Shown piece after piece: positions 1 to 64,000 of a DNA stretch of 64,000 nt. Positions within the stretch are counted from its first letter, which is position 1. Every line of letters starts with the position of its first letter. A model generated the notes under the pieces. It searched no databases and was not told the DNA's origin. It saw nothing but the letters and a program-made list of their open reading frames with translations. This DNA comes from Mucispirillum schaedleri. GTDB taxonomy: Bacteria > Chrysiogenota > Deferribacteres > Deferribacterales > Mucispirillaceae. A program made the translations under genes and the position numbers. Location of the stretch: contig CASEIN010000045.1 of assembly GCA_949287985.1 (NCBI GenBank), forward strand, positions 1 to 64,000, in the 5' to 3' direction.

Positions 1-1
1 T

Positions 2-133
2 TCTAGTAGTTATATTAAAAAAATACAAGACTGGATTAATAATTATCCTAGAAAATTATTTAATTATAAATCGGCTAATGATATTTTTTATGAGAACTTT
101 AATGACTGCTTAATTTGTTGCAATCGTTTTTAG
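2..133 (+). mobile_element. IS30-like transposase, 3' end only (cut by the window start)
   Basis: An open frame enters from the window start and ends at TAG 131-133. It encodes about 43 residues including the stretch IQDWINNYPRKLFNYKSAND followed by IFYENF. The pattern W-(I/V)-N-x-x-PRK-x-x-x-YK-(S/T)-x-x-(D/E)-(I/V)-F is the usual end of the rve catalytic domain in IS30-family transposases. Only the tail is visible, so whether the element is intact cannot be judged. It reads towards the tRNA-Asn gene on the other strand. Family assignment rests on this motif alone. Confidence 0.6.
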
Positions 134-173
134 AATTTACCCACTTATATGAAATATGTTTGAATTTAGTAAT

Positions 174-200
174 AAAAAAAGCCCTAAATAATCAAGGCTT
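174..200 (-). terminator. Rho-independent terminator of tRNA-Asn
   Basis: On the minus strand a short hairpin (AAGCC at 196-200 pairing with GGCTT at 179-183, 12-base loop) is followed directly by a run of seven T residues. It begins 8 bases after the tRNA 3' end, so it fits as the terminator of a single-gene tRNA transcript. Confidence 0.6.
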
Positions 201-207
201 AAAGAAG

Positions 208-280
<73 letters not shown>

Positions 281-362
281 AAATAAAGTGGGGTATACCC
301 CTTAATGTTTGAGAAGTAAACCATATTTTTAGTTTGTTGTCAACAACTTTTTTTAACTTTTT

Positions 363-1388
363 TTATATTTCTTCTTCAGGGTCCATTAATGTTAAATCTG
401 CAATACAGCCACCCCATGAAAGCCCTACACCAAAGCCCATTAATAAAGCACGCCTTCCAAGTGGAATGTTTAATGACTGCATTTTATTAATAGCTAATGG
501 AATTGTTGCAGAAACAGTGTTACCTGTATCATCACAGTCATTAAAATACCTGCCGTCATCTGGTATTTTACATGCTTTTTGGATAGTTTGAAGCATAAAT
601 TTATTAGCCTGGTGAAATACGAAATTATCTATATCATCTAGTGATAACATATTTTTTTCCAATATTGAGTTAAGCATTGGTGGAACTACTGTTTGAGTAA
701 ACTGCACAACACCTTTACCGTCCATATAAACTGTAGCATCTGTTCTAACATTGCCATACTGGTCTTCTATTTCCCTGTATGCTTCTTCCCTGTCTGCATA
801 TTTCATACGCATCATACCATAATTTACAATGATTTTCATAAAATCAACACCATTAGTGCCAAACTGAAAACCACGTAAATATTCTGTTCTTGAGTATGTG
901 GAAGATACTAATGTAGCAGCTGCTGCATCACCAAAAATTGGTTTTGTTCTCATATCTTTTGGGTGAATAAGCTTACTTAATGTATCAGCTGTTAAAAGCA
1001 GCACATTAGATGCCTGACCTGATTCTATTAATGCTTTAGATAATGAAAGCCCATAAATATAACCTGTGCAGCCATGATTATAATCAAATGACATACACTC
1101 TGTTTTTAACCCTAATCTGCCATGAATAATACATGATGTTGATGGCATTATATAATCTGGAGTTTCTGTACATAAAATAACTGCATCAATATCATTCTTA
1201 TTAACCTTATACTTTTCAAACATAATTTTTGCTGCTTCCACTGCTAAATCAGATGAACATTCATGAGGAAGTGCAATAGGACGCCTTGATACGCCTATTT
1301 TGCTTGTAATACGATTTTCTGGGTTATTAAACTCAAAATTATTTGGATAATAAGATGTAATGTGCTTAATATAAGCTCGTTTTGCCAT
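363..1388 (-). CDS. 3-oxoacyl-ACP synthase III (KAS III/FabH-family)
   Basis: A 341-residue thiolase-fold condensing enzyme. The FabH triad is visible: Cys107 in YNHGCTGY, His259 in FHQAN and Asn290 in DDTGNTVSA. The C-terminus GFGVGLSWGGC is also typical. The family condenses acyl-CoA with malonyl-ACP to start fatty acid or related chain synthesis in the cytoplasm. The ATG at 1388 is chosen because AGAGG lies just upstream; a longer reading from 1502 has no ribosome site. No fab genes flank it, so it could be a second, specialised KAS III rather than the housekeeping FabH. Confidence 0.85.
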   Translation of the reverse strand: MAKRAYIKHITSYYPNNFEFNNPENRITSKIGVSRRPIALPHECSSDLAVEAAKIMFEKYKVNKNDIDAVILCTETPDYIMPSTSCIIHGRLGLKTECMSFDYNHGCTGYIYGLSLSKALIESGQASNVLLLTADTLSKLIHPKDMRTKPIFGDAAAATLVSSTYSRTEYLRGFQFGTNGVDFMKIIVNYGMMRMKYADREEAYREIEDQYGNVRTDATVYMDGKGVVQFTQTVVPPMLNSILEKNMLSLDDIDNFVFHQANKFMLQTIQKACKIPDDGRYFNDCDDTGNTVSATIPLAINKMQSLNIPLGRRALLMGFGVGLSWGGCIADLTLMDPEEEI

Positions 1389-1511
1389 AATAAAAAACCT
1401 CTTTAAAAAATAATGGCGTGGCGGAGAAAGACAAATAAATACATTTAGTTTTTTAAAAAAAGCGCCACAAAATAAAAACAAAGTTGATAAATTCATTATC
1501 AAGCAAACTTA

Positions 1512-1540
1512 TTCATAATATATTTATAAACTTTTGACAA
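1512..1540 (-). promoter_or_regulatory. Candidate sigma-70 promoter for the KAS III gene
   Basis: On the minus strand TTGTCA (1535-1540) and TATGAA (1512-1517) are separated by 17 bases, about 120 bases upstream of the start codon. The surrounding sequence is very AT-rich, so a chance match is possible. Confidence 0.35.
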
Positions 1541-1644
1541 GGAAAAAATGAAGAATATTCATTATTATTATGTAATTTGCTGCTAAATTATTTCATAAAA
1601 AATACTGCTAAAAGTGTAATTGGTGATATATTTTATAAAAATAT

Positions 1645-2313
1645 TTATACTATTTTTTTGCCACTTGCCACCACCACAAAAGGTGCTTTTATACCATCTA
1701 ATTTTTCAAGTAAAATATTTGGATAATCGTAATATGTAGCCTCATCATGTGAGCCTAAATTAAGAGAAATACTTATTTTTCGTTTAATAAACAGCATATC
1801 ACGCAGTGTAGCAGATAATGCATAAGGGCGTTCCATAAAGACCACTGTCTCCCTGCTTTTTTCAATACGTTCAAAAAATTTTCTTCGTTCGTTATTGTTT
1901 CTTGGTGGAAAACCTGCAAAATAAAATGTTTTTGCATTAATGCCTGATACACTTATGGCAGTTGTAATGGAGCTGGGACCAGGAAGGCTTATAATCTTTA
2001 TGCCTTTATCTCTACACATGGCGATAAATTTATAATCAGGGTCTGAAATACAGGGTGTTCCTGCATCTGAAAATAATACTGATACATTCGCTTTTTCTAC
2101 TTTTTCAAGTATTTTTTTTCTTTCTTCATCTAAAGAATGCTCATTTAAAAGCTCAATATCTGCATTACTTTTACATATATTTTGCATTTTATGAGCAATT
2201 TTTCTTTCTTCCCCAATAATCAGACCGCATTGACTAATGATATTTATTGTTTTATCAGGTATATCTTTTAGGTTATCACTAATAGATATACCTGCCACAT
2301 ACAAAACTGCCAT
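1645..2313 (-). CDS. RsmI-like tetrapyrrole-methylase-family SAM methyltransferase
   Basis: 222 residues with the motifs of the RsmI branch of the tetrapyrrole methylase fold: SDAGTPCISDP at residues 82-92 and LPGPSS at about 110-115. RsmI proteins 2'-O-methylate C1402 of 16S rRNA. This protein is shorter than usual RsmI (about 270-290 residues), lacks the C-terminal domain, and its N-terminus departs from the common ATPIGN pattern (VAGISISDN instead). It lies 6 bases after serS in the same orientation. The family is clear, the exact substrate is not. Confidence 0.7.
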   Translation of the reverse strand: MAVLYVAGISISDNLKDIPDKTINIISQCGLIIGEERKIAHKMQNICKSNADIELLNEHSLDEERKKILEKVEKANVSVLFSDAGTPCISDPDYKFIAMCRDKGIKIISLPGPSSITTAISVSGINAKTFYFAGFPPRNNNERRKFFERIEKSRETVVFMERPYALSATLRDMLFIKRKISISLNLGSHDEATYYDYPNILLEKLDGIKAPFVVVASGKKIV

Positions 2314-2319
2314 ATAAAA

Positions 2320-3591
2320 TTAGCCTTTTTTAATAATATCTAATCCACCTAAATATGGGCGTAATACTTCAGGTATTGTAACAGAACCATCTGCATTTTG
2401 ATAATTTTCTAAAACAGCCACTAAAGTTCTTCCAACAGCAAGACCAGAACCATTTAAAGTATGGGCAAATTTTACTTTTCCATCTTTATCTCTATACCTA
2501 ATATTTGCTCTACGTGCCTGGTAATCTTTATAGTTTGAACAAGATGATATTTCCCTGTAACAGTTCTGACCAGGAAGCCATACTTCTAAATCATATGTTT
2601 TTGCACTGGAAAAACCAATATCCCCAGAACTTAATGCCATCACTCTATACGGAAGATTTAATGCCTGAAGCACCATTTCAGCATCATGAGTTAATTTTTC
2701 ATGTTCTTCAATAGATGTTTCTGCACTGCATATTTTTACAAGCTCCACTTTATTAAACTGGTGGTTTCTAATAAGCCCTTTTGTATCTTTTCCATAACTG
2801 CCTGCCTCTCTTCTAAAACAGGCTGTTAATGATGTATTATATATTGGTAAGTCTTTGCTATCTAATATTTCATCTGCATAAAGGTTAGTAACAGGGATTT
2901 CTGCTGTAGATATTAAATATAGATTATCTCTTTCGCAAATATATGCTTCCTCTGCAAATTTAGGAAGCTGCCCTGTGCCTATCATGGCTTTTGTATTTAC
3001 AAGGTATGGCACACTCATTTCTATATAGCCTTTCTCCCTGTGCATATCAAGCATTAAAGAAGATATTGCCCTGTCAAGCCTTGCTCCAAGCCCTGCTAAA
3101 ACATTAAAACGAGATTCAGCTATCTTTACACCACGTTCAAAATCAATAATTCCTAAATCTGCGCCTATATCCCAGTGGTTTCTTGGCTCAAAATCAAACT
3201 TTCTTGGCTCTCCCCATTTGCGAACTTCCACATTATCATTTTCATCTTTACCAACTGGTGTAGTATCATCTATTTCATTAGGCAGGTTAAGCAGCATATT
3301 TCTAATATTTTCATCACATTTACTTAATGCCTCATCTAATTCCTGCATTTTAGAAGCATCTCGTTTTACCTGCTCTTGAAGCTCTGTTGTATCTTTACCT
3401 TCCCTTTTTAATATACCAACCTGCTTTGAAATAGCATTACGGTCTGCTTTTAATTTTTCCACTTCATTAATAATATTCTTACGTTTATTATTTTCTGATA
3501 TTAATAGGTCAAAATCAAAATCATAATTTCTATTTTTAGTTTTTTCTTTTACTACATCTAAATTGCTTATAATATATTTTAAATCAAGCAT
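2320..3591 (-). CDS. serS: Seryl-tRNA synthetase
   Basis: 423 residues, the usual length. The N-terminal 110 residues form the long Lys/Glu-rich coiled-coil arm that grips the tRNA-Ser variable arm. The class II core follows, with motif 2 as FRREAGSYGKDTKG and motif 3 as GSGLAVGRTLVAVLEN. It charges tRNA-Ser in the cytoplasm. It lies between bamD and the RsmI-like gene in one minus-strand run with gaps of 6-14 bases, suggesting cotranscription. Confidence 0.97.
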   Translation of the reverse strand: MLDLKYIISNLDVVKEKTKNRNYDFDFDLLISENNKRKNIINEVEKLKADRNAISKQVGILKREGKDTTELQEQVKRDASKMQELDEALSKCDENIRNMLLNLPNEIDDTTPVGKDENDNVEVRKWGEPRKFDFEPRNHWDIGADLGIIDFERGVKIAESRFNVLAGLGARLDRAISSLMLDMHREKGYIEMSVPYLVNTKAMIGTGQLPKFAEEAYICERDNLYLISTAEIPVTNLYADEILDSKDLPIYNTSLTACFRREAGSYGKDTKGLIRNHQFNKVELVKICSAETSIEEHEKLTHDAEMVLQALNLPYRVMALSSGDIGFSSAKTYDLEVWLPGQNCYREISSCSNYKDYQARRANIRYRDKDGKVKFAHTLNGSGLAVGRTLVAVLENYQNADGSVTIPEVLRPYLGGLDIIKKG

Positions 3592-3605
3592 AATCCACCT
3601 TTATA

Positions 3606-4373
3606 CTATTTTTCTTTATTTTTTAATTCTTCTTGTTTTTCTTTATATTTCTCTATAAGTTTGTTTGATTTTTCCACATATTTATCATCTTTTTTTATAA
3701 CTGCTAAGTTATCAGCATATAAAACTGCTTCTGATAGATTATCCTGTTTTAAAAGTAACTTAACAGCCCTGTATACTGCCTCACCATAATAAGAAGTATC
3801 GCTATAATGGTTTATAATATATTTATATCTTAAAAGCTCTGGTTCACTTTTTAATATACGTGCATAATATTTTGCAATAATCATTTCTTTTTTTGCAAGC
3901 CTGTCCCTTAATAATTCTATTCTTAAATCTACATCGTATTCTTCCACTAAATCAGGATATTTTTCTTTTACTTCCTGTAAATATTTCAGAGACTGCTCTG
4001 TATTTGTCTGGTCTTGGGAAGCATAACGAACAATATTAAAATAAGCAAGCCCTAAACGAACAGTAGCCAGCTTTGCATTTTCCCACCCTTTATATACATC
4101 TATATATACTTCATATACTGCAATAGCATCTTCATATTTACCTGCTAAAAAATAACTATCAGCTAATGCTAACTGTATCTCTGCCACATAAGCTGGAGTT
4201 TCAGCACGAACTAGTGCCTGTTCATAACGTGCTGCAGCATCTTTATATTTACCTTCATTTGCTAGATTATCACCTAGCTCTTTATAATATTCTGCAGGCT
4301 TATCCACTTCTATTTCTTTTGCACAGCCATAGGATAGTAATAATATTAGTGCCATTAATAAAACTTTTTTCAT
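3606..4373 (-). CDS. bamD: BamD-like TPR lipoprotein (outer-membrane protein assembly)
   Basis: 255 residues beginning with a lipoprotein signal (MKKVLLMALILLLSYGC; the modified Cys would be Cys17). Successive TPR helices follow, including EYYKELGDNLANEGKYKDAA and EIQLALADSYFLAGKYEDAI. The phrase ASQDQTNTEQSLKYLQEVKE matches the BamD pattern around the third TPR. BamD anchors to the periplasmic face of the outer membrane and helps BamA insert beta-barrels. Its ATG shares one base with the rimO stop (TAATG), so translation is probably coupled. The C-terminus is Lys/Glu-rich. Confidence 0.8.
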   Translation of the reverse strand: MKKVLLMALILLLSYGCAKEIEVDKPAEYYKELGDNLANEGKYKDAAARYEQALVRAETPAYVAEIQLALADSYFLAGKYEDAIAVYEVYIDVYKGWENAKLATVRLGLAYFNIVRYASQDQTNTEQSLKYLQEVKEKYPDLVEEYDVDLRIELLRDRLAKKEMIIAKYYARILKSEPELLRYKYIINHYSDTSYYGEAVYRAVKLLLKQDNLSEAVLYADNLAVIKKDDKYVEKSNKLIEKYKEKQEELKNKEK

Positions 4374-5683
4374 TAATTATTCTCCAAAAAAGTAACATAT
4401 ATATCAGGGTAGGCTACTTTATTTACAATACATTTATATGGTCCACTGCCCTTATCTGCAATACCGTCTGTAACATAAAGTTTGCCGTCAGTATCTGGTG
4501 CCTGAAATATTGCCCTGCCCTCAAGTATAAATTCAAAATCATCATTAACTTTATCTACAAAACATATAAATTCTTTCTTTTTATATTCTTTTAGCCTTGA
4601 TGATGTATTTTTTTTCTGTAATTTTTGCAGTTCTGTAATTCTTTTAGTTACTATTTTCTTATCTATATCATCATTAAAATTATAAGCAATAGAGCCTTCC
4701 TCTTTATAGTATGGAAAAAAGCCTGCAAAATCTGGCTTCATAGTGCTTATAAAATTATATACTTCCATGTAATCATCATCAGTTTCACCGGGGAAGCCTA
4801 TTATAAAAGTAGTTCTTATAAAAGCATCAGGACATAACCTGCGTATATTATTAAATACATTATCAATAGTATTTCTATCTGATGCTCTGCCCATTTTTTT
4901 AAGTATTTTATCACTTGCATGCTGCACTGGCACTTCAAAATATTTTACCACATTTTTTGTTTCTGCCACAAAGGATATTACATCTTCCCTAACACCTTCT
5001 GGGTTTAAATATAACATTCTAAATAGAGTGTTTTCAAATTTAGATGTTAAATCTTTCATTAGTGGTAAAAGCTTTTCTTCCCCATAAATATCAAGCCCAT
5101 ATTGAGTAGTATCCTGACTTATTATAACTATTTCCTGAACACCATCACTAACAAGTTCACTAACTTCGTTTTCAATATCTTCCATAGTTCTGCTTTTTAG
5201 CTTGCCACGAATAGACGGTATAACACAAAAAGTGCATAAATTATTACAACCCTCACTAATTTTTACATATGCATAATATGGTGAGTTTGTTACAGCACGT
5301 TTTATTTCACTGCTGCTTTTTTCTATATGGAAAATTTCTCGTAAATAGTCAGCTACCTCACTTAATTTTCCTACACCTGTAATAAAATCTATTTCCGGTA
5401 ATTCTTTTAATATTTCCTCTTTATAACGTTCAACCATACAGCCAGTAACTATTAATTTTGCCTTTTTACTAATAATATTATCCATTTGTAAAATATTATC
5501 TACAGCTTCTTTTACTGCTGGCTCTATAAATCCACAGGTATTAATAATAACAGCATCACATTTGGCAGGGTCAGTTTCTGAAATAAAACCATCTGCAGAA
5601 AGCTCCCCTATTAAATATTCAAAATCTACCTGATTTTTTGCACAGCCTAAACTAACATAACTAATCTTTATATTTTTTTTCAT
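4373..5683 (-). CDS. rimO: Ribosomal protein S12 methylthiotransferase RimO
   Basis: 436 residues. The N-terminal UPF0004 domain has its three cluster cysteines (Cys14 in SLGCAKNQ, Cys50 in NTCGF, Cys82 in TGCMVER). The radical-SAM CxxxCxxC is Cys146-Cys150-Cys153 (EGCNNLCTFCVIP). A C-terminal TRAM region follows from about residue 370. The SLGCAKNQVD start separates RimO from MiaB. It beta-methylthiolates an Asp of S12. Two [4Fe-4S] clusters make it oxygen sensitive. Confidence 0.95.
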   Translation of the reverse strand: MKKNIKISYVSLGCAKNQVDFEYLIGELSADGFISETDPAKCDAVIINTCGFIEPAVKEAVDNILQMDNIISKKAKLIVTGCMVERYKEEILKELPEIDFITGVGKLSEVADYLREIFHIEKSSSEIKRAVTNSPYYAYVKISEGCNNLCTFCVIPSIRGKLKSRTMEDIENEVSELVSDGVQEIVIISQDTTQYGLDIYGEEKLLPLMKDLTSKFENTLFRMLYLNPEGVREDVISFVAETKNVVKYFEVPVQHASDKILKKMGRASDRNTIDNVFNNIRRLCPDAFIRTTFIIGFPGETDDDYMEVYNFISTMKPDFAGFFPYYKEEGSIAYNFNDDIDKKIVTKRITELQKLQKKNTSSRLKEYKKKEFICFVDKVNDDFEFILEGRAIFQAPDTDGKLYVTDGIADKGSGPYKCIVNKVAYPDIYVTFLENN

Positions 5684-6634
5684 CTACTGCCCTAAATTTA
5701 TTTTATAATCATCAATTTGTTTTAAATAAGCACTTACATCTTCTTTATCTTTACCCATCTGGGTAATTAACTCATCAATTGTATTAAACTTTATATCACC
5801 ACGTATATATTTATACAATATTATTTCTGCATATTCTCCATAAACTTCCTTATTAAAATCAAAAATATTTGCTTCTACACGTAATTCCATTTTATTATTT
5901 ATAGTTGGCCGCATACCAACATATGCCATAGCATTATAAAATTTGCCTTGTAGTATAACTTTTGAAGCATACACACCAAAAAGTGGAAGCATTTCATTTT
6001 TCACATCTAAATTAATTGTAGGATAACCCAGCTGCCTGCCTCTTTTATCACCATGTATAACGATACCTTCTAAAGAATATGGCATTGATAAAAGACGCGA
6101 TGCCTCATCTACATCACCCTTTTTTAAAAGTTCCCTTATTCTTGAGCTTGATATAATATTACCTTTTCTGTCATGAAGTTTATGGGCAAACATAGTATCT
6201 ACACCATATTTTCTACCAAGTAAACTTAAAAGCTCTGTATTTCCACTTTTACCACTGCCAAATCTATAATCCTGACCTACCACAATTAATTTTGCATGAA
6301 GCTTATCTACCAATATATTCTTAAAAAAATCTTCTGGAGAAAGGTTAGCAAGCTCACTATTAAAATCTAATATTACAAGATAATCTGTTTCCTGCTGATA
6401 AAATTTTTCAACCCTTTTTTTAGGTGTAGAGATTAACTGGATTTCTTTATTAAAAAACTTAAATGGGTGTGGATTAAATGTTAAAATAACGCTTTTTAAT
6501 CCTCTTTCAGCAGATTCTTTTTTTAATACAGAAATAATAGACCTGTGCCCTAAATGAAGACCGTCAAAATTACCAATACATACAGCACAATTATTATCTA
6601 TACTAATATTTTCTATACCTTTAATAATTTCCAT
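5684..6634 (-). CDS. ribF: Bifunctional riboflavin kinase/FMN adenylyltransferase
   Basis: 316 residues. The N-terminal FAD synthetase half carries the nucleotidyltransferase signature GNFDGLHLGH (from residue 21), and SSSRIRELL sits near the domain end. The C-terminal flavokinase half has GDKRGRQLGYPTINL. It makes FMN and FAD from riboflavin. Its stop is directly adjacent to the rimO start. No FMN riboswitch is seen, as expected for an internal operon gene. Confidence 0.95.
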   Translation of the reverse strand: MEIIKGIENISIDNNCAVCIGNFDGLHLGHRSIISVLKKESAERGLKSVILTFNPHPFKFFNKEIQLISTPKKRVEKFYQQETDYLVILDFNSELANLSPEDFFKNILVDKLHAKLIVVGQDYRFGSGKSGNTELLSLLGRKYGVDTMFAHKLHDRKGNIISSSRIRELLKKGDVDEASRLLSMPYSLEGIVIHGDKRGRQLGYPTINLDVKNEMLPLFGVYASKVILQGKFYNAMAYVGMRPTINNKMELRVEANIFDFNKEVYGEYAEIILYKYIRGDIKFNTIDELITQMGKDKEDVSAYLKQIDDYKINLGQ

Positions 6635-6640
6635 GTAAAA

Positions 6641-7411
6641 CTAATCCCTTCTACAGCATGAATTTATTATTTCTAAAACCCTGTCTTCTGCACTATGAAA
6701 TGTCTTATATAATCTTTCTGGTGCAGTGTGAACATAATAATCCCACACTAAAAACCATATACCTAATGTAATAAAACCAAATATAGTATATTTTATAAAA
6801 TCTTTTTTTATAGATAAATCCATATAATATATAACAGGGTCATCAATAAGTTTTAATGATATAAATGCTTTACTTATATATTCATACATATCATGTTCAA
6901 ACTTTTGAATATCGTCCCACACTTTATTCATTTTATAAATGTATACAATAATAACCCCAAAAGCAAACACTGCCCATATGGATAGAATTGTAATAAGTAA
7001 ATTTACCTCAATATTGTTTATACCGGTTATTAAAATATAAAGTGCAAAAAATATTGTTAATATAATAAGTGGTATAAATGCTTTTATAAAATATGGCATT
7101 ATTAGAATATTACTGTTTCTAAATTCTTCCAGTCTTTCTTTTAAACTTACCATAATTTTATCATAATCATTAAGCCCACGTTCGTTTGCTTCAAGTTCTA
7201 TAAAGTGTATTACTATATCAAAATATTCACTTTTTCTTCGAATATATTTATCTACCCTTAATATCCTTTTAATAAAAGTATAAATAAGTGCTATACCTAA
7301 TGTTAACCAGCTTAATACAAAAGTAAGTAAGAACCAGTTTAAAAGTGGTTTATCTACTTTCCTACCCTGCCTAATGTTATCCTGCAGCTGCTCATAAATT
7401 AAATTAACCAT
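6641..7411 (-). CDS. Predicted inner-membrane protein, function unknown
   Basis: 256 residues with four hydrophobic spans at about residues 26-48, 106-130, 136-160 and 210-230, separated by charged loops. The first and last pairs (WLTLGIALIYTFIKR and TLGIWFLVWDYYVH) resemble each other, so it may be an internal duplication of a DUF4234-like unit. I do not recognise a catalytic motif. It lies 6 bases upstream of ribF and may be the first gene of the ribF-rimO-bamD-serS run. Confidence 0.65.
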   Translation of the reverse strand: MVNLIYEQLQDNIRQGRKVDKPLLNWFLLTFVLSWLTLGIALIYTFIKRILRVDKYIRRKSEYFDIVIHFIELEANERGLNDYDKIMVSLKERLEEFRNSNILIMPYFIKAFIPLIILTIFFALYILITGINNIEVNLLITILSIWAVFAFGVIIVYIYKMNKVWDDIQKFEHDMYEYISKAFISLKLIDDPVIYYMDLSIKKDFIKYTIFGFITLGIWFLVWDYYVHTAPERLYKTFHSAEDRVLEIINSCCRRD

Positions 7412-7537
7412 AATTATACCTGTTTATTATATATTTATATTTTTCCAACTTTTTATGGATACCATATTACTAATAAAACAAAAAAATATATATTAGTTCT
7501 AAACTACCAGTAAATTATTCTATAATAAGTATATTAC

Positions 7538-8758
7538 TTACTGATTATTTTTTATAAAATTTATAATTAATTGAATAGCTTTATTAGCACTTCTTAACCT
7601 TACCTGCTGCCTTGAACCGTTAAATATATTTTTATAAACTTTTGTATTACAACCATCTGTAACACCAATATATACAAGCCCTAAAGGCTTATCTTTTGTA
7701 GCACCTGTTGGACCTGCTATACCTGTAATAGAAACAGCATAATCTGTATTCATAAGGTTTTTAACACCTTCTGCCATAGCTTTTGCACATTTTTCACTAA
7801 CAGCACCATCTGTATTTAATATTTCTTTTGAAACTTTTAATACATTTTCTTTAATGCTGTTATCATAGCTTACTACACTGCCATAAAAAGCACTGGAAGC
7901 TCCACTTACATCTGTAATTAATTCCGATAATAAACCACCTGTGCAGCTTTCAGCAAATGATATTGTTTTGCCATGCTCTTTAAGTAAGTTTATTAAATAT
8001 TCAGATGGAGTAATTTCACCCCTGCCAATAAAATTTTCTGGAAATGCTTTTTCTAGTTTTAATGCATATTCTTCTGCAAGATTTTTGTTTCTACTGCGAA
8101 GTTTTACAACAACCTGCCCCTTTCCTGCATTTATAATACACTGAACTTCTTTAGATATATTTAAGCCTCTTATAAAAACATCAATATCTGATTCTGCTAT
8201 TGATAAAAAGTGTAAATCAATATATGACTGCTCTTTAAGGTTTAATTTTTCTGCAATGAAAGTAAGCACTTCTTTTAAAAACATATCTTTCATTTCTGCA
8301 GGCACACCAGGCATACATATAATATCTGCCTTATTTACTTTTAATGAAAACCCCATAGCAGTGCCTACATTATTATTAAAAAGCATGCAACCTTTTGGAA
8401 GCATAGACTGGTGCTTATGCTCCTGCCTTATGGTAACTCCTGCCCTTTCTAAACATAATGCCATATGGTTATATGCTTTTTCATTAAGCTCTAAACTAAC
8501 ACCAGCACTTTCTGCCAAACATTCTGCTGTTATATCATCAAATGTAGGACCTAGCCCACCAGTTGTTAATATTATATCATATTGTTTTGAATATTTTTGA
8601 AAAAGTGATACTATTGTTGATTTTTCATCTTTTACCATACGGATAAGGTCCACATTAGCACCATAGCATGTTAAATTATTAGCTATAAAGGCAGAGTTAC
8701 TGTCAATAACACTGCCTTCTAATAATTCTGAACCTATACTTAATATACAGATAGACAT
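7538..8758 (-). CDS. cinA: CinA-like competence/damage-inducible protein (nicotinamide-nucleotide amidohydrolase family)
   Basis: 406 residues with the two CinA domains. The N-terminal MoCF-like domain starts SIGSELLEGSVIDSNS and has TTGGLGPTFDD. The C-terminal PncC/CinA domain has SFAESCTGGLLSELIT and SITGIAGPTG. The family hydrolyses ADP-ribose and deamidates nicotinamide mononucleotide in pyridine-nucleotide salvage. It is the last gene of the his-pgpA-cinA run, starting 2 bases after pgpA. Confidence 0.93.
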   Translation of the reverse strand: MSICILSIGSELLEGSVIDSNSAFIANNLTCYGANVDLIRMVKDEKSTIVSLFQKYSKQYDIILTTGGLGPTFDDITAECLAESAGVSLELNEKAYNHMALCLERAGVTIRQEHKHQSMLPKGCMLFNNNVGTAMGFSLKVNKADIICMPGVPAEMKDMFLKEVLTFIAEKLNLKEQSYIDLHFLSIAESDIDVFIRGLNISKEVQCIINAGKGQVVVKLRSRNKNLAEEYALKLEKAFPENFIGRGEITPSEYLINLLKEHGKTISFAESCTGGLLSELITDVSGASSAFYGSVVSYDNSIKENVLKVSKEILNTDGAVSEKCAKAMAEGVKNLMNTDYAVSITGIAGPTGATKDKPLGLVYIGVTDGCNTKVYKNIFNGSRQQVRLRSANKAIQLIINFIKNNQ

Positions 8759-8760
8759 AT

Positions 8761-9249
8761 TTAACCTATTACTACATTAAAATATTTTAATATTTTTAAA
8801 ACAATAAACCAAACTAATACAGCATAAAGCCCTGCAGCAATATCATCAAGCATTATGCCCCAGCCGTTTTTTATATTATCAAAAAAACTAACTGGGAAAG
8901 GTTTTAAAATATCAAAAAAACGAAACAGTATAAAGCCTGCAATAATATATACAGGTTTAAATGGAAAGATTAAATAGAAAAGTAAAAGCCCTGCTACTTC
9001 ATCTATAACTACACATGATGGGTCTTCAATACCTGTAATTGTTGAATACCTGCCTGCAACATAAACACCAATAAAAAATACTGCACCTAAAACTATCCAG
9101 CCTGCATAAAATGGCAAAAATGTGCATAGATAACCAACAGGGATTGCCACAAGGCTGCCAAATGTGCCAGGCATAAATGGGATTTTACCCATAAAAAAAC
9201 CAGTTGCTAAAAGGTCTGTAATAAAAGGAACTTTTTTCATATATAACAC
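8761..9249 (-). CDS. pgpA: Phosphatidylglycerophosphatase A
   Basis: 162 residues, the normal length, with several membrane spans. Family motifs are visible: GKIPFMPGTFGSLVAIP near the N-terminus and CVVIDEVAGLL in the middle. It dephosphorylates phosphatidylglycerophosphate at the inner membrane to give phosphatidylglycerol. It is immediately adjacent to hisA (no gap) and just ahead of cinA; pgpA-cinA pairing is common. Confidence 0.93.
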   Translation of the reverse strand: MLYMKKVPFITDLLATGFFMGKIPFMPGTFGSLVAIPVGYLCTFLPFYAGWIVLGAVFFIGVYVAGRYSTITGIEDPSCVVIDEVAGLLLFYLIFPFKPVYIIAGFILFRFFDILKPFPVSFFDNIKNGWGIMLDDIAAGLYAVLVWFIVLKILKYFNVVIG

Positions 9250-9963
9250 CTATGCAAAAACTTCTTCTAAATTGATTTTATTTTCATAAATGGCTTTTCC
9301 AATAATACAGCCTTTTACATTATTATGTGCCATATTTCTAAGCACTTTAATATCTTCTATACTTGATACACCACCTGAAGCTATAACACTAAAAGGTGAT
9401 TTATCTGCCACCTGCTTAATCTGTTCTTTATTAATACCTGAAAGCATGCCGTCTTTTTCTATATCTGTAAAAATAACACTTTCAATACTGCAGTCTTTAT
9501 ACCTGTTTATAACATCAAAAACAGATAAAGCACTTGCTTCATACCACCCTTCTGTTGCTACCATTAAGTTTTTAGCGTCAATTCCTAATATAATTTTATT
9601 TGGATATTTTTCGCATGCTTTTATAACAAAATCAGGGTCTTTTACAGCAACAGTGCCAAGTATTGCATAGCTTACACCCATATCCATATAAGCATCAAGG
9701 CGAGCCATATCCCTTATGCCACCGCCTACCTCAATTTGTAGTTTAGATTTTTCCACAACCTGTTTTATGATTTCAAAATTTTTTGTTTCTCCACTTCTTG
9801 CTCCATTTAAATCTACTACATGAAGTCTTTTTACACCAAGTTCTGCAAACATTAATGCTACATCTCTTGGGTCATGACCATACTCTGTGGCGTTTTCCAT
9901 AATACCTTTTTCTAAACGAACTACCTTAGCATCTAGTAAATCAATTGCTGGTATAACTAACAT
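9250..9963 (-). CDS. hisA: 1-(5-phosphoribosyl)-5-[(5-phosphoribosylamino)methylideneamino]imidazole-4-carboxamide isomerase
   Basis: 237-residue TIM barrel. The catalytic aspartates are Asp8 (PAIDLLDAKVVRL) and the Asp of IFTDIEKDGM. Phosphate-binding segments include EVGGGIR and VIASGGVSS. It catalyses the Amadori isomerisation in histidine synthesis. It lies third in the minus-strand order hisB-hisH-hisA. hisF, which works with hisH, is not in the window. Confidence 0.95.
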   Translation of the reverse strand: MLVIPAIDLLDAKVVRLEKGIMENATEYGHDPRDVALMFAELGVKRLHVVDLNGARSGETKNFEIIKQVVEKSKLQIEVGGGIRDMARLDAYMDMGVSYAILGTVAVKDPDFVIKACEKYPNKIILGIDAKNLMVATEGWYEASALSVFDVINRYKDCSIESVIFTDIEKDGMLSGINKEQIKQVADKSPFSVIASGGVSSIEDIKVLRNMAHNNVKGCIIGKAIYENKINLEEVFA

Positions 9964-9990
9964 CTCTCAAACCTCAAATAATTTATATAA

Positions 9991-10605
9991 TCATAAATTG
10001 CAAAAATTTTCTAATAACTTTAAGCCTGCCTGCTGGCTTTTTTCTGGGTGAAATTGAACACCAGTTATATTTTCATAAGTTACTGCAGATGTAAAATCAA
10101 TGCCATAATTTGTTGTTCCCAATATATTTTCCTTATTACTGCATTCTGCATAATATGAATGGACAAAATAAAAATATGAATCCTGCTTAATACCACGAAA
10201 TACTGGGTGGTTTTCATTAAAATGAACACTATTCCAGCCTGTGTGAGGTATTTTCATGCCTTCTTTAAGTAATTCATCTGGAAATCTTTTTACAACACCT
10301 TTAATATATGAAAGCCCATCATGAACACCAAATTCATAGCTTTTTTCAAATAAAGCCTGCATTCCAATACATATACCTAAAAAGGGGTTACCTTTTTTTA
10401 TAACTGCTTCCACTGCTGAAATAAGACCAAGCTTACCCATAGCAGATATACAGTCCCCAAAAGCACCATTGCCCGGGAAAACTAAATGAGTTGCTTTTCT
10501 AATAATCTCTGCATCATCTGTAATTTCAGCTTTAAACCCAACATATTCTATGGATTTTTGGACACTTCTTAAGTTACCTGCACCAAAATCTATAATCGTT
10601 ACCAT
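9991..10605 (-). CDS. hisH: Imidazole glycerol phosphate synthase, glutaminase subunit
   Basis: 204 residues of a class I glutamine amidotransferase. The nucleophile is the Cys in FLGICIGMQALF and the His/Glu pair is in VQFHPEKSQ. It supplies ammonia from glutamine to HisF. It starts 2 bases after hisB and lies 27 bases ahead of hisA. Confidence 0.96.
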   Translation of the reverse strand: MVTIIDFGAGNLRSVQKSIEYVGFKAEITDDAEIIRKATHLVFPGNGAFGDCISAMGKLGLISAVEAVIKKGNPFLGICIGMQALFEKSYEFGVHDGLSYIKGVVKRFPDELLKEGMKIPHTGWNSVHFNENHPVFRGIKQDSYFYFVHSYYAECSNKENILGTTNYGIDFTSAVTYENITGVQFHPEKSQQAGLKLLENFCNL

Positions 10606-10607
10606 AA

Positions 10608-11189
10608 TTATTCAATTATTCCTTTTGTAGACATAAGCCTGTCGCTTTCTACTGTTAAGGCCTGACGTATTGCCCTTGCACAAGCCTTAAATGCTGCTTC
10701 TGATACGTGGTGAGAGTTTCCACCTTGACGCATTATTAAATGAAGGTTTATTTTTGCATTATGAGCAAAAGCCCTAAAAAATTCTTCCACCAATTCCATA
10801 TCAAAATCACCACATTTTGGTGTTTGAAATTCGAGCCCGTATGAAAAATAAGGACGGCCACCAAAATCAACAACACATTCCACCAGCACTTCGTCCATTG
10901 GTATTACAATATTGCCATAACGTCTGATACCTTTTTTATTACCTGTTGCATGGTAAAACGCCTGCCCTAAAAGTATACCTGTATCTTCAACTAAATGATG
11001 GCAGTCTATATGCGTATCACCCTTTGCATTAATCTTTATACTAAATAAACCATGATGAGCAAAAAGTTCTAACATATGGTCAAAAAAACCTATACCAGTA
11101 TTGATTTTATAATCATACCTATCAAGATTTAGTGTAATATCTACTTGAGTTTCTTTTGTGTGGCGGCTGCCTTCATATTCACGTTTCAT
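10608..11189 (-). CDS. hisB: Imidazoleglycerol-phosphate dehydratase
   Basis: 193 residues, matching stand-alone HisB without the phosphatase domain found in enterics. Metal-binding histidine motifs are visible: FFDHMLELFAHHG, DTHIDCHHLVEDTGI and GNSHHVSEAAFKA. It dehydrates imidazoleglycerol phosphate. It is first in the his run; no histidine leader peptide or T-box is evident upstream. Confidence 0.96.
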   Translation of the reverse strand: MKREYEGSRHTKETQVDITLNLDRYDYKINTGIGFFDHMLELFAHHGLFSIKINAKGDTHIDCHHLVEDTGILLGQAFYHATGNKKGIRRYGNIVIPMDEVLVECVVDFGGRPYFSYGLEFQTPKCGDFDMELVEEFFRAFAHNAKINLHLIMRQGGNSHHVSEAAFKACARAIRQALTVESDRLMSTKGIIE

Positions 11190-11301
11190 ATTTACTCCAT
11201 TATTCTAATTATTTCTATAATATTATATATAACGGAAAAAATAAAGTTTTATTTTATATTTCAATGGAATATTTAATATTTTCTTCTATTTATATATTTT
11301 T

Positions 11302-11317
11302 TGGCATGTATTTTGTT
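11302..11317 (+). promoter_or_regulatory. Possible sigma-54-type -24/-12 element
   Basis: TGGCAT (11302-11307), a 5-base gap and TTGTT (11313-11317) approximate the TGGCAC-N5-TTGCA sigma-54 pattern, although the -12 element has GT rather than GC. It ends 35 bases before the start codon of the small gene at 11353. A sigma-70-like TTGTTA/TAATAT pair overlaps, so the assignment is weak. Confidence 0.25.
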
Positions 11318-11352
11318 AGTAAATTTTTACTATTTAATATATGGGGTATTTT

Positions 11353-11655
11353 ATGGTTATTCAAAATGTAAATACTGCTTCATTACTTGAAAATACTAAT
11401 TATACAAAAGAAATGAAAGCATCTAATGATGAAATAGCTGTATCAAATAATCAAAGTGTTGATGATATGTATCAAAGCAGTCTTAAAACTATCAGCGTTC
11501 CTACTAAAATCTATGTTGATAAAGTTATAAGCAATGCATTAGATAATATTGCAAAAGGCAACAATGTGGAAGATAATAAAAGAATTGTAAGACTTTTTAG
11601 TAATTTAATAAAAGAAAATTCTGAAAATATGCTGAAAAAAGCTTATGGGTTATAA
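11353..11655 (+). CDS. Small hypothetical protein (100 residues)
   Basis: I do not recognise this protein. The ATG at 11353 is chosen because GGGGT sits 6 bases upstream. It is hydrophilic with no signal or membrane span. It has an Asn/Ser-rich N-terminal 40 residues and a helical C-terminal half (KIYVDKVISNALDNIA, RIVRLFSNLIKENSENML). A disordered N-terminus with a helical tail is a shape seen in small regulators such as anti-sigma factors, but no motif supports that. It converges on the receiver gene. Confidence 0.6.
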   Translation: MVIQNVNTASLLENTNYTKEMKASNDEIAVSNNQSVDDMYQSSLKTISVPTKIYVDKVISNALDNIAKGNNVEDNKRIVRLFSNLIKENSENMLKKAYGL

Positions 11656-11657
11656 AA

Positions 11658-11685
11658 ATGTGTAGGTGCTATTTACTTACACATT
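11658..11685. terminator. Possible bidirectional terminator hairpin
   Basis: AATGTGTA (11658-11665) pairs with TACACATT (11678-11685) around a 12-base loop, between two convergent genes. It overlaps the 3' end of the receiver gene. The flanking T runs are short, so it is uncertain. Confidence 0.35.
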
Positions 11686-12049
11686 CTAAAACCATATCAA
11701 GCAAATCATTTTTCCTAATTGGTTTTAAGAGCCTGCCGTTAGCTTCCGGCACTTGATGACTGTCATCATTAAATGCTGATACTACCACTATAGGTGTGTT
11801 ATTTATTTCCCTAATATGTTTTGACAGCTCCATGCCGTCCATAACTGGCATCTGTAAATCTGTAATAATAACATCGACTTTATTTTTTTTGAAAACATCA
11901 AGTGCTTCTGCACCGTTACATGCTACAAGAACTTCCTTAAAACGCCTTTTTAAAAGAGTAACTACAGACTCTCGCATCATGTCTTCATCTTCAACATAAA
12001 GCACTGTTATTTCTTTTAGTTTTTCATAACTCACAACTGTATCCACCAT
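11669..12049 (-). CDS. Stand-alone response regulator receiver domain
   Basis: 126 residues, a single CheY-like receiver. It has the acidic pair in LYVEDED, the phospho-acceptor Asp in IITDLQMPVMDGMEL, the Ser switch in VVVSAF and the conserved Lys in LLKPI. There is no output domain. No kinase gene is adjacent, so its partner is unknown. It lies 6 bases downstream of the periplasmic rhodanese gene. Confidence 0.88.
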   Translation of the reverse strand: MVDTVVSYEKLKEITVLYVEDEDMMRESVVTLLKRRFKEVLVACNGAEALDVFKKNKVDVIITDLQMPVMDGMELSKHIREINNTPIVVVSAFNDDSHQVPEANGRLLKPIRKNDLLDMVLECVSK

Positions 12050-12055
12050 ATAACA

Positions 12056-12451
12056 CTACTTCTCTACATTTTTTCCTGCAGACTGCCATGATAAAATACC
12101 ACCCTGCATATTGATTATATTTTTATAACCAAGCTGTTGCAACATTTCTGCTGCATACATACTTCTTGCACCACTTCTACAGTATATTATGTAAGCTTTA
12201 TTTTTATCAGGAAATTGTTGTTCAAATAGTGTGCTAAAATTATCATTATAATAATCTATATTTACAGCACCTTTTATATGACCTGCAGAATATTCCCCTG
12301 CCTGCCTAACGTCTACTAAAATATACTTGTTTGTTGATATATAATCTGATGCCAAATTAACATCAATACTTTTTACTTCTGCCAGTGCAGCATATGGTAT
12401 TAATATACATACTACTAAGAAAAGCTTAATTATGCTTGTTTTCACATTCAT
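12056..12451 (-). CDS. Periplasmic single-domain rhodanese
   Basis: 131 residues: a signal peptide (cleavage likely after YAALA at about residue 24) and one rhodanese domain. The active-site loop is YCRSGARSMYAA, and DVRQAGEYSAGHIKGAVNI matches the CH2A region. Rhodaneses transfer sulfane sulfur via the active-site Cys. The ATG at 12451 is chosen because GAGG lies 7 bases upstream; an in-frame TTG six bases earlier is less likely. Followed after 6 bases by the receiver gene. Confidence 0.88.
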   Translation of the reverse strand: MNVKTSIIKLFLVVCILIPYAALAEVKSIDVNLASDYISTNKYILVDVRQAGEYSAGHIKGAVNIDYYNDNFSTLFEQQFPDKNKAYIIYCRSGARSMYAAEMLQQLGYKNIINMQGGILSWQSAGKNVEK

Positions 12452-12516
12452 TATCAAACCTCATTAACTGCTAAACTCATCTTATTATATATTGCTGTTT
12501 TTTTCAAGAATTATAT

Positions 12517-13092
12517 TTAATTTTTAACAATAAATTTTACAGCGTCTAATAAAGTGTCAGCAATATTGTCTGGTTTTACTTCCCATTTATGAGCTTTATG
12601 TATTAAATCACCCTGTCCGTAACCTGTTTTTACCATTATAGTTTTACAGCCTGATTTATGCCCTGATAAAATATCTGAATGTTTATCACCTATGAAATAC
12701 ATATTTGATTTATCTATATTAAAATCTTTAAAAGCCATTTCCACAAGCCCAGTTTCCGGCTTTCTACAATTACATACTGCTTTATATTTTTCTATTTTTG
12801 CATTAGGATCATGTGGGCAAAAATATATACCGTCTATTACAGCGCCTTGTTCCTTTAAGGTTTTTACCATATAATTATGTATTTCTTCCAATGTTTCTTC
12901 ATTAAAAAAACCTCTGCCAAGACCTGACTGGTTTGTAATAACTATTACATAATACCCACTTTTATTTAACATTCTAATAGCTTGAGCAGCATAGGGATAC
13001 ATAATAAAATTATCCACATGGTTAATATAGCCTGCATCATAGTTTATTGTGCCATCTCTGTCTAAAAAAACTACACCATTACATTCATTCAT
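12517..13092 (-). CDS. gmhB: D-glycero-beta-D-manno-heptose-1,7-bisphosphate 7-phosphatase
   Basis: 191-residue HAD phosphatase. The nucleophile motif is FLDRDGTIN. The GmhB zinc loop is present as CPHDPN followed by CNCRKPETG, and the late motif is FIGDKHSD. It makes the heptose for LPS core. The start at 13092 is supported by an AGGGGG ribosome site 8 bases upstream; the start overlaps the end of the upstream acyltransferase gene by 8 bases. It is last in the LPS operon. Confidence 0.92.
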   Translation of the reverse strand: MNECNGVVFLDRDGTINYDAGYINHVDNFIMYPYAAQAIRMLNKSGYYVIVITNQSGLGRGFFNEETLEEIHNYMVKTLKEQGAVIDGIYFCPHDPNAKIEKYKAVCNCRKPETGLVEMAFKDFNIDKSNMYFIGDKHSDILSGHKSGCKTIMVKTGYGQGDLIHKAHKWEVKPDNIADTLLDAVKFIVKN

Positions 13093-13993
13093 TATCCACC
13101 CCCTTTTCATAAACATGTCCACTTAATGAGCCGTCTTCTAATTCAACCCTTTTAAAACGCCTGTGAATTAAATACCACTGCTCTGGATACTGCCTGTATA
13201 CTTCTTCATATACATTATTAATATCTTCTATAAATTTTACAATTCTTTCCTTTGGTTTTAAGGTTGTATCTGGAAATATTGGATCTTTAACTATTACTTT
13301 AAATTTTTTCCCATTATATAGTGTAAAAAATAAAATAACAGGATAATTTTTCCTAATGCAAAGAACAGGTATGCCTGCAATTACAGGAACTTTATAGCCA
13401 CAAAAGTTTGCATTAATACAGTCTTTACCCATAGCTGTATGGTCAATATACACTCCCGGCATATAGCCCTGCTTAATATATTCAGGAAGTTTTTCCATAG
13501 CGCCCCTGTGGGTTACATATTTTATACCTTCAAAATTTCTAAGCTCATCTAGTATTTTATCTATTGCAAAATTTTTAGTAGAACGCCCAATAGTAATAAG
13601 CTTTATACCTGCACTTTGGTATGCAATAGTTGCCATTAATGACCATGCACCAAAATGACCACTAATAAATGCTATATCTTTATATTCTGATTTTAATTTG
13701 TCATACTTTTCTATACCTTCAATTTCCACATATTTTGATATAAATTTTTTATTTATTCTGTGGGCAAAAAATATATCAATATATGCCATAAATGTATAAT
13801 CAAATGATTTTCTAGCAGTCCTTATAGGGTCTTTTGCACCTAATATTTTTGCATTAGTTATTGCCACATGCCTTCTGTCACTTGAAGTGTGCCATAAACA
13901 AAATGCAATAAATTTTGCCATACCAACTAATACACATCTTGGAGTATGCTCTAATATAAAAAGAACAGGTTTTAATACCCAGTATAGTAACAT
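13085..13993 (-). CDS. LpxL/HtrB-like lipid A acyltransferase with an altered catalytic motif
   Basis: 302 residues with an N-terminal hydrophobic anchor and the LpxL/HtrB layout: SGHFGAWSL near residue 110, then a later PGVYIDHTAMG and a C-terminal EQWYLIHRRFK. Such enzymes add secondary acyl chains to Kdo-lipid A at the inner membrane. The usual HX4(D/E) catalytic pair reads H-F-G-A-W-S here, so the acidic residue is replaced by Ser. It lies between waaA and gmhB, which supports an LPS role, but activity is uncertain. Confidence 0.78.
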   Translation of the reverse strand: MLLYWVLKPVLFILEHTPRCVLVGMAKFIAFCLWHTSSDRRHVAITNAKILGAKDPIRTARKSFDYTFMAYIDIFFAHRINKKFISKYVEIEGIEKYDKLKSEYKDIAFISGHFGAWSLMATIAYQSAGIKLITIGRSTKNFAIDKILDELRNFEGIKYVTHRGAMEKLPEYIKQGYMPGVYIDHTAMGKDCINANFCGYKVPVIAGIPVLCIRKNYPVILFFTLYNGKKFKVIVKDPIFPDTTLKPKERIVKFIEDINNVYEEVYRQYPEQWYLIHRRFKRVELEDGSLSGHVYEKGVDNE

Positions 13994-14012
13994 TATTGTT
14001 ATATCCCCATAA

Positions 14013-15239
14013 TCATTGTAAAACTGTTTCTATTGTTTCCATAATTATTGATAAAGTTTGGCTGTTATCTTTATCAAGCTCATTAAAAAAATCAATAAAA
14101 TTTCTGTTATTATTCTCATTTTTTATATAATTTAAAAAGTCTTCTTCATTTTCTATGGTAGTTACTAAATTATATTTTTTCGCTTTATCATATATTTCCT
14201 TAAATGAAAACATGTTGATACCTGTGGCAATCACTTTTTCAAACTGTAAAGCTTCATATATATTATGTCCACCGATTTTTTTAATAGAACCACCTATAAA
14301 AATCTTATCAGCCATTAAATAAAGGCTTTCAAGCATACCAAAAGCATCAATTATAATCACCTGCTTTGAAAAATCATTTTCACTGTATAATGAACATGTA
14401 TACCCTTTATTTATAACTAAATCCTTTATTGATAAACTGCGTTCTATATGGCGTGGCACTATAATTATCTTATCATAACCATACATTTGATTATGCATAT
14501 ATGATAACAATATTTCTTCCTCTTTTTCATGGGTGGAAGCAAGCAGTAAAAATTTATAATCCTTTAAATTATCTATGATTTTAATATCTTCTTTTTTCTT
14601 TCTTTCTTGAAATTTAATATTTCCTGCTGTTATTACCTTTTTGCTTGAGCCAGTAATAGATACAAATCGTTCTTCATCAAGTGAGCTTTTTGTAAATATT
14701 GCACTAAAACTATTAAGAACTTTTTTAAATATAAACTTATATTTTTTATAGGTTTTATATGTTTTATCAGAAATTCTTGCATTAATTAAAAAAACAGGTA
14801 TTTTACTGGAAGCTGTAAATATTAAATTAGGCCATAACTCTGTATCTACAATTATTAAGCAAGATACATTCATATATGATATGATTTTAGAAAAAGCGTT
14901 ACCGTTTTCAATTGGCAGTAAAAATGCAATATCTGCTTTAATATAATCATAAGCAGTCTTTCTGCCTGTTGCCGTCATAGTTGTAATAATAATACTGTAA
15001 TCACTATGATTTTGGCGAATATTATCTACAATATTTTTTATACTGCGAACTTCACCAACACTGGCACAGTGAAACCATATACTTTTTTTAGGGTTAAATT
15101 TATTAATTTTAATAAACCCAAACCGTTCAAAAAAATACTGGTGTTTATTTTTTGAACGCATTACAAAATACATTATAACAGCAGCAAATGGCGTAACAAA
15201 TATAAGTATAAAATTATAGATAATAAGCAATATTCTCAT
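14013..15239 (-). CDS. waaA: 3-deoxy-D-manno-octulosonic acid (Kdo) transferase
   Basis: 408 residues. It has an N-terminal membrane anchor, then the WaaA signature WFHCASVGEVRSI and IITTMTATGRKTA. The C-terminal glycosyltransferase half has ASTHEKEEE, VPRH and FIGGSIKKIGGHNIYEAL. It transfers Kdo from CMP-Kdo to lipid A precursor at the inner membrane. ATG 15239 is preferred over an in-frame TTG at 15251, with GAGAAG just upstream. Confidence 0.93.
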   Translation of the reverse strand: MRILLIIYNFILIFVTPFAAVIMYFVMRSKNKHQYFFERFGFIKINKFNPKKSIWFHCASVGEVRSIKNIVDNIRQNHSDYSIIITTMTATGRKTAYDYIKADIAFLLPIENGNAFSKIISYMNVSCLIIVDTELWPNLIFTASSKIPVFLINARISDKTYKTYKKYKFIFKKVLNSFSAIFTKSSLDEERFVSITGSSKKVITAGNIKFQERKKKEDIKIIDNLKDYKFLLLASTHEKEEEILLSYMHNQMYGYDKIIIVPRHIERSLSIKDLVINKGYTCSLYSENDFSKQVIIIDAFGMLESLYLMADKIFIGGSIKKIGGHNIYEALQFEKVIATGINMFSFKEIYDKAKKYNLVTTIENEEDFLNYIKNENNNRNFIDFFNELDKDNSQTLSIIMETIETVLQ

Positions 15240-15254
15240 AACTTCTCGCAATTA

Positions 15255-15914
15255 CTATACAAATTCTTTACATACTTCTTCTGTTCTCATAAGCATGTAA
15301 TTTTGCAACCTTTCTGTATCTGCTTTAAGAGATGCTTCATCTTTTGCATCACTTACATAAAAAGCATCAGAATACCATATTTCTATTTTAGCAAATGGTT
15401 TTGGCAGTATAAACTTATCCCAGCTGTTAAACCGTATAAAACTGTCAGTTTTTAAAGTAAGCACATATATTATCTTATCAAGATTTTTTGCAATAAATAC
15501 TGCACCACTTTTTACTTCATGGCGAGGACCTTTTGGTCCATCAACAGTAATAGCAGCAGGACGTTTATCATTTCTACAGTTTTTTATAATATTCATGGCA
15601 GCTTTAAGCCCACCCCTTGTAGATGAACCACGTGCCACAGAAAAACCCCATTTTTTCAAAATATATGTGATTAATTCCCCGTCTTTAGAATCAGATGCTA
15701 TGGTGGCAATATCATTTTTATAGTGGCTAAATGCCGTTGGTAAAAGTGAATCATGCCATAAAACTAATACAGGGCTTTTGCCTTCCTGCCTGCACTTAAC
15801 AAATGATTCATGGTTTACATTTTTCATTCGCCACGTTTTTACAAATAATGTTCCTAAAAAATAAACTATCCAAAAACCGATTTTTCTACTTAAACTAATC
15901 TTCTTTTCCTGCAT
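15255..15914 (-). CDS. DUF374 lysophospholipid acyltransferase-family protein
   Basis: 219 residues with one N-terminal hydrophobic stretch and the DUF374 signature: LVLWHDSLLPTAFSHY, IASDSKDGELI, VARGSSTRGGLKA and AITVDGPKGPRH. The family belongs to the LPLAT superfamily and commonly sits beside waaA in bacteria with non-enteric LPS pathways; a role in lipid A acylation or lipid handling is inferred. It precedes waaA by about 15 bases. Confidence 0.85.
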   Translation of the reverse strand: MQEKKISLSRKIGFWIVYFLGTLFVKTWRMKNVNHESFVKCRQEGKSPVLVLWHDSLLPTAFSHYKNDIATIASDSKDGELITYILKKWGFSVARGSSTRGGLKAAMNIIKNCRNDKRPAAITVDGPKGPRHEVKSGAVFIAKNLDKIIYVLTLKTDSFIRFNSWDKFILPKPFAKIEIWYSDAFYVSDAKDEASLKADTERLQNYMLMRTEEVCKEFV

Positions 15915-15915
15915 A

Positions 15916-16557
15916 TTATAATAACAACCTTTCTATATTTTTTAAATTTCTTTCTTTTGCATGGTCTAATGCTGTTTTACCACTGCTGTCCTTAATATTT
16001 TTATCTGCCCCGTGCTTTAAAAGCACTTTTACTATTTCCTGGTAGTTTTTATTATCATTACCTAAAATAGTTACTTCTAAAAGTGCTGTCCAGCTAAGGT
16101 TATTAATATGGTTTACATTTATATCTGTATTTTCCAGTAAAAATATTACAGTTTCCAAATGACCTTTTTCGCAGGCTGGAATTAATGCATTACCACCATA
16201 TATATTTACCACATTTCTTGTATCTGCTTTTTTATATATTAATTTTAAAATATCTAAATAACCCCTTGCCCCAGCATATAAAAATGGTGAATTTTTTGAT
16301 TTATCCTGTATATTTACATTAGGGTTATACTTCATAAGCATTTTTACCATACTTATATCATTATTGTATACTGCTGTCATTAATGCAGTTGCACCATTAC
16401 TATTCTGCGCATTTATATCTGCACCATTTTTTAAAAGTTCTTCTGCTTTTGATATATTACCATTTTGAACGAACTCTAAAAACTTACTACTATTTCCTTC
16501 AGCATATAAATTAAAATAAACACACATAAAACACAAAAAAATTAAAAACTTTTTCAT
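15916..16557 (-). CDS. Secreted ankyrin-repeat protein
   Basis: 213 residues with a signal peptide (MKKFLIFLCFMCVYFNLYAEG) followed by about five ankyrin repeats, for example NGATALMTAVYNNDISMVKM and SWTALLEVTILGNDNKNYQE. Ankyrin repeats bind proteins; the partner is unknown. Being exported, it presumably acts in the periplasm. It is the first gene of the minus-strand LPS run and diverges from hslV. Confidence 0.85.
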   Translation of the reverse strand: MKKFLIFLCFMCVYFNLYAEGNSSKFLEFVQNGNISKAEELLKNGADINAQNSNGATALMTAVYNNDISMVKMLMKYNPNVNIQDKSKNSPFLYAGARGYLDILKLIYKKADTRNVVNIYGGNALIPACEKGHLETVIFLLENTDINVNHINNLSWTALLEVTILGNDNKNYQEIVKVLLKHGADKNIKDSSGKTALDHAKERNLKNIERLLL

Positions 16558-16650
16558 TACTACCCTGTTATATTATATTATTTTTTGTTATACCATAAAA
16601 CTACTTTATATACAATTATAAAAAAATTATATATGAATTAATTTATAAGT

Positions 16651-16679
16651 TTGACATATTTGTAACTTATTTATATATT
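16651..16679 (+). promoter_or_regulatory. Sigma-70 promoter of hslVU
   Basis: TTGACA (16651-16656) and TATATT (16674-16679) are separated by exactly 17 bases, 39 bases ahead of the hslV ATG. AGGT precedes the start codon. No CIRCE element or other heat-shock operator is evident. Confidence 0.65.
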
Positions 16680-16717
16680 ATTATACATTTATACTGACTA
16701 TATTTTTTGAGGTAAAT

Positions 16718-17263
16718 ATGGAACATAATCACAATAGTATACAAGCGACAACCATAGTTGCAGTTAGAAGGGGAGAAAAAGTAGCTATGGCAGGTGACGG
16801 GCAGGTTACTTTTGGTAATACTGTTATGAAAGATAATGCTAGAAAAGTTCGCCGTTTAGCAGGCGGCAGTGTAATATGTGGTTTTGCTGGCTCTGCTGCT
16901 GATGCTTTTACTTTAATGGAACGCTTTGAAGCAAAACTTAAAGAAAGTAATAATCAGCTGGCACGAGCTGCTGTTGAACTTGCTAAAGACTGGAGAAGTG
17001 ATAGATATTTAAGAAAATTAGAAGCTATGATGATAGTGGCTGATATTAAAGATACTTTTGTGCTTTCAGGCACTGGCGATATTATTGAACCAGATGATGG
17101 TGTTACAGCTATTGGTTCAGGTGGCCCTTATGCTCTTGCAGCAGGAAGAGCATTACTTGAAAATACTGACCTTAGCCCAAAAGAAATAGCTGAAAAAGCT
17201 ATTAATATTGCAGGTTCAATTTGTATTTATACTAATAGAAATGTGATAATAGAAGAATTATAA
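16718..17263 (+). CDS. hslV: ATP-dependent protease peptidase subunit HslV (ClpQ)
   Basis: 181 residues, the usual length. An N-terminal 10-residue propeptide ends before TTIVAVRRG; Thr11 would become the catalytic N-terminal nucleophile. [20 protein letters not shown] and [14 protein letters not shown] are family hallmarks. It forms the dodecameric peptidase core with HslU. The His/Asn-rich propeptide (MEHNHNS) is slightly longer than in many homologues. Confidence 0.97.
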
Positions 17264-17273
17264 GGAGAAAATA

Positions 17274-18614
17274 ATGGCAGAACATCTTACACCGAAAGCT
17301 ATTGTAGATGAACTTAATAAATATATTGTAGGGCAAAAAAATGCTAAAAAAGCAGTTGCTGTTGCTTTAAGAAACCGTTGGAGAAGGCTGCAGCTGCCTG
17401 AAAAAATACAAGAAGAGATTACACCTAAAAATATTATAATGATAGGTTCAACAGGTGTTGGTAAAACAGAAATTGCAAGGCGTCTTGCCCGTCTTACAAA
17501 ATCCCCTTTTATTAAAGTGGAAGCAAGTAAGTATACAGAAGTAGGTTATGTGGGTAGAGATGTGGAATCTATGATTAGAGATTTAGTAGAAATCGGCGTA
17601 AATATGGTGAAAGCTGAACAGAAAGAAGTGCATCTTGAAAAAGCAAAACAGCTTGTAGAAGAAAAAATATTAGATATATTATTGCCACCAAAACCTATTA
17701 CATATTCTTTAGATGGCCATGAAAGCACAGGCAGTGATTCTAGAGAAAAAATGAAAGAAAAACTCTTAAAAGGCGAACTTGATGACAGGTTTATTGAAAT
17801 AGATGTTGATGAACCTACACCACATATTGAAGTTTTAACAAATGCAGGCTTTCAAGATATGGGCGTTGATTTAAATGATATGATGAAAAATATGTTTCCA
17901 CAAAAGAAAAAACGCAGGAAAATAAAAATAAGTGAAGCACGCTCTATATTAGAAAACCAAGAGTTAAACAGGCTTATTGATATGGACGATGTAAAAAGCA
18001 CAGCATTAAAACGTGTGGAACAGTCTGGTATTGTATTTCTTGATGAAATAGATAAAATATGCTCATCTGCCACATCATCAAGCAGAGGTGGTGATGTTTC
18101 TAGGGAAGGAGTGCAGCGCGATTTACTTCCTATTGTAGAAGGCTCTACTGTTAATACAAAGTATGGTATAGTAAAAACTGACCATATACTTTTTATTGCA
18201 GCAGGTGCTTTTTCTATGGCAAAACCATCTGATTTGATACCAGAATTACAGGGACGTTTTCCAATTAGAGTAGAACTTGATGCTTTAACTAAAGAAGATT
18301 TCTTATGTATTTTAAAAGAGCCAGAAAATGCTATTACAAAACAATATGCTGCTCTTTTAAAAGCTGATAATGTTTCTATTACATATACTGATGATGGTAT
18401 AGATGCTATTGCAGAAATTGCCTGCAAAGTTAATTCTACTAACGAAAATATAGGTGCAAGAAGACTTCATACTATTATGGAAAAATTAGTGGAAGATATT
18501 GCTTTTGAAGCCCCTGAAAATGTATCTGGCGAAGTAATAATTAATGCTGATTACGTGCAGGATAAATTAGGGGAAATCAGCACAAATGTTGATTTAAGTA
18601 AATATATACTTTAA
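17274..18614 (+). CDS. hslU: ATP-dependent protease ATPase subunit HslU (ClpY)
   Basis: 446 residues. It begins with [17 protein letters not shown] and has a Walker A motif [15 protein letters not shown], Walker [10 protein letters not shown] and sensor 2 region [14 protein letters not shown]. The intermediate domain spans about residues 110-240. It unfolds substrates into HslV. It starts 10 bases after hslV with GGAG in the gap and ends in LSKYIL, the short tail that inserts into HslV. Confidence 0.97.
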
Positions 18615-18621
18615 TTATAAT

Positions 18622-18652
18622 AAAAAAGCAGGTTTTATAACCTGCTTTTTTT
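18622..18652 (+). terminator. Rho-independent terminator after hslU
   Basis: AAAAAGCAGGTT pairs with AACCTGCTTTTT around a TTAT loop, with a T7 tail, 8 bases after the hslU stop. The same GCAGGT/ACCTGC core recurs at 20571-20590 and 40490-40520. Confidence 0.85.
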
Positions 18653-18808
18653 GAAAAATATATTTATATAGTGTTATATAATGTATTACAATAAATATAC
18701 CTAAATCACTTTATTTAAAAAAATATTGTAGTTATAAGTTGTTATCAATTTATTCTTTAATTATATATTACAAGATACTATTAAGAACACTAATTAGTAT
18801 AGTTTATA

Positions 18809-19261
18809 CTAATTAATAAGTAATACACTTTCTGCCTTATTAGATATAGTTGTTACAAGCTCACCCTTATCCATATAATAGTATGCATGGTTATTTATAT
18901 TATAAATATTTCCACTTACATTTAAAGTTACTTTATTATCTTTATATTCCACATATGTATTATCTATATTAATTTTTAAACTATCTATCTTATTTTTTGG
19001 TATATATATAGTAAGCCTGTTTCCATTTTTTTCAAATATTCTATCACTGCTTGAAAAAATAGAAAAATCATTATTATATAAATTTACCGTATCTTTTTCA
19101 TATATTACTTGGCTAGAATATATGCTGTTACTATCTATTTTTTTAGATACAATAATACCAGTTTCTACACCACGTAATATTTGCCATTTATTTTCTGAAG
19201 CATAACTTATACTAAATAGTAAAATAATTGTAGTAATTAATAAAATAATTTTTTTCATCAT
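18809..19261 (-). CDS. Secreted protein of unknown function, paralogue of the 19531-20052 gene
   Basis: 150 residues with a signal peptide (cleavage likely after SISYA at about residue 21). The rest is rich in short beta-type strands. The stretch IPKNKIDSLKINIDNTYVEY aligns with PEKINNLKVKVDDVVVEF in the product of the gene two places upstream, so the two are probably paralogues. ATG 19261 is chosen because GGAGAG lies 4 bases upstream. No known domain is recognised. It is last in a three-gene run with a ferredoxin in the middle. Confidence 0.65.
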   Translation of the reverse strand: MMKKIILLITTIILLFSISYASENKWQILRGVETGIIVSKKIDSNSIYSSQVIYEKDTVNLYNNDFSIFSSSDRIFEKNGNRLTIYIPKNKIDSLKINIDNTYVEYKDNKVTLNVSGNIYNINNHAYYYMDKGELVTTISNKAESVLLIN

Positions 19262-19274
19262 AATACTCTCCATT

Positions 19275-19517
19275 TTACCCTATTGCTTCTACTGGATATA
19301 CCCAAATGCAGCTTCCGCAGAAAATACATTCATTAGAATCTATATACGCTGTTACATCTATTTTTACAGCACCTGTTGGACATTCACTTGCACAACTGCC
19401 ACAGCCTATACATAAATCCTGCCTAACTATAAAATCATAAACAGGTGGTGTTGGCTCTGTCGGTGGTTTTGGTTCTGTTGGTGGTGTAGGTTCTGTCGGC
19501 TCTGTAATATTTTTCAA
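19275..19517 (-). CDS. Ferredoxin-like protein with N-terminal TEP-rich repeats and an incomplete second cluster motif
   Basis: 80 residues. Residues 5-25 are a Thr/Glu/Pro tail containing three TEP(T/K)PP hexads. Residues 36-47 give a full CxxCxxCxxxCP ferredoxin motif (C36, C39, C42, C46). The second motif has C64, C67 and C70, but Tyr74 stands where the fourth Cys should be. In such folds the missing ligand would leave the first cluster with three cysteines, perhaps as [3Fe-4S]. The start is TTG with AGGTG upstream; a stop codon three codons earlier rules out an in-frame signal peptide. Flanked by two secreted paralogues. Confidence 0.7.
   Translation of the reverse strand: MKNITEPTEPTPPTEPKPPTEPTPPVYDFIVRQDLCIGCGSCASECPTGAVKIDVTAYIDSNECIFCGSCIWVYPVEAIG
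19443..19505 (-). repeat. Tandem 18-base coding repeats (TEPxPP)
   Basis: The 5' part of the ferredoxin-like gene consists of TEP followed by three imperfect 18-base units encoding TEPTPP, TEPKPP and TEPTPP. Such short in-frame units can change number by slippage without breaking the frame, altering linker length. Confidence 0.75.
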
Positions 19518-19530
19518 AATTATTTAACAC

Positions 19531-20052
19531 CTAAAAACTTTCTTTCTGCTCTAACTTATCATTTTTTAAATATTTTATTACCCTTCTTTCAAAATCATAT
19601 ATTATTCTTGCAGAACTTTCATTTTTATATACTTTTTCTAAATTATTTCTTTTTACAATAACAGTATCATTATTAAATTCTACAACCACATCATCTACTT
19701 TAACTTTTAAATTATTAATTTTTTCTGGAATAATCTGTATAAATGTTGGTCCTTTTGTCACAACCTTACCACTCTTTCCTAAAAGAAGAAAGTTGTGTTC
19801 ATTTTTTACTATATATTTCTTATTGTTATATGTTATTTCATAGTCATTTTTTAAAATATACCTTTTTGCTTTTTCTGGAACAAGTATATGTAGCAATTTT
19901 AATTGATAATTATTATCAATTATTTCATTTTTATAAATGTAATTATCTTTTGTAACAACTTCTTCAGCATATACTGTATTGCTATTAAAAATACACATAC
20001 TTACTGCTAATACCAATGATTTTTTAATAATTAATCTTCTACTTTTATTCAT
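19531..20052 (-). CDS. Secreted protein of unknown function, first gene of the ferredoxin trio
   Basis: 173 residues. The N-terminus has a long positive region then a hydrophobic core (MNKSRRLIIKKSLVLAVSM) and a likely cleavage after VYA near residue 29. The mature part is basic and rich in strand-forming residues with no known motif. Its central segment PEKINNLKVKVDDVVVEFNN resembles the third gene product. AAGGAG precedes the ATG and a good TTGACA promoter lies upstream. The ferredoxin start is 13 bases after its stop, in another frame. Confidence 0.65.
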   Translation of the reverse strand: MNKSRRLIIKKSLVLAVSMCIFNSNTVYAEEVVTKDNYIYKNEIIDNNYQLKLLHILVPEKAKRYILKNDYEITYNNKKYIVKNEHNFLLLGKSGKVVTKGPTFIQIIPEKINNLKVKVDDVVVEFNNDTVIVKRNNLEKVYKNESSARIIYDFERRVIKYLKNDKLEQKESF

Positions 20053-20076
20053 ATTTTTCTCCTTTTTTTTATTTTA

Positions 20077-20105
20077 TTATTATCCTATATTTTTTTAATT
20101 GTCAA
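20077..20105 (-). promoter_or_regulatory. Sigma-70 promoter of the ferredoxin trio
   Basis: On the minus strand TTGACA (20100-20105) and TAATAA (20077-20082) are 17 bases apart, 24 bases ahead of the start codon at 20052. An imperfect inverted repeat (20111-20133) sits just upstream of the -35 box and could bind a regulator. Confidence 0.6.
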
Positions 20106-20566
20106 TAAATATATTTAGTTTAGCCTAAAATATATTGTATAGTGATTATTATATTTTTTATATATTACATCTACTTTATGGTGTTATATTTATATAGTAG
20201 TGAAAAATTACGGTATTATTTAATCTCTCAAGTTATATGATAATTCATAAAGTATTACTTCTAAACAATCGTTTTATTTATATAGTAAGTAAAAAACTAA
20301 GTAGAAAAGACATTAAATCATAGACATATGCTTAAATTTTATTTCACTATATTAATTCTAATGTTTATAATATTTGTGCTTTGAAGTTTAAAGATAATTG
20401 ATAACTTTTGTATAATTTGGCATCTATATTTAATTATTTCAACTAAATACTGTTTTATTAACTATAGTTCCTTATCTAAATTTGATAAATATATTAAATT
20501 TATTCTTTATAATTCACTATAATATATATTTGTTTATTATAATAAACAGCATACAAGATGAAATAA

Positions 20567-20597
20567 GAAAAGCAGGTATAAAAACCTGCTTTTTATT
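20567..20597 (-). terminator. Terminator of the 20625-22166 chemoreceptor gene
   Basis: AGCAGGT (20571-20577) pairs with ACCTGCT (20584-20590), flanked by A and T tracts, about 28 bases after the chemoreceptor stop. It is symmetrical enough to work in both directions. Confidence 0.75.
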
Positions 20598-20624
20598 ATA
20601 TGAATACTATATTAAAAATTAATT

Positions 20625-22166
20625 TTATACTGGTTTTGCCCCTTGTGATTCAAGGTATGCACCAAGTTTTGTATCTATTTTCATAATATGGTCTGATAAC
20701 CAGTTTTTTAAGAATTCAAGAACGTTTACACCCATAATATCTTCACCAGAATTATATCTTTCTTCTAGTTTTTTAATTTCTGCAATAAAATCTCTATGAA
20801 GTTTCATATGGCTGTCTTTTTCAGGGTAATTATACTCTGTCATCATTTTATTTTCAAATCCAAAGTGCCATACAGTATAATCTACTAAGTCTTTTAAAAC
20901 CATACCAAGTTTTTCTTTTGATGAGCCTGATTCAAGAGATTTATATACTGCATTAATAAGCTCAATCCACCTAATATGCTGCTCATCTATTGCATTATAC
21001 CCAACAGATAATGATGAAGTAAATGTCATAAACTGGTCTTCCCCTGCAGCATAACCTTTTGAATTATCTTTCATCTCACTGGCTATATTATCAAGGTTGC
21101 TGCCAAGTTTTTGGCTTTCAAGTGTTCTATTTAACGCTATACCATTTTCTTCATATACCTGCTCAATAGATTTTGTAATAGTAGAAATACCATCATTTTG
21201 GTCAACCATTGCATTAACAATATTTTTTGTAATATCAAGCATGCCTTTAGTTTCTTCACGGATTTCAATAACAATTGCACCTGCGTCCATTGTAACGCCA
21301 ATAGCTTCTTTCACCTGGTCTGCATTAACATTTACTTGTGATGATATTTCTGATGTTCTTGAGTGAAGTTTATCAACAACTTTTTCTATTTCACCAGTAA
21401 ATGATGTAGTTTTTTCTGCCAACTTTCTAACCTCATCAGCAACTACAGCAAACCCTCTACCAGATTCACCAGCTCTTGCTGCCTCAATTGCTGCATTTAA
21501 TGCAAGAAGGTTTGTTTGGTCTGCAATATCTGTAATATTTCCAATACTTTGTTTGATATCATTAGAATAAATCACAAAATCACCCATAGTGGCAACTATC
21601 GTATTAACTGTTTCCTGTATCTGCTGCATTTTTAAAATATTTGTTTCCATTGCACTGCCTGCCTGACTTGTTTTTGAAAGGCATAACTCTGCAGCACGCT
21701 GAGAATCATCACATATAGATTTAACATGTTCTGATGTATCTTTTAAATCATGAACTTCTCTTGATACATTACTTAAACTTTCATTTACTGTCATTACATT
21801 GTCATACAAGTTAGACTGAACAGATGTTAAATCTGATGCAGCTGCAGCAACACGAACTTGTGCATTTCTAAAATGAGCTCCTAATGTGCATAATTTATCT
21901 GAAAGTTCATGAACATGCTTGCCTATATATGAAAACCTGCCAGTTGTTTGTGGTGGCTGAGTAGGGCAACTAACTAACGCAATATCAATATAATCATTTA
22001 ATATTTTCATCTGCTTATAGAATATCGCATCTTTTGCTAAATTAGTAACACTAGACAATATAAAAATTACTATTGCACCGTAAATTGTGTGAACATCTGT
22101 TACAATCCAGATGATGATTGTAGCAAGTAACGCAACACCAGTATAAATTAAACTTAAAATCCTCAT
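20625..22166 (-). CDS. Methyl-accepting chemotaxis protein fused to bacteriohemerythrin
   Basis: 513 residues. Two close N-terminal hydrophobic spans (residues 1-45) leave almost no periplasmic loop. The signalling hairpin follows ([35 protein letters not shown]). The C-terminal 125 residues are hemerythrin, with the di-iron ligands in [27 protein letters not shown] and SDHIMKID. The sensor is therefore cytoplasmic and probably reads O2 or redox, as in DcrH-type receptors. A close paralogue lies at 22695-24254. Confidence 0.93.
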
Positions 22167-22182
22167 TTATAACTCCTTAACA

Positions 22183-22593
22183 TTACAAGTCAGATATAGA
22201 TGTGGCACTAATTGATGCCAATTTAACACCTTTTAATGCTTTAATTTTATAATATAAATCTCTAACTTGAGAACTTTCTCCCCTAACTGCTAGTATTTCT
22301 AGACATGTGTCATGGTCTAAATGGATATGCTGCATAGATACTATTAAATTATGTGTCTCATGCTGCACTTCTAAAAGTTTTGATACCAAATCTTTATTAT
22401 GATGACTGTATAAAAAGGTAACAGCACCAGCTAAAATACCATCACTTTGAATAATATCTGCTTCAATATGCTCTTTAATTAAGTCTGAAATTGCTTTTGA
22501 ACGAGTCTCATAAGACTGCTTCTTGATATGCTCATCAAATTTATCTAACAAATCCTTTTCAAGAGATACTCCAAACCTTGTAAGCTCAGACAT
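22183..22593 (-). CDS. nikR: Nickel-responsive transcriptional regulator NikR
   Basis: 136 residues: an N-terminal ribbon-helix-helix (RFGVSLEKDLLDKFDEHI) and a C-terminal ACT-like nickel domain. The square-planar nickel ligands of E. coli NikR (H76, H87, H89, C95) appear here with identical spacing as H78, H89, H91 and C97. NikR represses nickel uptake when nickel is abundant. No nickel transporter is adjacent; instead it lies between two hemerythrin chemoreceptors. larC, also nickel-related, is about 7 kb away. GGTGGAG precedes the ATG. Confidence 0.95.
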   Translation of the reverse strand: MSELTRFGVSLEKDLLDKFDEHIKKQSYETRSKAISDLIKEHIEADIIQSDGILAGAVTFLYSHHNKDLVSKLLEVQHETHNLIVSMQHIHLDHDTCLEILAVRGESSQVRDLYYKIKALKGVKLASISATSISDL

Positions 22594-22621
22594 TTTTCAA
22601 CTCCACCTCTAAATGTCCATT

Positions 22622-22657
22622 AATTTACTCTACTTTCTTTTGATAATCAAGTAAATT
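22622..22657. promoter_or_regulatory. Candidate operator: 8-base inverted repeat upstream of nikR
   Basis: AATTTACT (22622-22629) and AGTAAATT (22650-22657) form a perfect inverted repeat with a 20-base spacer, 29 bases before the nikR start. The layout (two distant half-sites) resembles NikR operators, although the half-site sequence and spacing differ from the E. coli GTATGA-N16-TCATAC site. Autoregulation is inference. Confidence 0.35.
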
Positions 22658-22694
22658 TTACACTTTTTACAAAAAAATATGTAATTTTAGAACA

Positions 22695-24254
22695 TTAATC
22701 CCATTTTACAGGGGCAGCATTAATAGATGACAGGTATCTGCCTAGTATTAAATCGGTTTTAAGTATGTGATTGATTAGCCATTTTTTCAAAAATTCTAAA
22801 ATATTTACAATTAATATTTCTTCACCATTTTCTAACTGCTGGTAAATTTGACCTACCTGTTCTAAAATATCATCATGTTGAGCCCTGTGTTCTCCATATG
22901 TTTTATAGTTATAAGTTTCCATCATCTTATTTTCAAAACCGAAATGCCATACTGTATAGTCTGCCAATTCTTTTATAACTTTTTTCACTTCAAATTCGCT
23001 TTCATTATTAACATGTGCCATATATATTCTATTAAATAATTCTATCCACCTTTTATGCTGTGCATCAAGAGCATCATAACCTACTGAAAGTTCAGATGTA
23101 AATGTCATATAGTTATTTAAACTAATCTCTTTAGAAGAATATGTGCCTGTAAGGCTTCTTAATTCATTTGCAATATCTCCAAGGTTGCTTCCTAGTATTA
23201 AACTTTCACTTGTTCTTTTTAAAGCAACATTATTTTCAGAATAAATTTCTGATACAGAATTATTTATTGTTCCAATACTTTCATACTGGCCATGTATTGC
23301 ACCAACTATTGTATTTGTTGCCTGCAGCATATTTCCAGTTTCCTGGCGTATTTCATCAACTATTTTACTTGTATCAACAGTAATACTAATGGCATCTTTT
23401 ACCTGCTCTGCATTTACATTTGCCTGTTTAGAAATACCTTCTGTCTTTTCATGAAGTTTAGATACTACCCTTTCTATTTCAGCAGTAAATGATGTTGTTT
23501 TTTCTGCTAATTTTCTAACCTCATCTGCAACTACAGCAAAACCACGCCCTGCGTCCCCTGCTCTTGCTGCCTCAATTGCCGCATTTAATGCTAAAAGGTT
23601 TGTTTGGTCTGCAATATCTTCAATACCTTGAATACTGTTTTTAATTTCATTAGAATATCCCACAAACTCATTAACTGTTGTTACCATCTCATCAACAGCT
23701 TTTTCCATTTCACGCATTTTTCCTATATTATTATCCATTGCATTACTGCATAAGTTTGTTTTTTCAAGACATTTTTCTGCTGCTATTTTTGAATTATCAC
23801 ACATGCCGTTAACACTTTCAGCAGTTTTTTGCAAGTCTACCATTTGGTGAGATACACCGTTTAAACTATCATTTACATTTTGCACATTTGTATTTAATGA
23901 CAACTGCACTTTTGACATATCTTGTGCAATTGTTGAAATATGGATATGGGCTGAATTGAAACCAATATAAAGATTAGTTATTTTTTCACTAATTGCATGA
24001 AGTTTTTTTGACATAGGAATAAATATACCATTTGCTTTTGCTGGAACTTCCTGGCTGCCATTTAATGCTTCGTCCATGTAATTTGATATATTTTTTATGG
24101 AAAATAATGAATTCATATCAGAAAAAATCAATATTACAAAACCAAAAATTGTTATAATCAATGCTGCAAGCCCTGAAATTACACCTGCAAATATAAAGAA
24201 TAAAACCGTTATTATTAAAGAAATGATTAAAAATAATAAAGTGATTTTGCGCAT
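22695..24254 (-). CDS. Methyl-accepting chemotaxis protein fused to bacteriohemerythrin (paralogue)
   Basis: 519 residues with the same plan as the 20625-22166 product: N-terminal hydrophobic pair, signalling hairpin ([20 protein letters not shown]) and C-terminal hemerythrin with [27 protein letters not shown] and NHILKTD ligands. The signalling core is nearly identical between the two, while the N-terminal spans and the linker differ. GGAG precedes the ATG. It ends 101 bases before nikR. Confidence 0.93.
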
Positions 24255-24412
24255 AATTGAAACTCCACAATATAGAATTACTATTTATATAATTTATCAT
24301 ATTATCTCATAATTGCAATAGTTTTTAACTGATTAAATTTATTATAATTAAATATTTATTGTTTTTTGAAGTAAAAAAAATAAAAAAAAATTGAAAATAT
24401 TTATTTAATCCC

Positions 24413-24441
24413 TTGATTTTATGTAACAAAAAATATAGTAT
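24413..24441 (+). promoter_or_regulatory. Sigma-70 promoter of secA
   Basis: TTGATT (24413-24418) and TAGTAT (24436-24441) are separated by 17 bases, 41 bases ahead of the secA ATG. Confidence 0.5.
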
Positions 24442-24481
24442 ATCCACCTTAAGTATAAATAATACCATTTTAGGAGCAAAA

Positions 24482-27076
24482 ATGTTTAAAGATTTAATAG
24501 AAAAATTATTTACACCTAGTCCTGATAAAATATTTAAAAAGTTATCTCCACTGATAAATAATATTAATTCATTTGAAGAAAAATTAAAATCATACGATAA
24601 TGAAACACTTTTTAATCAAACAGTTATTTTTAGAAAACGTTTAGCTGAAGGGGAAAGCTTAAATGATATTTTACCTGAAGCTTTTGCTACAGTTAGGGAA
24701 GTAAGTGATAGAATATTAAAAATGCGTCATTTTGATGTTCAGCTTATGGGTGGATATGTGCTCCATTCTGGTAAAATATCAGAAATGAAAACTGGGGAAG
24801 GTAAAACATTAGTTGCTACACTGCCTATGTATCTTAATGCTATTGAAGGCAAAGGGGCTCACCTTGTTACAGTTAATGATTATCTTGCACGCCGTGATGC
24901 TTCATGGATGGCTCCTATTTACCTTGCACTTGGTTTATCTGTTGGTATTATTCAAAGCACTGGCTCAAGGCAGGTAGTGTGGGATAATAAAGATGAGTTT
25001 ACTGTAAAAGTTATTGATGTTTCAAGAAAGCAGGCATATGCATGCGATATTACATACGGCACAAATAACGAATTTGGTTTTGATTATCTTAGAGATAATA
25101 TGAAATACGATATAGATGAATATGTGCAAAGAGATTTACATTTTGCAATAGTGGACGAAGTGGACTCTATTTTAATTGATGAAGCTAGAACTCCACTTAT
25201 TATTTCAGGGCCTGCAGAAAGCACTACAGACAGCTATTATGCAGTTAATAATGTTGTAAAACTTCTTAAACCAGAAGTGCATTATAAAGTTGATGAAAAA
25301 CGCCGCTCTGCTGATTTAACTGATGAAGGTATAAACTTTGTAGAGGCAGGGTTAAAAGTTGGCAATCTTTATGATATCCAAAATGTAGATAACCTTCATT
25401 ATGTTAATAATGCATTAAAAGCCCATGCAGTTTTCAAACTTGATGTTGACTATGTTGTGCAAAATGGCGAAGTTATTATTGTTGATGAATTTACTGGAAG
25501 GCTTATGCCGGGAAGACGATATTCTGATGGTCTTCATCAAGCTTTAGAAGCAAAAGAAGGGGTTAATGTGCAAAATGAAAACCAAACATACGCTTCTATT
25601 ACATTCCAAAACTATTTTAGAATGTATGAAAAACTTGCTGGTATGACTGGTACTGCCCTTACAGAAGCAAATGAATTTAAAAGTATATATAATTTGGAAG
25701 TTGTTCCTGTGCCAACCCATAGAAAAGTAAACAGGATTGATAGACCTGATGTTATATATAGAACAGCTGAAGAAAAATATGAAGCAATTGTTAAAGTAAT
25801 AGATGAGCTTCATAAAAAAGGTCAACCTGTACTTGTGGGAACTATTTCTATTGAAAAAAGTGAGCTGCTTTCTCATATGCTTCAAAAGGCTAAAATAAAG
25901 CATGAAGTATTAAACGCTAAAAACCACGAAAGAGAGGCAGAAATTGTTGCGCTTGCTGGTAAAGTTGGTGCTGTTACTATTGCTACTAATATGGCAGGTC
26001 GTGGAACAGATATTAAACTTGGGCAGGGCGTGCAGGAACTTGGTGGCTTATTTATATTAGGGACAGAACGCCATGAATCTCGCCGTATTGATAACCAGTT
26101 AAGAGGTCGTTCAGGCAGGCAGGGCGATAATGGTGAAAGTAGATTTTACTTAAGCACAGAAGATGACTTACTTCGTAAATTTGGTGCAGAAAAACTTTCT
26201 CGTATTATGTCTACTTTAGGTTTAAAACGTGGGGAAGAAATAGAATCTTCACTTATATCAAGAACAATAGAAGGTGCTCAAAAGAAAGTGGAAGCATTCC
26301 ACTTTGAAATGCGTAAACATTTACTTGAGTATGATAATGTGGCAAATGCTCAAAGAAAAGTAATTTATGGTTTACGTGCTCAAATATTAAAAGGTATCGA
26401 TATTGATAAGCTTATTAAAGAATATGCCAATGATGTAATATCAGCTCTTTTAGAAGATTTTATTACACCTAATAACCCAAACCCTAATGAAGCTGAAAAA
26501 ATATTTGAAAGAATTTTTGGTTTTAATGTTGATTTATCAAAAGCTGAAGCAAGAATATTAGATGTATCTAAAAAAGAACTTTATTCAAGCTTTGAAACAA
26601 AATTTGAAGAAAGAAAACAGGAATTTAAAGGTCATTTTGATGATTTTGCAAAATATATATTAATAAATACTCTTGATAACAGATGGAAACAGCATTTACT
26701 TCAAATGGACCATTTGCGTGACAGTGTTGGCTTAAGAGGTTATGGACAAAAAGACCCATTAATAGAATATAAAAGAGAAGCATATAATCTTTTTATTGAT
26801 ATGATGGATAGAATTAACAGGGAAACTGTTGAACTTATTATGAGAGTAAAAATTCAAGAGAAAAGCCCTGAAGAAGCAGCAGCTGATAATGCACGTAAAT
26901 TAAGACAGCTGCAGGCTGAAAATGAAAAACAAATGAAAGAAAAAAGAAGTCTTGAAAAAGAAGCAAAACAAAAAACACCAGTTAAAAGGAATGCTCCAAA
27001 AATAAGTAGAAATGACCCATGCCCATGTGGTAGTGGTAAAAAATATAAAAACTGCCATGGTGCAGCAAATCAATAA
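24482..27076 (+). CDS. secA: Preprotein translocase ATPase SecA
   Basis: 864 residues. Motor motifs include [14 protein letters not shown] (Walker A), [20 protein letters not shown] and [13 protein letters not shown], with [11 protein letters not shown] near the end of NBD2. The C-terminal zinc tail [17 protein letters not shown] that binds SecB and lipids is intact. It drives Sec export at the inner membrane. ATG 24482 is chosen for its TAGGAG ribosome site; a longer in-frame reading from 24413 would start inside the promoter. Confidence 0.97.
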
Positions 27077-27091
27077 AAGGCAGGTAGTTAC

Positions 27092-27688
27092 ATGAAAAAA
27101 CTATTAATAATAATTATGATTTTTACATCATTTACAGCTTTTGCAGCTGATAAAAAAACATCACTGCTTGATACCTTGGCTGCTATTAATACTTTTTCAG
27201 CAGATTTTGACCAAATAAATAATTTAAAAGATTTTGGCGATGATGTGTATGCTGGAACTGTATATATTAAAATGAAAGAAAAAGCATTATGGGATTATAA
27301 AGAACCTTATAAATCATGGTATCTTGTTACGAAAGATGTGGTAGATTATTATGATGAAATAAATAACCAGCTTGTAAAAATGAATGCAAAAGAGTTAAAA
27401 GAACATGCTCTTTTACAAGTATTAATGGATTTTCAAAAACTAAAATCTACTTTTAATGTAACAGAGAAAAAAAATACACTTATATTAAAACCAAAAACTA
27501 ATACAGGGCTGATCTATATTAATATTATTTTTAAAGACGGTATTATTAGCGAACTTCAAAGTAAAGATAACACAGGTAATACTACAACTATTACTTTTTC
27601 TAAAGTAAAAATAGATAAAAATATAAGTGACAGCACTTTTAAAAAGAAAGTTCCAAAAGATGTTACAGTGATTAATGATGGCAATTAA
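27092..27688 (+). CDS. lolA: Outer-membrane lipoprotein carrier protein LolA
   Basis: 198 residues with a signal peptide cleaved near AFA-A (residue 19). The LolA pattern is visible: TFSADFDQ, AGTVYIKMKEKALWDYKEPYK and VTKDVVDYYDEINNQL. It shuttles lipoproteins across the periplasm to the outer membrane. The short N-terminal FSADF and W-Y-P region are hallmarks. It is 15 bases after secA with AGGCAGG upstream, and overlaps the next gene by 14 bases. Confidence 0.88.
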   Translation: MKKLLIIIMIFTSFTAFAADKKTSLLDTLAAINTFSADFDQINNLKDFGDDVYAGTVYIKMKEKALWDYKEPYKSWYLVTKDVVDYYDEINNQLVKMNAKELKEHALLQVLMDFQKLKSTFNVTEKKNTLILKPKTNTGLIYINIIFKDGIISELQSKDNTGNTTTITFSKVKIDKNISDSTFKKKVPKDVTVINDGN

Positions 27689-29345
27689 TTCAATTAAAAT
27701 GAAAATTAATAAATATTTTAGTAATATTGATAAAAGAATTGTCTTTAAAAATTTTATATTTTTATTAATATTAACTATATTATATTCTTTAATGTTTAAT
27801 ATACCATATTTAAATAATTTTAACTACTCAGGTCCTGTATTTGTATTATTTTTTATAGTATCTGTTTTAAGGGACTTTATAATATGGTATATAGCATTTT
27901 TAAACAGATGGGTTTTCGCATTTTTCACTATATTTACATTTACTGCTTCAGGTGGATTAAAATATTTGTATGACTATGTTCATATGGGTTTAAATATAGG
28001 CACTTTTGAAATAGTTTTTTCCACAAATATGATTGAAGCATCAGGTGTTATTAACCCTACATTAATTTTTTTATTTGCTATTAGTGCTTTAATTGGTATT
28101 ATATTCACATTTATCAGGTTTAAGTATTTTCAAGTAAAACCATACTCAAACCAGTTATTAATCTTTTTTATCAGTATAGTTATGCTTATATTTGGATTAA
28201 TACCTGATACTTACTTAAGACATGAAAAAAAAATGCAGCGTATAGAGAATCTTGCAGCATATGGTAGTGATTTAGAATTACTGCCGGAAAAAATGTATGA
28301 AAATTTCTATCAGCTTGTACGCAATAATATTATGCTAAGGTATATGTTTCATCAAAGGCAAACAATACAACTGCCTGATGCTGTAAATAACAGTGATAGT
28401 GATAAAATTATTGTATTTATATTAAGTGATGCTTTACGTGCAGACCATCTTCATATTAATGGATACGAAAGACAAACCACTCCTTATATGGAAAAAAATA
28501 ATTTTTTATCCTTTAAAGAAATGTATGCCTGTGAAACATCTACTACTCGTTCTGTTCCATGTTTACTAACAGATATGCGTCGTAGAGAGGAACGATATCA
28601 ATTCTTAAATGAATATTCTATTTTTAATGTATTTAAAGCTGCTGGGTATTATACTTCATTTATTTCTGCACAAACAGCTATTTCAACAGCAGATTATGGG
28701 CAGCTAATCGTTGCTAATGATGCTGATTATATCTTTTTTAATAATGACTACTCTATTGGTTATGATAAAGAGTTGTTAAAATATTTTGATGAAGTTATGG
28801 CAAATGATAATAAAAACAAACTTATTGTAATGCAGTTAAATGGAAGCCATTGGGATTATAATACAAGATTTAATCATGATGAAGCTTTATGGAAGCCCTT
28901 ATGTGGAAGCTTTGCATTGGACTGCCCAGTATCTCATCTTGTAAACTCATATGATAATACTATTGTTGAAACAGATAAACTGCTTAATACTTTAGTGGAA
29001 AAATTAAAAGATAAGGAAGCAATTATTTTCTTTTCTGCTGACCATGGGCAAAGCCTTGGTGAAGGTGGTTTACGATTACACGGCCATGAAAGACTGCATA
29101 TAAAAGAAGTTGGTGTTGTTCCATTTGCTGTATGGTTTTCTGATAAAGCAAAAGAAGATAATAATTTTGGTATTATACAAAATAATCTAAACAAAATTAT
29201 TACTCATGATGCAATATTTCATTCTTTAATAGGTTGTGCTGATATTAAGACTGATTTATTAGATAATTCATTAAATGTATGTTCAAAAGAATTAGTTTCT
29301 GTTCCAAATGAATTTGAAAATTATAAGGCAAAACCAGTAAAATAA
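27675..29345 (+). CDS. Sulfatase-fold membrane enzyme, probable phosphoethanolamine transferase (EptA-like)
   Basis: 556 residues. Five N-terminal membrane spans (to about residue 185) are followed by a periplasmic alkaline-phosphatase/sulfatase domain. That domain shows FILSDALRADH, the nucleophile Thr region ACETSTTRSVPCLL, NGSHWDYNTRF and SADHGQSLGEGG plus LHGHER for metal binding. EptA-like enzymes add phosphoethanolamine to lipid A. The start overlaps lolA by 14 bases; ATG 27675 and 27678 are equally possible since no clear ribosome site is seen. Confidence 0.82.
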   Translation: MMAINSIKMKINKYFSNIDKRIVFKNFIFLLILTILYSLMFNIPYLNNFNYSGPVFVLFFIVSVLRDFIIWYIAFLNRWVFAFFTIFTFTASGGLKYLYDYVHMGLNIGTFEIVFSTNMIEASGVINPTLIFLFAISALIGIIFTFIRFKYFQVKPYSNQLLIFFISIVMLIFGLIPDTYLRHEKKMQRIENLAAYGSDLELLPEKMYENFYQLVRNNIMLRYMFHQRQTIQLPDAVNNSDSDKIIVFILSDALRADHLHINGYERQTTPYMEKNNFLSFKEMYACETSTTRSVPCLLTDMRRREERYQFLNEYSIFNVFKAAGYYTSFISAQTAISTADYGQLIVANDADYIFFNNDYSIGYDKELLKYFDEVMANDNKNKLIVMQLNGSHWDYNTRFNHDEALWKPLCGSFALDCPVSHLVNSYDNTIVETDKLLNTLVEKLKDKEAIIFFSADHGQSLGEGGLRLHGHERLHIKEVGVVPFAVWFSDKAKEDNNFGIIQNNLNKIITHDAIFHSLIGCADIKTDLLDNSLNVCSKELVSVPNEFENYKAKPVK

Positions 29346-29381
29346 TATTTCAGGGATTACTTATTTAAGCCCTGAAATATT
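29344..29381. terminator. Bidirectional terminator shared by convergent genes
   Basis: A perfect 12-base stem, AATATTTCAGGG (29344-29355) with CCCTGAAATATT (29370-29381), has a 14-base loop. It begins inside the stop codon of the upstream plus-strand gene and includes the last codons of larC on the minus strand, so one hairpin serves both transcripts. Confidence 0.7.
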
Positions 29382-30507
29382 TTAACACTTCCTCTATTGA
29401 TATATTTTTTATATCTGCAATTCGTTTTATATCTTCATACTCTGGGCTGCATCTTTTTATATCTTGGTAAGTTATCTCTTTTATTCTTATTTTTTCACCA
29501 AGCACTTCTTTTTCTACTATTTTTCTTGTCATTGTGATTCTATTAATTTTTTCTACACGCATACCAATAGTAGATGAGTATTTAAAAAGAGTATATATTA
29601 TATTCTCTTTATCTTTTTCTGATAAAATAATATTTACTATATAAGCAGGTCTGTTTTTTTTCATAAATGCAGGTATAAAAGTTACATCAAGAGCTTTTTG
29701 TTCCATTAATTTTTCATATAAAAACCCTAAATGCTCCCCTGTCATATCATCTATATTAGTAGATATTTGGATTATTTCATCACTGTATCCGTTTTCTAAA
29801 ATTATGCCCTGCAGCATATTTGCAACACCATTAAATTCTTTTTCACCTGTTGCATAGCTGTCTTTTATTATTTTACCAGTATATAAGTTTGTAAAATCTG
29901 ATACATATGTTTTAAGTATGGCAGCTCCTGTTGGAGTAACAAGCTCTCCTTCTACATCTAATTTATTTACTGGTATGTTGTGTAATATTTTTAGTGTTGC
30001 AGGGGCAGGAAGTGGCATAAGCCCATGTGCTGCATTTATAAAGCCAGTACCAAGCGGTACTTTATTTGCTGTAATTTTTTCAATACCTAAATCATCTAGT
30101 GCAAAGCTTACTCCAAATAAATCAATAATAGTATCCACTGCACCTATTTCGTGAAAATGCACTTCTTCAATATCAATGCCATGTACCTTGCTTTCTGCTT
30201 CTGCTATTATTTCAAATGATTTTATGGCGTTTGCTTTTATACTTTCTTTACAGTCTGCACTTTCTATCATTTTTTTAATATCTGAAAAATGCCTGAAAGG
30301 TTCACCTTCAATACTGCATTTAATATTTAGCTTATTACACGCTACAGCTTGACGCCATACAGTTTCAAGGCATAATTCTACCTTTTGGTTTAATATTTTT
30401 GATAGTATGTTTGATATTTTATCTTTATCTGCCCCAAGTGATATAAGCAGAGCCAGTGTCATATCTCCAGATATGCCACTAGTCATATTTAAATATAATT
30501 CTCTCAT
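29365..30507 (-). CDS. larC: Nickel-pincer cofactor biosynthesis protein LarC
   Basis: 380 residues. The family start MTSGISGDMTLALLISLGA is clear, then EEVHFHEIGAVDTIIDLFG, AHGLMPLPAPATLKIL, ELVTPTGAAILK and the second-half NIDDMTGEHLGF. LarC inserts nickel into the pyridinium dithiocarboxylate cofactor used by lactate racemase and related LarA enzymes. larA, larB and larE are not in the window. The homologue is full length, without the frameshift known in some lactobacilli. Its ATG shares a base with the nth stop (TAATG). Confidence 0.92.
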   Translation of the reverse strand: MRELYLNMTSGISGDMTLALLISLGADKDKISNILSKILNQKVELCLETVWRQAVACNKLNIKCSIEGEPFRHFSDIKKMIESADCKESIKANAIKSFEIIAEAESKVHGIDIEEVHFHEIGAVDTIIDLFGVSFALDDLGIEKITANKVPLGTGFINAAHGLMPLPAPATLKILHNIPVNKLDVEGELVTPTGAAILKTYVSDFTNLYTGKIIKDSYATGEKEFNGVANMLQGIILENGYSDEIIQISTNIDDMTGEHLGFLYEKLMEQKALDVTFIPAFMKKNRPAYIVNIILSEKDKENIIYTLFKYSSTIGMRVEKINRITMTRKIVEKEVLGEKIRIKEITYQDIKRCSPEYEDIKRIADIKNISIEEVLKYFRA

Positions 30508-31148
30508 TATTTTTTAACCATTTTTTTATAAGCTGGGCAGTATGATATAATTTTACATTCACTGCATTTTGGTTTTTTTGCTTCACAAAAATATCTGCCA
30601 AAAAGCACAAGCTGATGGGAAAGCTCTGTCCAGCGTTCTTTTGGAAAAATCTTCATTAAATCCTGCTCTATTTTTTCAGGGTCAGAATTTTTTGTAAGCC
30701 CATATCTGTTTGTAATTCTTTTTACATGGGTATCTACAACCATACCGGGAACTTGAAAGGCATTTCCAAGCACTACATTTGCTGTTTTCCTGCCTACACC
30801 CGGTAGTTTTACAAGTTCTTCCATATTATCTGGCACTTGACCTTCATGGTCCTTAACTAAAGCATATGCCATACTTTTTATATTTTTAGCTTTATTTTTA
30901 TAAAACCCTGTAGAATGGATTAATGCTTCTATTTTTTCTATAGGAGCTTCACTCATACTTTTTGCATCAGGATAAGCTGCAAATAAAGCAGGTGTTACTT
31001 TATTCACCTGCTTATCTGTGCATTGAGCTGAAAGTATAGTGGCAACTAATAACTGAAATGGGTTATTATATATAAGCTCACATCTTGCTTCAGGGAAAAG
31101 CTCCTTTAAATAGTCCATAAAAGGAACTAAGTCTTTTTTACCACCCAT
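30507..31148 (-). CDS. nth: Endonuclease III
   Basis: 213 residues. The helix-hairpin-helix LPGVGRKTANVVLGNAF contains the catalytic Lys, and the catalytic Asp is in VDTHVKRI. The [4Fe-4S] motif C-x6-C-x2-C-x5-C is present at the C-terminus (CEAKKPKCSECKIISYC). It removes oxidised pyrimidines. It starts 3 bases after the ubiD-family gene and is coupled to larC. Confidence 0.97.
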   Translation of the reverse strand: MGGKKDLVPFMDYLKELFPEARCELIYNNPFQLLVATILSAQCTDKQVNKVTPALFAAYPDAKSMSEAPIEKIEALIHSTGFYKNKAKNIKSMAYALVKDHEGQVPDNMEELVKLPGVGRKTANVVLGNAFQVPGMVVDTHVKRITNRYGLTKNSDPEKIEQDLMKIFPKERWTELSHQLVLFGRYFCEAKKPKCSECKIISYCPAYKKMVKK

Positions 31149-31151
31149 ATA

Positions 31152-32600
31152 TTATAAACCGTATTCTTTCCAACGTTTAGTTACAAGCTCTTTTATATCA
31201 TCACTCATAACAATATCTTCAGGCCATTCTCTCATATGACCTTCGCTAGGTAGTTTTTTAGTAGCATCAATACCTATTTTATTGCCCCAGAAAGCATAAG
31301 GAGATGAATGGTCTAATGTATCAACAGGACCTTTTACAACGCAAATATCTCTCTCCCAGTCCACATTATTACCCATTCTCCATAGCACTTCATTTGTATT
31401 TTTAACATCTACATCTTTATCAACAATTACTATCATTTTTGTAAACATCATCTGCCCTGTGCCCCACACATAATGCATTATCTTATGTGCCTGCATTGGG
31501 TATTTTTTATCAATAGATAAAAACATAATGTTATGAAATACACCTTCAAGTGGCATATACATATCAACAATTTCTGGAACCTGCTTTTTAAGAATAGGCA
31601 GGAATATTCTACCAGTTGCAACCCCCATATAGCAGTCTTCCATAGGTGGTTTACCAACTATTGTAGTAGGGTAGATTGCATCTTTTCTGTGCGTTATACA
31701 TGTAATATGAAATACTGGGAAATCATCAGCTAAAGAATAATAACCTGTATGGTCGCCAAAAGGACCTTCCCTTCTTAATTCATCAGTTAATACATAACCT
31801 TCTAACACTATCTCACTGTTTGCTGGCACTTCTAAATCAACAGTTTCGCATTTTATCATTTCCACTGCCTGTTTTCTAATAAAGCCAGCAAAAAGCATCT
31901 CATCAATACCATCAGGCACAGGGGCAGTAGCAGAAAACGTAACTACAGGGTCAGGTCCTAAAGCCACAGCAACTTCTAGTTTTTCCATACCCATTCTTTT
32001 GGCTTTTCTAAAATGGTCTGCTCCACCATGGTGAATATGCCAGTGCATACCTGTTGTATTTTTATCATACACCTGCATCCTATACATTCCGCAGTTTCTA
32101 GTGCCAGTTTCTGGGTCTTTAGTAAAAACGCAAGGCATAGTAATAAATCTTCCTGCATCCTGCGGCCAGCATTTAATCACTGGGAACTTAAATAAATCTA
32201 CATCATCACCTTTTAAAATAACTTCTTTACAAGGTCCTTTTTTAACTGTTTTTGGAAGTATATTACTAAGCTCCACAAGCATAGGAAGGCTTTTTAACTT
32301 ATCCATAAAATTTTGTGGTGTATTTTTATCCATCAAGTTAATAATTCTATTACCTAACTCATCTAAATCATCAACTTCTAAAGCCATACACATTCTTTTT
32401 ATAGAGCCAAATATATTTATTACAATATTATGGTCTGAACCATCAACGTTTTCAAACATTAAAGCAGGGCCGTATTCTTTGGATACTCTGTCAGTAATCT
32501 CTGCCACTTCTAAAATAGGGTCTACTTTTGCATTAACTTTTTTAATCTCACCAGCTTTTTCTAAAGCTTTAATAAAATCACGTAAATCGTTATAAGCCAT
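31152..32600 (-). CDS. ubiD: UbiD-family (de)carboxylase, prenylated-FMN dependent
   Basis: 482 residues. The start DLRDFIKALEKAGEIKKVNA is typical. Further motifs are GMYRMQVYDKNTTGMHWHIHHGGA, EGPFGDHTGYYS and WGNKIGIDATKK. UbiD enzymes use prenylated FMN made by UbiX. In an anaerobe with menaquinone methylase ubiE, a futalosine-pathway decarboxylation is a plausible job. No ubiX gene is visible nearby, so the exact substrate is unknown. Confidence 0.88.
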   Translation of the reverse strand: MAYNDLRDFIKALEKAGEIKKVNAKVDPILEVAEITDRVSKEYGPALMFENVDGSDHNIVINIFGSIKRMCMALEVDDLDELGNRIINLMDKNTPQNFMDKLKSLPMLVELSNILPKTVKKGPCKEVILKGDDVDLFKFPVIKCWPQDAGRFITMPCVFTKDPETGTRNCGMYRMQVYDKNTTGMHWHIHHGGADHFRKAKRMGMEKLEVAVALGPDPVVTFSATAPVPDGIDEMLFAGFIRKQAVEMIKCETVDLEVPANSEIVLEGYVLTDELRREGPFGDHTGYYSLADDFPVFHITCITHRKDAIYPTTIVGKPPMEDCYMGVATGRIFLPILKKQVPEIVDMYMPLEGVFHNIMFLSIDKKYPMQAHKIMHYVWGTGQMMFTKMIVIVDKDVDVKNTNEVLWRMGNNVDWERDICVVKGPVDTLDHSSPYAFWGNKIGIDATKKLPSEGHMREWPEDIVMSDDIKELVTKRWKEYGL

Positions 32601-32627
32601 ATATCACCATCAAATTTATTTCATAGT

Positions 32628-32656
32628 AGGATAAATAATTTTAAAGAAATATACAA
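32628..32656 (-). promoter_or_regulatory. Candidate promoter of the ubiD-nth-larC run
   Basis: Minus-strand TTGTAT (32651-32656) and TATCCT (32628-32633) are 17 bases apart, 27 bases ahead of the start at 32600. Confidence 0.4.
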
Positions 32657-32700
32657 GAGTTTTATATAATTAAAATACATATTTATTATTATGTAACTTA

Positions 32701-32729
32701 TTGTATGTAGACTATATTATATTTATTAT
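32701..32729 (+). promoter_or_regulatory. Promoter and possible controller site of the C-R genes
   Basis: TTGTAT (32701-32706) and TATTAT (32724-32729) have 17-base spacing. This places transcription start about 8 bases before the ATG at 32744, with no Shine-Dalgarno sequence between, so the transcript would be nearly leaderless as in many C-regulated restriction genes. GTAGACT at 32707-32713 recalls the GACT core of C-boxes, but no clean second half is seen. Confidence 0.35.
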
Positions 32730-32743
32730 TATATTATCTATCT

Positions 32744-32959
32744 ATGGATATTTTGTTAATTTTTGCTAAAAATGTAAAAAAATATAGATTAGAAAAAGGA
32801 TTATCTCAAGAAAAGTTAGGTTTTTTGTGTAATTTACATAGAACATATATAAGTGATATTGAAACATGTAAACGCAGTATTTCTTTAAAAAATATTGAAC
32901 GTATTGCTGTTGCTCTCGAAATACCCCCTTTTAAGTTATTTATTAACAATGAGGAATAA
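32744..32959 (+). CDS. Restriction-modification controller (C) protein, XRE-type HTH
   Basis: 71 residues, the standard C-protein size. The helix-turn-helix covers about residues 9-62: KNVKKYRLEKGLSQEKLGF, then HRTYISDIETCKRSISLKNI and RIAVALEIPPFKLF. C proteins time expression of the endonuclease after entry into a new host. The stop is immediately followed by the endonuclease ATG, with GAGGA at its end serving as the ribosome site. Confidence 0.88.
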   Translation: MDILLIFAKNVKKYRLEKGLSQEKLGFLCNLHRTYISDIETCKRSISLKNIERIAVALEIPPFKLFINNEE

Positions 32960-33766
32960 ATGCTAATTAGTTATGAAGATTTTAATAATAAATTAAAAAC
33001 TAAATTAAGTGATAATATTATATTGTATTATGATTTACTTGTTAAAATTATTAACAATCCATATCGATTTATTGGTAATTTTAGAGTAACCAATACAAAG
33101 ACAAAATTAGTACAATATGTTACACAAAGTCGTGAAATCTTATTTGGATATTTTATGGAAGATATAATTTATGAATACTTATCACTAATGGGTTATACTC
33201 ACATGGATAAATATATCGGTCAGAGTTCTGAAAATAAACCTTTAAATGCTGATCAATTATTTAGAGCTAATGATACTATATATCTCATTGAACAAAAAAT
33301 ACGTGATGATCATGATAGTTCAAAAAAACGTGGTCAATTTAACAATTTCAAGGAAAAGATAAGTTTACTGACCAATAAATATCCTCATAATCAAATTATC
33401 TCTATTATGTGGTTCATTGATGATAATTTTAATAAAAATAAAAACTTTTATAAACATGAAATTAGTACTTTAACTTTTGATAATGTATTCATAAAATATG
33501 GAAAAGAATTATTTGAGGATACACTTCATCGTATAGATGTTTGGGATGAACTATACAGCCATTTGGAGACTAATTATCATGAACGTTCTCATGAAGTTTT
33601 ACAAATTCCTGATTTAGATACAAGTAATGAATTTTTAGAAGTTTTGAGAAAATTAAAAGATAATGAAAAACAATTATATAAAAAACTTACTTCGTCTAAC
33701 AAAAAAGAATATATTGAATTAAGAAGCAGACTTTTTCCTAATGGAACTAATTTTAGGCGAATATAA
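32960..33766 (+). CDS. Type II restriction endonuclease (PD-(D/E)xK-like), HinfI-type system
   Basis: 268 residues. A likely active site is Asp98 with Glu111-Gln-Lys113 (NADQLFRANDTIYLIEQK), followed by a conserved-looking RDDHDSSKKRGQF. The identity rests mainly on context: controller gene upstream, convergent cognate methyltransferase 3 bases downstream. By that partner it should cut GANTC. Its base composition is AT-rich, and codons such as CGT/CGA are more frequent than in the neighbours, fitting transfer. Confidence 0.8.
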   Translation: MLISYEDFNNKLKTKLSDNIILYYDLLVKIINNPYRFIGNFRVTNTKTKLVQYVTQSREILFGYFMEDIIYEYLSLMGYTHMDKYIGQSSENKPLNADQLFRANDTIYLIEQKIRDDHDSSKKRGQFNNFKEKISLLTNKYPHNQIISIMWFIDDNFNKNKNFYKHEISTLTFDNVFIKYGKELFEDTLHRIDVWDELYSHLETNYHERSHEVLQIPDLDTSNEFLEVLRKLKDNEKQLYKKLTSSNKKEYIELRSRLFPNGTNFRRI

Positions 33767-33769
33767 TAA

Positions 33770-34882
33770 CTATAATGTCTGTAACGATTTTCTATATTCT
33801 TCACGAATATTTGATATAGCTACAAGTTTATTATTTCTTTTTACATACCATACATCAAATCCATTTAATCTGTCAGCTTTAGAATTTTTTACAATAGCAG
33901 CACAAGTGTGCATATCTAATATTTGTCCATTATAGTTTAGTTTTCCATTAGCACATAATCTGGCTTCTTCTTTTCCATTTTTTAAATAAAACATTTCTCC
34001 TAGTATAAAATATTTTTTTAGAATCATTTCCTCCATAGATACCTTTGCAGGCTTATTATCATATGCAGCATTTGCAATAGAAGAATCCATATATACTGTA
34101 TTCTTTATCCTTTCTAACCCATACTGACAATATTTACTATCTTGTTCTATCATAATGTAATTTCGACCTAATTTTTTAGCAGCAACAGCAGTTGTCATAG
34201 TTCCTCCGAATGGGTCCAATATTATATCTTCTTTATTAGATGATATTGCTATAATTCTTTCTAATAATTCTAATGGTTTTTGGGTACTGTGTAATTTATT
34301 GCCGTTTATATCTTTCAATCTCTCATTTCCAGAACAAACAGGGAATCTCCATATTGAGCCCATCTGCTTTCTAATACCAGATAAATACTCTATTTCATTA
34401 ATACTATCACGATTTAACTCTTTTGCAGTTTTATAATGAAAAGTATATTTTGAGTTTTTACTTTTAACTGCCCATATTAGTGTTTCATGGGCATTATTTA
34501 ATCTTGTTCCTTTAAAGTTTGGAGTAGGGTTTTTTTTATGCCATATAACATCATTTATTATCCAATAACCAATCTTTAACATTAATGCACCGATAGTATA
34601 TATGCACTGCATACTACCAATTACCCATATTGATCCATTTGGTTTTAAAATTCTATGACATTCTTTTAACCATTTATTTGTAAAAATTTCATAATCTTCT
34701 AATGTATTAAATTGATCCCAATCATCACTGCATCCATCATAATCAATACCATTATTTCGTTTTAATACACCATCTACTCTCATCCAGTATGGTGGATCTG
34801 CAAAAACTAGATCAATACTATTATCTCTTATTTTTTTTAATTCTTCCAATGAATTACCATTTATTATAACATTTTTTTCCAT
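33770..34882 (-). CDS. DNA adenine methyltransferase, HinfI/CcrM type (predicted GANTC)
   Basis: 370 residues of a beta-class N6-adenine methyltransferase. The catalytic DPPY (residues 29-32) comes before the SAM motif DPFGGTMTTAVAAKKLG, and GSIWVIGSMQCIYTIG, NPTPNFKGTRLNNAHETLIW and HSTQKPLELLERII follow the M.HinfI/CcrM pattern. Its C-terminal 100 residues match the extra domain typical of this group. The FGGTMTT reading replaces the commoner FxGTGTT. It protects against the adjacent endonuclease and converges on it. Confidence 0.92.
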   Translation of the reverse strand: MEKNVIINGNSLEELKKIRDNSIDLVFADPPYWMRVDGVLKRNNGIDYDGCSDDWDQFNTLEDYEIFTNKWLKECHRILKPNGSIWVIGSMQCIYTIGALMLKIGYWIINDVIWHKKNPTPNFKGTRLNNAHETLIWAVKSKNSKYTFHYKTAKELNRDSINEIEYLSGIRKQMGSIWRFPVCSGNERLKDINGNKLHSTQKPLELLERIIAISSNKEDIILDPFGGTMTTAVAAKKLGRNYIMIEQDSKYCQYGLERIKNTVYMDSSIANAAYDNKPAKVSMEEMILKKYFILGEMFYLKNGKEEARLCANGKLNYNGQILDMHTCAAIVKNSKADRLNGFDVWYVKRNNKLVAISNIREEYRKSLQTL

Positions 34883-34939
34883 AAAATTTTACCTAAGCTA
34901 TTATAATGTTTTTTTAGTATTTTGACAATATAATAAATA

Positions 34940-34993
34940 AAAAAGGGCTGAAATAGTAAATTCTAAAAAGGGCTGAAATCTTCTTCAGCCCTT
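34940..34993 (-). terminator. Terminator of the decarboxylase operon, with its distal arm duplicated
   Basis: AAGGGCTGAA (34968-34977) pairs with TTCAGCCCTT (34984-34993); on the minus strand a T5 run follows. The distal arm plus T run (15 bases, 34965-34979) occurs again identically at 34940-34954, so the proximal arm can pair with either copy. It lies 24 bases after the 35017 stop. Confidence 0.75.
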
Positions 34994-35016
34994 ATACTGT
35001 ATCATATGCTTAATAA

Positions 35017-36147
35017 TTAACCTGCATATTTTGAAATAAACACACCTGCTGCAACGGCAGAACCAATAACCCCTGCTACGTTTGGTGCCATAGCGTGCAT
35101 AATTAAAAAGTTTGATGGGTCTTCTTTTGCACCCTCTATTTGACAAACTCTGGCTGATAGTGGCACCGCAGATACACCTGCTGCACCAATAATAGGGTTG
35201 ATTTTATTTTTAGTAAATAAATTCATAAGTTTTGCAAAAAGAACGCCTGATGCAGTTGCCACACAGAAAGCCGCAGCACCTAAACCAAATATTTTAAGTG
35301 ATTCTGGTGTTAAGAATTTTTCTGCCTGAGTGGAAGCACCAACTGTTAAACCAAGTATAATAACTACTGTATCAATAATAACAGTTCTTGCTGTTTTTGC
35401 AAGACGTTCTGTTACACCAGATTCTCTTAATAAGTTACCTAATGCAAGCATACCTACTAATATTAATGCACCCGGGTCAAGCATTGAAACTATGATAAAT
35501 GTAAATATAGGGAATAACACCCTCATTCTTTTTGATACTGGTTTGGAAGGTGCCATTTTTATCATACGTTCTTTTTTAGTAGTTAAAAGCCTGATAACTG
35601 GTGGCTGTAATACTGGTACTAAAGCCATGTAAGAATAACCTGCTAATGTAATAACCGGCAAATAATCTTTTGCAAGCTTTGATGCCACAAATATAGATGT
35701 AGGACCATCAGCACCACCAATAATACCAATAGCTGCTGCCTCTTTTAAAGTGAAGCCTAAAAATAAACTTCCTAAGAAAGTAAGGAATACACCAATTTGA
35801 GCAGCTGCTCCTAAAAGCATAAGACGTGGTTGAGAAAGCATGGCAGAAAAGTCTGTCATAGCACCAATACCTAAAAATACAAGTGGTGGATAAATTCCAA
35901 GCTCAACACCTTTATATAAATAACCTAATACACTGTTATGGTCATGTATGCCCATTTCAAGCATTGGGTCTGCTGGAATATTACCAACTATTATACCAAA
36001 ACCAATTGGTACAAGTAAAAGTGGTTCATACTGTTTTGCAATAGCAAGATACAGGAAAATACCGCCAACAATAAGCATAATAACATGTTTATACGTAAGC
36101 AAACCGCCTAGAGCACCTGTATCCATAAAATTTATTAATATATCCAT
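35017..36147 (-). CDS. Na+-transporting decarboxylase beta subunit
   Basis: 376 residues, strongly hydrophobic with about nine to eleven spans. It has the family signature IGIIGGADGPTSIFVASKLA and the C-terminal NPIIGAAGVSAVPLSARVCQ and NFLIMHAMAPNVAGVIGSAV. The beta subunit decarboxylates carboxybiotin and pumps Na+ outward. It is last in a four-gene operon; GGAGG precedes the ATG. Confidence 0.95.
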   Translation of the reverse strand: MDILINFMDTGALGGLLTYKHVIMLIVGGIFLYLAIAKQYEPLLLVPIGFGIIVGNIPADPMLEMGIHDHNSVLGYLYKGVELGIYPPLVFLGIGAMTDFSAMLSQPRLMLLGAAAQIGVFLTFLGSLFLGFTLKEAAAIGIIGGADGPTSIFVASKLAKDYLPVITLAGYSYMALVPVLQPPVIRLLTTKKERMIKMAPSKPVSKRMRVLFPIFTFIIVSMLDPGALILVGMLALGNLLRESGVTERLAKTARTVIIDTVVIILGLTVGASTQAEKFLTPESLKIFGLGAAAFCVATASGVLFAKLMNLFTKNKINPIIGAAGVSAVPLSARVCQIEGAKEDPSNFLIMHAMAPNVAGVIGSAVAAGVFISKYAG

Positions 36148-36172
36148 TATAATGCCTCCGCAAAAAAATGGT

Positions 36173-36601
36173 TTACTGGAATTCTACAAGCACTTGGCTT
36201 TCTCTTACAGTATCACCTGCTGCAACATTTATAGATTTAATAGTGCCATCTACTGGAGAATTAATAGATGTTTGCATTTTCATTGCTTCTAATATTAATA
36301 TTTCCTGACCAACTTTTACAGCATCGCCTGCTTTTGCTTTTACTTCTACAATTGTACCACCAACTGGGGAAATAATTGTTTTACCGCCTGCATTAGCTGC
36401 TGCTGCGGCTGCTGCAGCTGCTGCTGCTCTGCTTGGTGGTGGAAGTATGCCGTCATTACTTTGGTTTGTAGGCATAGGTTGAGATAGTACAAATTTTGAT
36501 ACTGGTGGTATACCACTTAAAGTGCCATAACCTTCTTCACTGTCTAATAATTCAACTTCTACTTCATATGCAACGCCATGTAAAGTAATTTTCATTTTCA
36601 T
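36173..36601 (-). CDS. Biotin carrier subunit of the Na+-pumping decarboxylase
   Basis: 142 residues. The N-terminal ~55 residues are followed by a flexible linker with Pro and a run of 11 Ala residues. The biotinyl domain has the Lys acceptor in LEAMKMQTSI. The carrier moves carboxybiotin between the alpha and beta subunits. The Ala run is coded mostly by GCA/GCT and is prone to length changes. AGGAG precedes the first ATG. Confidence 0.94.
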   Translation of the reverse strand: MKMKITLHGVAYEVEVELLDSEEGYGTLSGIPPVSKFVLSQPMPTNQSNDGILPPPSRAAAAAAAAAAANAGGKTIISPVGGTIVEVKAKAGDAVKVGQEILILEAMKMQTSINSPVDGTIKSINVAAGDTVRESQVLVEFQ

Positions 36602-36622
36602 AATATATGCTCCTAAATCTTT

Positions 36623-37087
36623 TTAATATTTTTTACTGTGTGATGATTGTAATGCACTTCTTGCCTGCATTGCCCAGTTACCACCCTGTTTTGCTTTTGC
36701 TGGAAGTACTCTTACACGCCTAACCTTTGCCTTATTATGAGTATAAGCTGCAACAGCTGCACTAATAAGAACTAAAGTAGTATTATCAATATTTTGGTCG
36801 TTTAATGAATCATGAGAAATATCATCAGCACCTTTTGTACCTAATGTATTCCTCACTGATTTTAAAAACTTTTCAATAGCTGGTTCTGCTGCTTTGATAA
36901 TATTAATAAATATTATCATAATAGCAAGTACTGCAAATACAACACCAGTACCAGTGACAGTAACTTTTAAGCCTTCACCTATGGTATCATGCCAATCTCT
37001 ACTGTTATTAACAGTGTGAGTAGTAGCATAAGTCTGTGTATTTTCAGCATTGTTTTGAGCCAGCTGTATATACATATTTTCAGCCAT
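36623..37087 (-). CDS. Na+-transporting decarboxylase gamma/delta-type subunit (OadG-like)
   Basis: 154 residues with a single membrane span at about residues 40-66 (TVTGTGVVFAVLAIMIIFIN) and a basic, flexible C-terminal tail ending GGNWAMQARSALQS. This is the OadG/MmdD plan: it anchors and assembles the complex. The segment AAVAAYTHNKAKV resembles the conserved middle of these subunits. Confidence 0.85.
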   Translation of the reverse strand: MAENMYIQLAQNNAENTQTYATTHTVNNSRDWHDTIGEGLKVTVTGTGVVFAVLAIMIIFINIIKAAEPAIEKFLKSVRNTLGTKGADDISHDSLNDQNIDNTTLVLISAAVAAYTHNKAKVRRVRVLPAKAKQGGNWAMQARSALQSSHSKKY

Positions 37088-37096
37088 TGCAAACTC

Positions 37097-38647
37097 CTAT
37101 AACGGAATAAGTCCGTGTTTTTTATAAGGTCTAGTTTCGCGTTTAGAAGCAAACATTTCTAAAGATGCTGCTAAATAGCTTCTTGTATCTGCTGGTAATA
37201 TTACATTGTGAATATAGCCTCTTTTTGCTGCCACATAAGGGTTTGCAAAAAGCTCTCTGTATTCTTCAAGTCTTTTTTTAGTTTCAGCAGCTTTATCTTC
37301 TGCATTTTTAATTTCTTTACCATAAAGCAGACTAACAGCACCTTCTGCACCCATAACTGCAATTTCTGCAGTAGGCCATGCAGCAACTCTATCTGCTCCA
37401 AGCTCTTTAGAACACATACCAATATATGCACCACCATAAGCTTTCCTTAATATTATTGTAAATTTAGGAACAGTTGCTGATGCATAAGCATATAAAAGTT
37501 TTGCACCGTGTCTAATAATACCGCCATATTCCTGGTCAACTCCCGGCATAAATCCCGGAACATCAACTAAAGTAACTAAAGGTATATTAAATGCGTTACA
37601 GAAGCGGATAAAACGAGCAGCTTTATCTGATGAGTCAATATCTAATACACCTGCTTTAAATGCTGGCTGGTTAGCTATCACACCAATAGTTCTGCCGTTT
37701 AATCTACCAAAACCAACTATAATATTTTTAGCAAAGCCTTCTTGAACTTCTAAAAAGTCTGCATTATCTACAATTCTCCAAATGATTTCATGCATATCAT
37801 AAGGAATTTTTGGGTCTTCTGGAACTATAAAATTAAATGATTCATCAGGACCAATAACGCTGTTTCTTGATGATTCTATAATTGGTGCTTCTTCTGAATT
37901 ATTAGATGGAAGGAAAGATAAAAGCCTTCTAGCAAGCCCTAAAGCTTCAGGACCTGATTTTGCAACAAAATGTACAACACCAGAATAGTGAGCTTGAGCG
38001 TCAACACCACCAAGCTGTTCAAGAGAAACTTCCTCACCTGTAACTTCTTTAATGATTTTAGGGCCAGTAATATACATTTGCCCTTCACGCTGAACTTGAA
38101 TAATAAAGTCAGTTAAAGCAGGAGAATAAGCTGCACCACCTGCACAAGGACCAGCAATAATACTGATTTGTGGTACAACACCAGATAATAATACGTTACG
38201 ATAGAAAATACCGCCGTAACCAGATAAGGCACTAACACCTTCTTGAACTCTGGCACCGCCTGAGTCATTTATAAATATAAAAGGTGAACCAGTTTTTAAA
38301 GCTGCATCCATAAGTTCTTGGGCTTTTCTAGCACCTGCTTCACCCATAGTACCTGCATTAACAGTAAAATCCTGACTTGCTACAAATACAGACCTGCCAT
38401 CTACAAGCCCCATGCCTGTAACCATACCGTCTGCTGGCAAATCTTTCTTATCCATACCAAAGTCTGTACAACGGTGTTGTACCATTAAAAAATTCTCTTG
38501 GAAGGTATCTTCATCCAAAAGCATGCCTATACGCTCTCTGGCTGTATATTTACCTTGAGAGTGCATTTTCTCAATCTGAGCATCTCCACCACCCTTATAT
38601 AGTCGGGCACGAAGCTCAATAAGCTCTTTTACTTTGTCTTTGCTCAT
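37097..38647 (-). CDS. mmdA: Carboxyltransferase alpha subunit, probable methylmalonyl-CoA decarboxylase
   Basis: 516 residues of the acyl-CoA carboxyltransferase fold. The oxyanion-hole segments GGARVQEGVSALSGYGGIF and GAYIGMCSKELGADRV are present, and GVVPQISIIAGPCAGGAAYSPAL matches propionyl/methylmalonyl-CoA enzymes. This is unlike the HMGL-type OadA of oxaloacetate decarboxylase. With the biotin, gamma and beta subunits downstream it would form a Na+ pump that decarboxylates methylmalonyl-CoA; glutaconyl-CoA is an alternative substrate. Confidence 0.88.
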   Translation of the reverse strand: MSKDKVKELIELRARLYKGGGDAQIEKMHSQGKYTARERIGMLLDEDTFQENFLMVQHRCTDFGMDKKDLPADGMVTGMGLVDGRSVFVASQDFTVNAGTMGEAGARKAQELMDAALKTGSPFIFINDSGGARVQEGVSALSGYGGIFYRNVLLSGVVPQISIIAGPCAGGAAYSPALTDFIIQVQREGQMYITGPKIIKEVTGEEVSLEQLGGVDAQAHYSGVVHFVAKSGPEALGLARRLLSFLPSNNSEEAPIIESSRNSVIGPDESFNFIVPEDPKIPYDMHEIIWRIVDNADFLEVQEGFAKNIIVGFGRLNGRTIGVIANQPAFKAGVLDIDSSDKAARFIRFCNAFNIPLVTLVDVPGFMPGVDQEYGGIIRHGAKLLYAYASATVPKFTIILRKAYGGAYIGMCSKELGADRVAAWPTAEIAVMGAEGAVSLLYGKEIKNAEDKAAETKKRLEEYRELFANPYVAAKRGYIHNVILPADTRSYLAASLEMFASKRETRPYKKHGLIPL

Positions 38648-38686
38648 TTAAACCTCACCTTATTAGAATAGATTTTATCCAAAGCT

Positions 38687-38715
38687 ATATTATACTTAAT
38701 TTATATAGTTTTCAA
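38687..38715 (-). promoter_or_regulatory. Promoter of the Na+-decarboxylase operon
   Basis: Minus-strand TTGAAA (38710-38715) and TAATAT (38687-38692) have 17-base spacing, 39 bases before the start at 38647. An overlapping TATAAT is 15 bases from the same -35 box. Confidence 0.5.
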
Positions 38716-38731
38716 GTATTATATAAAAAAA

Positions 38732-40300
38732 TTATCTTTTTCTTTTAGAACGCCTTCTTACAGAATTTTTGCTGCTGTCAGCATTGCCTGCATTATCTTG
38801 AAATCTTTTTCTTCCTTTTATGTTTTTAAATTTGTTTAAAATTTTGCTTAAATCTTTTGGCAGCACAACATAATCTTCATCAGGATTAATATAATTTAAC
38901 TTATGTTTTGTATAGCTTTCTATTTTAGGAATAAGATATGCATCTTCTTCTGTGGCAAATATGACAGATACACCCTTTTCCCCTGCTCTGCCAGTTCTGC
39001 CTATTCTATGCACATAATCTTCTGGATCATCTGGCAGTGTATAGTTAAATACATGGCTTATACTATCAACATGTATGCCTCTTGCTGCCACATCTGTAGC
39101 ACATAAAACCCTAATGCTTCCACTTCTTAATTCTTCCAGAGTTTTTATTCTTCTTGATTGTGTTACATCACCAGATAAAAGCCCAGCAGATATACCGCAG
39201 GCTTTAAACATATCTGTAAGGCGGGCAACTTCATTTCTTCTATTGCCAAAAACAATTACTCTACTTAAATTATCATTTGTAATCATATTATACATTATGG
39301 CAAACTTTTCTTTAATCGATGCAATATAAGCAATTTGTTCTATATTCTCAGAAGTTATTTCTTTTGATTCAACTTCAATACTAACAGGCTCTTTTGTCCA
39401 TTTTGAAGCAAGTTTTAAAATATCGTCATTTAATGTGGCACTAAAAAGCATGGTCTGCCTTTGATTTTTAGAAGGAAGTGATGATATTATTTTTTTCATA
39501 TCAGGAATAAAGCCCATATCAAGCATTCTATCGGCTTCGTCAATAACTAAAATTTCAACCTTTGATAAGTCTAATATTTCCTGTTCTTTATAGTCAAGCA
39601 GCCTGCCTGGTGTTGCAACTAAAATGTCTATTGGTTTATTTTCAATCTGCCTTTTTTGTTTTTCATAATTAATGCCACCAAAAACAGACTGAATACTCAT
39701 ATTGCAGTATCTGCCAATATTTCTAGCATCTTTTTCTATCTGCATAACAAGTTCCCTTGTTGGTGCCATAATTAAAGCTCGTGGAGTACCCTTTTTTCTA
39801 TTTTCATCAACATTATCAGAAAGCCTTTTAAATAAAGTGATTAAAAAAGCAGCAGTTTTACCAGTTCCTGTTTGAGCCTTTCCTGAAACATCTTTACCAT
39901 TTAAAGATTCTGGCAAAATCATTTTTTGTATAGGAGTGCAGTATTTATATTCACATTCATAAATACCCCTCATAAGCCTATCAGGCAGCCCTAAATCGTG
40001 AAAACGGATTTCACCATCACACGCTTCCACTTTAAATTCGTCTACTTTCCAAGAACCAAAATCCACATATTCATCTTCCATATTAATATGTTTTAATTCC
40101 TGTTTTTTGCTTTGTTTTTTTACTTTCTCTGCCTGTTTTTTACTTGATGTTTTTAAAATATTTCTTTCTTTGGTTCTGCTTTCCTTACTATTTATGTTAT
40201 CAGATAAGCCTATTTGATTAGATATTTCTCTGATTATTATTTTATTTTGTGCTGTTTCATTTTTTTTGATAATCTGTTTTATTCGCTCAAGTATAGACAT
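38732..40300 (-). CDS. DEAD-box RNA helicase
   Basis: 522 residues. A Lys-rich N-terminal extension of about 95 residues precedes the core. Core motifs are GLPDRLMRGIYECEYKYCTPIQ (Q motif), AQTGTGKTAAF (I), PTRELVMQ (Ia), VIDEADRMLDMGF (II), SATL (III) and HRIGRTGRAGE (VI). The tail is basic (RRRSKRKR). RhlB/RhlE-type enzymes remodel RNA during decay or ribosome assembly. The exact subfamily is not fixed. Confidence 0.93.
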   Translation of the reverse strand: MSILERIKQIIKKNETAQNKIIIREISNQIGLSDNINSKESRTKERNILKTSSKKQAEKVKKQSKKQELKHINMEDEYVDFGSWKVDEFKVEACDGEIRFHDLGLPDRLMRGIYECEYKYCTPIQKMILPESLNGKDVSGKAQTGTGKTAAFLITLFKRLSDNVDENRKKGTPRALIMAPTRELVMQIEKDARNIGRYCNMSIQSVFGGINYEKQKRQIENKPIDILVATPGRLLDYKEQEILDLSKVEILVIDEADRMLDMGFIPDMKKIISSLPSKNQRQTMLFSATLNDDILKLASKWTKEPVSIEVESKEITSENIEQIAYIASIKEKFAIMYNMITNDNLSRVIVFGNRRNEVARLTDMFKACGISAGLLSGDVTQSRRIKTLEELRSGSIRVLCATDVAARGIHVDSISHVFNYTLPDDPEDYVHRIGRTGRAGEKGVSVIFATEEDAYLIPKIESYTKHKLNYINPDEDYVVLPKDLSKILNKFKNIKGRKRFQDNAGNADSSKNSVRRRSKRKR

Positions 40301-40487
40301 TTTAACCTTCTAGTATAATGTATTTTATCCATTTTAGGATATTAAAATCATAGTAATATATATGAATAAATAATTTTTTGGTAGCAATTTTTTTATTTTT
40401 TATGAAATTTTATTTTGAATTAAAAAATTATACTTTTGTATTAATAACTTAAAAAGTCATATAAAAAAGCAAGGTTTTTGGTTTATA

Positions 40488-40521
40488 AAAAAAGCAGGTA
40501 TAAAATATATACCTGCTTTTA
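40488..40521 (-). terminator. Terminator of the BIG2 lipoprotein gene
   Basis: A 13-base perfect stem, AAAAGCAGGTATA (40490-40502) with TATACCTGCTTTT (40508-40520), loop AAATA, lies 6 bases after the lipoprotein stop with T runs on both sides. It shares the GCAGGT core of two other terminators in the window. Confidence 0.8.
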
Positions 40522-40526
40522 TTTAA

Positions 40527-43043
40527 TTAATTTAATTTTGGCATCAATTCAATATCTTCATATGCATTATCACCGGCTTTAAAAATATACTGAATATCTG
40601 CATCTTTTTTAAGCAAGTTATTCATATTTTGTAATGCCTCAGCTAAAGAGTCTTCAGCTTGCCCATTATTTCTTATTATTTTTGTAACAGGGCTTTTTAT
40701 TTTTGAGTTGCTTTCTGCTGGCACACTTTTTACATATACTTCTTCTTCATTTGTTATAGATGTATAACTGCCGTAATCTAATCCTTTATTTGAACCAGTA
40801 GAATTTACTACGCCTATAAAAATAGATGCAGAAACATCAGCCGTACCCTGCTCCACAACACCAGCAATTCCACCTGCATAGTCTTGAGCTGTAATCTGCC
40901 CAGCAGCATAAGAGCCTTTCACATAAGAACCAGAAGAAAGCACTCCAGCTATACCGCCAGTTGCTGTTATGTAATCTACTGCTTTAGCAGGGTTTGTAAG
41001 ATTAATATTATTTGCTGCTGATGAGATTATTTTACCTTTATTAATACCTGCTATACCGCCAAGCACAGTTCTTGAAGTAGCAAACTTTATAACAAGGCTT
41101 CCTGTATCAACAGTGCAGTTATCAATTACTCCTGTAGACTGCCCAGTAATCAGACCAGCATTAGCAAACAAATCTGCAAATACTTGTTGCAACTCAACTG
41201 CAGCATTATTAATAGATACATTTTTAATAGTACCATTATTTTCACCAGCAACAACACCAGTATAAGTCTCTTTGTGTGTTATATTCAGTGATCTTATAAC
41301 AGGAGTATCAAAAACAACATTCATAATAGTACCGCCAAGCACACTTACAAAACCATAATGGACACTTGGACTGTCATCTACTTTATATTCCCTTATTATA
41401 TGACCATTTCCGTCAAAAGTGCCATCAAAAATTTCACCAGCATGTTCTGTTTCAACACCTGTGAAATCTAAATCTGTCATTAATTTAAATGATTTATTTT
41501 GTATATCATAAAAGCAGAGTGTAAACCCTGTCTTGTTATATATCAAATATACACCATTTTCATCCTGCTCATATCCATGCAGCACTTTTCTTATTGTTTT
41601 AATAGTGTATTCTGCAGTTTTACCACCTGCTGCTGCAGTAATAACAACATTTTCTGCTTCTGCCAAAGCTGTAATAACTGCATCTCCTGTTATAGCATCC
41701 TGCTCTATTGAAACTGCTGTATCATTATTTGATGACCATGTTACTTTATTATCTGTAGCATTAGCTGGGAAAAGCTCTGCTTTAAAAGTCACCTGTCCTT
41801 CAACACCCATTTCATCATAACCTTTAATTTTTATCTCAGATACTGGAATTTCTGTGCCGTATGGTACAAACTCAACATCAATACTTGCACTTGCTGTTTC
41901 CCCACAAGGTTGATTTGATTTATCAACGGCCGTTGCTGTAATAGTTACAGGCCCAGTTTGATTTCCATGTACTACTCTGCCATTAGCATCTGTTAGTGCA
42001 ATTTCCATATTGCTAGATATCCACAGTATATCTTTGCAAGATGCATTTTCTGGAGTAATGGTTGCCTGCAACTGTAATACATCATTAATTCCAAGCGTTG
42101 TTTTTCCACCTACAGTAACATCTTCATAACCTTTAATAGTAACTGATTTTACAGGTATATATACTACTGTCACTTCATAAGATGATGACACCCCACCTGC
42201 TGTTGCAGTAATTACAGCTGTGCCTGGATAAGCACCAGGTTTACTGCTTGCAGAAACTCTGCCAGTGCTGTCAACTTCTGCTACCCATTCATCACTTGAT
42301 TTCCATGTTACTCTGTTAAATGTAGCATCACTTGGCACAACTTCAGCTTTAAATAAAGCAGAGTTTCCAATAGCTATTTCTTTCACGCCTGTAATTTTTA
42401 CTTCCTGAACTGGTATAACATTAGCATGAGATAAAATTGTAATGTTTTTAGTTGCAGTATGTTTTCCTGCTTTTGCTGTAACAGTAACTTTTCCGCTTTT
42501 ATTTTCACCATTTGCTGTTAAAACGCCATTTTCATCAATAGTTGCAAGAGAAGTATCACTTACCCACCACATAACAGTTTTATTTGTAGCATTCTCTGGC
42601 AAAACTTCTGATGTTAAATGAAGCTGCTCCCCTGCTAACATATCAAACTTTAATTCCTCTACGCCAATATTAATTGAGCTGACAGGAATAAATGGTTCAT
42701 CTGGTGCTTTTACATAAATAGATACAACATCTTTTATATTGCCATAACTTGCTGTAATTTCTACCATACCTTCAGCAACATCTTTGGCACGAATTAAACC
42801 ATTATTATCAATTTCAAGCAAATCTTGATTACTTGTATCCCACATAATATTTAATTCAGGCCTATCTGTCATAAGCTGATATTCTTCACCATAATTTAAG
42901 TATTCTGGTGCATTGATAATACTTATACTCTTTACATCTGTTTGAGCACCACCACTGGAACTAGAACTGGAGCAACCTGACATACATAATACAAAAAATA
43001 TGCATAATGTAATTAGTAGTGATATTTTAGAATAATGGACCAT
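40527..43043 (-). CDS. Surface lipoprotein with five BIG2 Ig-like repeats and GLUG-type repeats
   Basis: 838 residues. A lipoprotein signal ends in MSGC with Cys24 and is followed by a Ser/Gly stretch. Five BIG2-type domains follow (to about residue 490), each with a pattern such as LPENATNKTVMWWVSD or VPSDATFNRVTWKSSD. Residues from about 560 to 760 contain GLUG-like repeats (GGIAGVLSSGSYVKGSYAAG). BIG2/GLUG proteins are cell-surface adhesins or scaffolds. AGGAGG precedes the ATG. The long upstream region holds unusual structure. Confidence 0.88.
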   Translation of the reverse strand: MVHYSKISLLITLCIFFVLCMSGCSSSSSSGGAQTDVKSISIINAPEYLNYGEEYQLMTDRPELNIMWDTSNQDLLEIDNNGLIRAKDVAEGMVEITASYGNIKDVVSIYVKAPDEPFIPVSSINIGVEELKFDMLAGEQLHLTSEVLPENATNKTVMWWVSDTSLATIDENGVLTANGENKSGKVTVTAKAGKHTATKNITILSHANVIPVQEVKITGVKEIAIGNSALFKAEVVPSDATFNRVTWKSSDEWVAEVDSTGRVSASSKPGAYPGTAVITATAGGVSSSYEVTVVYIPVKSVTIKGYEDVTVGGKTTLGINDVLQLQATITPENASCKDILWISSNMEIALTDANGRVVHGNQTGPVTITATAVDKSNQPCGETASASIDVEFVPYGTEIPVSEIKIKGYDEMGVEGQVTFKAELFPANATDNKVTWSSNNDTAVSIEQDAITGDAVITALAEAENVVITAAAGGKTAEYTIKTIRKVLHGYEQDENGVYLIYNKTGFTLCFYDIQNKSFKLMTDLDFTGVETEHAGEIFDGTFDGNGHIIREYKVDDSPSVHYGFVSVLGGTIMNVVFDTPVIRSLNITHKETYTGVVAGENNGTIKNVSINNAAVELQQVFADLFANAGLITGQSTGVIDNCTVDTGSLVIKFATSRTVLGGIAGINKGKIISSAANNINLTNPAKAVDYITATGGIAGVLSSGSYVKGSYAAGQITAQDYAGGIAGVVEQGTADVSASIFIGVVNSTGSNKGLDYGSYTSITNEEEVYVKSVPAESNSKIKSPVTKIIRNNGQAEDSLAEALQNMNNLLKKDADIQYIFKAGDNAYEDIELMPKLN

Positions 43044-43087
43044 AACATCCTCCTAGATTTATAAGATGCAGCTAATATTTTTAAAAA

Positions 43088-43114
43088 TTTATAATAAATG
43101 GTAATTTATGTCAA
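43088..43114 (-). promoter_or_regulatory. Candidate promoter of the BIG2 lipoprotein gene
   Basis: A consensus TTGACA (minus strand, 43109-43114) lies 15 bases from TATAAA (43088-43093) and 17 bases from TAAATT. It sits 45-70 bases ahead of the lipoprotein start. The spacing to the better -10 box is short. Confidence 0.4.
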
Positions 43115-43138
43115 TTTAATTTTAAAGTTAGCCCTAAA

Positions 43139-43174
43139 CGGAACAGACCACCTAAAATTAGGTGGCCTGTTCCG
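43139..43174. repeat. 17-pair inverted repeat (strong hairpin)
   Basis: The arms CGGAACAG-A-CCACCTAA and TTAGGTGG-C-CTGTTCCG pair with one A/C mismatch around a two-base loop. It is much more GC-rich than its surroundings and lies just upstream of the candidate lipoprotein promoter. Neither side has a T tract long enough for a standard terminator. Confidence 0.8.
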
Positions 43175-43176
43175 TC

Positions 43177-43291
43177 TACTTCTTTTATGATACTTGAATA
43201 CTAAATATACTACTACAATACTAAAGTTATACTAATCTACTAAATATACTCACATACTTTAAATACTTAATCTATACTTTATTTATATACT
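43177..43291. repeat. Degenerate TACT tandem array
   Basis: Thirteen TACT tetramers occur in 115 bases, most 8, 9 or 11 bases apart (starts at 43177, 43191, 43199, 43208, 43211, 43219, 43230, 43238, 43247, 43255, 43264, 43275, 43288). The 13-mer TACTAAATATACT occurs exactly at 43199 and 43238. Confidence 0.7.
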
Positions 43292-43545
43292 TTAACTTAC
43301 ATATGCAACCTTCTCTATGACTGTAATATAATCATATTATTTTCATTTGTCAACTAAATATTTTATATTTTTTCAAATTCTTTTGATTTTGCTTATTTTT
43401 TAAGCAATTAAAATTATTTTATTTATATATATCAATAGTTTAAAAAAAATATATTTTTATAGATTTTTACCTTTAAAACGGGTGTTTTTTGCATTATTTT
43501 AAGATAAAAACAGTATTAAAATTGCTAACTATTAACACATGTGCT

Positions 43546-43575
43546 TAAAAAAAAGGCAGAACATTTATCTGCCTT
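43546..43575 (-). terminator. Rho-independent terminator of the HIT gene
   Basis: AAGGCAGA (43553-43560) pairs with TCTGCCTT (43568-43575) with a 7-base loop. On the minus strand a run of T residues follows, about 48 bases after the stop of the HIT gene. Confidence 0.8.
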
Positions 43576-43622
43576 AATAACTCATTTTTACTGTGCTTAA
43601 AAGTTAGGCAATATTTGTTACA

Positions 43623-44039
43623 TTAAAATGACTGCCTAATTTTTTCGCCATCTTTTGCTATTTCTGGTATTTCAACTTTTAACCTAGGTGGGCTGTATTT
43701 ACCAAATTCATCACCTTTATATCGTGGAATAATATGAACATGGGAATGAAATACTTCCTGCCCTGCTGCATTTTCGTTCTGCTGAAATACATATATACCT
43801 TCTGCATTAAATGCTTTTTTTACAGCATTTGATACTTTGCTTATAACATTATAAAAATTTTTACCTACATTTTTTGGAGTATCTAATATATTCCTGCAAT
43901 GATATTTAGGAATAACAAGGGTATGCCCCCTAACTGCTGGATTAATATCCATAAATGCTAAAAACTCATCATCTTCATATACTTTCGTTGATGGTATTTC
44001 TCCATTAATAATTTTGCAAAATATACAATCTTTATCCAT
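43623..44039 (-). CDS. HIT-family nucleotide hydrolase (HinT-like)
   Basis: 138 residues. It starts CIFCKIINGEIPSTKVYEDD and has the histidine triad HSHVHIIPRY. CxxC near the start and a His further on would form a zinc site. HinT-type proteins hydrolyse purine nucleoside phosphoramidates. It is a single-gene unit with its own terminator. Confidence 0.93.
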   Translation of the reverse strand: MDKDCIFCKIINGEIPSTKVYEDDEFLAFMDINPAVRGHTLVIPKYHCRNILDTPKNVGKNFYNVISKVSNAVKKAFNAEGIYVFQQNENAAGQEVFHSHVHIIPRYKGDEFGKYSPPRLKVEIPEIAKDGEKIRQSF

Positions 44040-44198
44040 ATATCACCTCGCTTATTTATCCACCAATAGTATGCTTTATAAATGCTATATTGTAAATAAA
44101 AATTACAATAATATATATTATGTATAAATATTTAGTTAATTAAATACAACATATGTTTTATTATAGTCTATAAATAAATGTATAATAAAAATATTTAG

Positions 44199-44227
44199 TT
44201 GATTTTATTTTATTATTTTTATATGCT
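44199..44227 (+). promoter_or_regulatory. Candidate promoter of the signalling operon
   Basis: TTGATT (44199-44204) and TATGCT (44222-44227) have 17-base spacing, 29 bases ahead of the start at 44257. Confidence 0.4.
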
Positions 44228-44256
44228 ATATTAAAGTATATTTTATGGGTGGTTTT

Positions 44257-44838
44257 ATGGATTCTGAAAACCTAATACATAACCTTAGCATTGTAAGAGA
44301 ATATTTTTCTCATAATATGAGAACTTCTACTGCTATGGTTGTGGCTACCGTTAGTATTTTTAAATTTGGACTTAGTGATGATACAGATAATATGACAGAT
44401 ATGATTATAGAGTCATCTTATTTTCTTGACGTGTATGATAAAGGTATGGAAGTGCTTTTTAATTACGTTTTAGAAAAACCTATAAAAAATGAAAGAGAAA
44501 AGTTTGACCCTGTAAAAATCACTGGAAAGGTTATTGAAGATTTACGCTGTTCTATACAGGAACAAAATATTAAAGTTTCATGTATTTATGATGAAATGAA
44601 CCCTGTTAAAACAAACAGTTATATAGCAAAAACATTACTTGAACTTATACTATGTGAAGAAATAAGAAAATGCAGCAGTGAATTATCTATTCATTCACGT
44701 GGCGATGTGCTTACAATTAAAAAATCATATAATACTGATATACCAGATATTTATCAGATATTTAAAAAAATATTAGCAGAAGTTGAAATAGATTTTATAT
44801 ATACTTCTGACTCTGTTTCTTTGAGGTTTAAGTCATGA
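44257..44838 (+). CDS. Histidine-kinase-like protein without an ATP site (possible phosphotransferase)
   Basis: 193 residues. An H-box-like motif is at residues 18-27 (SHNMRTSTAM, His19), close to the kinase pattern H-x-x-R-T-P but with Ser for Pro. A second, alpha/beta part looks like a shrunken HATPase fold: TLLELILCEEIRKC sits where the N-box would be but lacks its Asn, and no DxGxG or G2 motif is seen. That layout recalls ChpT or Spo0B, which pass phosphate without ATP. The start at 44257 follows GGGTGG. Its stop overlaps the receiver start (ATGA). Confidence 0.65.
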   Translation: MDSENLIHNLSIVREYFSHNMRTSTAMVVATVSIFKFGLSDDTDNMTDMIIESSYFLDVYDKGMEVLFNYVLEKPIKNEREKFDPVKITGKVIEDLRCSIQEQNIKVSCIYDEMNPVKTNSYIAKTLLELILCEEIRKCSSELSIHSRGDVLTIKKSYNTDIPDIYQIFKKILAEVEIDFIYTSDSVSLRFKS

Positions 44839-45194
44839 AAATATTAATAGCCGATGATGAATTAAGACTTCGTAAAGTAATAGCCCTTTATATGACAAAA
44901 TGTGGCTATGAAATAATAGAGGCAGGAAATGGTGAGGCTGCTGTGGAACTTGTTAAAGAACATAAACCTGATGCAATAGTGCTTGATGTTATGATGCCAG
45001 GGTTAAATGGTATAGAAGCTGCTGAAACTATTAGAAAAATGCCAGAATTTGCAAAAACACCTATTATATTACTTACTGCTAATGCCAGTGAAAATGATGT
45101 AAAAAAAGGACTGGCAACTGGAGCTAATAAATATATTACAAAACCATTTTCACCTAAAGAACTTGTAGAAACTATTGATTCTCTTATAAAATAA
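44835..45194 (+). CDS. CheY-like response regulator
   Basis: 119 residues, one receiver domain. The acidic pocket is Asp7-Asp8, the phospho-acceptor is Asp51 (IVLDVMMPGLNG), with Thr81 and Lys103 completing the site. There is no output domain. It overlaps the degenerate kinase-like gene by 4 bases, so the two are most likely partners. Confidence 0.93.
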   Translation: MKILIADDELRLRKVIALYMTKCGYEIIEAGNGEAAVELVKEHKPDAIVLDVMMPGLNGIEAAETIRKMPEFAKTPIILLTANASENDVKKGLATGANKYITKPFSPKELVETIDSLIK

Positions 45195-45207
45195 ATTTGG
45201 TAACTAG

Positions 45208-46305
45208 ATGAACATACGTTTTATTGGCTCAGAAGCTGGGCTTAATACTTTTAAAAAACTTTTAGATGGCAGAGCATATGTATCAAATGGTGATGATGCT
45301 AAAGATGCCTTAATTTTTGAAGTATCTTCTTTAGAAGTGCTTTACAAAATACCAAAGCGTTCCTTTGGTGTTCCAGTGTTTTTTTACTTAACTACACCTA
45401 ATAAAACAGTGCTTTCTAACATTAAAGATTACCAAATAACAGGGATACTTTTTCCACCATTAAATCCCGATTCTATTATGAACAAAATGACACGTTCAAA
45501 AGAGCATACTATTGCAACAGTTAATGCAAAGGATTATGAAACACTGCGTATTAAAATTATTGCAAAGGCAGAAAATATTCCTACACTGCCTACTATTGCT
45601 CAGGATTTAATCAGGCTTACACGTAACCATTCCCAAACTGCCATAGGCCAGGTTACAGCAAAAATAAAAATGGACCAGGGGATTTCTTCTAAAGTTATTA
45701 AACTTGTAAATTCGCCTTTTTATGGTGTTAGAAAAGAAATAGCATCAATTGATAGGGCTACAATGCTTTTAGGTTTTAGCTCTGTTAAAAATATTGCCCT
45801 TGCAATATCATTAGACCAATACTACCAAAAGCCATTTAATATGTATAAAACAACAGGCCAGGCAATGTGGCAGCATGCTTATAATGTAGCATTAATTTCT
45901 TCTGAAATAGCAAAATATCTTGACCAAAATGATGATGCATTATATATGGCAGGCTTAATGCATGATATTGGCAAAGTTGTTATGGCTGATTTTCTTGTTA
46001 GAGAGGTTGACTGTGTGCAGGATGAAAGGGAACAGTTAGGCTGCGACCATGCAGAGATTGCTTCTGTTATTTTAAATAAATGGTCTGTTGCGCCTGCTAT
46101 TGTGGAAGCTGTTAAAACTCACCATGATGCTGATACTGAATTATATGGCAGAATAGTATCATATGCTAATAAAATTGACCATGATAAAAATAACGCAGAT
46201 GATTACTTATACCAGCTGAATAAAGATTTTCCAATAAAAGATTTGGATTTACTTAAACAGTCTATCCAAACAATTTTGAGTGAAAGTATAGATGGAAAAG
46301 AATAA
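45208..46305 (+). CDS. HDOD-domain signalling protein
   Basis: 365 residues. The first ~105 resemble a receiver-like fold without the acidic pocket. The HDOD domain follows from ENIPTLPTIAQDLIRLTRNH, with SSKVIKLVNSPFYGVRKEI and ASIDRATMLLGFSSVKNIAL. It keeps the HD residues (MHDIGKVV, HAEIAS, HHDAD), which many HDOD proteins lose, so a phosphohydrolase activity cannot be excluded. It overlaps the next gene by 14 bases. Confidence 0.9.
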   Translation: MNIRFIGSEAGLNTFKKLLDGRAYVSNGDDAKDALIFEVSSLEVLYKIPKRSFGVPVFFYLTTPNKTVLSNIKDYQITGILFPPLNPDSIMNKMTRSKEHTIATVNAKDYETLRIKIIAKAENIPTLPTIAQDLIRLTRNHSQTAIGQVTAKIKMDQGISSKVIKLVNSPFYGVRKEIASIDRATMLLGFSSVKNIALAISLDQYYQKPFNMYKTTGQAMWQHAYNVALISSEIAKYLDQNDDALYMAGLMHDIGKVVMADFLVREVDCVQDEREQLGCDHAEIASVILNKWSVAPAIVEAVKTHHDADTELYGRIVSYANKIDHDKNNADDYLYQLNKDFPIKDLDLLKQSIQTILSESIDGKE

Positions 46306-47863
46306 TAACATTACTTTTGATTTAGTAAAAATAATTTCTTCAGAAACAACAGAAGAATTTATAAAACAAATAAATTCAATTCTTCACAAGCATGATATAT
46401 ATGCTTTTCGTATATGGGATGTTCGTGGTAATGTTTGCGAACCATGCCCATATATTCCGTCAGATTTATATGCTACTTTTGATATTTATGAACTTGGATT
46501 TAAAAATGAAGATTTTTCCAGTAATATCAATATAGATATTTCATATTTTGATGTAACTTACCATATTGATGCAGCCATGTTTTTTAGGCATAATAATAGA
46601 GTTACACACGTTATTACTTTTGAACGAACACTGCCTGTAGATGTGGAAGAAAAAATAAAGATGTATGCACCATATTTTGGCAGACGCTCTGTTGAGCTTT
46701 TTTCTAAAGAACGCCAAATGGATTTATATATAGATTATCAGAAAAAAGTAGATTTCGTAAAACGTGCCAGCACTATTTTTATGGCAATAGAGTTACAGGA
46801 AGTTATATCTATGTCATTATCATTTTTTATGGAAGTCTTTTCTGCTGATGCAGTATGTGCTTATTATAACGATGAGTTTTACGGAATAGGACTTGAAGAA
46901 AGTGATTTAGAAGAACAAATTAGTATAAACCAAATCCCACTTTCTATATATTTAAAAAATACTAATGAAACTATCTTTATAGAAAATGATGTTGTATCAC
47001 CTAAATTTAATGTAAAAAATACGTTTTTTATATATGACAAGGTGGCAAATCTCCACTTTGCACTGTTTAATATTATTGTAGATATTGTGCCGGATAAAGA
47101 TTTTTCTTCGCTTGTTTCAAGTATTGTATCCATTGCTACTGAAAATGCCTTAAATCATGAAGCACTTACTAAATTTAAAATAGAAGAAACTGAGATTGCA
47201 TATACTGCTGAAATTTTAAACAAATTTGTGAAAAAAAATATATTTCTTGAAGAAAATCCAAATGTATATGGCATAAGCTATCCTGCACGAAATGCAGGGG
47301 GCGACTTTGTCCATTTATTAAAAATAGGAAATGACTATATTTTCTGTGTGGCAGATGTTTGTGGTAAAGGGTATTCTGCTGCAGTGCTTACTGTTGTTTT
47401 AAGTGTATTTATGTCTAAATTTAATTCATCTGATAATCTTACAAAGCAGGTTACAGATATTAATGATTTTTTAATATCTAAAAATTTTAGTGACAGGTTT
47501 ATTACAAGCTTTTTTGGAATATATAGAAGTGATATTTCTGAGCTTGAATATATATCATGTGGCCATGACCCTGCAGCTGTTTTAAGTGGTAACCATATTG
47601 AATACTTAACATCAGAATATATGCCTATGGGTATAATGCCAGAAGATTATAAATCTAAAAAATTAAAAATAGATAAAAACAGCCTTATATTTATATATAC
47701 TGATGGTTTAATAGAGTATTCATCATTAGATGACCTTTTATGCCTTGTTAAAGCACTATCTTATAAAGAATCAAAGGAAATAGCTGAAAATTTATATACA
47801 GAGCTGGTAACAGATACTACACTTCAAAGGGATGATTTTACATGTCTTATAATGAAAGTATAA
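46292..47863 (+). CDS. PP2C-type (SpoIIE/RsbU-like) serine phosphatase with sensor region
   Basis: 523 residues. An N-terminal region of unknown fold is followed by a GAF-like middle (about residues 155-300) and a SpoIIE phosphatase domain. The metal-binding motifs are ARNAGGDFVHLL, FCVADVCGKGYSAA, IYTDGLIEYS and RDDFTCLI. Such enzymes usually dephosphorylate anti-sigma-factor antagonists. No STAS or anti-sigma gene is next to it. It overlaps ubiE by 22 bases. Confidence 0.9.
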   Translation: MEKNNNITFDLVKIISSETTEEFIKQINSILHKHDIYAFRIWDVRGNVCEPCPYIPSDLYATFDIYELGFKNEDFSSNINIDISYFDVTYHIDAAMFFRHNNRVTHVITFERTLPVDVEEKIKMYAPYFGRRSVELFSKERQMDLYIDYQKKVDFVKRASTIFMAIELQEVISMSLSFFMEVFSADAVCAYYNDEFYGIGLEESDLEEQISINQIPLSIYLKNTNETIFIENDVVSPKFNVKNTFFIYDKVANLHFALFNIIVDIVPDKDFSSLVSSIVSIATENALNHEALTKFKIEETEIAYTAEILNKFVKKNIFLEENPNVYGISYPARNAGGDFVHLLKIGNDYIFCVADVCGKGYSAAVLTVVLSVFMSKFNSSDNLTKQVTDINDFLISKNFSDRFITSFFGIYRSDISELEYISCGHDPAAVLSGNHIEYLTSEYMPMGIMPEDYKSKKLKIDKNSLIFIYTDGLIEYSSLDDLLCLVKALSYKESKEIAENLYTELVTDTTLQRDDFTCLIMKV

Positions 47864-48543
47864 AAGAACAAGAACAGTCAAAAAAAATACAAGAAATGTT
47901 TAATAATATTGCAGATAAATATGATTTTTTAAATGGAGTATTAAGTTTTGCTCTTGATGCTAACTGGCGAAAAATTGCTATTCGATTATCTGATATAAAA
48001 AAAGACCATAAGGTCCTTGATTTAGCCTGCGGCACTGGTGATATGATAGCAGAAATCCATAAGCAGCACCCAGATGCATTTATTTATGGTGCAGATTTTA
48101 GTGTAAATATGCTGCATATTAGCCAGAAAAAACTTAATAATGTTCCATTTACTGCAGCAGATGCTCATAACCTGCCATTTAAGGATAATTCTTTTGACAG
48201 GCTTACGATGGCATTTGGTTTTAGAAATGTTACAGATAAAGCAAGGGGGCTTGCTGAATTATATAGAGTTATAAAATCAGGTGGTAAAGTTTGTATTTTA
48301 GAACTTACAAAACCAGAAAATAAAGTTACCAGCTTTTTTTACAGACTTTATTTTATGCATATATTGCCATTAATTGGTGGTATTTTTTCATCTCGTAAAG
48401 CTTATAAGTATTTACCTGATTCAGTATACCATTTTCCAAAAAGAAAGGAATACAGGCAAATGATAGAAAATGCTGGCTTTAGAAATATACATTTTAAAAC
48501 ATTAGTATTCGGTGCTGTAACTATTGTAATTATGGAAAAATAG
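47842..48543 (+). CDS. ubiE: Demethylmenaquinone methyltransferase
   Basis: 233 residues. The SAM motif VLDLACGTGDMIAEI and the family signatures NNIADKYDFLNGVLSFALDA and LTMAFGFRNVTDKARGLAEL are clear. It makes menaquinone from demethylmenaquinone. It overlaps the phosphatase gene, so a respiration gene is coupled to the signalling operon. It converges on the restriction-type gene 4 bases on. Confidence 0.93.
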   Translation: MSYNESIKEQEQSKKIQEMFNNIADKYDFLNGVLSFALDANWRKIAIRLSDIKKDHKVLDLACGTGDMIAEIHKQHPDAFIYGADFSVNMLHISQKKLNNVPFTAADAHNLPFKDNSFDRLTMAFGFRNVTDKARGLAELYRVIKSGGKVCILELTKPENKVTSFFYRLYFMHILPLIGGIFSSRKAYKYLPDSVYHFPKRKEYRQMIENAGFRNIHFKTLVFGAVTIVIMEK

Positions 48544-48547
48544 CAGC

Positions 48548-49320
48548 CTATGATTTTAATACTAAATTTATTATGCTAATAACATCACTTTTATGTGCTT
48601 TGCTTAACAAAGCAAATATCTTGAAAGTTCCTAGTATGAAATCTTTATGAGTTTTATCTAATAGTAGCACTGCTTTTTCATTTTGTTCTGCACAGCGTCC
48701 AATTAGTTCCCTTTTTTCTCCTTTTAATTTTGTTACAGGAAAACATACATAAAGCATTGGCTGCAAACCTACTGCTTTTTGTTTTTCTTTAATTACAATT
48801 TCAACCAACACCTCAAAAGAAGAAAATTTATAAAAAAGTAAAGGATATTGAACTATACTTTTTTCAAAGTTTATTCCTTCAAGTATATACTCTACAGGGC
48901 TGCACCTTGTAACAGATAGATCTATGTTTTGTTCAATAAGATTTTTGTTATCTATATTATTGATATATTCTAGTAGTTCCCTTAATTCTTTATTACTTAT
49001 AATCTCCATTTTATAAAAATAGTATAGGTATTCACTTAATTCATATAGTGCTTTTTCTTTGCCATTTGAACCTGTAAATATTTTCTTTTGCAGTGTAGAT
49101 AATTCAAGTTTACTTTTATCTTTATTTTTAGTTACTACATCATACCCAATTTGCCATTCTATATAGCATTTATTATTAAATTCCTGCTGTCTTGTTGCAA
49201 CAGGATCTCCATATCCGTACCATACATCTCTACTTTTTACTCTTATTTTTCCTTGTGTATTTGTTAATGGTATTGCAATTTCAATATTTTTTTATTTTTA
49301 TCTACTTTATTAATTTTCAT
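48548..49320 (-). pseudogene. Probable restriction endonuclease partner, split by a one-base slip in an A7 tract
   Basis: From ATG 49320, overlapping the methyltransferase stop as ATGA, the frame reads MKINKVDKNKKILKLQYH then stops at TAA. One extra A in the A7 run (plus-strand T7 at 49287-49293) would join it to a long open frame that runs through NIEIAIPLTNTQGKIRVK and VWYGYGDPVATRQQ to the stop at 48548, about 257 residues. No alternative start exists in that frame before 49009. EIVIKEKQKA is a possible but unproven nuclease motif. The locus position suggests the endonuclease of the adjacent methyltransferase. Confidence 0.7.
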
Positions 49321-50432
49321 GATATTTCACCAAATAATTCTAAAAAATATTTATCTATATTATTGCTTTTTATATTGTTTTCTGAAAGTTCCACAAATTC
49401 ATTTTCTATTGATTTAAATTTTTGGTAGTTTATAAAAACATCTAGATTTCCAAAATAATATGGCAGTTTATCTATGTATTTTTTAAATACATCTATATAA
49501 CAATATAAAGAGTATTTATTATCAGTAATATATACCGTATTCGAACAATCTTCTTGAATAAAAGTTCTAGACCTTTTTAATGCATTTATATCACGCATGG
49601 TATAAAATTTAGCCACTACATTTGATTTGTGTATTTTATTTTTATTTGGATACTTATCTACATACTTACTTATAAAATCAAAATCATTAAGGGAAAACTT
49701 ATGATTTTCTATTGTTTTAAATTTATAATTTTTTATATATTCATAATCCATACCTTTTTCACTTCGTTTATATAAGCCAATAATTATTGGAAAAAATGAC
49801 AATGATGTGGAACAAAATATTTGTGAGCTTATGATAAGTGCATCTTCTAATACATAATTATCTTTAAATCTACCTAAACTATTAAAATTGGTCTTTTTAA
49901 TTAAATAAGATAATGGGTGTAAAACACATATATAATCGGCTTTTAACTCATTATATGAAAGCAGAAAACTTATTCCTAAATCTCTGTGTTCTACTTTTTC
50001 ATTTATATTATATATATTATATGTTTTTAGATAATTTTGAACAATAGAAGTTCTGTCATTATAAGGTGGATTTCCAATAATAAAAAGCTCATCACTATCA
50101 CTTATATTATATTCATTCCTAGCTATTTTTTCTAAAGAATTTAATACTAATAAGTCAACTTTTTTATCACTAAATCTATTTCTTGCATATTTAACAGCCT
50201 CATTATCAATATCTGCACCAATAATTTGCTTAAATTCATATTTTAAATCTAGTAAATTACCACTTCCACATGATGTATCAAGTAATACATACTTATTTAA
50301 AGTTTCAATATTAATATTATTATGTATCAGTTTTTCTATATATCCAATTAAGCTTTGTGGTGTATAATAACTTCCATAATTAACTTTTTCTTTTTTTGAA
50401 AGATGTTTTGCCTGTTCCAACATATGCTCCAT
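49317..50432 (-). CDS. Gamma-class N6-adenine DNA methyltransferase (TaqI/Eco57I-like)
   Basis: 371 residues. The N-terminal YYTPQSLIGYIEKLI motif, SAM motif LLDTSCGSGNLL, acidic IIGADID and catalytic NPPY (FIIGNPPYND) come in gamma-class order. The C-terminal 150 residues would recognise the target, which cannot be read from sequence. It is shorter than M.TaqI. The start could also be the ATG three codons later, which has GGAG nearby. It is followed by the slipped gene. Confidence 0.88.
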   Translation of the reverse strand: MEHMLEQAKHLSKKEKVNYGSYYTPQSLIGYIEKLIHNNINIETLNKYVLLDTSCGSGNLLDLKYEFKQIIGADIDNEAVKYARNRFSDKKVDLLVLNSLEKIARNEYNISDSDELFIIGNPPYNDRTSIVQNYLKTYNIYNINEKVEHRDLGISFLLSYNELKADYICVLHPLSYLIKKTNFNSLGRFKDNYVLEDALIISSQIFCSTSLSFFPIIIGLYKRSEKGMDYEYIKNYKFKTIENHKFSLNDFDFISKYVDKYPNKNKIHKSNVVAKFYTMRDINALKRSRTFIQEDCSNTVYITDNKYSLYCYIDVFKKYIDKLPYYFGNLDVFINYQKFKSIENEFVELSENNIKSNNIDKYFLELFGEIS

Positions 50433-50435
50433 CTA

Positions 50436-50951
50436 TTAATTTCCAACAGCCTTTGTTTTTAGAAGCTTGTTTTTATCATACACCATAAATGATGATTTAT
50501 TTTTATCATAAATAATTTCTTTACCTGTTAAGATTTGCTCTTTACTATCGTATATTTTTATATTATCTCTGCTGTATTCATACACATAATTATTATGCTT
50601 AATAGATACATATTCATTATTTTTATCAATATAGCCACGTGCATATATTTTATCATCATATCTGCCAAAAATAAGCTTATCATCTTGAGTAATCACAAAA
50701 TTACTGCCTGCCTGAAATGGTGAAACTTTATCATTATAATCAATATGTATTAATTCAGATGCATATGGAGTAGTTTTTAATGATTCAAAGTATATTCTTA
50801 TAGCACCTTTTTTACCTGGAATAGTTATACTTTTAGAATTATCTGCACGCAGACCACCTATCATCTTTGCTACTATTTCAGTTGATTCTTGTGCATATAT
50901 ATTCATTGCTGCAAAAGTTAATAAAATAGTAAGGAATAACCTAATTTTCAT
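50436..50951 (-). CDS. Secreted hypothetical protein
   Basis: 171 residues with a clear signal peptide (MKIRLFLTILLTFAAMNIYA). The mature part has repeated Tyr/Asp/Lys-rich beta-strand units (FGRYDDKIYARGYIDKN, SFMVYDKNKLLKTK). No domain is recognised. It ends 3 bases before the methyltransferase start, although the functional link is unclear. Confidence 0.65.
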   Translation of the reverse strand: MKIRLFLTILLTFAAMNIYAQESTEIVAKMIGGLRADNSKSITIPGKKGAIRIYFESLKTTPYASELIHIDYNDKVSPFQAGSNFVITQDDKLIFGRYDDKIYARGYIDKNNEYVSIKHNNYVYEYSRDNIKIYDSKEQILTGKEIIYDKNKSSFMVYDKNKLLKTKAVGN

Positions 50952-50980
50952 ATACCACTCTCCTATATTTTATCCACCAT

Positions 50981-53125
50981 TTATCTTGGTATAAGTTTAA
51001 CTCCCTTAGCAATATTATCTTCCATATTACTAAATCTTTTATACCCTGGTAAAATATCTTTTTCTATTTCAGGAAAAACAGGATATTTATCTTCAGGATA
51101 AGCATATATTATTTTCGTTAAAACACCCTCATGATGACGTGGGTTTACATATACTGTGCATTCTTCATGCTTATGCTCTTTATATGTATAATTTGTTTTG
51201 TTAAATGTTTTTTCCTTTTTACCGTAAACCACATCTTCTTTATTATAATCTTCTTTACTAAATCCAATGCTGGAAGCAAGTTCATCAAATACTTTATGAA
51301 TATCTGTTTCTATTTTTTTTCTAAAATAATCGCCAAGCATACCAGCTATTTCAAGGTTTGATTTACTGCTAATTGGAGCTTGGACAACCTTATTCATATG
51401 CATAAGCCTGCCATCTAAACTAATAGTTGTGCCGTCTGTTTCTAAAACTGCTCGAACTGGTAGAACTACATCTGCATTATTTACACTGCCTGTTAAAAAC
51501 ATATCTGGCGTTGCATAAAATTCTGCCTTTTCAATAATATTTAATAATGCCTCATCTTTTCCTTTAGATGGGTTTACAGCTAAAGCAAATACTGCTTTAG
51601 GTGATGATTTTATAACTTCATCAATAGTAGCACCGCCTGCATACAGGCTGCCAATATAATTTAACTTATCATGAGCTGCAATAAAGGCAGACAGCTTATC
51701 TTTTCCTATAAAATCAGCAAATGCTAAAACTGATTCCTGGTCTTTTTCACCACAAAAATACTCATTACCTACAATAATAGATATTTTCTTGTTACCTGCT
51801 ATTTGTTTTCTAAGAGCAATATATACACTTTTTTCTGAATGTTCTATATTATGAAATTCACCTGCAAAATCTGCATAATCTGCTAAAAGACTTAAAAATG
51901 TCCTTTCATCATAATCATATCGCTGCAGACCAATAGTAATAACTTTTGCATCATTATTTCTAATGGCTTTCATTACACTCCATTTTATGCCCACATTTTC
52001 CCTTGCAAAATCAGCACCTATTACAAATATAACATCAGAAGTTTCCACCTCTTTTAATGTGCCAACACTTTCATAATGCCCAAACTTTTCCTTAAATTTA
52101 CGGGCAAAATTACCAAAATAAATTTCAGCCTCTGTTAAAAACATCATGCCTGTTTTTTCGGCTAATAATTTATAGCTGTATAATTCTTCATTAGAAAGCC
52201 AGCCACCTGCAACTATTAATGTATTTTCTACACCTGCTTTATCTATTGCATGGTGTATTTTATCCATTGCTTCATGCCAGTCTGCCTTTATAAATTCCCC
52301 ATTTTTTTTAATTAAAGGGGTTTTAATACGTTTACTGCTTTCTAAAAATTTAAAACCGTATCTGCCTTTGGAACAAATATAATTTTCACTGGAAAGCCTT
52401 GCTCTGTGGATTTGATTTTGTGCTACACCATAGTTAATGTTACAGCCAACAGGACAAAAACTGCATATTGTATTCATGTATTCTAGTTCCCAAACCTTTA
52501 ATGAATCCATAAATGGTTTATCTTTTATAGCACCAACTGGGCAGGAATCAACACAAATACCACAAAAATCACAATTTAATGGGTTATTGACTGGCTCAAT
52601 ATGAGCATTGTTTCCCCTTGCTACAACATCTATTGCGTCACAGCCAGCCACATCTCTACACACATTTATACAACGCATACATAAAACACATGCATCTTTA
52701 TCATATAATAACATATTCCAGTCATGAAGTGGTGTAGGTTCTTCCTCCACTATATCACTGACTTCACTAATACCCATATCACGTGCTAAATCTCTTAATA
52801 TACAGTCTTCAGCATTTTCGCATATACCGCATTTTAACGGGTGCTTTAATAAAATAAACTCTAAAGCCTTTAACCTGTGCTGCTTAACTTCTTCCGTATC
52901 AGTATGGACAACCATGCCATCAGTTGCAAATGCAGAACATGAAGCAACAGGCTGTGGAACACCTTCTACTTCCACAAGGCACATTCTGCATGAACCAGTT
53001 TCTGCAATATCTTTTAAATAGCATAAAACTGGTATATGTATATTATTTCTTTCTGCCACTGATAAAATTGTATCGCCTTCTTTAAATGGAAACTTTTCCC
53101 CATTAATAGTAATCATTCTATCCAT
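50981..53125 (-). CDS. sfrA: SfrA-like/NuoG-like iron-sulfur subunit of an NAD(P)H dehydrogenase
   Basis: 714 residues. It has an N-terminal [2Fe-2S] domain (Cys35, Cys46, Cys49 and a later Cys), a His-Cys [4Fe-4S] region (HPLKCGICENAEDC), two ferredoxin clusters (CVLCMRCINVC, CDFCGICVDSCP) and a molybdopterin-type fold beginning CSFCPVGC. No Cys or Sec Mo ligand is seen, so it is probably an electron carrier. Geobacter SfrA has this plan. Start 53125 has an AGGGGAAG site and shares a base with the sfrB-like stop. Confidence 0.8.
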   Translation of the reverse strand: MDRMITINGEKFPFKEGDTILSVAERNNIHIPVLCYLKDIAETGSCRMCLVEVEGVPQPVASCSAFATDGMVVHTDTEEVKQHRLKALEFILLKHPLKCGICENAEDCILRDLARDMGISEVSDIVEEEPTPLHDWNMLLYDKDACVLCMRCINVCRDVAGCDAIDVVARGNNAHIEPVNNPLNCDFCGICVDSCPVGAIKDKPFMDSLKVWELEYMNTICSFCPVGCNINYGVAQNQIHRARLSSENYICSKGRYGFKFLESSKRIKTPLIKKNGEFIKADWHEAMDKIHHAIDKAGVENTLIVAGGWLSNEELYSYKLLAEKTGMMFLTEAEIYFGNFARKFKEKFGHYESVGTLKEVETSDVIFVIGADFARENVGIKWSVMKAIRNNDAKVITIGLQRYDYDERTFLSLLADYADFAGEFHNIEHSEKSVYIALRKQIAGNKKISIIVGNEYFCGEKDQESVLAFADFIGKDKLSAFIAAHDKLNYIGSLYAGGATIDEVIKSSPKAVFALAVNPSKGKDEALLNIIEKAEFYATPDMFLTGSVNNADVVLPVRAVLETDGTTISLDGRLMHMNKVVQAPISSKSNLEIAGMLGDYFRKKIETDIHKVFDELASSIGFSKEDYNKEDVVYGKKEKTFNKTNYTYKEHKHEECTVYVNPRHHEGVLTKIIYAYPEDKYPVFPEIEKDILPGYKRFSNMEDNIAKGVKLIPR

Positions 53126-55065
53126 TATTCTTCCCCTGTTGCAAACATTCCCACACGCATACATCTTAAGCATCTTCTTGCTTCTAAAGCTGCCGTTTGT
53201 TCTTCATAAGGTTTTTCAACCTCATTAAAGCTGCTTATTCGTTCTTCCATAGGTATTTTTTCTGTTTCATACCGTTTTATAATAGGTCTTGGTGGTTCTG
53301 GTGCTTCCCCATAACTAAATATTTTATTTTCATATAAGTATCTTTCCATAACTTCTGAAGGTTCAAGGTAAGGTTTGCCACTCATCATGTATTTATCCAT
53401 CATTTGAGCAGCCCTTTTTCCATTACCAACAGCACGAACTACTGTAAAACTATCGCCATCAATACAATCACCTGCTGCAAACATACCTTCTATTGATGTG
53501 GTAAAATAAAGCTTATCACATACTATCGTATTCCATTTTGTTACTTCTAATTTTAAATCACCAGTATTAAAGCTTATATCAGTTTTTTGCCCAATAGCAG
53601 GTATTAAATAATCACATTCAACAATAAAATCTTCACCTGGCACAACTTCTGGGCTTCTTCTGCCTGATGCATCAGGGCTTCCAAGTCTCATTTTATGGCA
53701 TTCTATTCCAACAAGCTTACCATTTTCATTAACAGCTCTAACAGGTGCTGCTAAAAATATAAACTTAACACCTTCTTCCTCTGCATCTCTAATTTCATAA
53801 TCTTCAGCAGGCATTTCCTCTTTTGTTCTTCTGTATAAAATTGTAACATCATTACCAAACCTAATGGCAGTTCTGGCACAGTCTATGGCAGTATTACCAC
53901 CACCTACAACTATTACCCTGCTCTTCTCAATAGGTTTTTCATGACGTGATACCTGCTCTAAATAATCAATACCATTAAATATATTATTGGCTTTATCCAT
54001 ATCTGCAATACGTGGATCCTGCGGCTGCCATGCACCTATTGCAAGAAGTGTAGCATCATATGTATTTTTTAAATATTCTAATGTAATTTCTTTACCTAAT
54101 GTTTTACCATAGTGGATATTTACACCTAAACTGCGAACAATATTTGCTTCATATGCTAAATGTTCCCTAGGCTCTCTATAATCTGGAATACCTGCAGCAG
54201 TCATACCACCAGGCTCATGCATTTTATCAAATATTTCTACCTGATGCCCCATTAATGCTAAATAATATGCAGCTGTAAGACCAGCAGGACCTGCCCCAAT
54301 AATAGCACATGTTTTACCTGTTGATTCTTTCTTTTCCGGTAATATTGGTGTCTGGTTTCTAAAAAATTCATAGTTCCAGGCAGACTGTTTTAAGTTCATA
54401 ATATTAATAGGTTCATCAACTTCCCCACGTCTGCACACTGCTTCACATGGGTGAGGACATACTCTGCCACAAAGACCTGCAAGCGGCATATGCTCTCTAA
54501 TAATTGATAAGGCTGGTAAAAAACGTTTCGTTCTAAGCTCATCTATAAATTCAGGTATTTGAATATGAGCAGGACATGCAGATGTACATGGTGCAGACAT
54601 ATGAAAGTGATAATCAAGTTTTGGTGCGTCTATATATTTATGTAATTTTTCAGGATACTCTAGTAAAAATGATTTAACAATACTAACAGATGACGGAGCA
54701 AATGAACATTTTGATGTAGCTTGAATACTATCAGCTAGTTCTAATGCTTCTGGCATTTTGGTAAGATTTGGGTCAGTTCGTAATTCCTCCATAATATCAG
54801 CAAGCTTCGTTGTGCCGTTTTTACCAGGAATACACCTGCCACAGCAACCATGCTCGCTGACATAACGCATAAATGTACACATGGCAGAAGCAATATCAAT
54901 ACCTTCATCGTAAACTAAAAACCCATGCCAGCTTATAACAAGCTTTACAGGCTTGCCATTAACATAATCATCAAATAAAAAGGGAGTTTCAGGTCTATCC
55001 TGTTCATTTACATTTCTAAAATCAAGGCGGCCGCCTTTCCTAAATCCATATACAACTTTTGGCAT
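53125..55065 (-). CDS. sfrB: SfrB-like NADPH dehydrogenase subunit (NuoF cluster domain fused to GltD)
   Basis: 646 residues. The first ~140 resemble the C-terminal part of NuoF, with the [4Fe-4S] ligands in EHGCCGRCIPGKNG and TSKCSFAPSS. A GltD-like half follows: CTSACPAHIQIPEF, LCGRVCPHPCEAVCRR, FAD site AIIGAGPAGLTAAYY and NADPH site VVGGGNTAIDCARTAI. With the downstream subunit it matches SfrAB, an NADPH-oxidising enzyme of Geobacter. Start 55065 is chosen for AGGAG seven bases upstream. Confidence 0.85.
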   Translation of the reverse strand: MPKVVYGFRKGGRLDFRNVNEQDRPETPFLFDDYVNGKPVKLVISWHGFLVYDEGIDIASAMCTFMRYVSEHGCCGRCIPGKNGTTKLADIMEELRTDPNLTKMPEALELADSIQATSKCSFAPSSVSIVKSFLLEYPEKLHKYIDAPKLDYHFHMSAPCTSACPAHIQIPEFIDELRTKRFLPALSIIREHMPLAGLCGRVCPHPCEAVCRRGEVDEPINIMNLKQSAWNYEFFRNQTPILPEKKESTGKTCAIIGAGPAGLTAAYYLALMGHQVEIFDKMHEPGGMTAAGIPDYREPREHLAYEANIVRSLGVNIHYGKTLGKEITLEYLKNTYDATLLAIGAWQPQDPRIADMDKANNIFNGIDYLEQVSRHEKPIEKSRVIVVGGGNTAIDCARTAIRFGNDVTILYRRTKEEMPAEDYEIRDAEEEGVKFIFLAAPVRAVNENGKLVGIECHKMRLGSPDASGRRSPEVVPGEDFIVECDYLIPAIGQKTDISFNTGDLKLEVTKWNTIVCDKLYFTTSIEGMFAAGDCIDGDSFTVVRAVGNGKRAAQMMDKYMMSGKPYLEPSEVMERYLYENKIFSYGEAPEPPRPIIKRYETEKIPMEERISSFNEVEKPYEEQTAALEARRCLRCMRVGMFATGEE

Positions 55066-55186
55066 ATACCTACTCCTAATCTCATACTCTTGTTTTTCAT
55101 TATTACATAATTTTACAAAAAATGCCACATTATTTTATTATTTAAATTATCCTTTGATTATTTTATTTTATTATGTATAATATATT

Positions 55187-55762
55187 ATGAATAAAATTTT
55201 TATTATAGTTTCTCTTTTTGTTATTTTTTTAAATTTGCCACTTTTTGCACAGGATACCACTTCTGTAGACCATACTAAGGTGCTTGAAGAAAGCTGTTTT
55301 AATAATGACTATTTATCATGCTATTATGCAGGGCAGGTGTTTGAAGATAAAGGGTTTGCTCTGCTTGCTATTAATGCCTATGAAAAAGCATGTACAAATG
55401 ATATTTATGAGTCATGTGTTAACCTGGGCGATATATATGTAAAAGACTATAATACATCTATTCAAAAAAAATCTATATCACTATATACTAAAGCATGTGA
55501 TAATAATATTGCTCGCGGCTGCTCTGCCCTTGGAGATACTTACTATAACGGCAAACCAGTTCGTAAAAATTACAGAAAAGCAAGAAAACTATTTGAAAAA
55601 GCATGTAATCTTCAAGACGGGTTAGGCTGTTTTCAGCTTGGAAATATTTATAAAAATGGCTATAAAGTGAAAAAAAATAACGATACTGCTTTAGAATATT
55701 TTAAAAAATCATGTGATTTAAAGTATGAAAAAGCATGCAGCCAGTATGATAAATTAAAATAG
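55187..55762 (+). CDS. Secreted Sel1-like repeat protein
   Basis: 191 residues with a signal peptide (cleavage near LPLFA, about residue 21) and four Sel1-type repeats each with paired cysteines (CYYAGQVFEDKGFALLAI, CSALGDTYYNG, CFQLGNIYKNG). The Cys-rich form resembles Helicobacter Hcp proteins. It would act in the periplasm as a protein-binding scaffold. Confidence 0.85.
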   Translation: MNKIFIIVSLFVIFLNLPLFAQDTTSVDHTKVLEESCFNNDYLSCYYAGQVFEDKGFALLAINAYEKACTNDIYESCVNLGDIYVKDYNTSIQKKSISLYTKACDNNIARGCSALGDTYYNGKPVRKNYRKARKLFEKACNLQDGLGCFQLGNIYKNGYKVKKNNDTALEYFKKSCDLKYEKACSQYDKLK

Positions 55763-55773
55763 GGTTTAATAAA

Positions 55774-56319
55774 TTGGATTTAAATATTATCACAACAAAT
55801 GAAAGCCATATTTCCCAAATTATTAATATATACAGCTATTATATTTTAAATACACCTGTTACCTTTGAAGTAGAAATTCCAGAATATAATGAATTTAAAA
55901 ACAGAGTAGATACCATACAGGAAAAATATCCCTTTCTTTCAGCATTAATTGATAATAAAGTAGTAGGCTATGCCTATGCTGCCCCTTTAAAAACACGTAA
56001 AACCTATGAATATTCTTGTGAAACTACAATATATTTAGATTATACTTATAGAGAAAAATCCATTGGAAAAGCCTTATATACAAGACTTTTTGAATATTTG
56101 AAAAAACAGAATATAATAAACCTTTATGCTTGCATTACAGAGTCAAATAAAGAGAGTATTATATTTCATGAAAAATTTGGCTTTCAAAAAACAGCTCATT
56201 TTCATAAATGTGGGTTCAAACATAATAAATGGCATGATGTGATGTGGTTTGAAAAAATCATATCAGACCACAGCAGCACACCAAAACCATTTATAAATTT
56301 TAATAATATAAAACCCTAA
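55774..56319 (+). CDS. GNAT acetyltransferase, phosphinothricin/methionine-sulfoximine type
   Basis: 181 residues. The acetyl-CoA loop is YREKSIGKALYTRLFEYL and the family's FHEKFGFQKTAHFHKCGFKHNKWHDVMWFE C-terminus (from about residue 129) is easily recognised. The start must be TTG 55774 because no ATG or GTG precedes the conserved INIYSYYILNTPVTFE region. Members acetylate amino-acid-like substrates. It overlaps the convergent small gene by 4 bases. Confidence 0.85.
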   Translation: MDLNIITTNESHISQIINIYSYYILNTPVTFEVEIPEYNEFKNRVDTIQEKYPFLSALIDNKVVGYAYAAPLKTRKTYEYSCETTIYLDYTYREKSIGKALYTRLFEYLKKQNIINLYACITESNKESIIFHEKFGFQKTAHFHKCGFKHNKWHDVMWFEKIISDHSSTPKPFINFNNIKP

Positions 56320-56513
56320 ATCTTTTTACTGTCCTTTGATGTAAGTTCATCAATGTAATCTCTAAAGGCTTTTTTAACTTCATCTTCTGATGTGCCTTTA
56401 ACAGATACATTATTTTCTGCCTTTACACCTTTCACACTGCTTGAATAATTGTTTTCAGTGTGAGAAAAACCAATACGACCGTAATGCTCTTTGTAATGAA
56501 TAATATTATGCAT
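56316..56513 (-). CDS. Small hypothetical protein (65 residues)
   Basis: Not recognised. A very strong ribosome site (GGGGAGG, 7 bases before the ATG) argues that it is real. It is hydrophilic, with a Ser/Val/Lys-rich middle and a charged C-terminal helix (SEDEVKKAFRDYIDELTSK). It lies downstream of the phosphomutase gene by about 38 bases... read in the same direction, and could be cotranscribed. Confidence 0.6.
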   Translation of the reverse strand: MHNIIHYKEHYGRIGFSHTENNYSSSVKGVKAENNVSVKGTSEDEVKKAFRDYIDELTSKDSKKI

Positions 56514-56551
56514 AGCAGCCTCCCCATATAACTAGATACTATACATTATTT

Positions 56552-58345
56552 TTAGCCAATGAATTTAATAAATTCTTTAACTCGCTCATCATTAAAATCT
56601 ACCAAATCAGGTTTATCCATTTCATAACTTGCATCTTTTATATAAAATGGGTTTTCTGATACGTCCATTGGTAAATCATCGTTTTCTTGTTTTTTAGCTT
56701 CATTATGTAATGCCATAATGTATGCAAGCACCATATTCCTTTCTTTTACTGTTTCACCTTCTGCCATAAATGTAAGTTTTGGAGAAGTGTTGCTCATACC
56801 ATACATTAAAAATCCTGTTGCCCAGTCTACCCTAATCTGCCCATCAAATTCCACAATTGAAAAGCCAGCCTTATTGCTGAATGTGCTTCTTAATTTATCT
56901 AAAATAGAAGCTGTAATCGCATCTTTTGCTTCATTTGATACAGAAGTAGTGCGTATCTCTTTTGTAATAAAGCGTTTAGGCATTTTATCAAAAAATGGTT
57001 TTAAAGTTTTTATACCCATTTCATCAAGTAATTTCTCAAGAAGAAAAATATTTTCAACAGCATCATCTCTTGGTATACCGTCTTTTGTGTCAGTTGCAAA
57101 TAAATGAAGGGATGCTTCTATTTGGATATCCCTATAAGAAGTTTTTGCAACAAATTCCTTAATGGAAGCACAGCCTGCTAAAGCTGCCATTTTTTTCATA
57201 TTAGCAGTAATAGTTTCTTTCCATAAAGAATGACCTTTTCTATGAAATTCTGTTTTACCTTTTAACTCTTTTTCCACATAGCTTTTAACACTTGATGTAT
57301 AGCGTGGGTCTACATATATAACACTTGCAATTTTTATTATCTCATCTATTTTATCTTTTGCCACCTGCATTTCTTCTAATTTTTTCTTTAATGCAGGAAC
57401 TGCAATAGTTAGTTTATGACCTGCTAAAATAAAAGCCAGCCCGTCACCTAAATAGTGGCCTTCTCCATTTAATGTTAAAGCATCTTTTCCTTCTGTAATA
57501 GAGCCTCTGTCTGCATCTAAATCAAAGGAATGAACTCTCATGCCCTTATCTAAAACATCTTGTAATGACGGCACTCTTTCAAGCATTTCTTTTCTTGTAG
57601 GGTCTGCAAGTAAATCCCCAGCATTAACGTTTACACTATCACCAAGTATAGTAACATCTGCACCAAAAATATCTTTAAATAAATCAATATACTGCAACCC
57701 TGTGCCACCAAACACGTTAACTGCTACCATTGAATTATCACGTTTAGAAAAATAATCTTTATATATTTTTTTCATTTTTGCAAAATATACTGTTTTACCT
57801 TCTGCTGCTTTATCTGTAATTTTGCCTTTTGAACCATCTCTGTAATTAAAAGTGTTATTTGCAACAGCATCATTCATCTGCCCTAAAAGATATGTGTGGA
57901 TACCTTGTGTGCCTATACCAAACTTTGCCCCGTTTGTAGTAACTTCCACGTGGCTTCTTGTTATCTGGCAGTGGCCCTTAGTTTCTAACTGTTCCTGATT
58001 TTGGTAAACCTGACCAGAAGAAGATACTCCTATATCATAAACATTTACTCCCTGAGATGCTACACCCTTTGCAAAAGCTTCTGCCAGTGCTTTAGATGTT
58101 GGACCGTTATCATAACCTATGACTATTGTATCCCCCGGCTTTAATGCTACATTATCACCATTTTCTGCTTTAAAATTAAGACCTGCCATAAGCATGCCGG
58201 TAGCTTCTGCTGTTTCTGGTGTAAGAATAGCATCATCACCAAAAAACCTGCCAGGCTCGCCAACATAAGCTCTTATATCATAAGAAGTTTTTTTAAATAA
58301 CTTGTTATTATTATCTTTAACTTTTTTAGGAAATTCAAAAGACAT
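56552..58345 (-). CDS. Alpha-D-phosphohexomutase (phosphoglucomutase/phosphomannomutase family)
   Basis: 597 residues. The metal loop FDLDADRGSI and the sugar-binding region are present. The phosphoserine loop reads ITRSHVEVTTNGAKFG (Ser131) instead of the usual TASHNP. It interconverts hexose 1- and 6-phosphates, feeding LPS or glycan synthesis. The protein is longer than standard PMM/PGM. The start at 58345 is set by AGGGGG eight bases upstream; a reading from 58375 would include the ribosome site. Confidence 0.82.
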   Translation of the reverse strand: MSFEFPKKVKDNNNKLFKKTSYDIRAYVGEPGRFFGDDAILTPETAEATGMLMAGLNFKAENGDNVALKPGDTIVIGYDNGPTSKALAEAFAKGVASQGVNVYDIGVSSSGQVYQNQEQLETKGHCQITRSHVEVTTNGAKFGIGTQGIHTYLLGQMNDAVANNTFNYRDGSKGKITDKAAEGKTVYFAKMKKIYKDYFSKRDNSMVAVNVFGGTGLQYIDLFKDIFGADVTILGDSVNVNAGDLLADPTRKEMLERVPSLQDVLDKGMRVHSFDLDADRGSITEGKDALTLNGEGHYLGDGLAFILAGHKLTIAVPALKKKLEEMQVAKDKIDEIIKIASVIYVDPRYTSSVKSYVEKELKGKTEFHRKGHSLWKETITANMKKMAALAGCASIKEFVAKTSYRDIQIEASLHLFATDTKDGIPRDDAVENIFLLEKLLDEMGIKTLKPFFDKMPKRFITKEIRTTSVSNEAKDAITASILDKLRSTFSNKAGFSIVEFDGQIRVDWATGFLMYGMSNTSPKLTFMAEGETVKERNMVLAYIMALHNEAKKQENDDLPMDVSENPFYIKDASYEMDKPDLVDFNDERVKEFIKFIG

Positions 58346-58431
58346 AGGTAAAACCCCCTTGCATGAATAGTTCATTTATATATCATAGAATAATATTTTA
58401 AATAGTTCAAGTATTATAAATTATTTTTTCA

Positions 58432-59178
58432 TTATTTTATACCTATGAATTTTAATATTTTTTTTACCAATGGTTTAAAGCGAATGAGCTTTGTATTAAA
58501 TAAATTATTTATAAGCTGTCTTGGTTTACTGTATACCTTTTTATGTATTTTTATGGATTTTTCATAGTGGTTTATTACATCATACAAATCCATGCTTTCT
58601 GCCTTTTCAAATAAGTATGTGTTATATGATATAAATGTAACATCATCTTCTAAGTTACGAAGAAAACCTTTTCTTGCAAACTTATCTACCCAGTATTCCT
58701 TTTTCTGCACATTAAAATGGGTTACATCATCATAATCATCATCTGTGGAAGAAATTAGCACTCTATCTGCATATGATACCATTTTATCTATTACTTTAAG
58801 CCCATCTTCTTCATATAAATGTTCTATCATTTCAATACTTACTACTAAATCATAATGATTTGGAAAATTTTCAGGCAGTTCATCTAATGCAGACATATTT
58901 TTTAAATAGGGCTTAACACTTTCATCAGCATGATTAATGGCATATTCTGATACATCAATACCGTAAGATTCCACCCCTTTTTTGCGAAGTGCATGCACCA
59001 AATAACCAAATGCACAACCAATATCAAGAACAGTTTTTGGGTTATACTTTTGGATTATAATATCTGCAATATTGCTAAACATATATTCCCAAAGTTTGTT
59101 ATTTTCATAACCTGCACCATTGGAATATTCATCATAATAGTTTTTGTTATATGTTTTAGAATAATCTATTTTACTCAA
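58432..59178 (-). CDS. Class I SAM-dependent methyltransferase
   Basis: 248 residues. The SAM site is TVLDIGCAFGYLVHALRKKG, followed by GIDVSEYAI and DLVSIEMIEHL, a UbiG/COQ5-like plan often found in glycan methylases. The TTG start at 59178 is chosen because GGAG lies 7 bases upstream, whereas the longer reading from 59211 has none. The substrate is unknown. Confidence 0.8.
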   Translation of the reverse strand: MSKIDYSKTYNKNYYDEYSNGAGYENNKLWEYMFSNIADIIIQKYNPKTVLDIGCAFGYLVHALRKKGVESYGIDVSEYAINHADESVKPYLKNMSALDELPENFPNHYDLVVSIEMIEHLYEEDGLKVIDKMVSYADRVLISSTDDDYDDVTHFNVQKKEYWVDKFARKGFLRNLEDDVTFISYNTYLFEKAESMDLYDVINHYEKSIKIHKKVYSKPRQLINNLFNTKLIRFKPLVKKILKFIGIK

Positions 59179-59201
59179 AATTTTTCTCCATAATAAAAAA
59201 C

Positions 59202-59373
59202 AGACTGTCAAAAAAGTCGGTGATTATTTTTAAATTTAAAATAATCAGGATTAGCTATATTAAAAATTGAACTATATAACTATACTTGGAGCATGTATCC
59301 AAGTTTGGTTATCCTTACAGCCTAACCAAATGCGATGAGCATTATTAAGCTCATCAAAAGACTGTCAAAAAAA
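59202..59373. repeat. Direct-repeat-bounded element with three tandem hairpins
   Basis: AGACTGTCAAAAAA occurs at 59202-59215 and 59359-59372. Between them lie three hairpins in 72 bases: ACTTGGA/TCCAAGT (59284-59304), TTTGGTTA/TAACCAAA (59304-59330) and GATGAGC/GCTCATC (59334-59355). It sits between two minus-strand genes and overlaps the 5' end region of the methyltransferase. It could be a small non-autonomous element or a structured RNA. Confidence 0.6.
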
Positions 59374-59394
59374 TATATTTTTTACGACAATCTG

Positions 59395-59420
59395 AAAGTG
59401 CAGCTATAAAACTGCACTTT
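59395..59420 (-). terminator. Terminator of the NifX-like gene
   Basis: AAAGTGCAG (59395-59403) pairs perfectly with CTGCACTTT (59412-59420), 9 bases after the 59429 stop. The T tract directly after is short (TTT), although a T7 run lies about 20 bases on. Confidence 0.6.
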
Positions 59421-59428
59421 ATATATTA

Positions 59429-59812
59429 TTAATGATTACATTTTCCACTGCTGCATGAATGGCTTTCTCCATGATGATGAGAATGACATGAACAAGCTTC
59501 TATTTTTGGTGAAAGCTCTCCCTTTGCATAAAGTTCTGCTGCCATATCAGCATCACCTTCAACACCTGTAACCACCTGTATACCAAAAGAAGCACAGCCA
59601 TGGACAGCACCCTGCCCCATACCACCTGCTATTACAACTTTTGCACCATTTGATGCTATAAATTCAGGTAGAATTCCATGACCATGACCTGGGCTTTCAA
59701 TATTTTTTTCTGAAATTATTTTTCCATCACTAATCTCATAAAAAGAAAATGACGGGCTGTGCCCAAAATGAGGGCAAACTTTTCCATTTTCTACTGCTAC
59801 TGCTATTATCAT
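59429..59812 (-). CDS. NifX/NifB-domain (FeMo-cofactor-binding-like) protein with metal-binding tail
   Basis: 127 residues. The domain has AVAVENGKVCPHFGHSPSFSFYEI and VIAGGMGQGAVHGCASFGIQVV, typical of the dinitrogenase iron-molybdenum cofactor family. The last 20 residues are a His/Cys-rich tail (CSCHSHHHGESHSCSSGKC). No nif genes are present, so it probably handles another metal cluster. It follows the Mrp ATPase by 14 bases. Confidence 0.88.
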   Translation of the reverse strand: MIIAVAVENGKVCPHFGHSPSFSFYEISDGKIISEKNIESPGHGHGILPEFIASNGAKVVIAGGMGQGAVHGCASFGIQVVTGVEGDADMAAELYAKGELSPKIEACSCHSHHHGESHSCSSGKCNH

Positions 59813-59826
59813 AATTAAACTCCTAA

Positions 59827-60654
59827 TTATTTTGAAAGTATTTTTTCCAATATTTCATCAAGGGCAGATACATTGCTTTCTTCTATTTTACCACTGTCTA
59901 CAAGAGAAGCAATACTAGGGTCAATAGGAAGTTTTGCAGTTAATTTTATATTATGCTTTTTAGCAATTTTTTCAATGTTGCTTTCGCCAAATATTTTTAT
60001 TTCTTTGCCACAGTCTGGGCATTTTAAATAGCTCATATTTTCAACTAATGCTATAACTTCCTTATCCATCATAGAAGCCATATTCACTGCTTTTTCAACT
60101 ATCATACCCACAAGCTCTTGTGGAGAAGATACTATAACAATTCCATCAACAGGAATAGACTGAAATACTGTTAATGGCACATCACCAGTTCCCGGTGGCA
60201 TGTCTATAAACATAATATCCACATCTTTCCAAACAACATCTGTCCAAAACTGCTTCACAACACCTGCAATAACTGGTCCACGCCATATAACAGGGTCTGT
60301 TTCATTTTCAGATATTAAATTTAATGACATAATTTGTATACCGTTACTTGATAATGATGGCATCATACCCATTTGGCTTGCTCTTGCTTTTTCATGGACA
60401 CCAAATGATTTTGGTATGGAAGGGCCTGTAATATCTGCGTCCATTATAGCTGCCCGTAAACCCTTTCTTTGAGCGGCAACTGCTAAAAGTGATGTAACAA
60501 GACTTTTACCTACACCGCCTTTACCACTAACAATACCTATTACTTTTTTTACCTTACTATGCTCATTTAATTTTGCAAATAAACTTTCTTCCTGCCTGTC
60601 GCTGCAATCTACATTACAGCCACCACAGTTATGTGAACAACTATCACTTGACAT
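59827..60654 (-). CDS. apbC: Mrp/ApbC-type P-loop ATPase, Fe-S cluster carrier
   Basis: 275 residues. A Cys-rich N-terminus (CSHNCGGCNVDC) precedes the deviant Walker A IVSGKGGVGKSLVTSLLA and DADITGPSIPKSFG. FIDMPPGTGDVP and the C-terminal CPDC complete the Nbp35/ApbC pattern; the CxxC would bridge a [4Fe-4S] cluster at the dimer interface. It delivers Fe-S clusters. It is the middle of a DUF134-ApbC-NifX run. Confidence 0.92.
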   Translation of the reverse strand: MSSDSCSHNCGGCNVDCSDRQEESLFAKLNEHSKVKKVIGIVSGKGGVGKSLVTSLLAVAAQRKGLRAAIMDADITGPSIPKSFGVHEKARASQMGMMPSLSSNGIQIMSLNLISENETDPVIWRGPVIAGVVKQFWTDVVWKDVDIMFIDMPPGTGDVPLTVFQSIPVDGIVIVSSPQELVGMIVEKAVNMASMMDKEVIALVENMSYLKCPDCGKEIKIFGESNIEKIAKKHNIKLTAKLPIDPSIASLVDSGKIEESNVSALDEILEKILSK

Positions 60655-60675
60655 GTAACTCTCCTTAATTCTTAC

Positions 60676-61017
60676 TTATATATTATGCTCTCTACATTTA
60701 CCACATAAACTGTGGTATTCTTTTTTATTGCAAAGAGTGTAATCGCCACCATTAATGTATAAGGTAACACCTAAAACCAATGATTCTGCAATTTTTTTCC
60801 TGGCACTATTATATACATTTTGTATGGTAGTTCTTGCCACATTCATATATTTAGAACATTCTTCCTGAGAAAAACCTTCCTTATCTATAAGCCTGATAGT
60901 TTCGTATTCATCTATGGTCATAATAACAGAATTAGACCTGATATTATTACCAAAAGGAACAAACTTATCCACCAAAGGCATACAGCAAACTTTTCTACAT
61001 TTTTTAGGACGTGACAT
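60676..61017 (-). CDS. DUF134 DNA-binding protein
   Basis: 113 residues. It starts MSRPKKCRKVC and has the sigma-70-region-4-like helix-turn-helix MTIDEYETIRLIDKEGFSQEECSKYMNVARTTIQNVYNSARKKIAE. Four C-terminal cysteines (LCNKKEYHSLCGKC) with the N-terminal ones could hold a metal or cluster. DUF134 genes commonly sit beside NifX/Mrp genes and probably regulate them. A long palindrome lies in front of its promoter. Confidence 0.88.
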   Translation of the reverse strand: MSRPKKCRKVCCMPLVDKFVPFGNNIRSNSVIMTIDEYETIRLIDKEGFSQEECSKYMNVARTTIQNVYNSARKKIAESLVLGVTLYINGGDYTLCNKKEYHSLCGKCREHNI

Positions 61018-61045
61018 ACTATACCCATTATTTTTTGCTTACGCC

Positions 61046-61073
61046 ATATTACTACTTTCCGCAATTTTTGCAA
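61046..61073 (-). promoter_or_regulatory. Candidate promoter of the DUF134-apbC-nifX run
   Basis: Minus-strand TTGCAA (61068-61073) and TAATAT (61046-61051) are 16 bases apart, 29 bases before the start at 61017. The palindrome at 61073-61106 abuts the -35 box. Confidence 0.4.
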
Positions 61074-61106
61074 TATTTATTTTTGGCATATGCCAGAAAT
61101 AAATAT
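61073..61106. promoter_or_regulatory. 34-base palindrome, candidate operator
   Basis: A central TGGCATATGCCA (61084-61095) is flanked by ATATTTATTT and AAATAAATAT arms; the whole 34 bases is symmetrical apart from one T/G position. It ends at the -35 box of the candidate promoter, a position used by regulators. It may instead be a chance AT palindrome around a 12-base core. Confidence 0.5.
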
Positions 61107-61233
61107 ATTAAATGCTTTTTTGATTATTTTATTTTTATAATAAATAATACTTATAGAATTTTGTATTAAAGAATCATAATTTAAGAATAAATTGTTTGTA
61201 TTACTAATTAAGATTTAATAATGGATTTTATTT

Positions 61234-62262
61234 TTATCCTATTGTTTCAAAGCCCTGCATTTCTTTTAAGTCATCTTTTTTTATTATGAAAAATTCTTTA
61301 TCTCTTTCTTTCATTTCTTTCCAGTATATATTACAGTTTTTTATATGCAGCCTTGAAAGTTCTGCTGATATATTTACTTTTGTTCTAACGGTTATATTAT
61401 ATGTATTTTCATAATGCTTTACAAAACTAATAATCGTTTCACCTATTTTTGAAAAATTCATTTTTATAAATAAACTATAACTTCCCTTATTATTTCTTGA
61501 AAAACGCATAATACCATCATCAAAATCAAGTTCTTCATTTTCAAAAAAAGCAAAAAAATCACTTCCCATTAATACATTTGCAATTTGCAGCTTTGATATT
61601 GCATTTTCTGCCACATTATTTCCTGTAATATAAGCTGCAAGTTTTGTATCACCATCTATATTTAACCCTTTTGAAAGCCTGTTTTCAAAAAACTGACCAG
61701 AATTTCTTAAAAATTTCTTTATATCATCTGCTGCAAATGATTGTAACTGTAATGCACCATTTTCCTTTAAAATATTTACTATTTCTCTTTGGTTAAAGGT
61801 TGTTATTTCTTTTGCCATTAATGAAAGTGCTGAAAGTTTTGGTGATATATTTGTTTCTTTTAATAATAATATGCCATCTGTCTTTATAACTTCTGCAATA
61901 AACCTGCTGCTTTGTGGCATGCTCAAAAGTGATGCATTATATGATTTTCCACCAATTTCTACCATATATCCATTATTTAGTGATGATAATAATTTTACAT
62001 TTACTTTATCTCCCACATTAAATGAAAGTTGGCTGTTTTGTTTTGCAATTTCTACTTCTAATGGAGATGTTTTTATGATTTGAAGTTTTACTGGTGGGTT
62101 TGATAATATATCTTTAGAAAGGGCTTCTACATTTCTGCCATTTATATTTAATATATATTTGCCGTCTTTTCCTTCTTTTATATTTGTTGCATATACAACA
62201 TCGCCTTCTTTTAAAGGTGTATCTTGAACACTCTGTCTATAAGCAGAGATTTTCATATCCAT
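61234..62262 (-). CDS. FliK-like flagellar hook-length control protein (tentative)
   Basis: 342 residues. Two N-terminal beta-type repeats (EGDVVYATNIKEGKDGKYIL and VGDKVNVKLLSSLNNGYMVE) precede a helical region. The C-terminal ~120 residues (SYSLFIKMNFSKIGETIISF, VRTKVNISAELSRLHI) look like the FliK C-terminal domain that switches export substrate. The match is by pattern only. It follows the DUF2802-like gene by 2 bases in a run of flagellar-type genes. Confidence 0.55.
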   Translation of the reverse strand: MDMKISAYRQSVQDTPLKEGDVVYATNIKEGKDGKYILNINGRNVEALSKDILSNPPVKLQIIKTSPLEVEIAKQNSQLSFNVGDKVNVKLLSSLNNGYMVEIGGKSYNASLLSMPQSSRFIAEVIKTDGILLLKETNISPKLSALSLMAKEITTFNQREIVNILKENGALQLQSFAADDIKKFLRNSGQFFENRLSKGLNIDGDTKLAAYITGNNVAENAISKLQIANVLMGSDFFAFFENEELDFDDGIMRFSRNNKGSYSLFIKMNFSKIGETIISFVKHYENTYNITVRTKVNISAELSRLHIKNCNIYWKEMKERDKEFFIIKKDDLKEMQGFETIG

Positions 62263-62264
62263 GA

Positions 62265-62867
62265 CTATACCTTAGGCAGTAATCTTAATGCAAGCTGCAC
62301 TTCTGTAATAGAAATGCCTAATTCTTTTGCAATATCTATATCTGATTTCCCACTTTTATGCAGCATTATTATTCTTGTTTTTTTATCTGCCTTACTATTA
62401 TCTGTTTCAACTACCTTTGCTGCTGGCTGTATATTCATAGACTGCACCGACTGCACAGGCTGTTTATTTATTTTTTCATTTATCAGTGATTCACTGCTTA
62501 TAAATGCGCTTTCTTTTTTAGGTTCTACAAATTTTTCTTCCCTTGGTTTTATTTCAGCATATCTATTTATATTAGTAGTAGTATTATTATTTATTCGTTC
62601 ATATATTTTTAATTTCTCATCAACTAAATCTGATAAATCTTCCAGCACTGCCTCTTTTTGTTTTATGGCAGCTTCCAAACTATCTGCAATTCTACTGCTT
62701 TCCATAACCATTTCATGCATATTTTCCATTATTGCATATGCCTCAGTTGGTGAAAAATTTATAAGCTTTCTTTCTAATTTGCGTATTCTTAATAATAAAC
62801 TTATAATAACAAGTATTAAAATAAATGTAAGAATATAACCCATTAATATTATAAGAGTATTGCCCAT
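62265..62867 (-). CDS. Membrane-anchored DUF2802-like protein
   Basis: 200 residues. One N-terminal membrane span (residues 4-27), a coiled coil to about residue 95, a Lys/Pro-rich linker, and a C-terminal helix-turn-helix-like motif (IIMLHKSGKSDIDIAKELGI, then SITEVQLALRL). This plan matches DUF2802 proteins found in flagellar operons. The function is unknown. Its stop and start are tightly packed with the neighbours. Confidence 0.6.
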   Translation of the reverse strand: MGNTLIILMGYILTFILILVIISLLLRIRKLERKLINFSPTEAYAIMENMHEMVMESSRIADSLEAAIKQKEAVLEDLSDLVDEKLKIYERINNNTTTNINRYAEIKPREEKFVEPKKESAFISSESLINEKINKQPVQSVQSMNIQPAAKVVETDNSKADKKTRIIMLHKSGKSDIDIAKELGISITEVQLALRLLPKV

Positions 62868-63640
62868 TATTTATTTGCCTCTTTTAACATTTCTCTTTCA
62901 AACCTGAAAATGTATTTTATTATTTTATCTTCTGTATCATTATTAATATTTTCAAAAACTGCTTTATATATTATAAATTCATTGCATTTACTAAATTCTT
63001 CCAAATGGCATACACTTGCAAATGAGAAAAAACCACCACTATCCCTTATGGTTGAATGTATCATAATATTTGAACTTTCAATTTTCTCCCTGCTGATAAA
63101 GAAAATGCCTTCTTCACCTAAAATAATCGATGTATACTCTTTTGAACCATCTATATTTACTTTAGGTTTTAGTAAATATAATATTTCATCTATTTTAGCA
63201 TTTATGTCAATTAAAAAAGAAATTAATTCTCTATTTTCAATATCATCTCTTGAATATACTTCTTTTAGCCTGTTAGCTGTAGAATTATGCTCTTGTATAT
63301 TTAATTTATTGGAAAGCTGTATATATTTTTCCTTTTGATTATCTGCAATCTTAACCACATTAATATTATGATTAAATTCAATAAAGTTATATTTAAAAAA
63401 TACATCACTTATATCTTTACTAAATTTAAATTCTATAATATTTTCTTCTATTGCTATAGTATCAAGAAAAAATATTCTTCTGCTGTTTTGGGTTATATAA
63501 GGGAAAATTATTATATCATAATTTTTAAAGATTTCCACATTATCAAATTCTATTTTTAAAGGTTCTTCTTCTATAATATTTCCAAAAACTGCACTAATAC
63601 TGCCGTTATTAATTAATGATAATTTAACCCTCTTGCCCAT
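62867..63640 (-). CDS. PilZ-like domain protein (tentative)
   Basis: 257 residues. The N-terminal half has strand-rich sequence of the YcgR-N type. The later part has VNIDGSKEYTSIILGEEGIFFISREKI and STIRDSGGFFSFASVCHLEE, resembling a PilZ barrel, but the RxxxR and (D/N)xSxxG c-di-GMP motifs are not clearly present. It shares one base with the DUF2802-like start region. A flagellar link is inferred from position. Confidence 0.45.
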   Translation of the reverse strand: MGKRVKLSLINNGSISAVFGNIIEEEPLKIEFDNVEIFKNYDIIIFPYITQNSRRIFFLDTIAIEENIIEFKFSKDISDVFFKYNFIEFNHNINVVKIADNQKEKYIQLSNKLNIQEHNSTANRLKEVYSRDDIENRELISFLIDINAKIDEILYLLKPKVNIDGSKEYTSIILGEEGIFFISREKIESSNIMIHSTIRDSGGFFSFASVCHLEEFSKCNEFIIYKAVFENINNDTEDKIIKYIFRFEREMLKEANK

Positions 63641-63642
63641 TT

Positions 63643-63945
63643 CTATGCCTGAATATCTATTTTATGACTATTGTCTTTATGATTTTTTAACATTTCTTTA
63701 GCTTTATGCTTTCTTTTTTCTCTTTTTTTACGCTCTTCTTCCATTTTAACAGCTCTATCAGCAACACCAGCACTTTCAGTTTTTACAGTTTTACCAATTT
63801 CCTGATGTTTTTTTTCATATTCCTTCTGAAATTCTGCTAAAAACATTGCATTTTTTTGTTCCTGACCTTTCTGCATACTTTCCTGCATTTGCTCAGGAAT
63901 ATAACTTCTAGATACTACAGTCGATACATCATAAGGAGTAGCCAT
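63643..63945 (-). CDS. Small charged coiled-coil protein, flagellar-type cluster
   Basis: 100 residues. It has no signal or membrane span, and a strongly charged helix from about residue 40 to 90 (KEYEKKHQEIGKTV, EEERKKREKRKHKAKEM). AGGAGG five bases before the ATG supports translation. Not recognised by family; it is 2 bases upstream of the PilZ-like gene. Confidence 0.6.
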   Translation of the reverse strand: MATPYDVSTVVSRSYIPEQMQESMQKGQEQKNAMFLAEFQKEYEKKHQEIGKTVKTESAGVADRAVKMEEERKKREKRKHKAKEMLKNHKDNSHKIDIQA

Positions 63946-64000
63946 AAAACACCTCCTGTTTTTTATATATTGTTTAACTGCTTATAACAAAAGTTATATA

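Follow-up and report, generated by a model that had tools for sequence, protein, structure and literature searches.

A PabI-family restriction-modification locus with a probably recently lost restriction gene and a retained methyltransferase in Mucispirillum schaedleri

What does a restriction-type gene represent when it loses its reading frame at a run of seven A residues and stands next to an intact methyltransferase gene: a switch, an assembly artefact or an enzyme that has recently been lost? We addressed this question for a gene pair (R, restriction gene; M, methyltransferase gene) in a stretch of 64,000 nucleotides of M. schaedleri, hereafter the window (Table 1). On the minus strand, the R start codon ATG (49320-49318) overlaps the M stop codon TGA (49319-49317) as ATGA. 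Both this coupling and the frame loss at the A7 run had been described in an earlier inspection of the bare letters (the sequence-only reading), and both were borne out. Read directly, the zero frame of R has 18 codons and reaches a stop shortly past the A7 run. The shifted frame continues for 246 codons without a stop and terminates at 48548; the two other frames of this stretch contain 58 stops in 492 codons. Since 246 stop-free codons would arise by chance with a probability of ~4e-14 in such an AT-rich stretch, the interruption is real in the given sequence, and homology to Pfam PF09522 and R.CcoLI settles, at the level of sequence comparison, that this is a broken gene. The earlier statement that no other start exists held for the part of the shifted frame upstream of 49009, which has no ATG, GTG or TTG, but not beyond it, as a 153-aa C-terminal ORF could start at 49009. 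Internal restart as a route to a working enzyme was rejected, because this start lies past the catalytic Tyr49 and Lys79 and the 153-aa fragment would thus be missing the N-terminal half of its active site. No second copy of R was found in the genome. Searches of Pfam and NCBIfam gave no match for the 171-aa protein on the right flank.

Table 1. Positions of the restriction-modification pair, its reading frames and its flanking genes in the window.
Feature	Position	Strand	Description
R gene, frame-interrupted	48548..49320	-	R.PabI-family restriction DNA glycosylase; Pfam, PDB match, fold model
Methyltransferase (M)	49317..50432	-	371 aa, intact; cognate adenine DNA methyltransferase, M.PabI type
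Zero-frame product	49264..49320	-	18-residue peptide to TAA; read directly
A7 run, point of frame loss	49287..49293	-	T7 on + strand; A8 in sister species G005
Shifted frame	48548..49288	-	246 codons; all catalytic and base-recognition residues
C-terminal ORF	48548..49009	-	153 aa; sole conventional restart
ubiE/menG menaquinone methyltransferase	47842..48543	+	Left flank, convergent with R; NCBIfam TIGR01934 2e-77
Putative secreted protein, family unknown	50436..50951	-	171 aa; right flank, upstream of M

Restriction enzymes that act by excising a base are rare, and the PabI family is their well-studied group. R.PabI restriction DNA glycosylases remove the adenine from GTAC, and the strand is then broken by AP lyase action. 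We found that the shifted frame of R matched the Pfam family RE_R_Pab1 (PF09522; 1.7e-38, 131.8 bits with a cut-off of 25) and, across its whole length, R.CcoLI (PDB 7cfa; 1.6e-46). Fold prediction of the frame-restored protein, which had been put forward as a check, was carried out with AlphaFold2 using 34 family members and gave a model with a mean pLDDT of 92.8. The predicted fold agreed with that of R.CcoLI (Foldseek against 7cfa, 8.9e-24, TM 0.85/0.90), and all 14 significant PDB matches of the model were R.CcoLI or R.PabI chains, which have the HALFPIPE fold. The catalytic triad of R (Tyr49, His232 and Asp235) corresponds to Tyr68, His211 and Asp214 of R.PabI and is invariant in the 34 sequences. 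The AP-lyase lysine, Lys79, corresponds to Lys71 of R.CcoLI and is accompanied by the mesophile insertion, and Asp50 and Asn75 match Asp53 and Asn67 of R.CcoLI. Every invariant family residue in the alignment of 34 sequences is present in R; the residues kept in invariant or nearly invariant columns are Lys14, Arg16, Glu44, Gln46, Tyr49, Asp50, Lys79, Gln170, Met178, His232 and Asp235. R also keeps Gln176 and Tyr180 among the residues described for R.CcoLI, the enzyme for which the roles of the triad, AP-lyase and base-reading residues are documented (PMC7806768). Because R is a relative of R.CcoLI and R.PabI in which both residues and fold are kept, its sequence and predicted model place it among the restriction DNA glycosylases and not among phosphodiesterases or ordinary nucleases. 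The initial label of endonuclease needs correction, as the activity expected is that of an R.PabI-family restriction DNA glycosylase. The R of this genome is a family member by descent, broken and predicted to yield no translatable full-length enzyme. We infer that GTAC is the target of the pair; the base-reading residues are kept in R, and GTAC is avoided in the genome. The M protein carries the motifs DxSCGSGN and NPPY and matched PADLOC MTase_II (4.2e-84), and in nearly all related loci a homologue of M immediately precedes R.

Several known systems can be compared with this pair. R.CcoLI and M.CcoLI of Campylobacter coli are similar in that R has a full-length homologue (~41% identity in Campylobacter plasmids), that the Tyr-His-Asp triad, the AP-lyase Lys and the beta-sheet insertion are common to both, and that M adjoins R. 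However, the Campylobacter copies found were intact and located on conjugative plasmids, whereas the Mucispirillum copy is chromosomal and frame-broken. R.HpyAXII and M.HpyAXII (HpPabI) of Helicobacter pylori share the family and the target, the avoidance of GTAC in the genome, and the frequent inactivation of R by frameshift or nonsense mutation with M kept (PMC10273834); they differ in belonging to another phylum, and the Mucispirillum lesion consists of one contraction of an A-run, the allele of the sister species being intact. R.PabI of Pyrococcus abyssi (PDB 2dvy, 3waz) has the same HALFPIPE fold and catalytic residues, but it is archaeal, shows ~27% identity by structure alignment and has no insertion to hold the AP-lyase lysine in position (PMC7806768). 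PabI has already been recorded in M. schaedleri (PMC4615327). The complete genome G006 probably holds the homologue of that report, which comes from the same genus as the present gene and differs in having an intact open frame and no A-run.

We compared the locus in ten Mucispirillum genomes, one per species, G000 being the present genome. The M-R pair was found beside ubiE/menG in four of the ten (G000, G004, G005 and G006), the left neighbour in G004, G005 and G006 being the same ubiE. G001 has a contig-edge fragment of M only, and the five other genomes are without the pair; in G007 there is an empty site between the gene for the 171-aa protein and ubiE, where the pair sits elsewhere. The locus is best read as a type II system of the PabI family inherited at one site in Mucispirillum. 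The R proteins of the genus formed one clade with full support, although where this clade belongs relative to Campylobacterota and the other groups was not resolved in the tree. An earlier paper proposed horizontal transfer from Epsilonproteobacteria (PMC4615327). A search for relatives of R on phages or viral contigs found none. In a four-locus DNA alignment, the sister species G005 has an R protein 95% identical to that of this genome, with A8 and an open frame of 257 aa, which agrees with the prior claim that one extra A restores about 257 residues. The R of G006 is 74% identical, its frame is open and no A-run is present at the tract position. In G004, which also has no tract there, R is broken by an internal nonsense codon together with 7 bases inserted close to its 3' end. 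Since G005 is open with A8 and G006 is open without an A-run, the ancestral gene was in frame. M is intact in all four loci carrying the pair, and the expectation that the methyltransferase had been kept here was correct. In ~59 kb aligned with G005, the frame change in R is the only uncompensated one inside an ORF body; all others either compensate each other in pairs or fall at the ends of ORFs, and a frame event at 58350 is upstream of a start common to both species. Decay of R beyond the A7 was not seen. The dN/dS of R against G005 was ~0.2, and the terminal branch of R was 0.011 in this genome versus 0.039 in the intact sister. Two substitutions in the open R of G005 (Gly138Val, Glu142Gly), suspected of being missense damage, were set aside, neither column being invariant. 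Besides, the 3' half of R (window positions 48500-49000) is 98% identical to G005 and the adjoining ubiE 86-89%, with synonymous divergence of 0.10 for R, 0.24 for M and 0.78 for ubiE; this contrast points to recent recombination there.

GTAC counts were compared with a maximal-order Markov expectation. The observed/expected ratio was 0.25 in this genome, 0.24 in G005 and 0.05 in G006, all of which carry the locus. Among Mucispirillum genomes without the R-M pair it was 0.73 in the close relative G007, 0.50 in G002 and 0.34 in G003; G009 gave 0.55 (20 kb only). The family outgroups showed 0.85 and 0.89 (two of similar GC) and 0.58 (a GC-rich one). GTAC depletion roughly tracks possession of the locus, at 0.05-0.25 with it and 0.34-0.73 in the same genus without it. 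As avoidance is equal in the broken genome and its intact sister, the enzyme appears to have been active until recently, and site turnover relative to G005 was balanced (8 gains, 6 losses). The simplest reading is a long-standing R activity whose loss would be too recent to leave a trace in GTAC. This clock is slow, because G003 and G002, which have no R-M pair, are still depleted, and GTAC avoidance dates the loss of R only loosely. The window contains 33 GTAC sites, 28 within 24-44 kb and 5 elsewhere versus ~84 expected there. In the stretch 24000-44000, GTAC is at ~0.6 of expectation, and positions 40.2-43.0 kb are 86-89% identical to G002 and G003 with flanks at ~75%; this suggests that sequence was recently exchanged with GTAC-tolerant species. 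Also, one GTAC site lies inside R itself at 49217, where G004, G005 and G006 have GTAT, and the R of G005 has its own GTAC at the position matching 49257.

These data make it probable that this is a PabI-family R-M locus in which R was recently turned off by a change from A8 to A7 while M remained. A one-base contraction of the A8 run just inside R would have abolished the frame. An intact R would flip out the adenine of unmethylated GTAC, excise it and use its active-site lysine to nick the resulting abasic site, and M would protect the host by methylating the GTAC adenine. In this genome, the ribosome would start R at the ATGA overlap and halt after 18 codons, so that the cell would methylate GTAC but no longer restrict; we infer from the reading frame that R activity is absent in the A7 allele. 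By analogy with what was proposed for H. pylori, the loss may be a simple mutation, favoured because the enzyme would be toxic. That R was recently lost and M kept, one of the two possibilities first raised, is well supported by the intact sister allele, the lack of added lesions in R, a GTAC avoidance that has not relaxed and the known pattern of the family. In H. pylori isolates, R.HpyAXII is functional in ~20% and M.HpyAXII in ~90%, and the decay of the former by frameshift and nonsense mutations was attributed to toxicity (PMC10273834). We found that H. muridarum has R broken by a nonsense codon and H. equorum has R frameshifted near a T7 run, each with M open.

The other possibility first raised, reversible phase variation in which A7/A8 slippage toggles the restriction glycosylase under constant methylation, appears unlikely. 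It would fit the A7 here versus A8 in G005 in an otherwise conserved context, the absence of further decay in R, a tract near the gene start as in many contingency genes, and the apparent use of poly-G/C switching in the genus. However, the ORFs of the window hold 78 A/T runs of at least 7, and a count over 378 kb of the genome gave 444 exact A/T 7-mers and 92 8-mers. Runs of 9 or more are depleted, with 9 exact 9-mers versus 39 expected under a simple model in the same 378 kb. The abundance of 7-mers and 8-mers together with the shortage of 9-mers suggests that lengths of 7-8 are a tolerated background and that those of at least 9 are avoided. Both A7 and A8 are below the poly-A/T cut-off of 10 or more applied to Campylobacter (PMC6321876), mutS1 and mutL are present above curated cut-offs, and G006 and G004 have no tract at that position. 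Recent loss is favoured because the tract is of ordinary length and below the published cut-off, in a genome that avoids 9+ runs and has mutS1 and mutL, and the term phase-variable was not upheld on the same grounds. At least as unlikely is a slow reversible A7/A8 switch of a toxic base-excising enzyme, with an R-off majority, an R-on minority and constant GTAC methylation; if true, it would explain both the undamaged remainder of R and the persistent GTAC avoidance.

Poly-G/C runs in Mucispirillum have a bimodal length distribution, with none of 7 and then 8-10 in the three genomes counted, and are often inside ORFs. They were found in G006 (L077:10453, L138:608, L079:9139 and 13810, L145:2641, L146:11543), G003 (L089:4943), G007 (L128:10253 and 11321) and G000 (L115:3258). 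The ORFs continue in the same or a shifted frame and, as named by eye, encode a Tat-signal oxidoreductase, an ATP-grasp-like enzyme, a sulfatase-like enzyme, an MBOAT-like acyltransferase, a glycosyltransferase, Ig-like lipoproteins and a histidine kinase. They look like an undescribed set of candidate phase-variable genes, and their bimodal run lengths look like the pattern of a true contingency class, unlike the A/T runs.

That R is really intact, the A7 reflecting an error in the assembly or consensus or else a minority haplotype of this draft and possibly metagenome-assembled genome, is quite improbable. Although the difference is a single base in a homopolymer and the draft comprises 79 contigs, ~78 other A/T runs of at least 7 in the ORFs of the window, 18 of them at least 8, show no frame break relative to G005, which indicates that homopolymer errors are not general. 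In addition, loss of R is a common fate in the PabI family (PMC10273834). Leaky expression, in which -1 ribosomal or transcriptional slippage on A7 would provide a little full-length enzyme, is highly unlikely. A-runs are slippery, the shift needed is indeed -1, and a small amount would be appropriate for a toxic enzyme, but the phasing AAT AAA AAA ATA prevents clean tandem re-pairing and relatives encode R in one plain frame. A recoding signal 3' of the A7 was rejected, as folding downstream of the tract was no better than chance (z -1.07).

The outcome of M kept and R lost was already known from H. pylori HpyAXII. What is new here is a case of PabI decay outside Campylobacterota with an intact sister allele from which the direction of change follows, two independent R lesions in one genus (G000 and G004), and GTAC avoidance in Mucispirillum; neither decay nor GTAC avoidance in this genus was found in PMC4615327. 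In H. pylori, the repeated loss of PabI has been taken to indicate toxicity, and the same asymmetry is now seen in a second phylum, Deferribacterota. As graded GTAC depletion roughly tracks the locus, Mucispirillum offers a second natural series for the rates at which restriction avoidance builds up and fades.

GTAC was not the only tetranucleotide affected. GATC is depleted more than GTAC in nearly all of the Mucispirillum genomes sampled (0.00-0.14 of expectation versus 0.50-0.71 in family outgroups), and G006 has almost no ACGT or TCGA; other restriction systems probably shaped these genomes. A second type II R-M pair is present in the window at 32960-34882, where convergent genes encode a 268-aa REase_II and a 370-aa N6_N4 methylase with a RAMA-like tail. 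It lies in a stretch (32668-35015) that does not align with G005.
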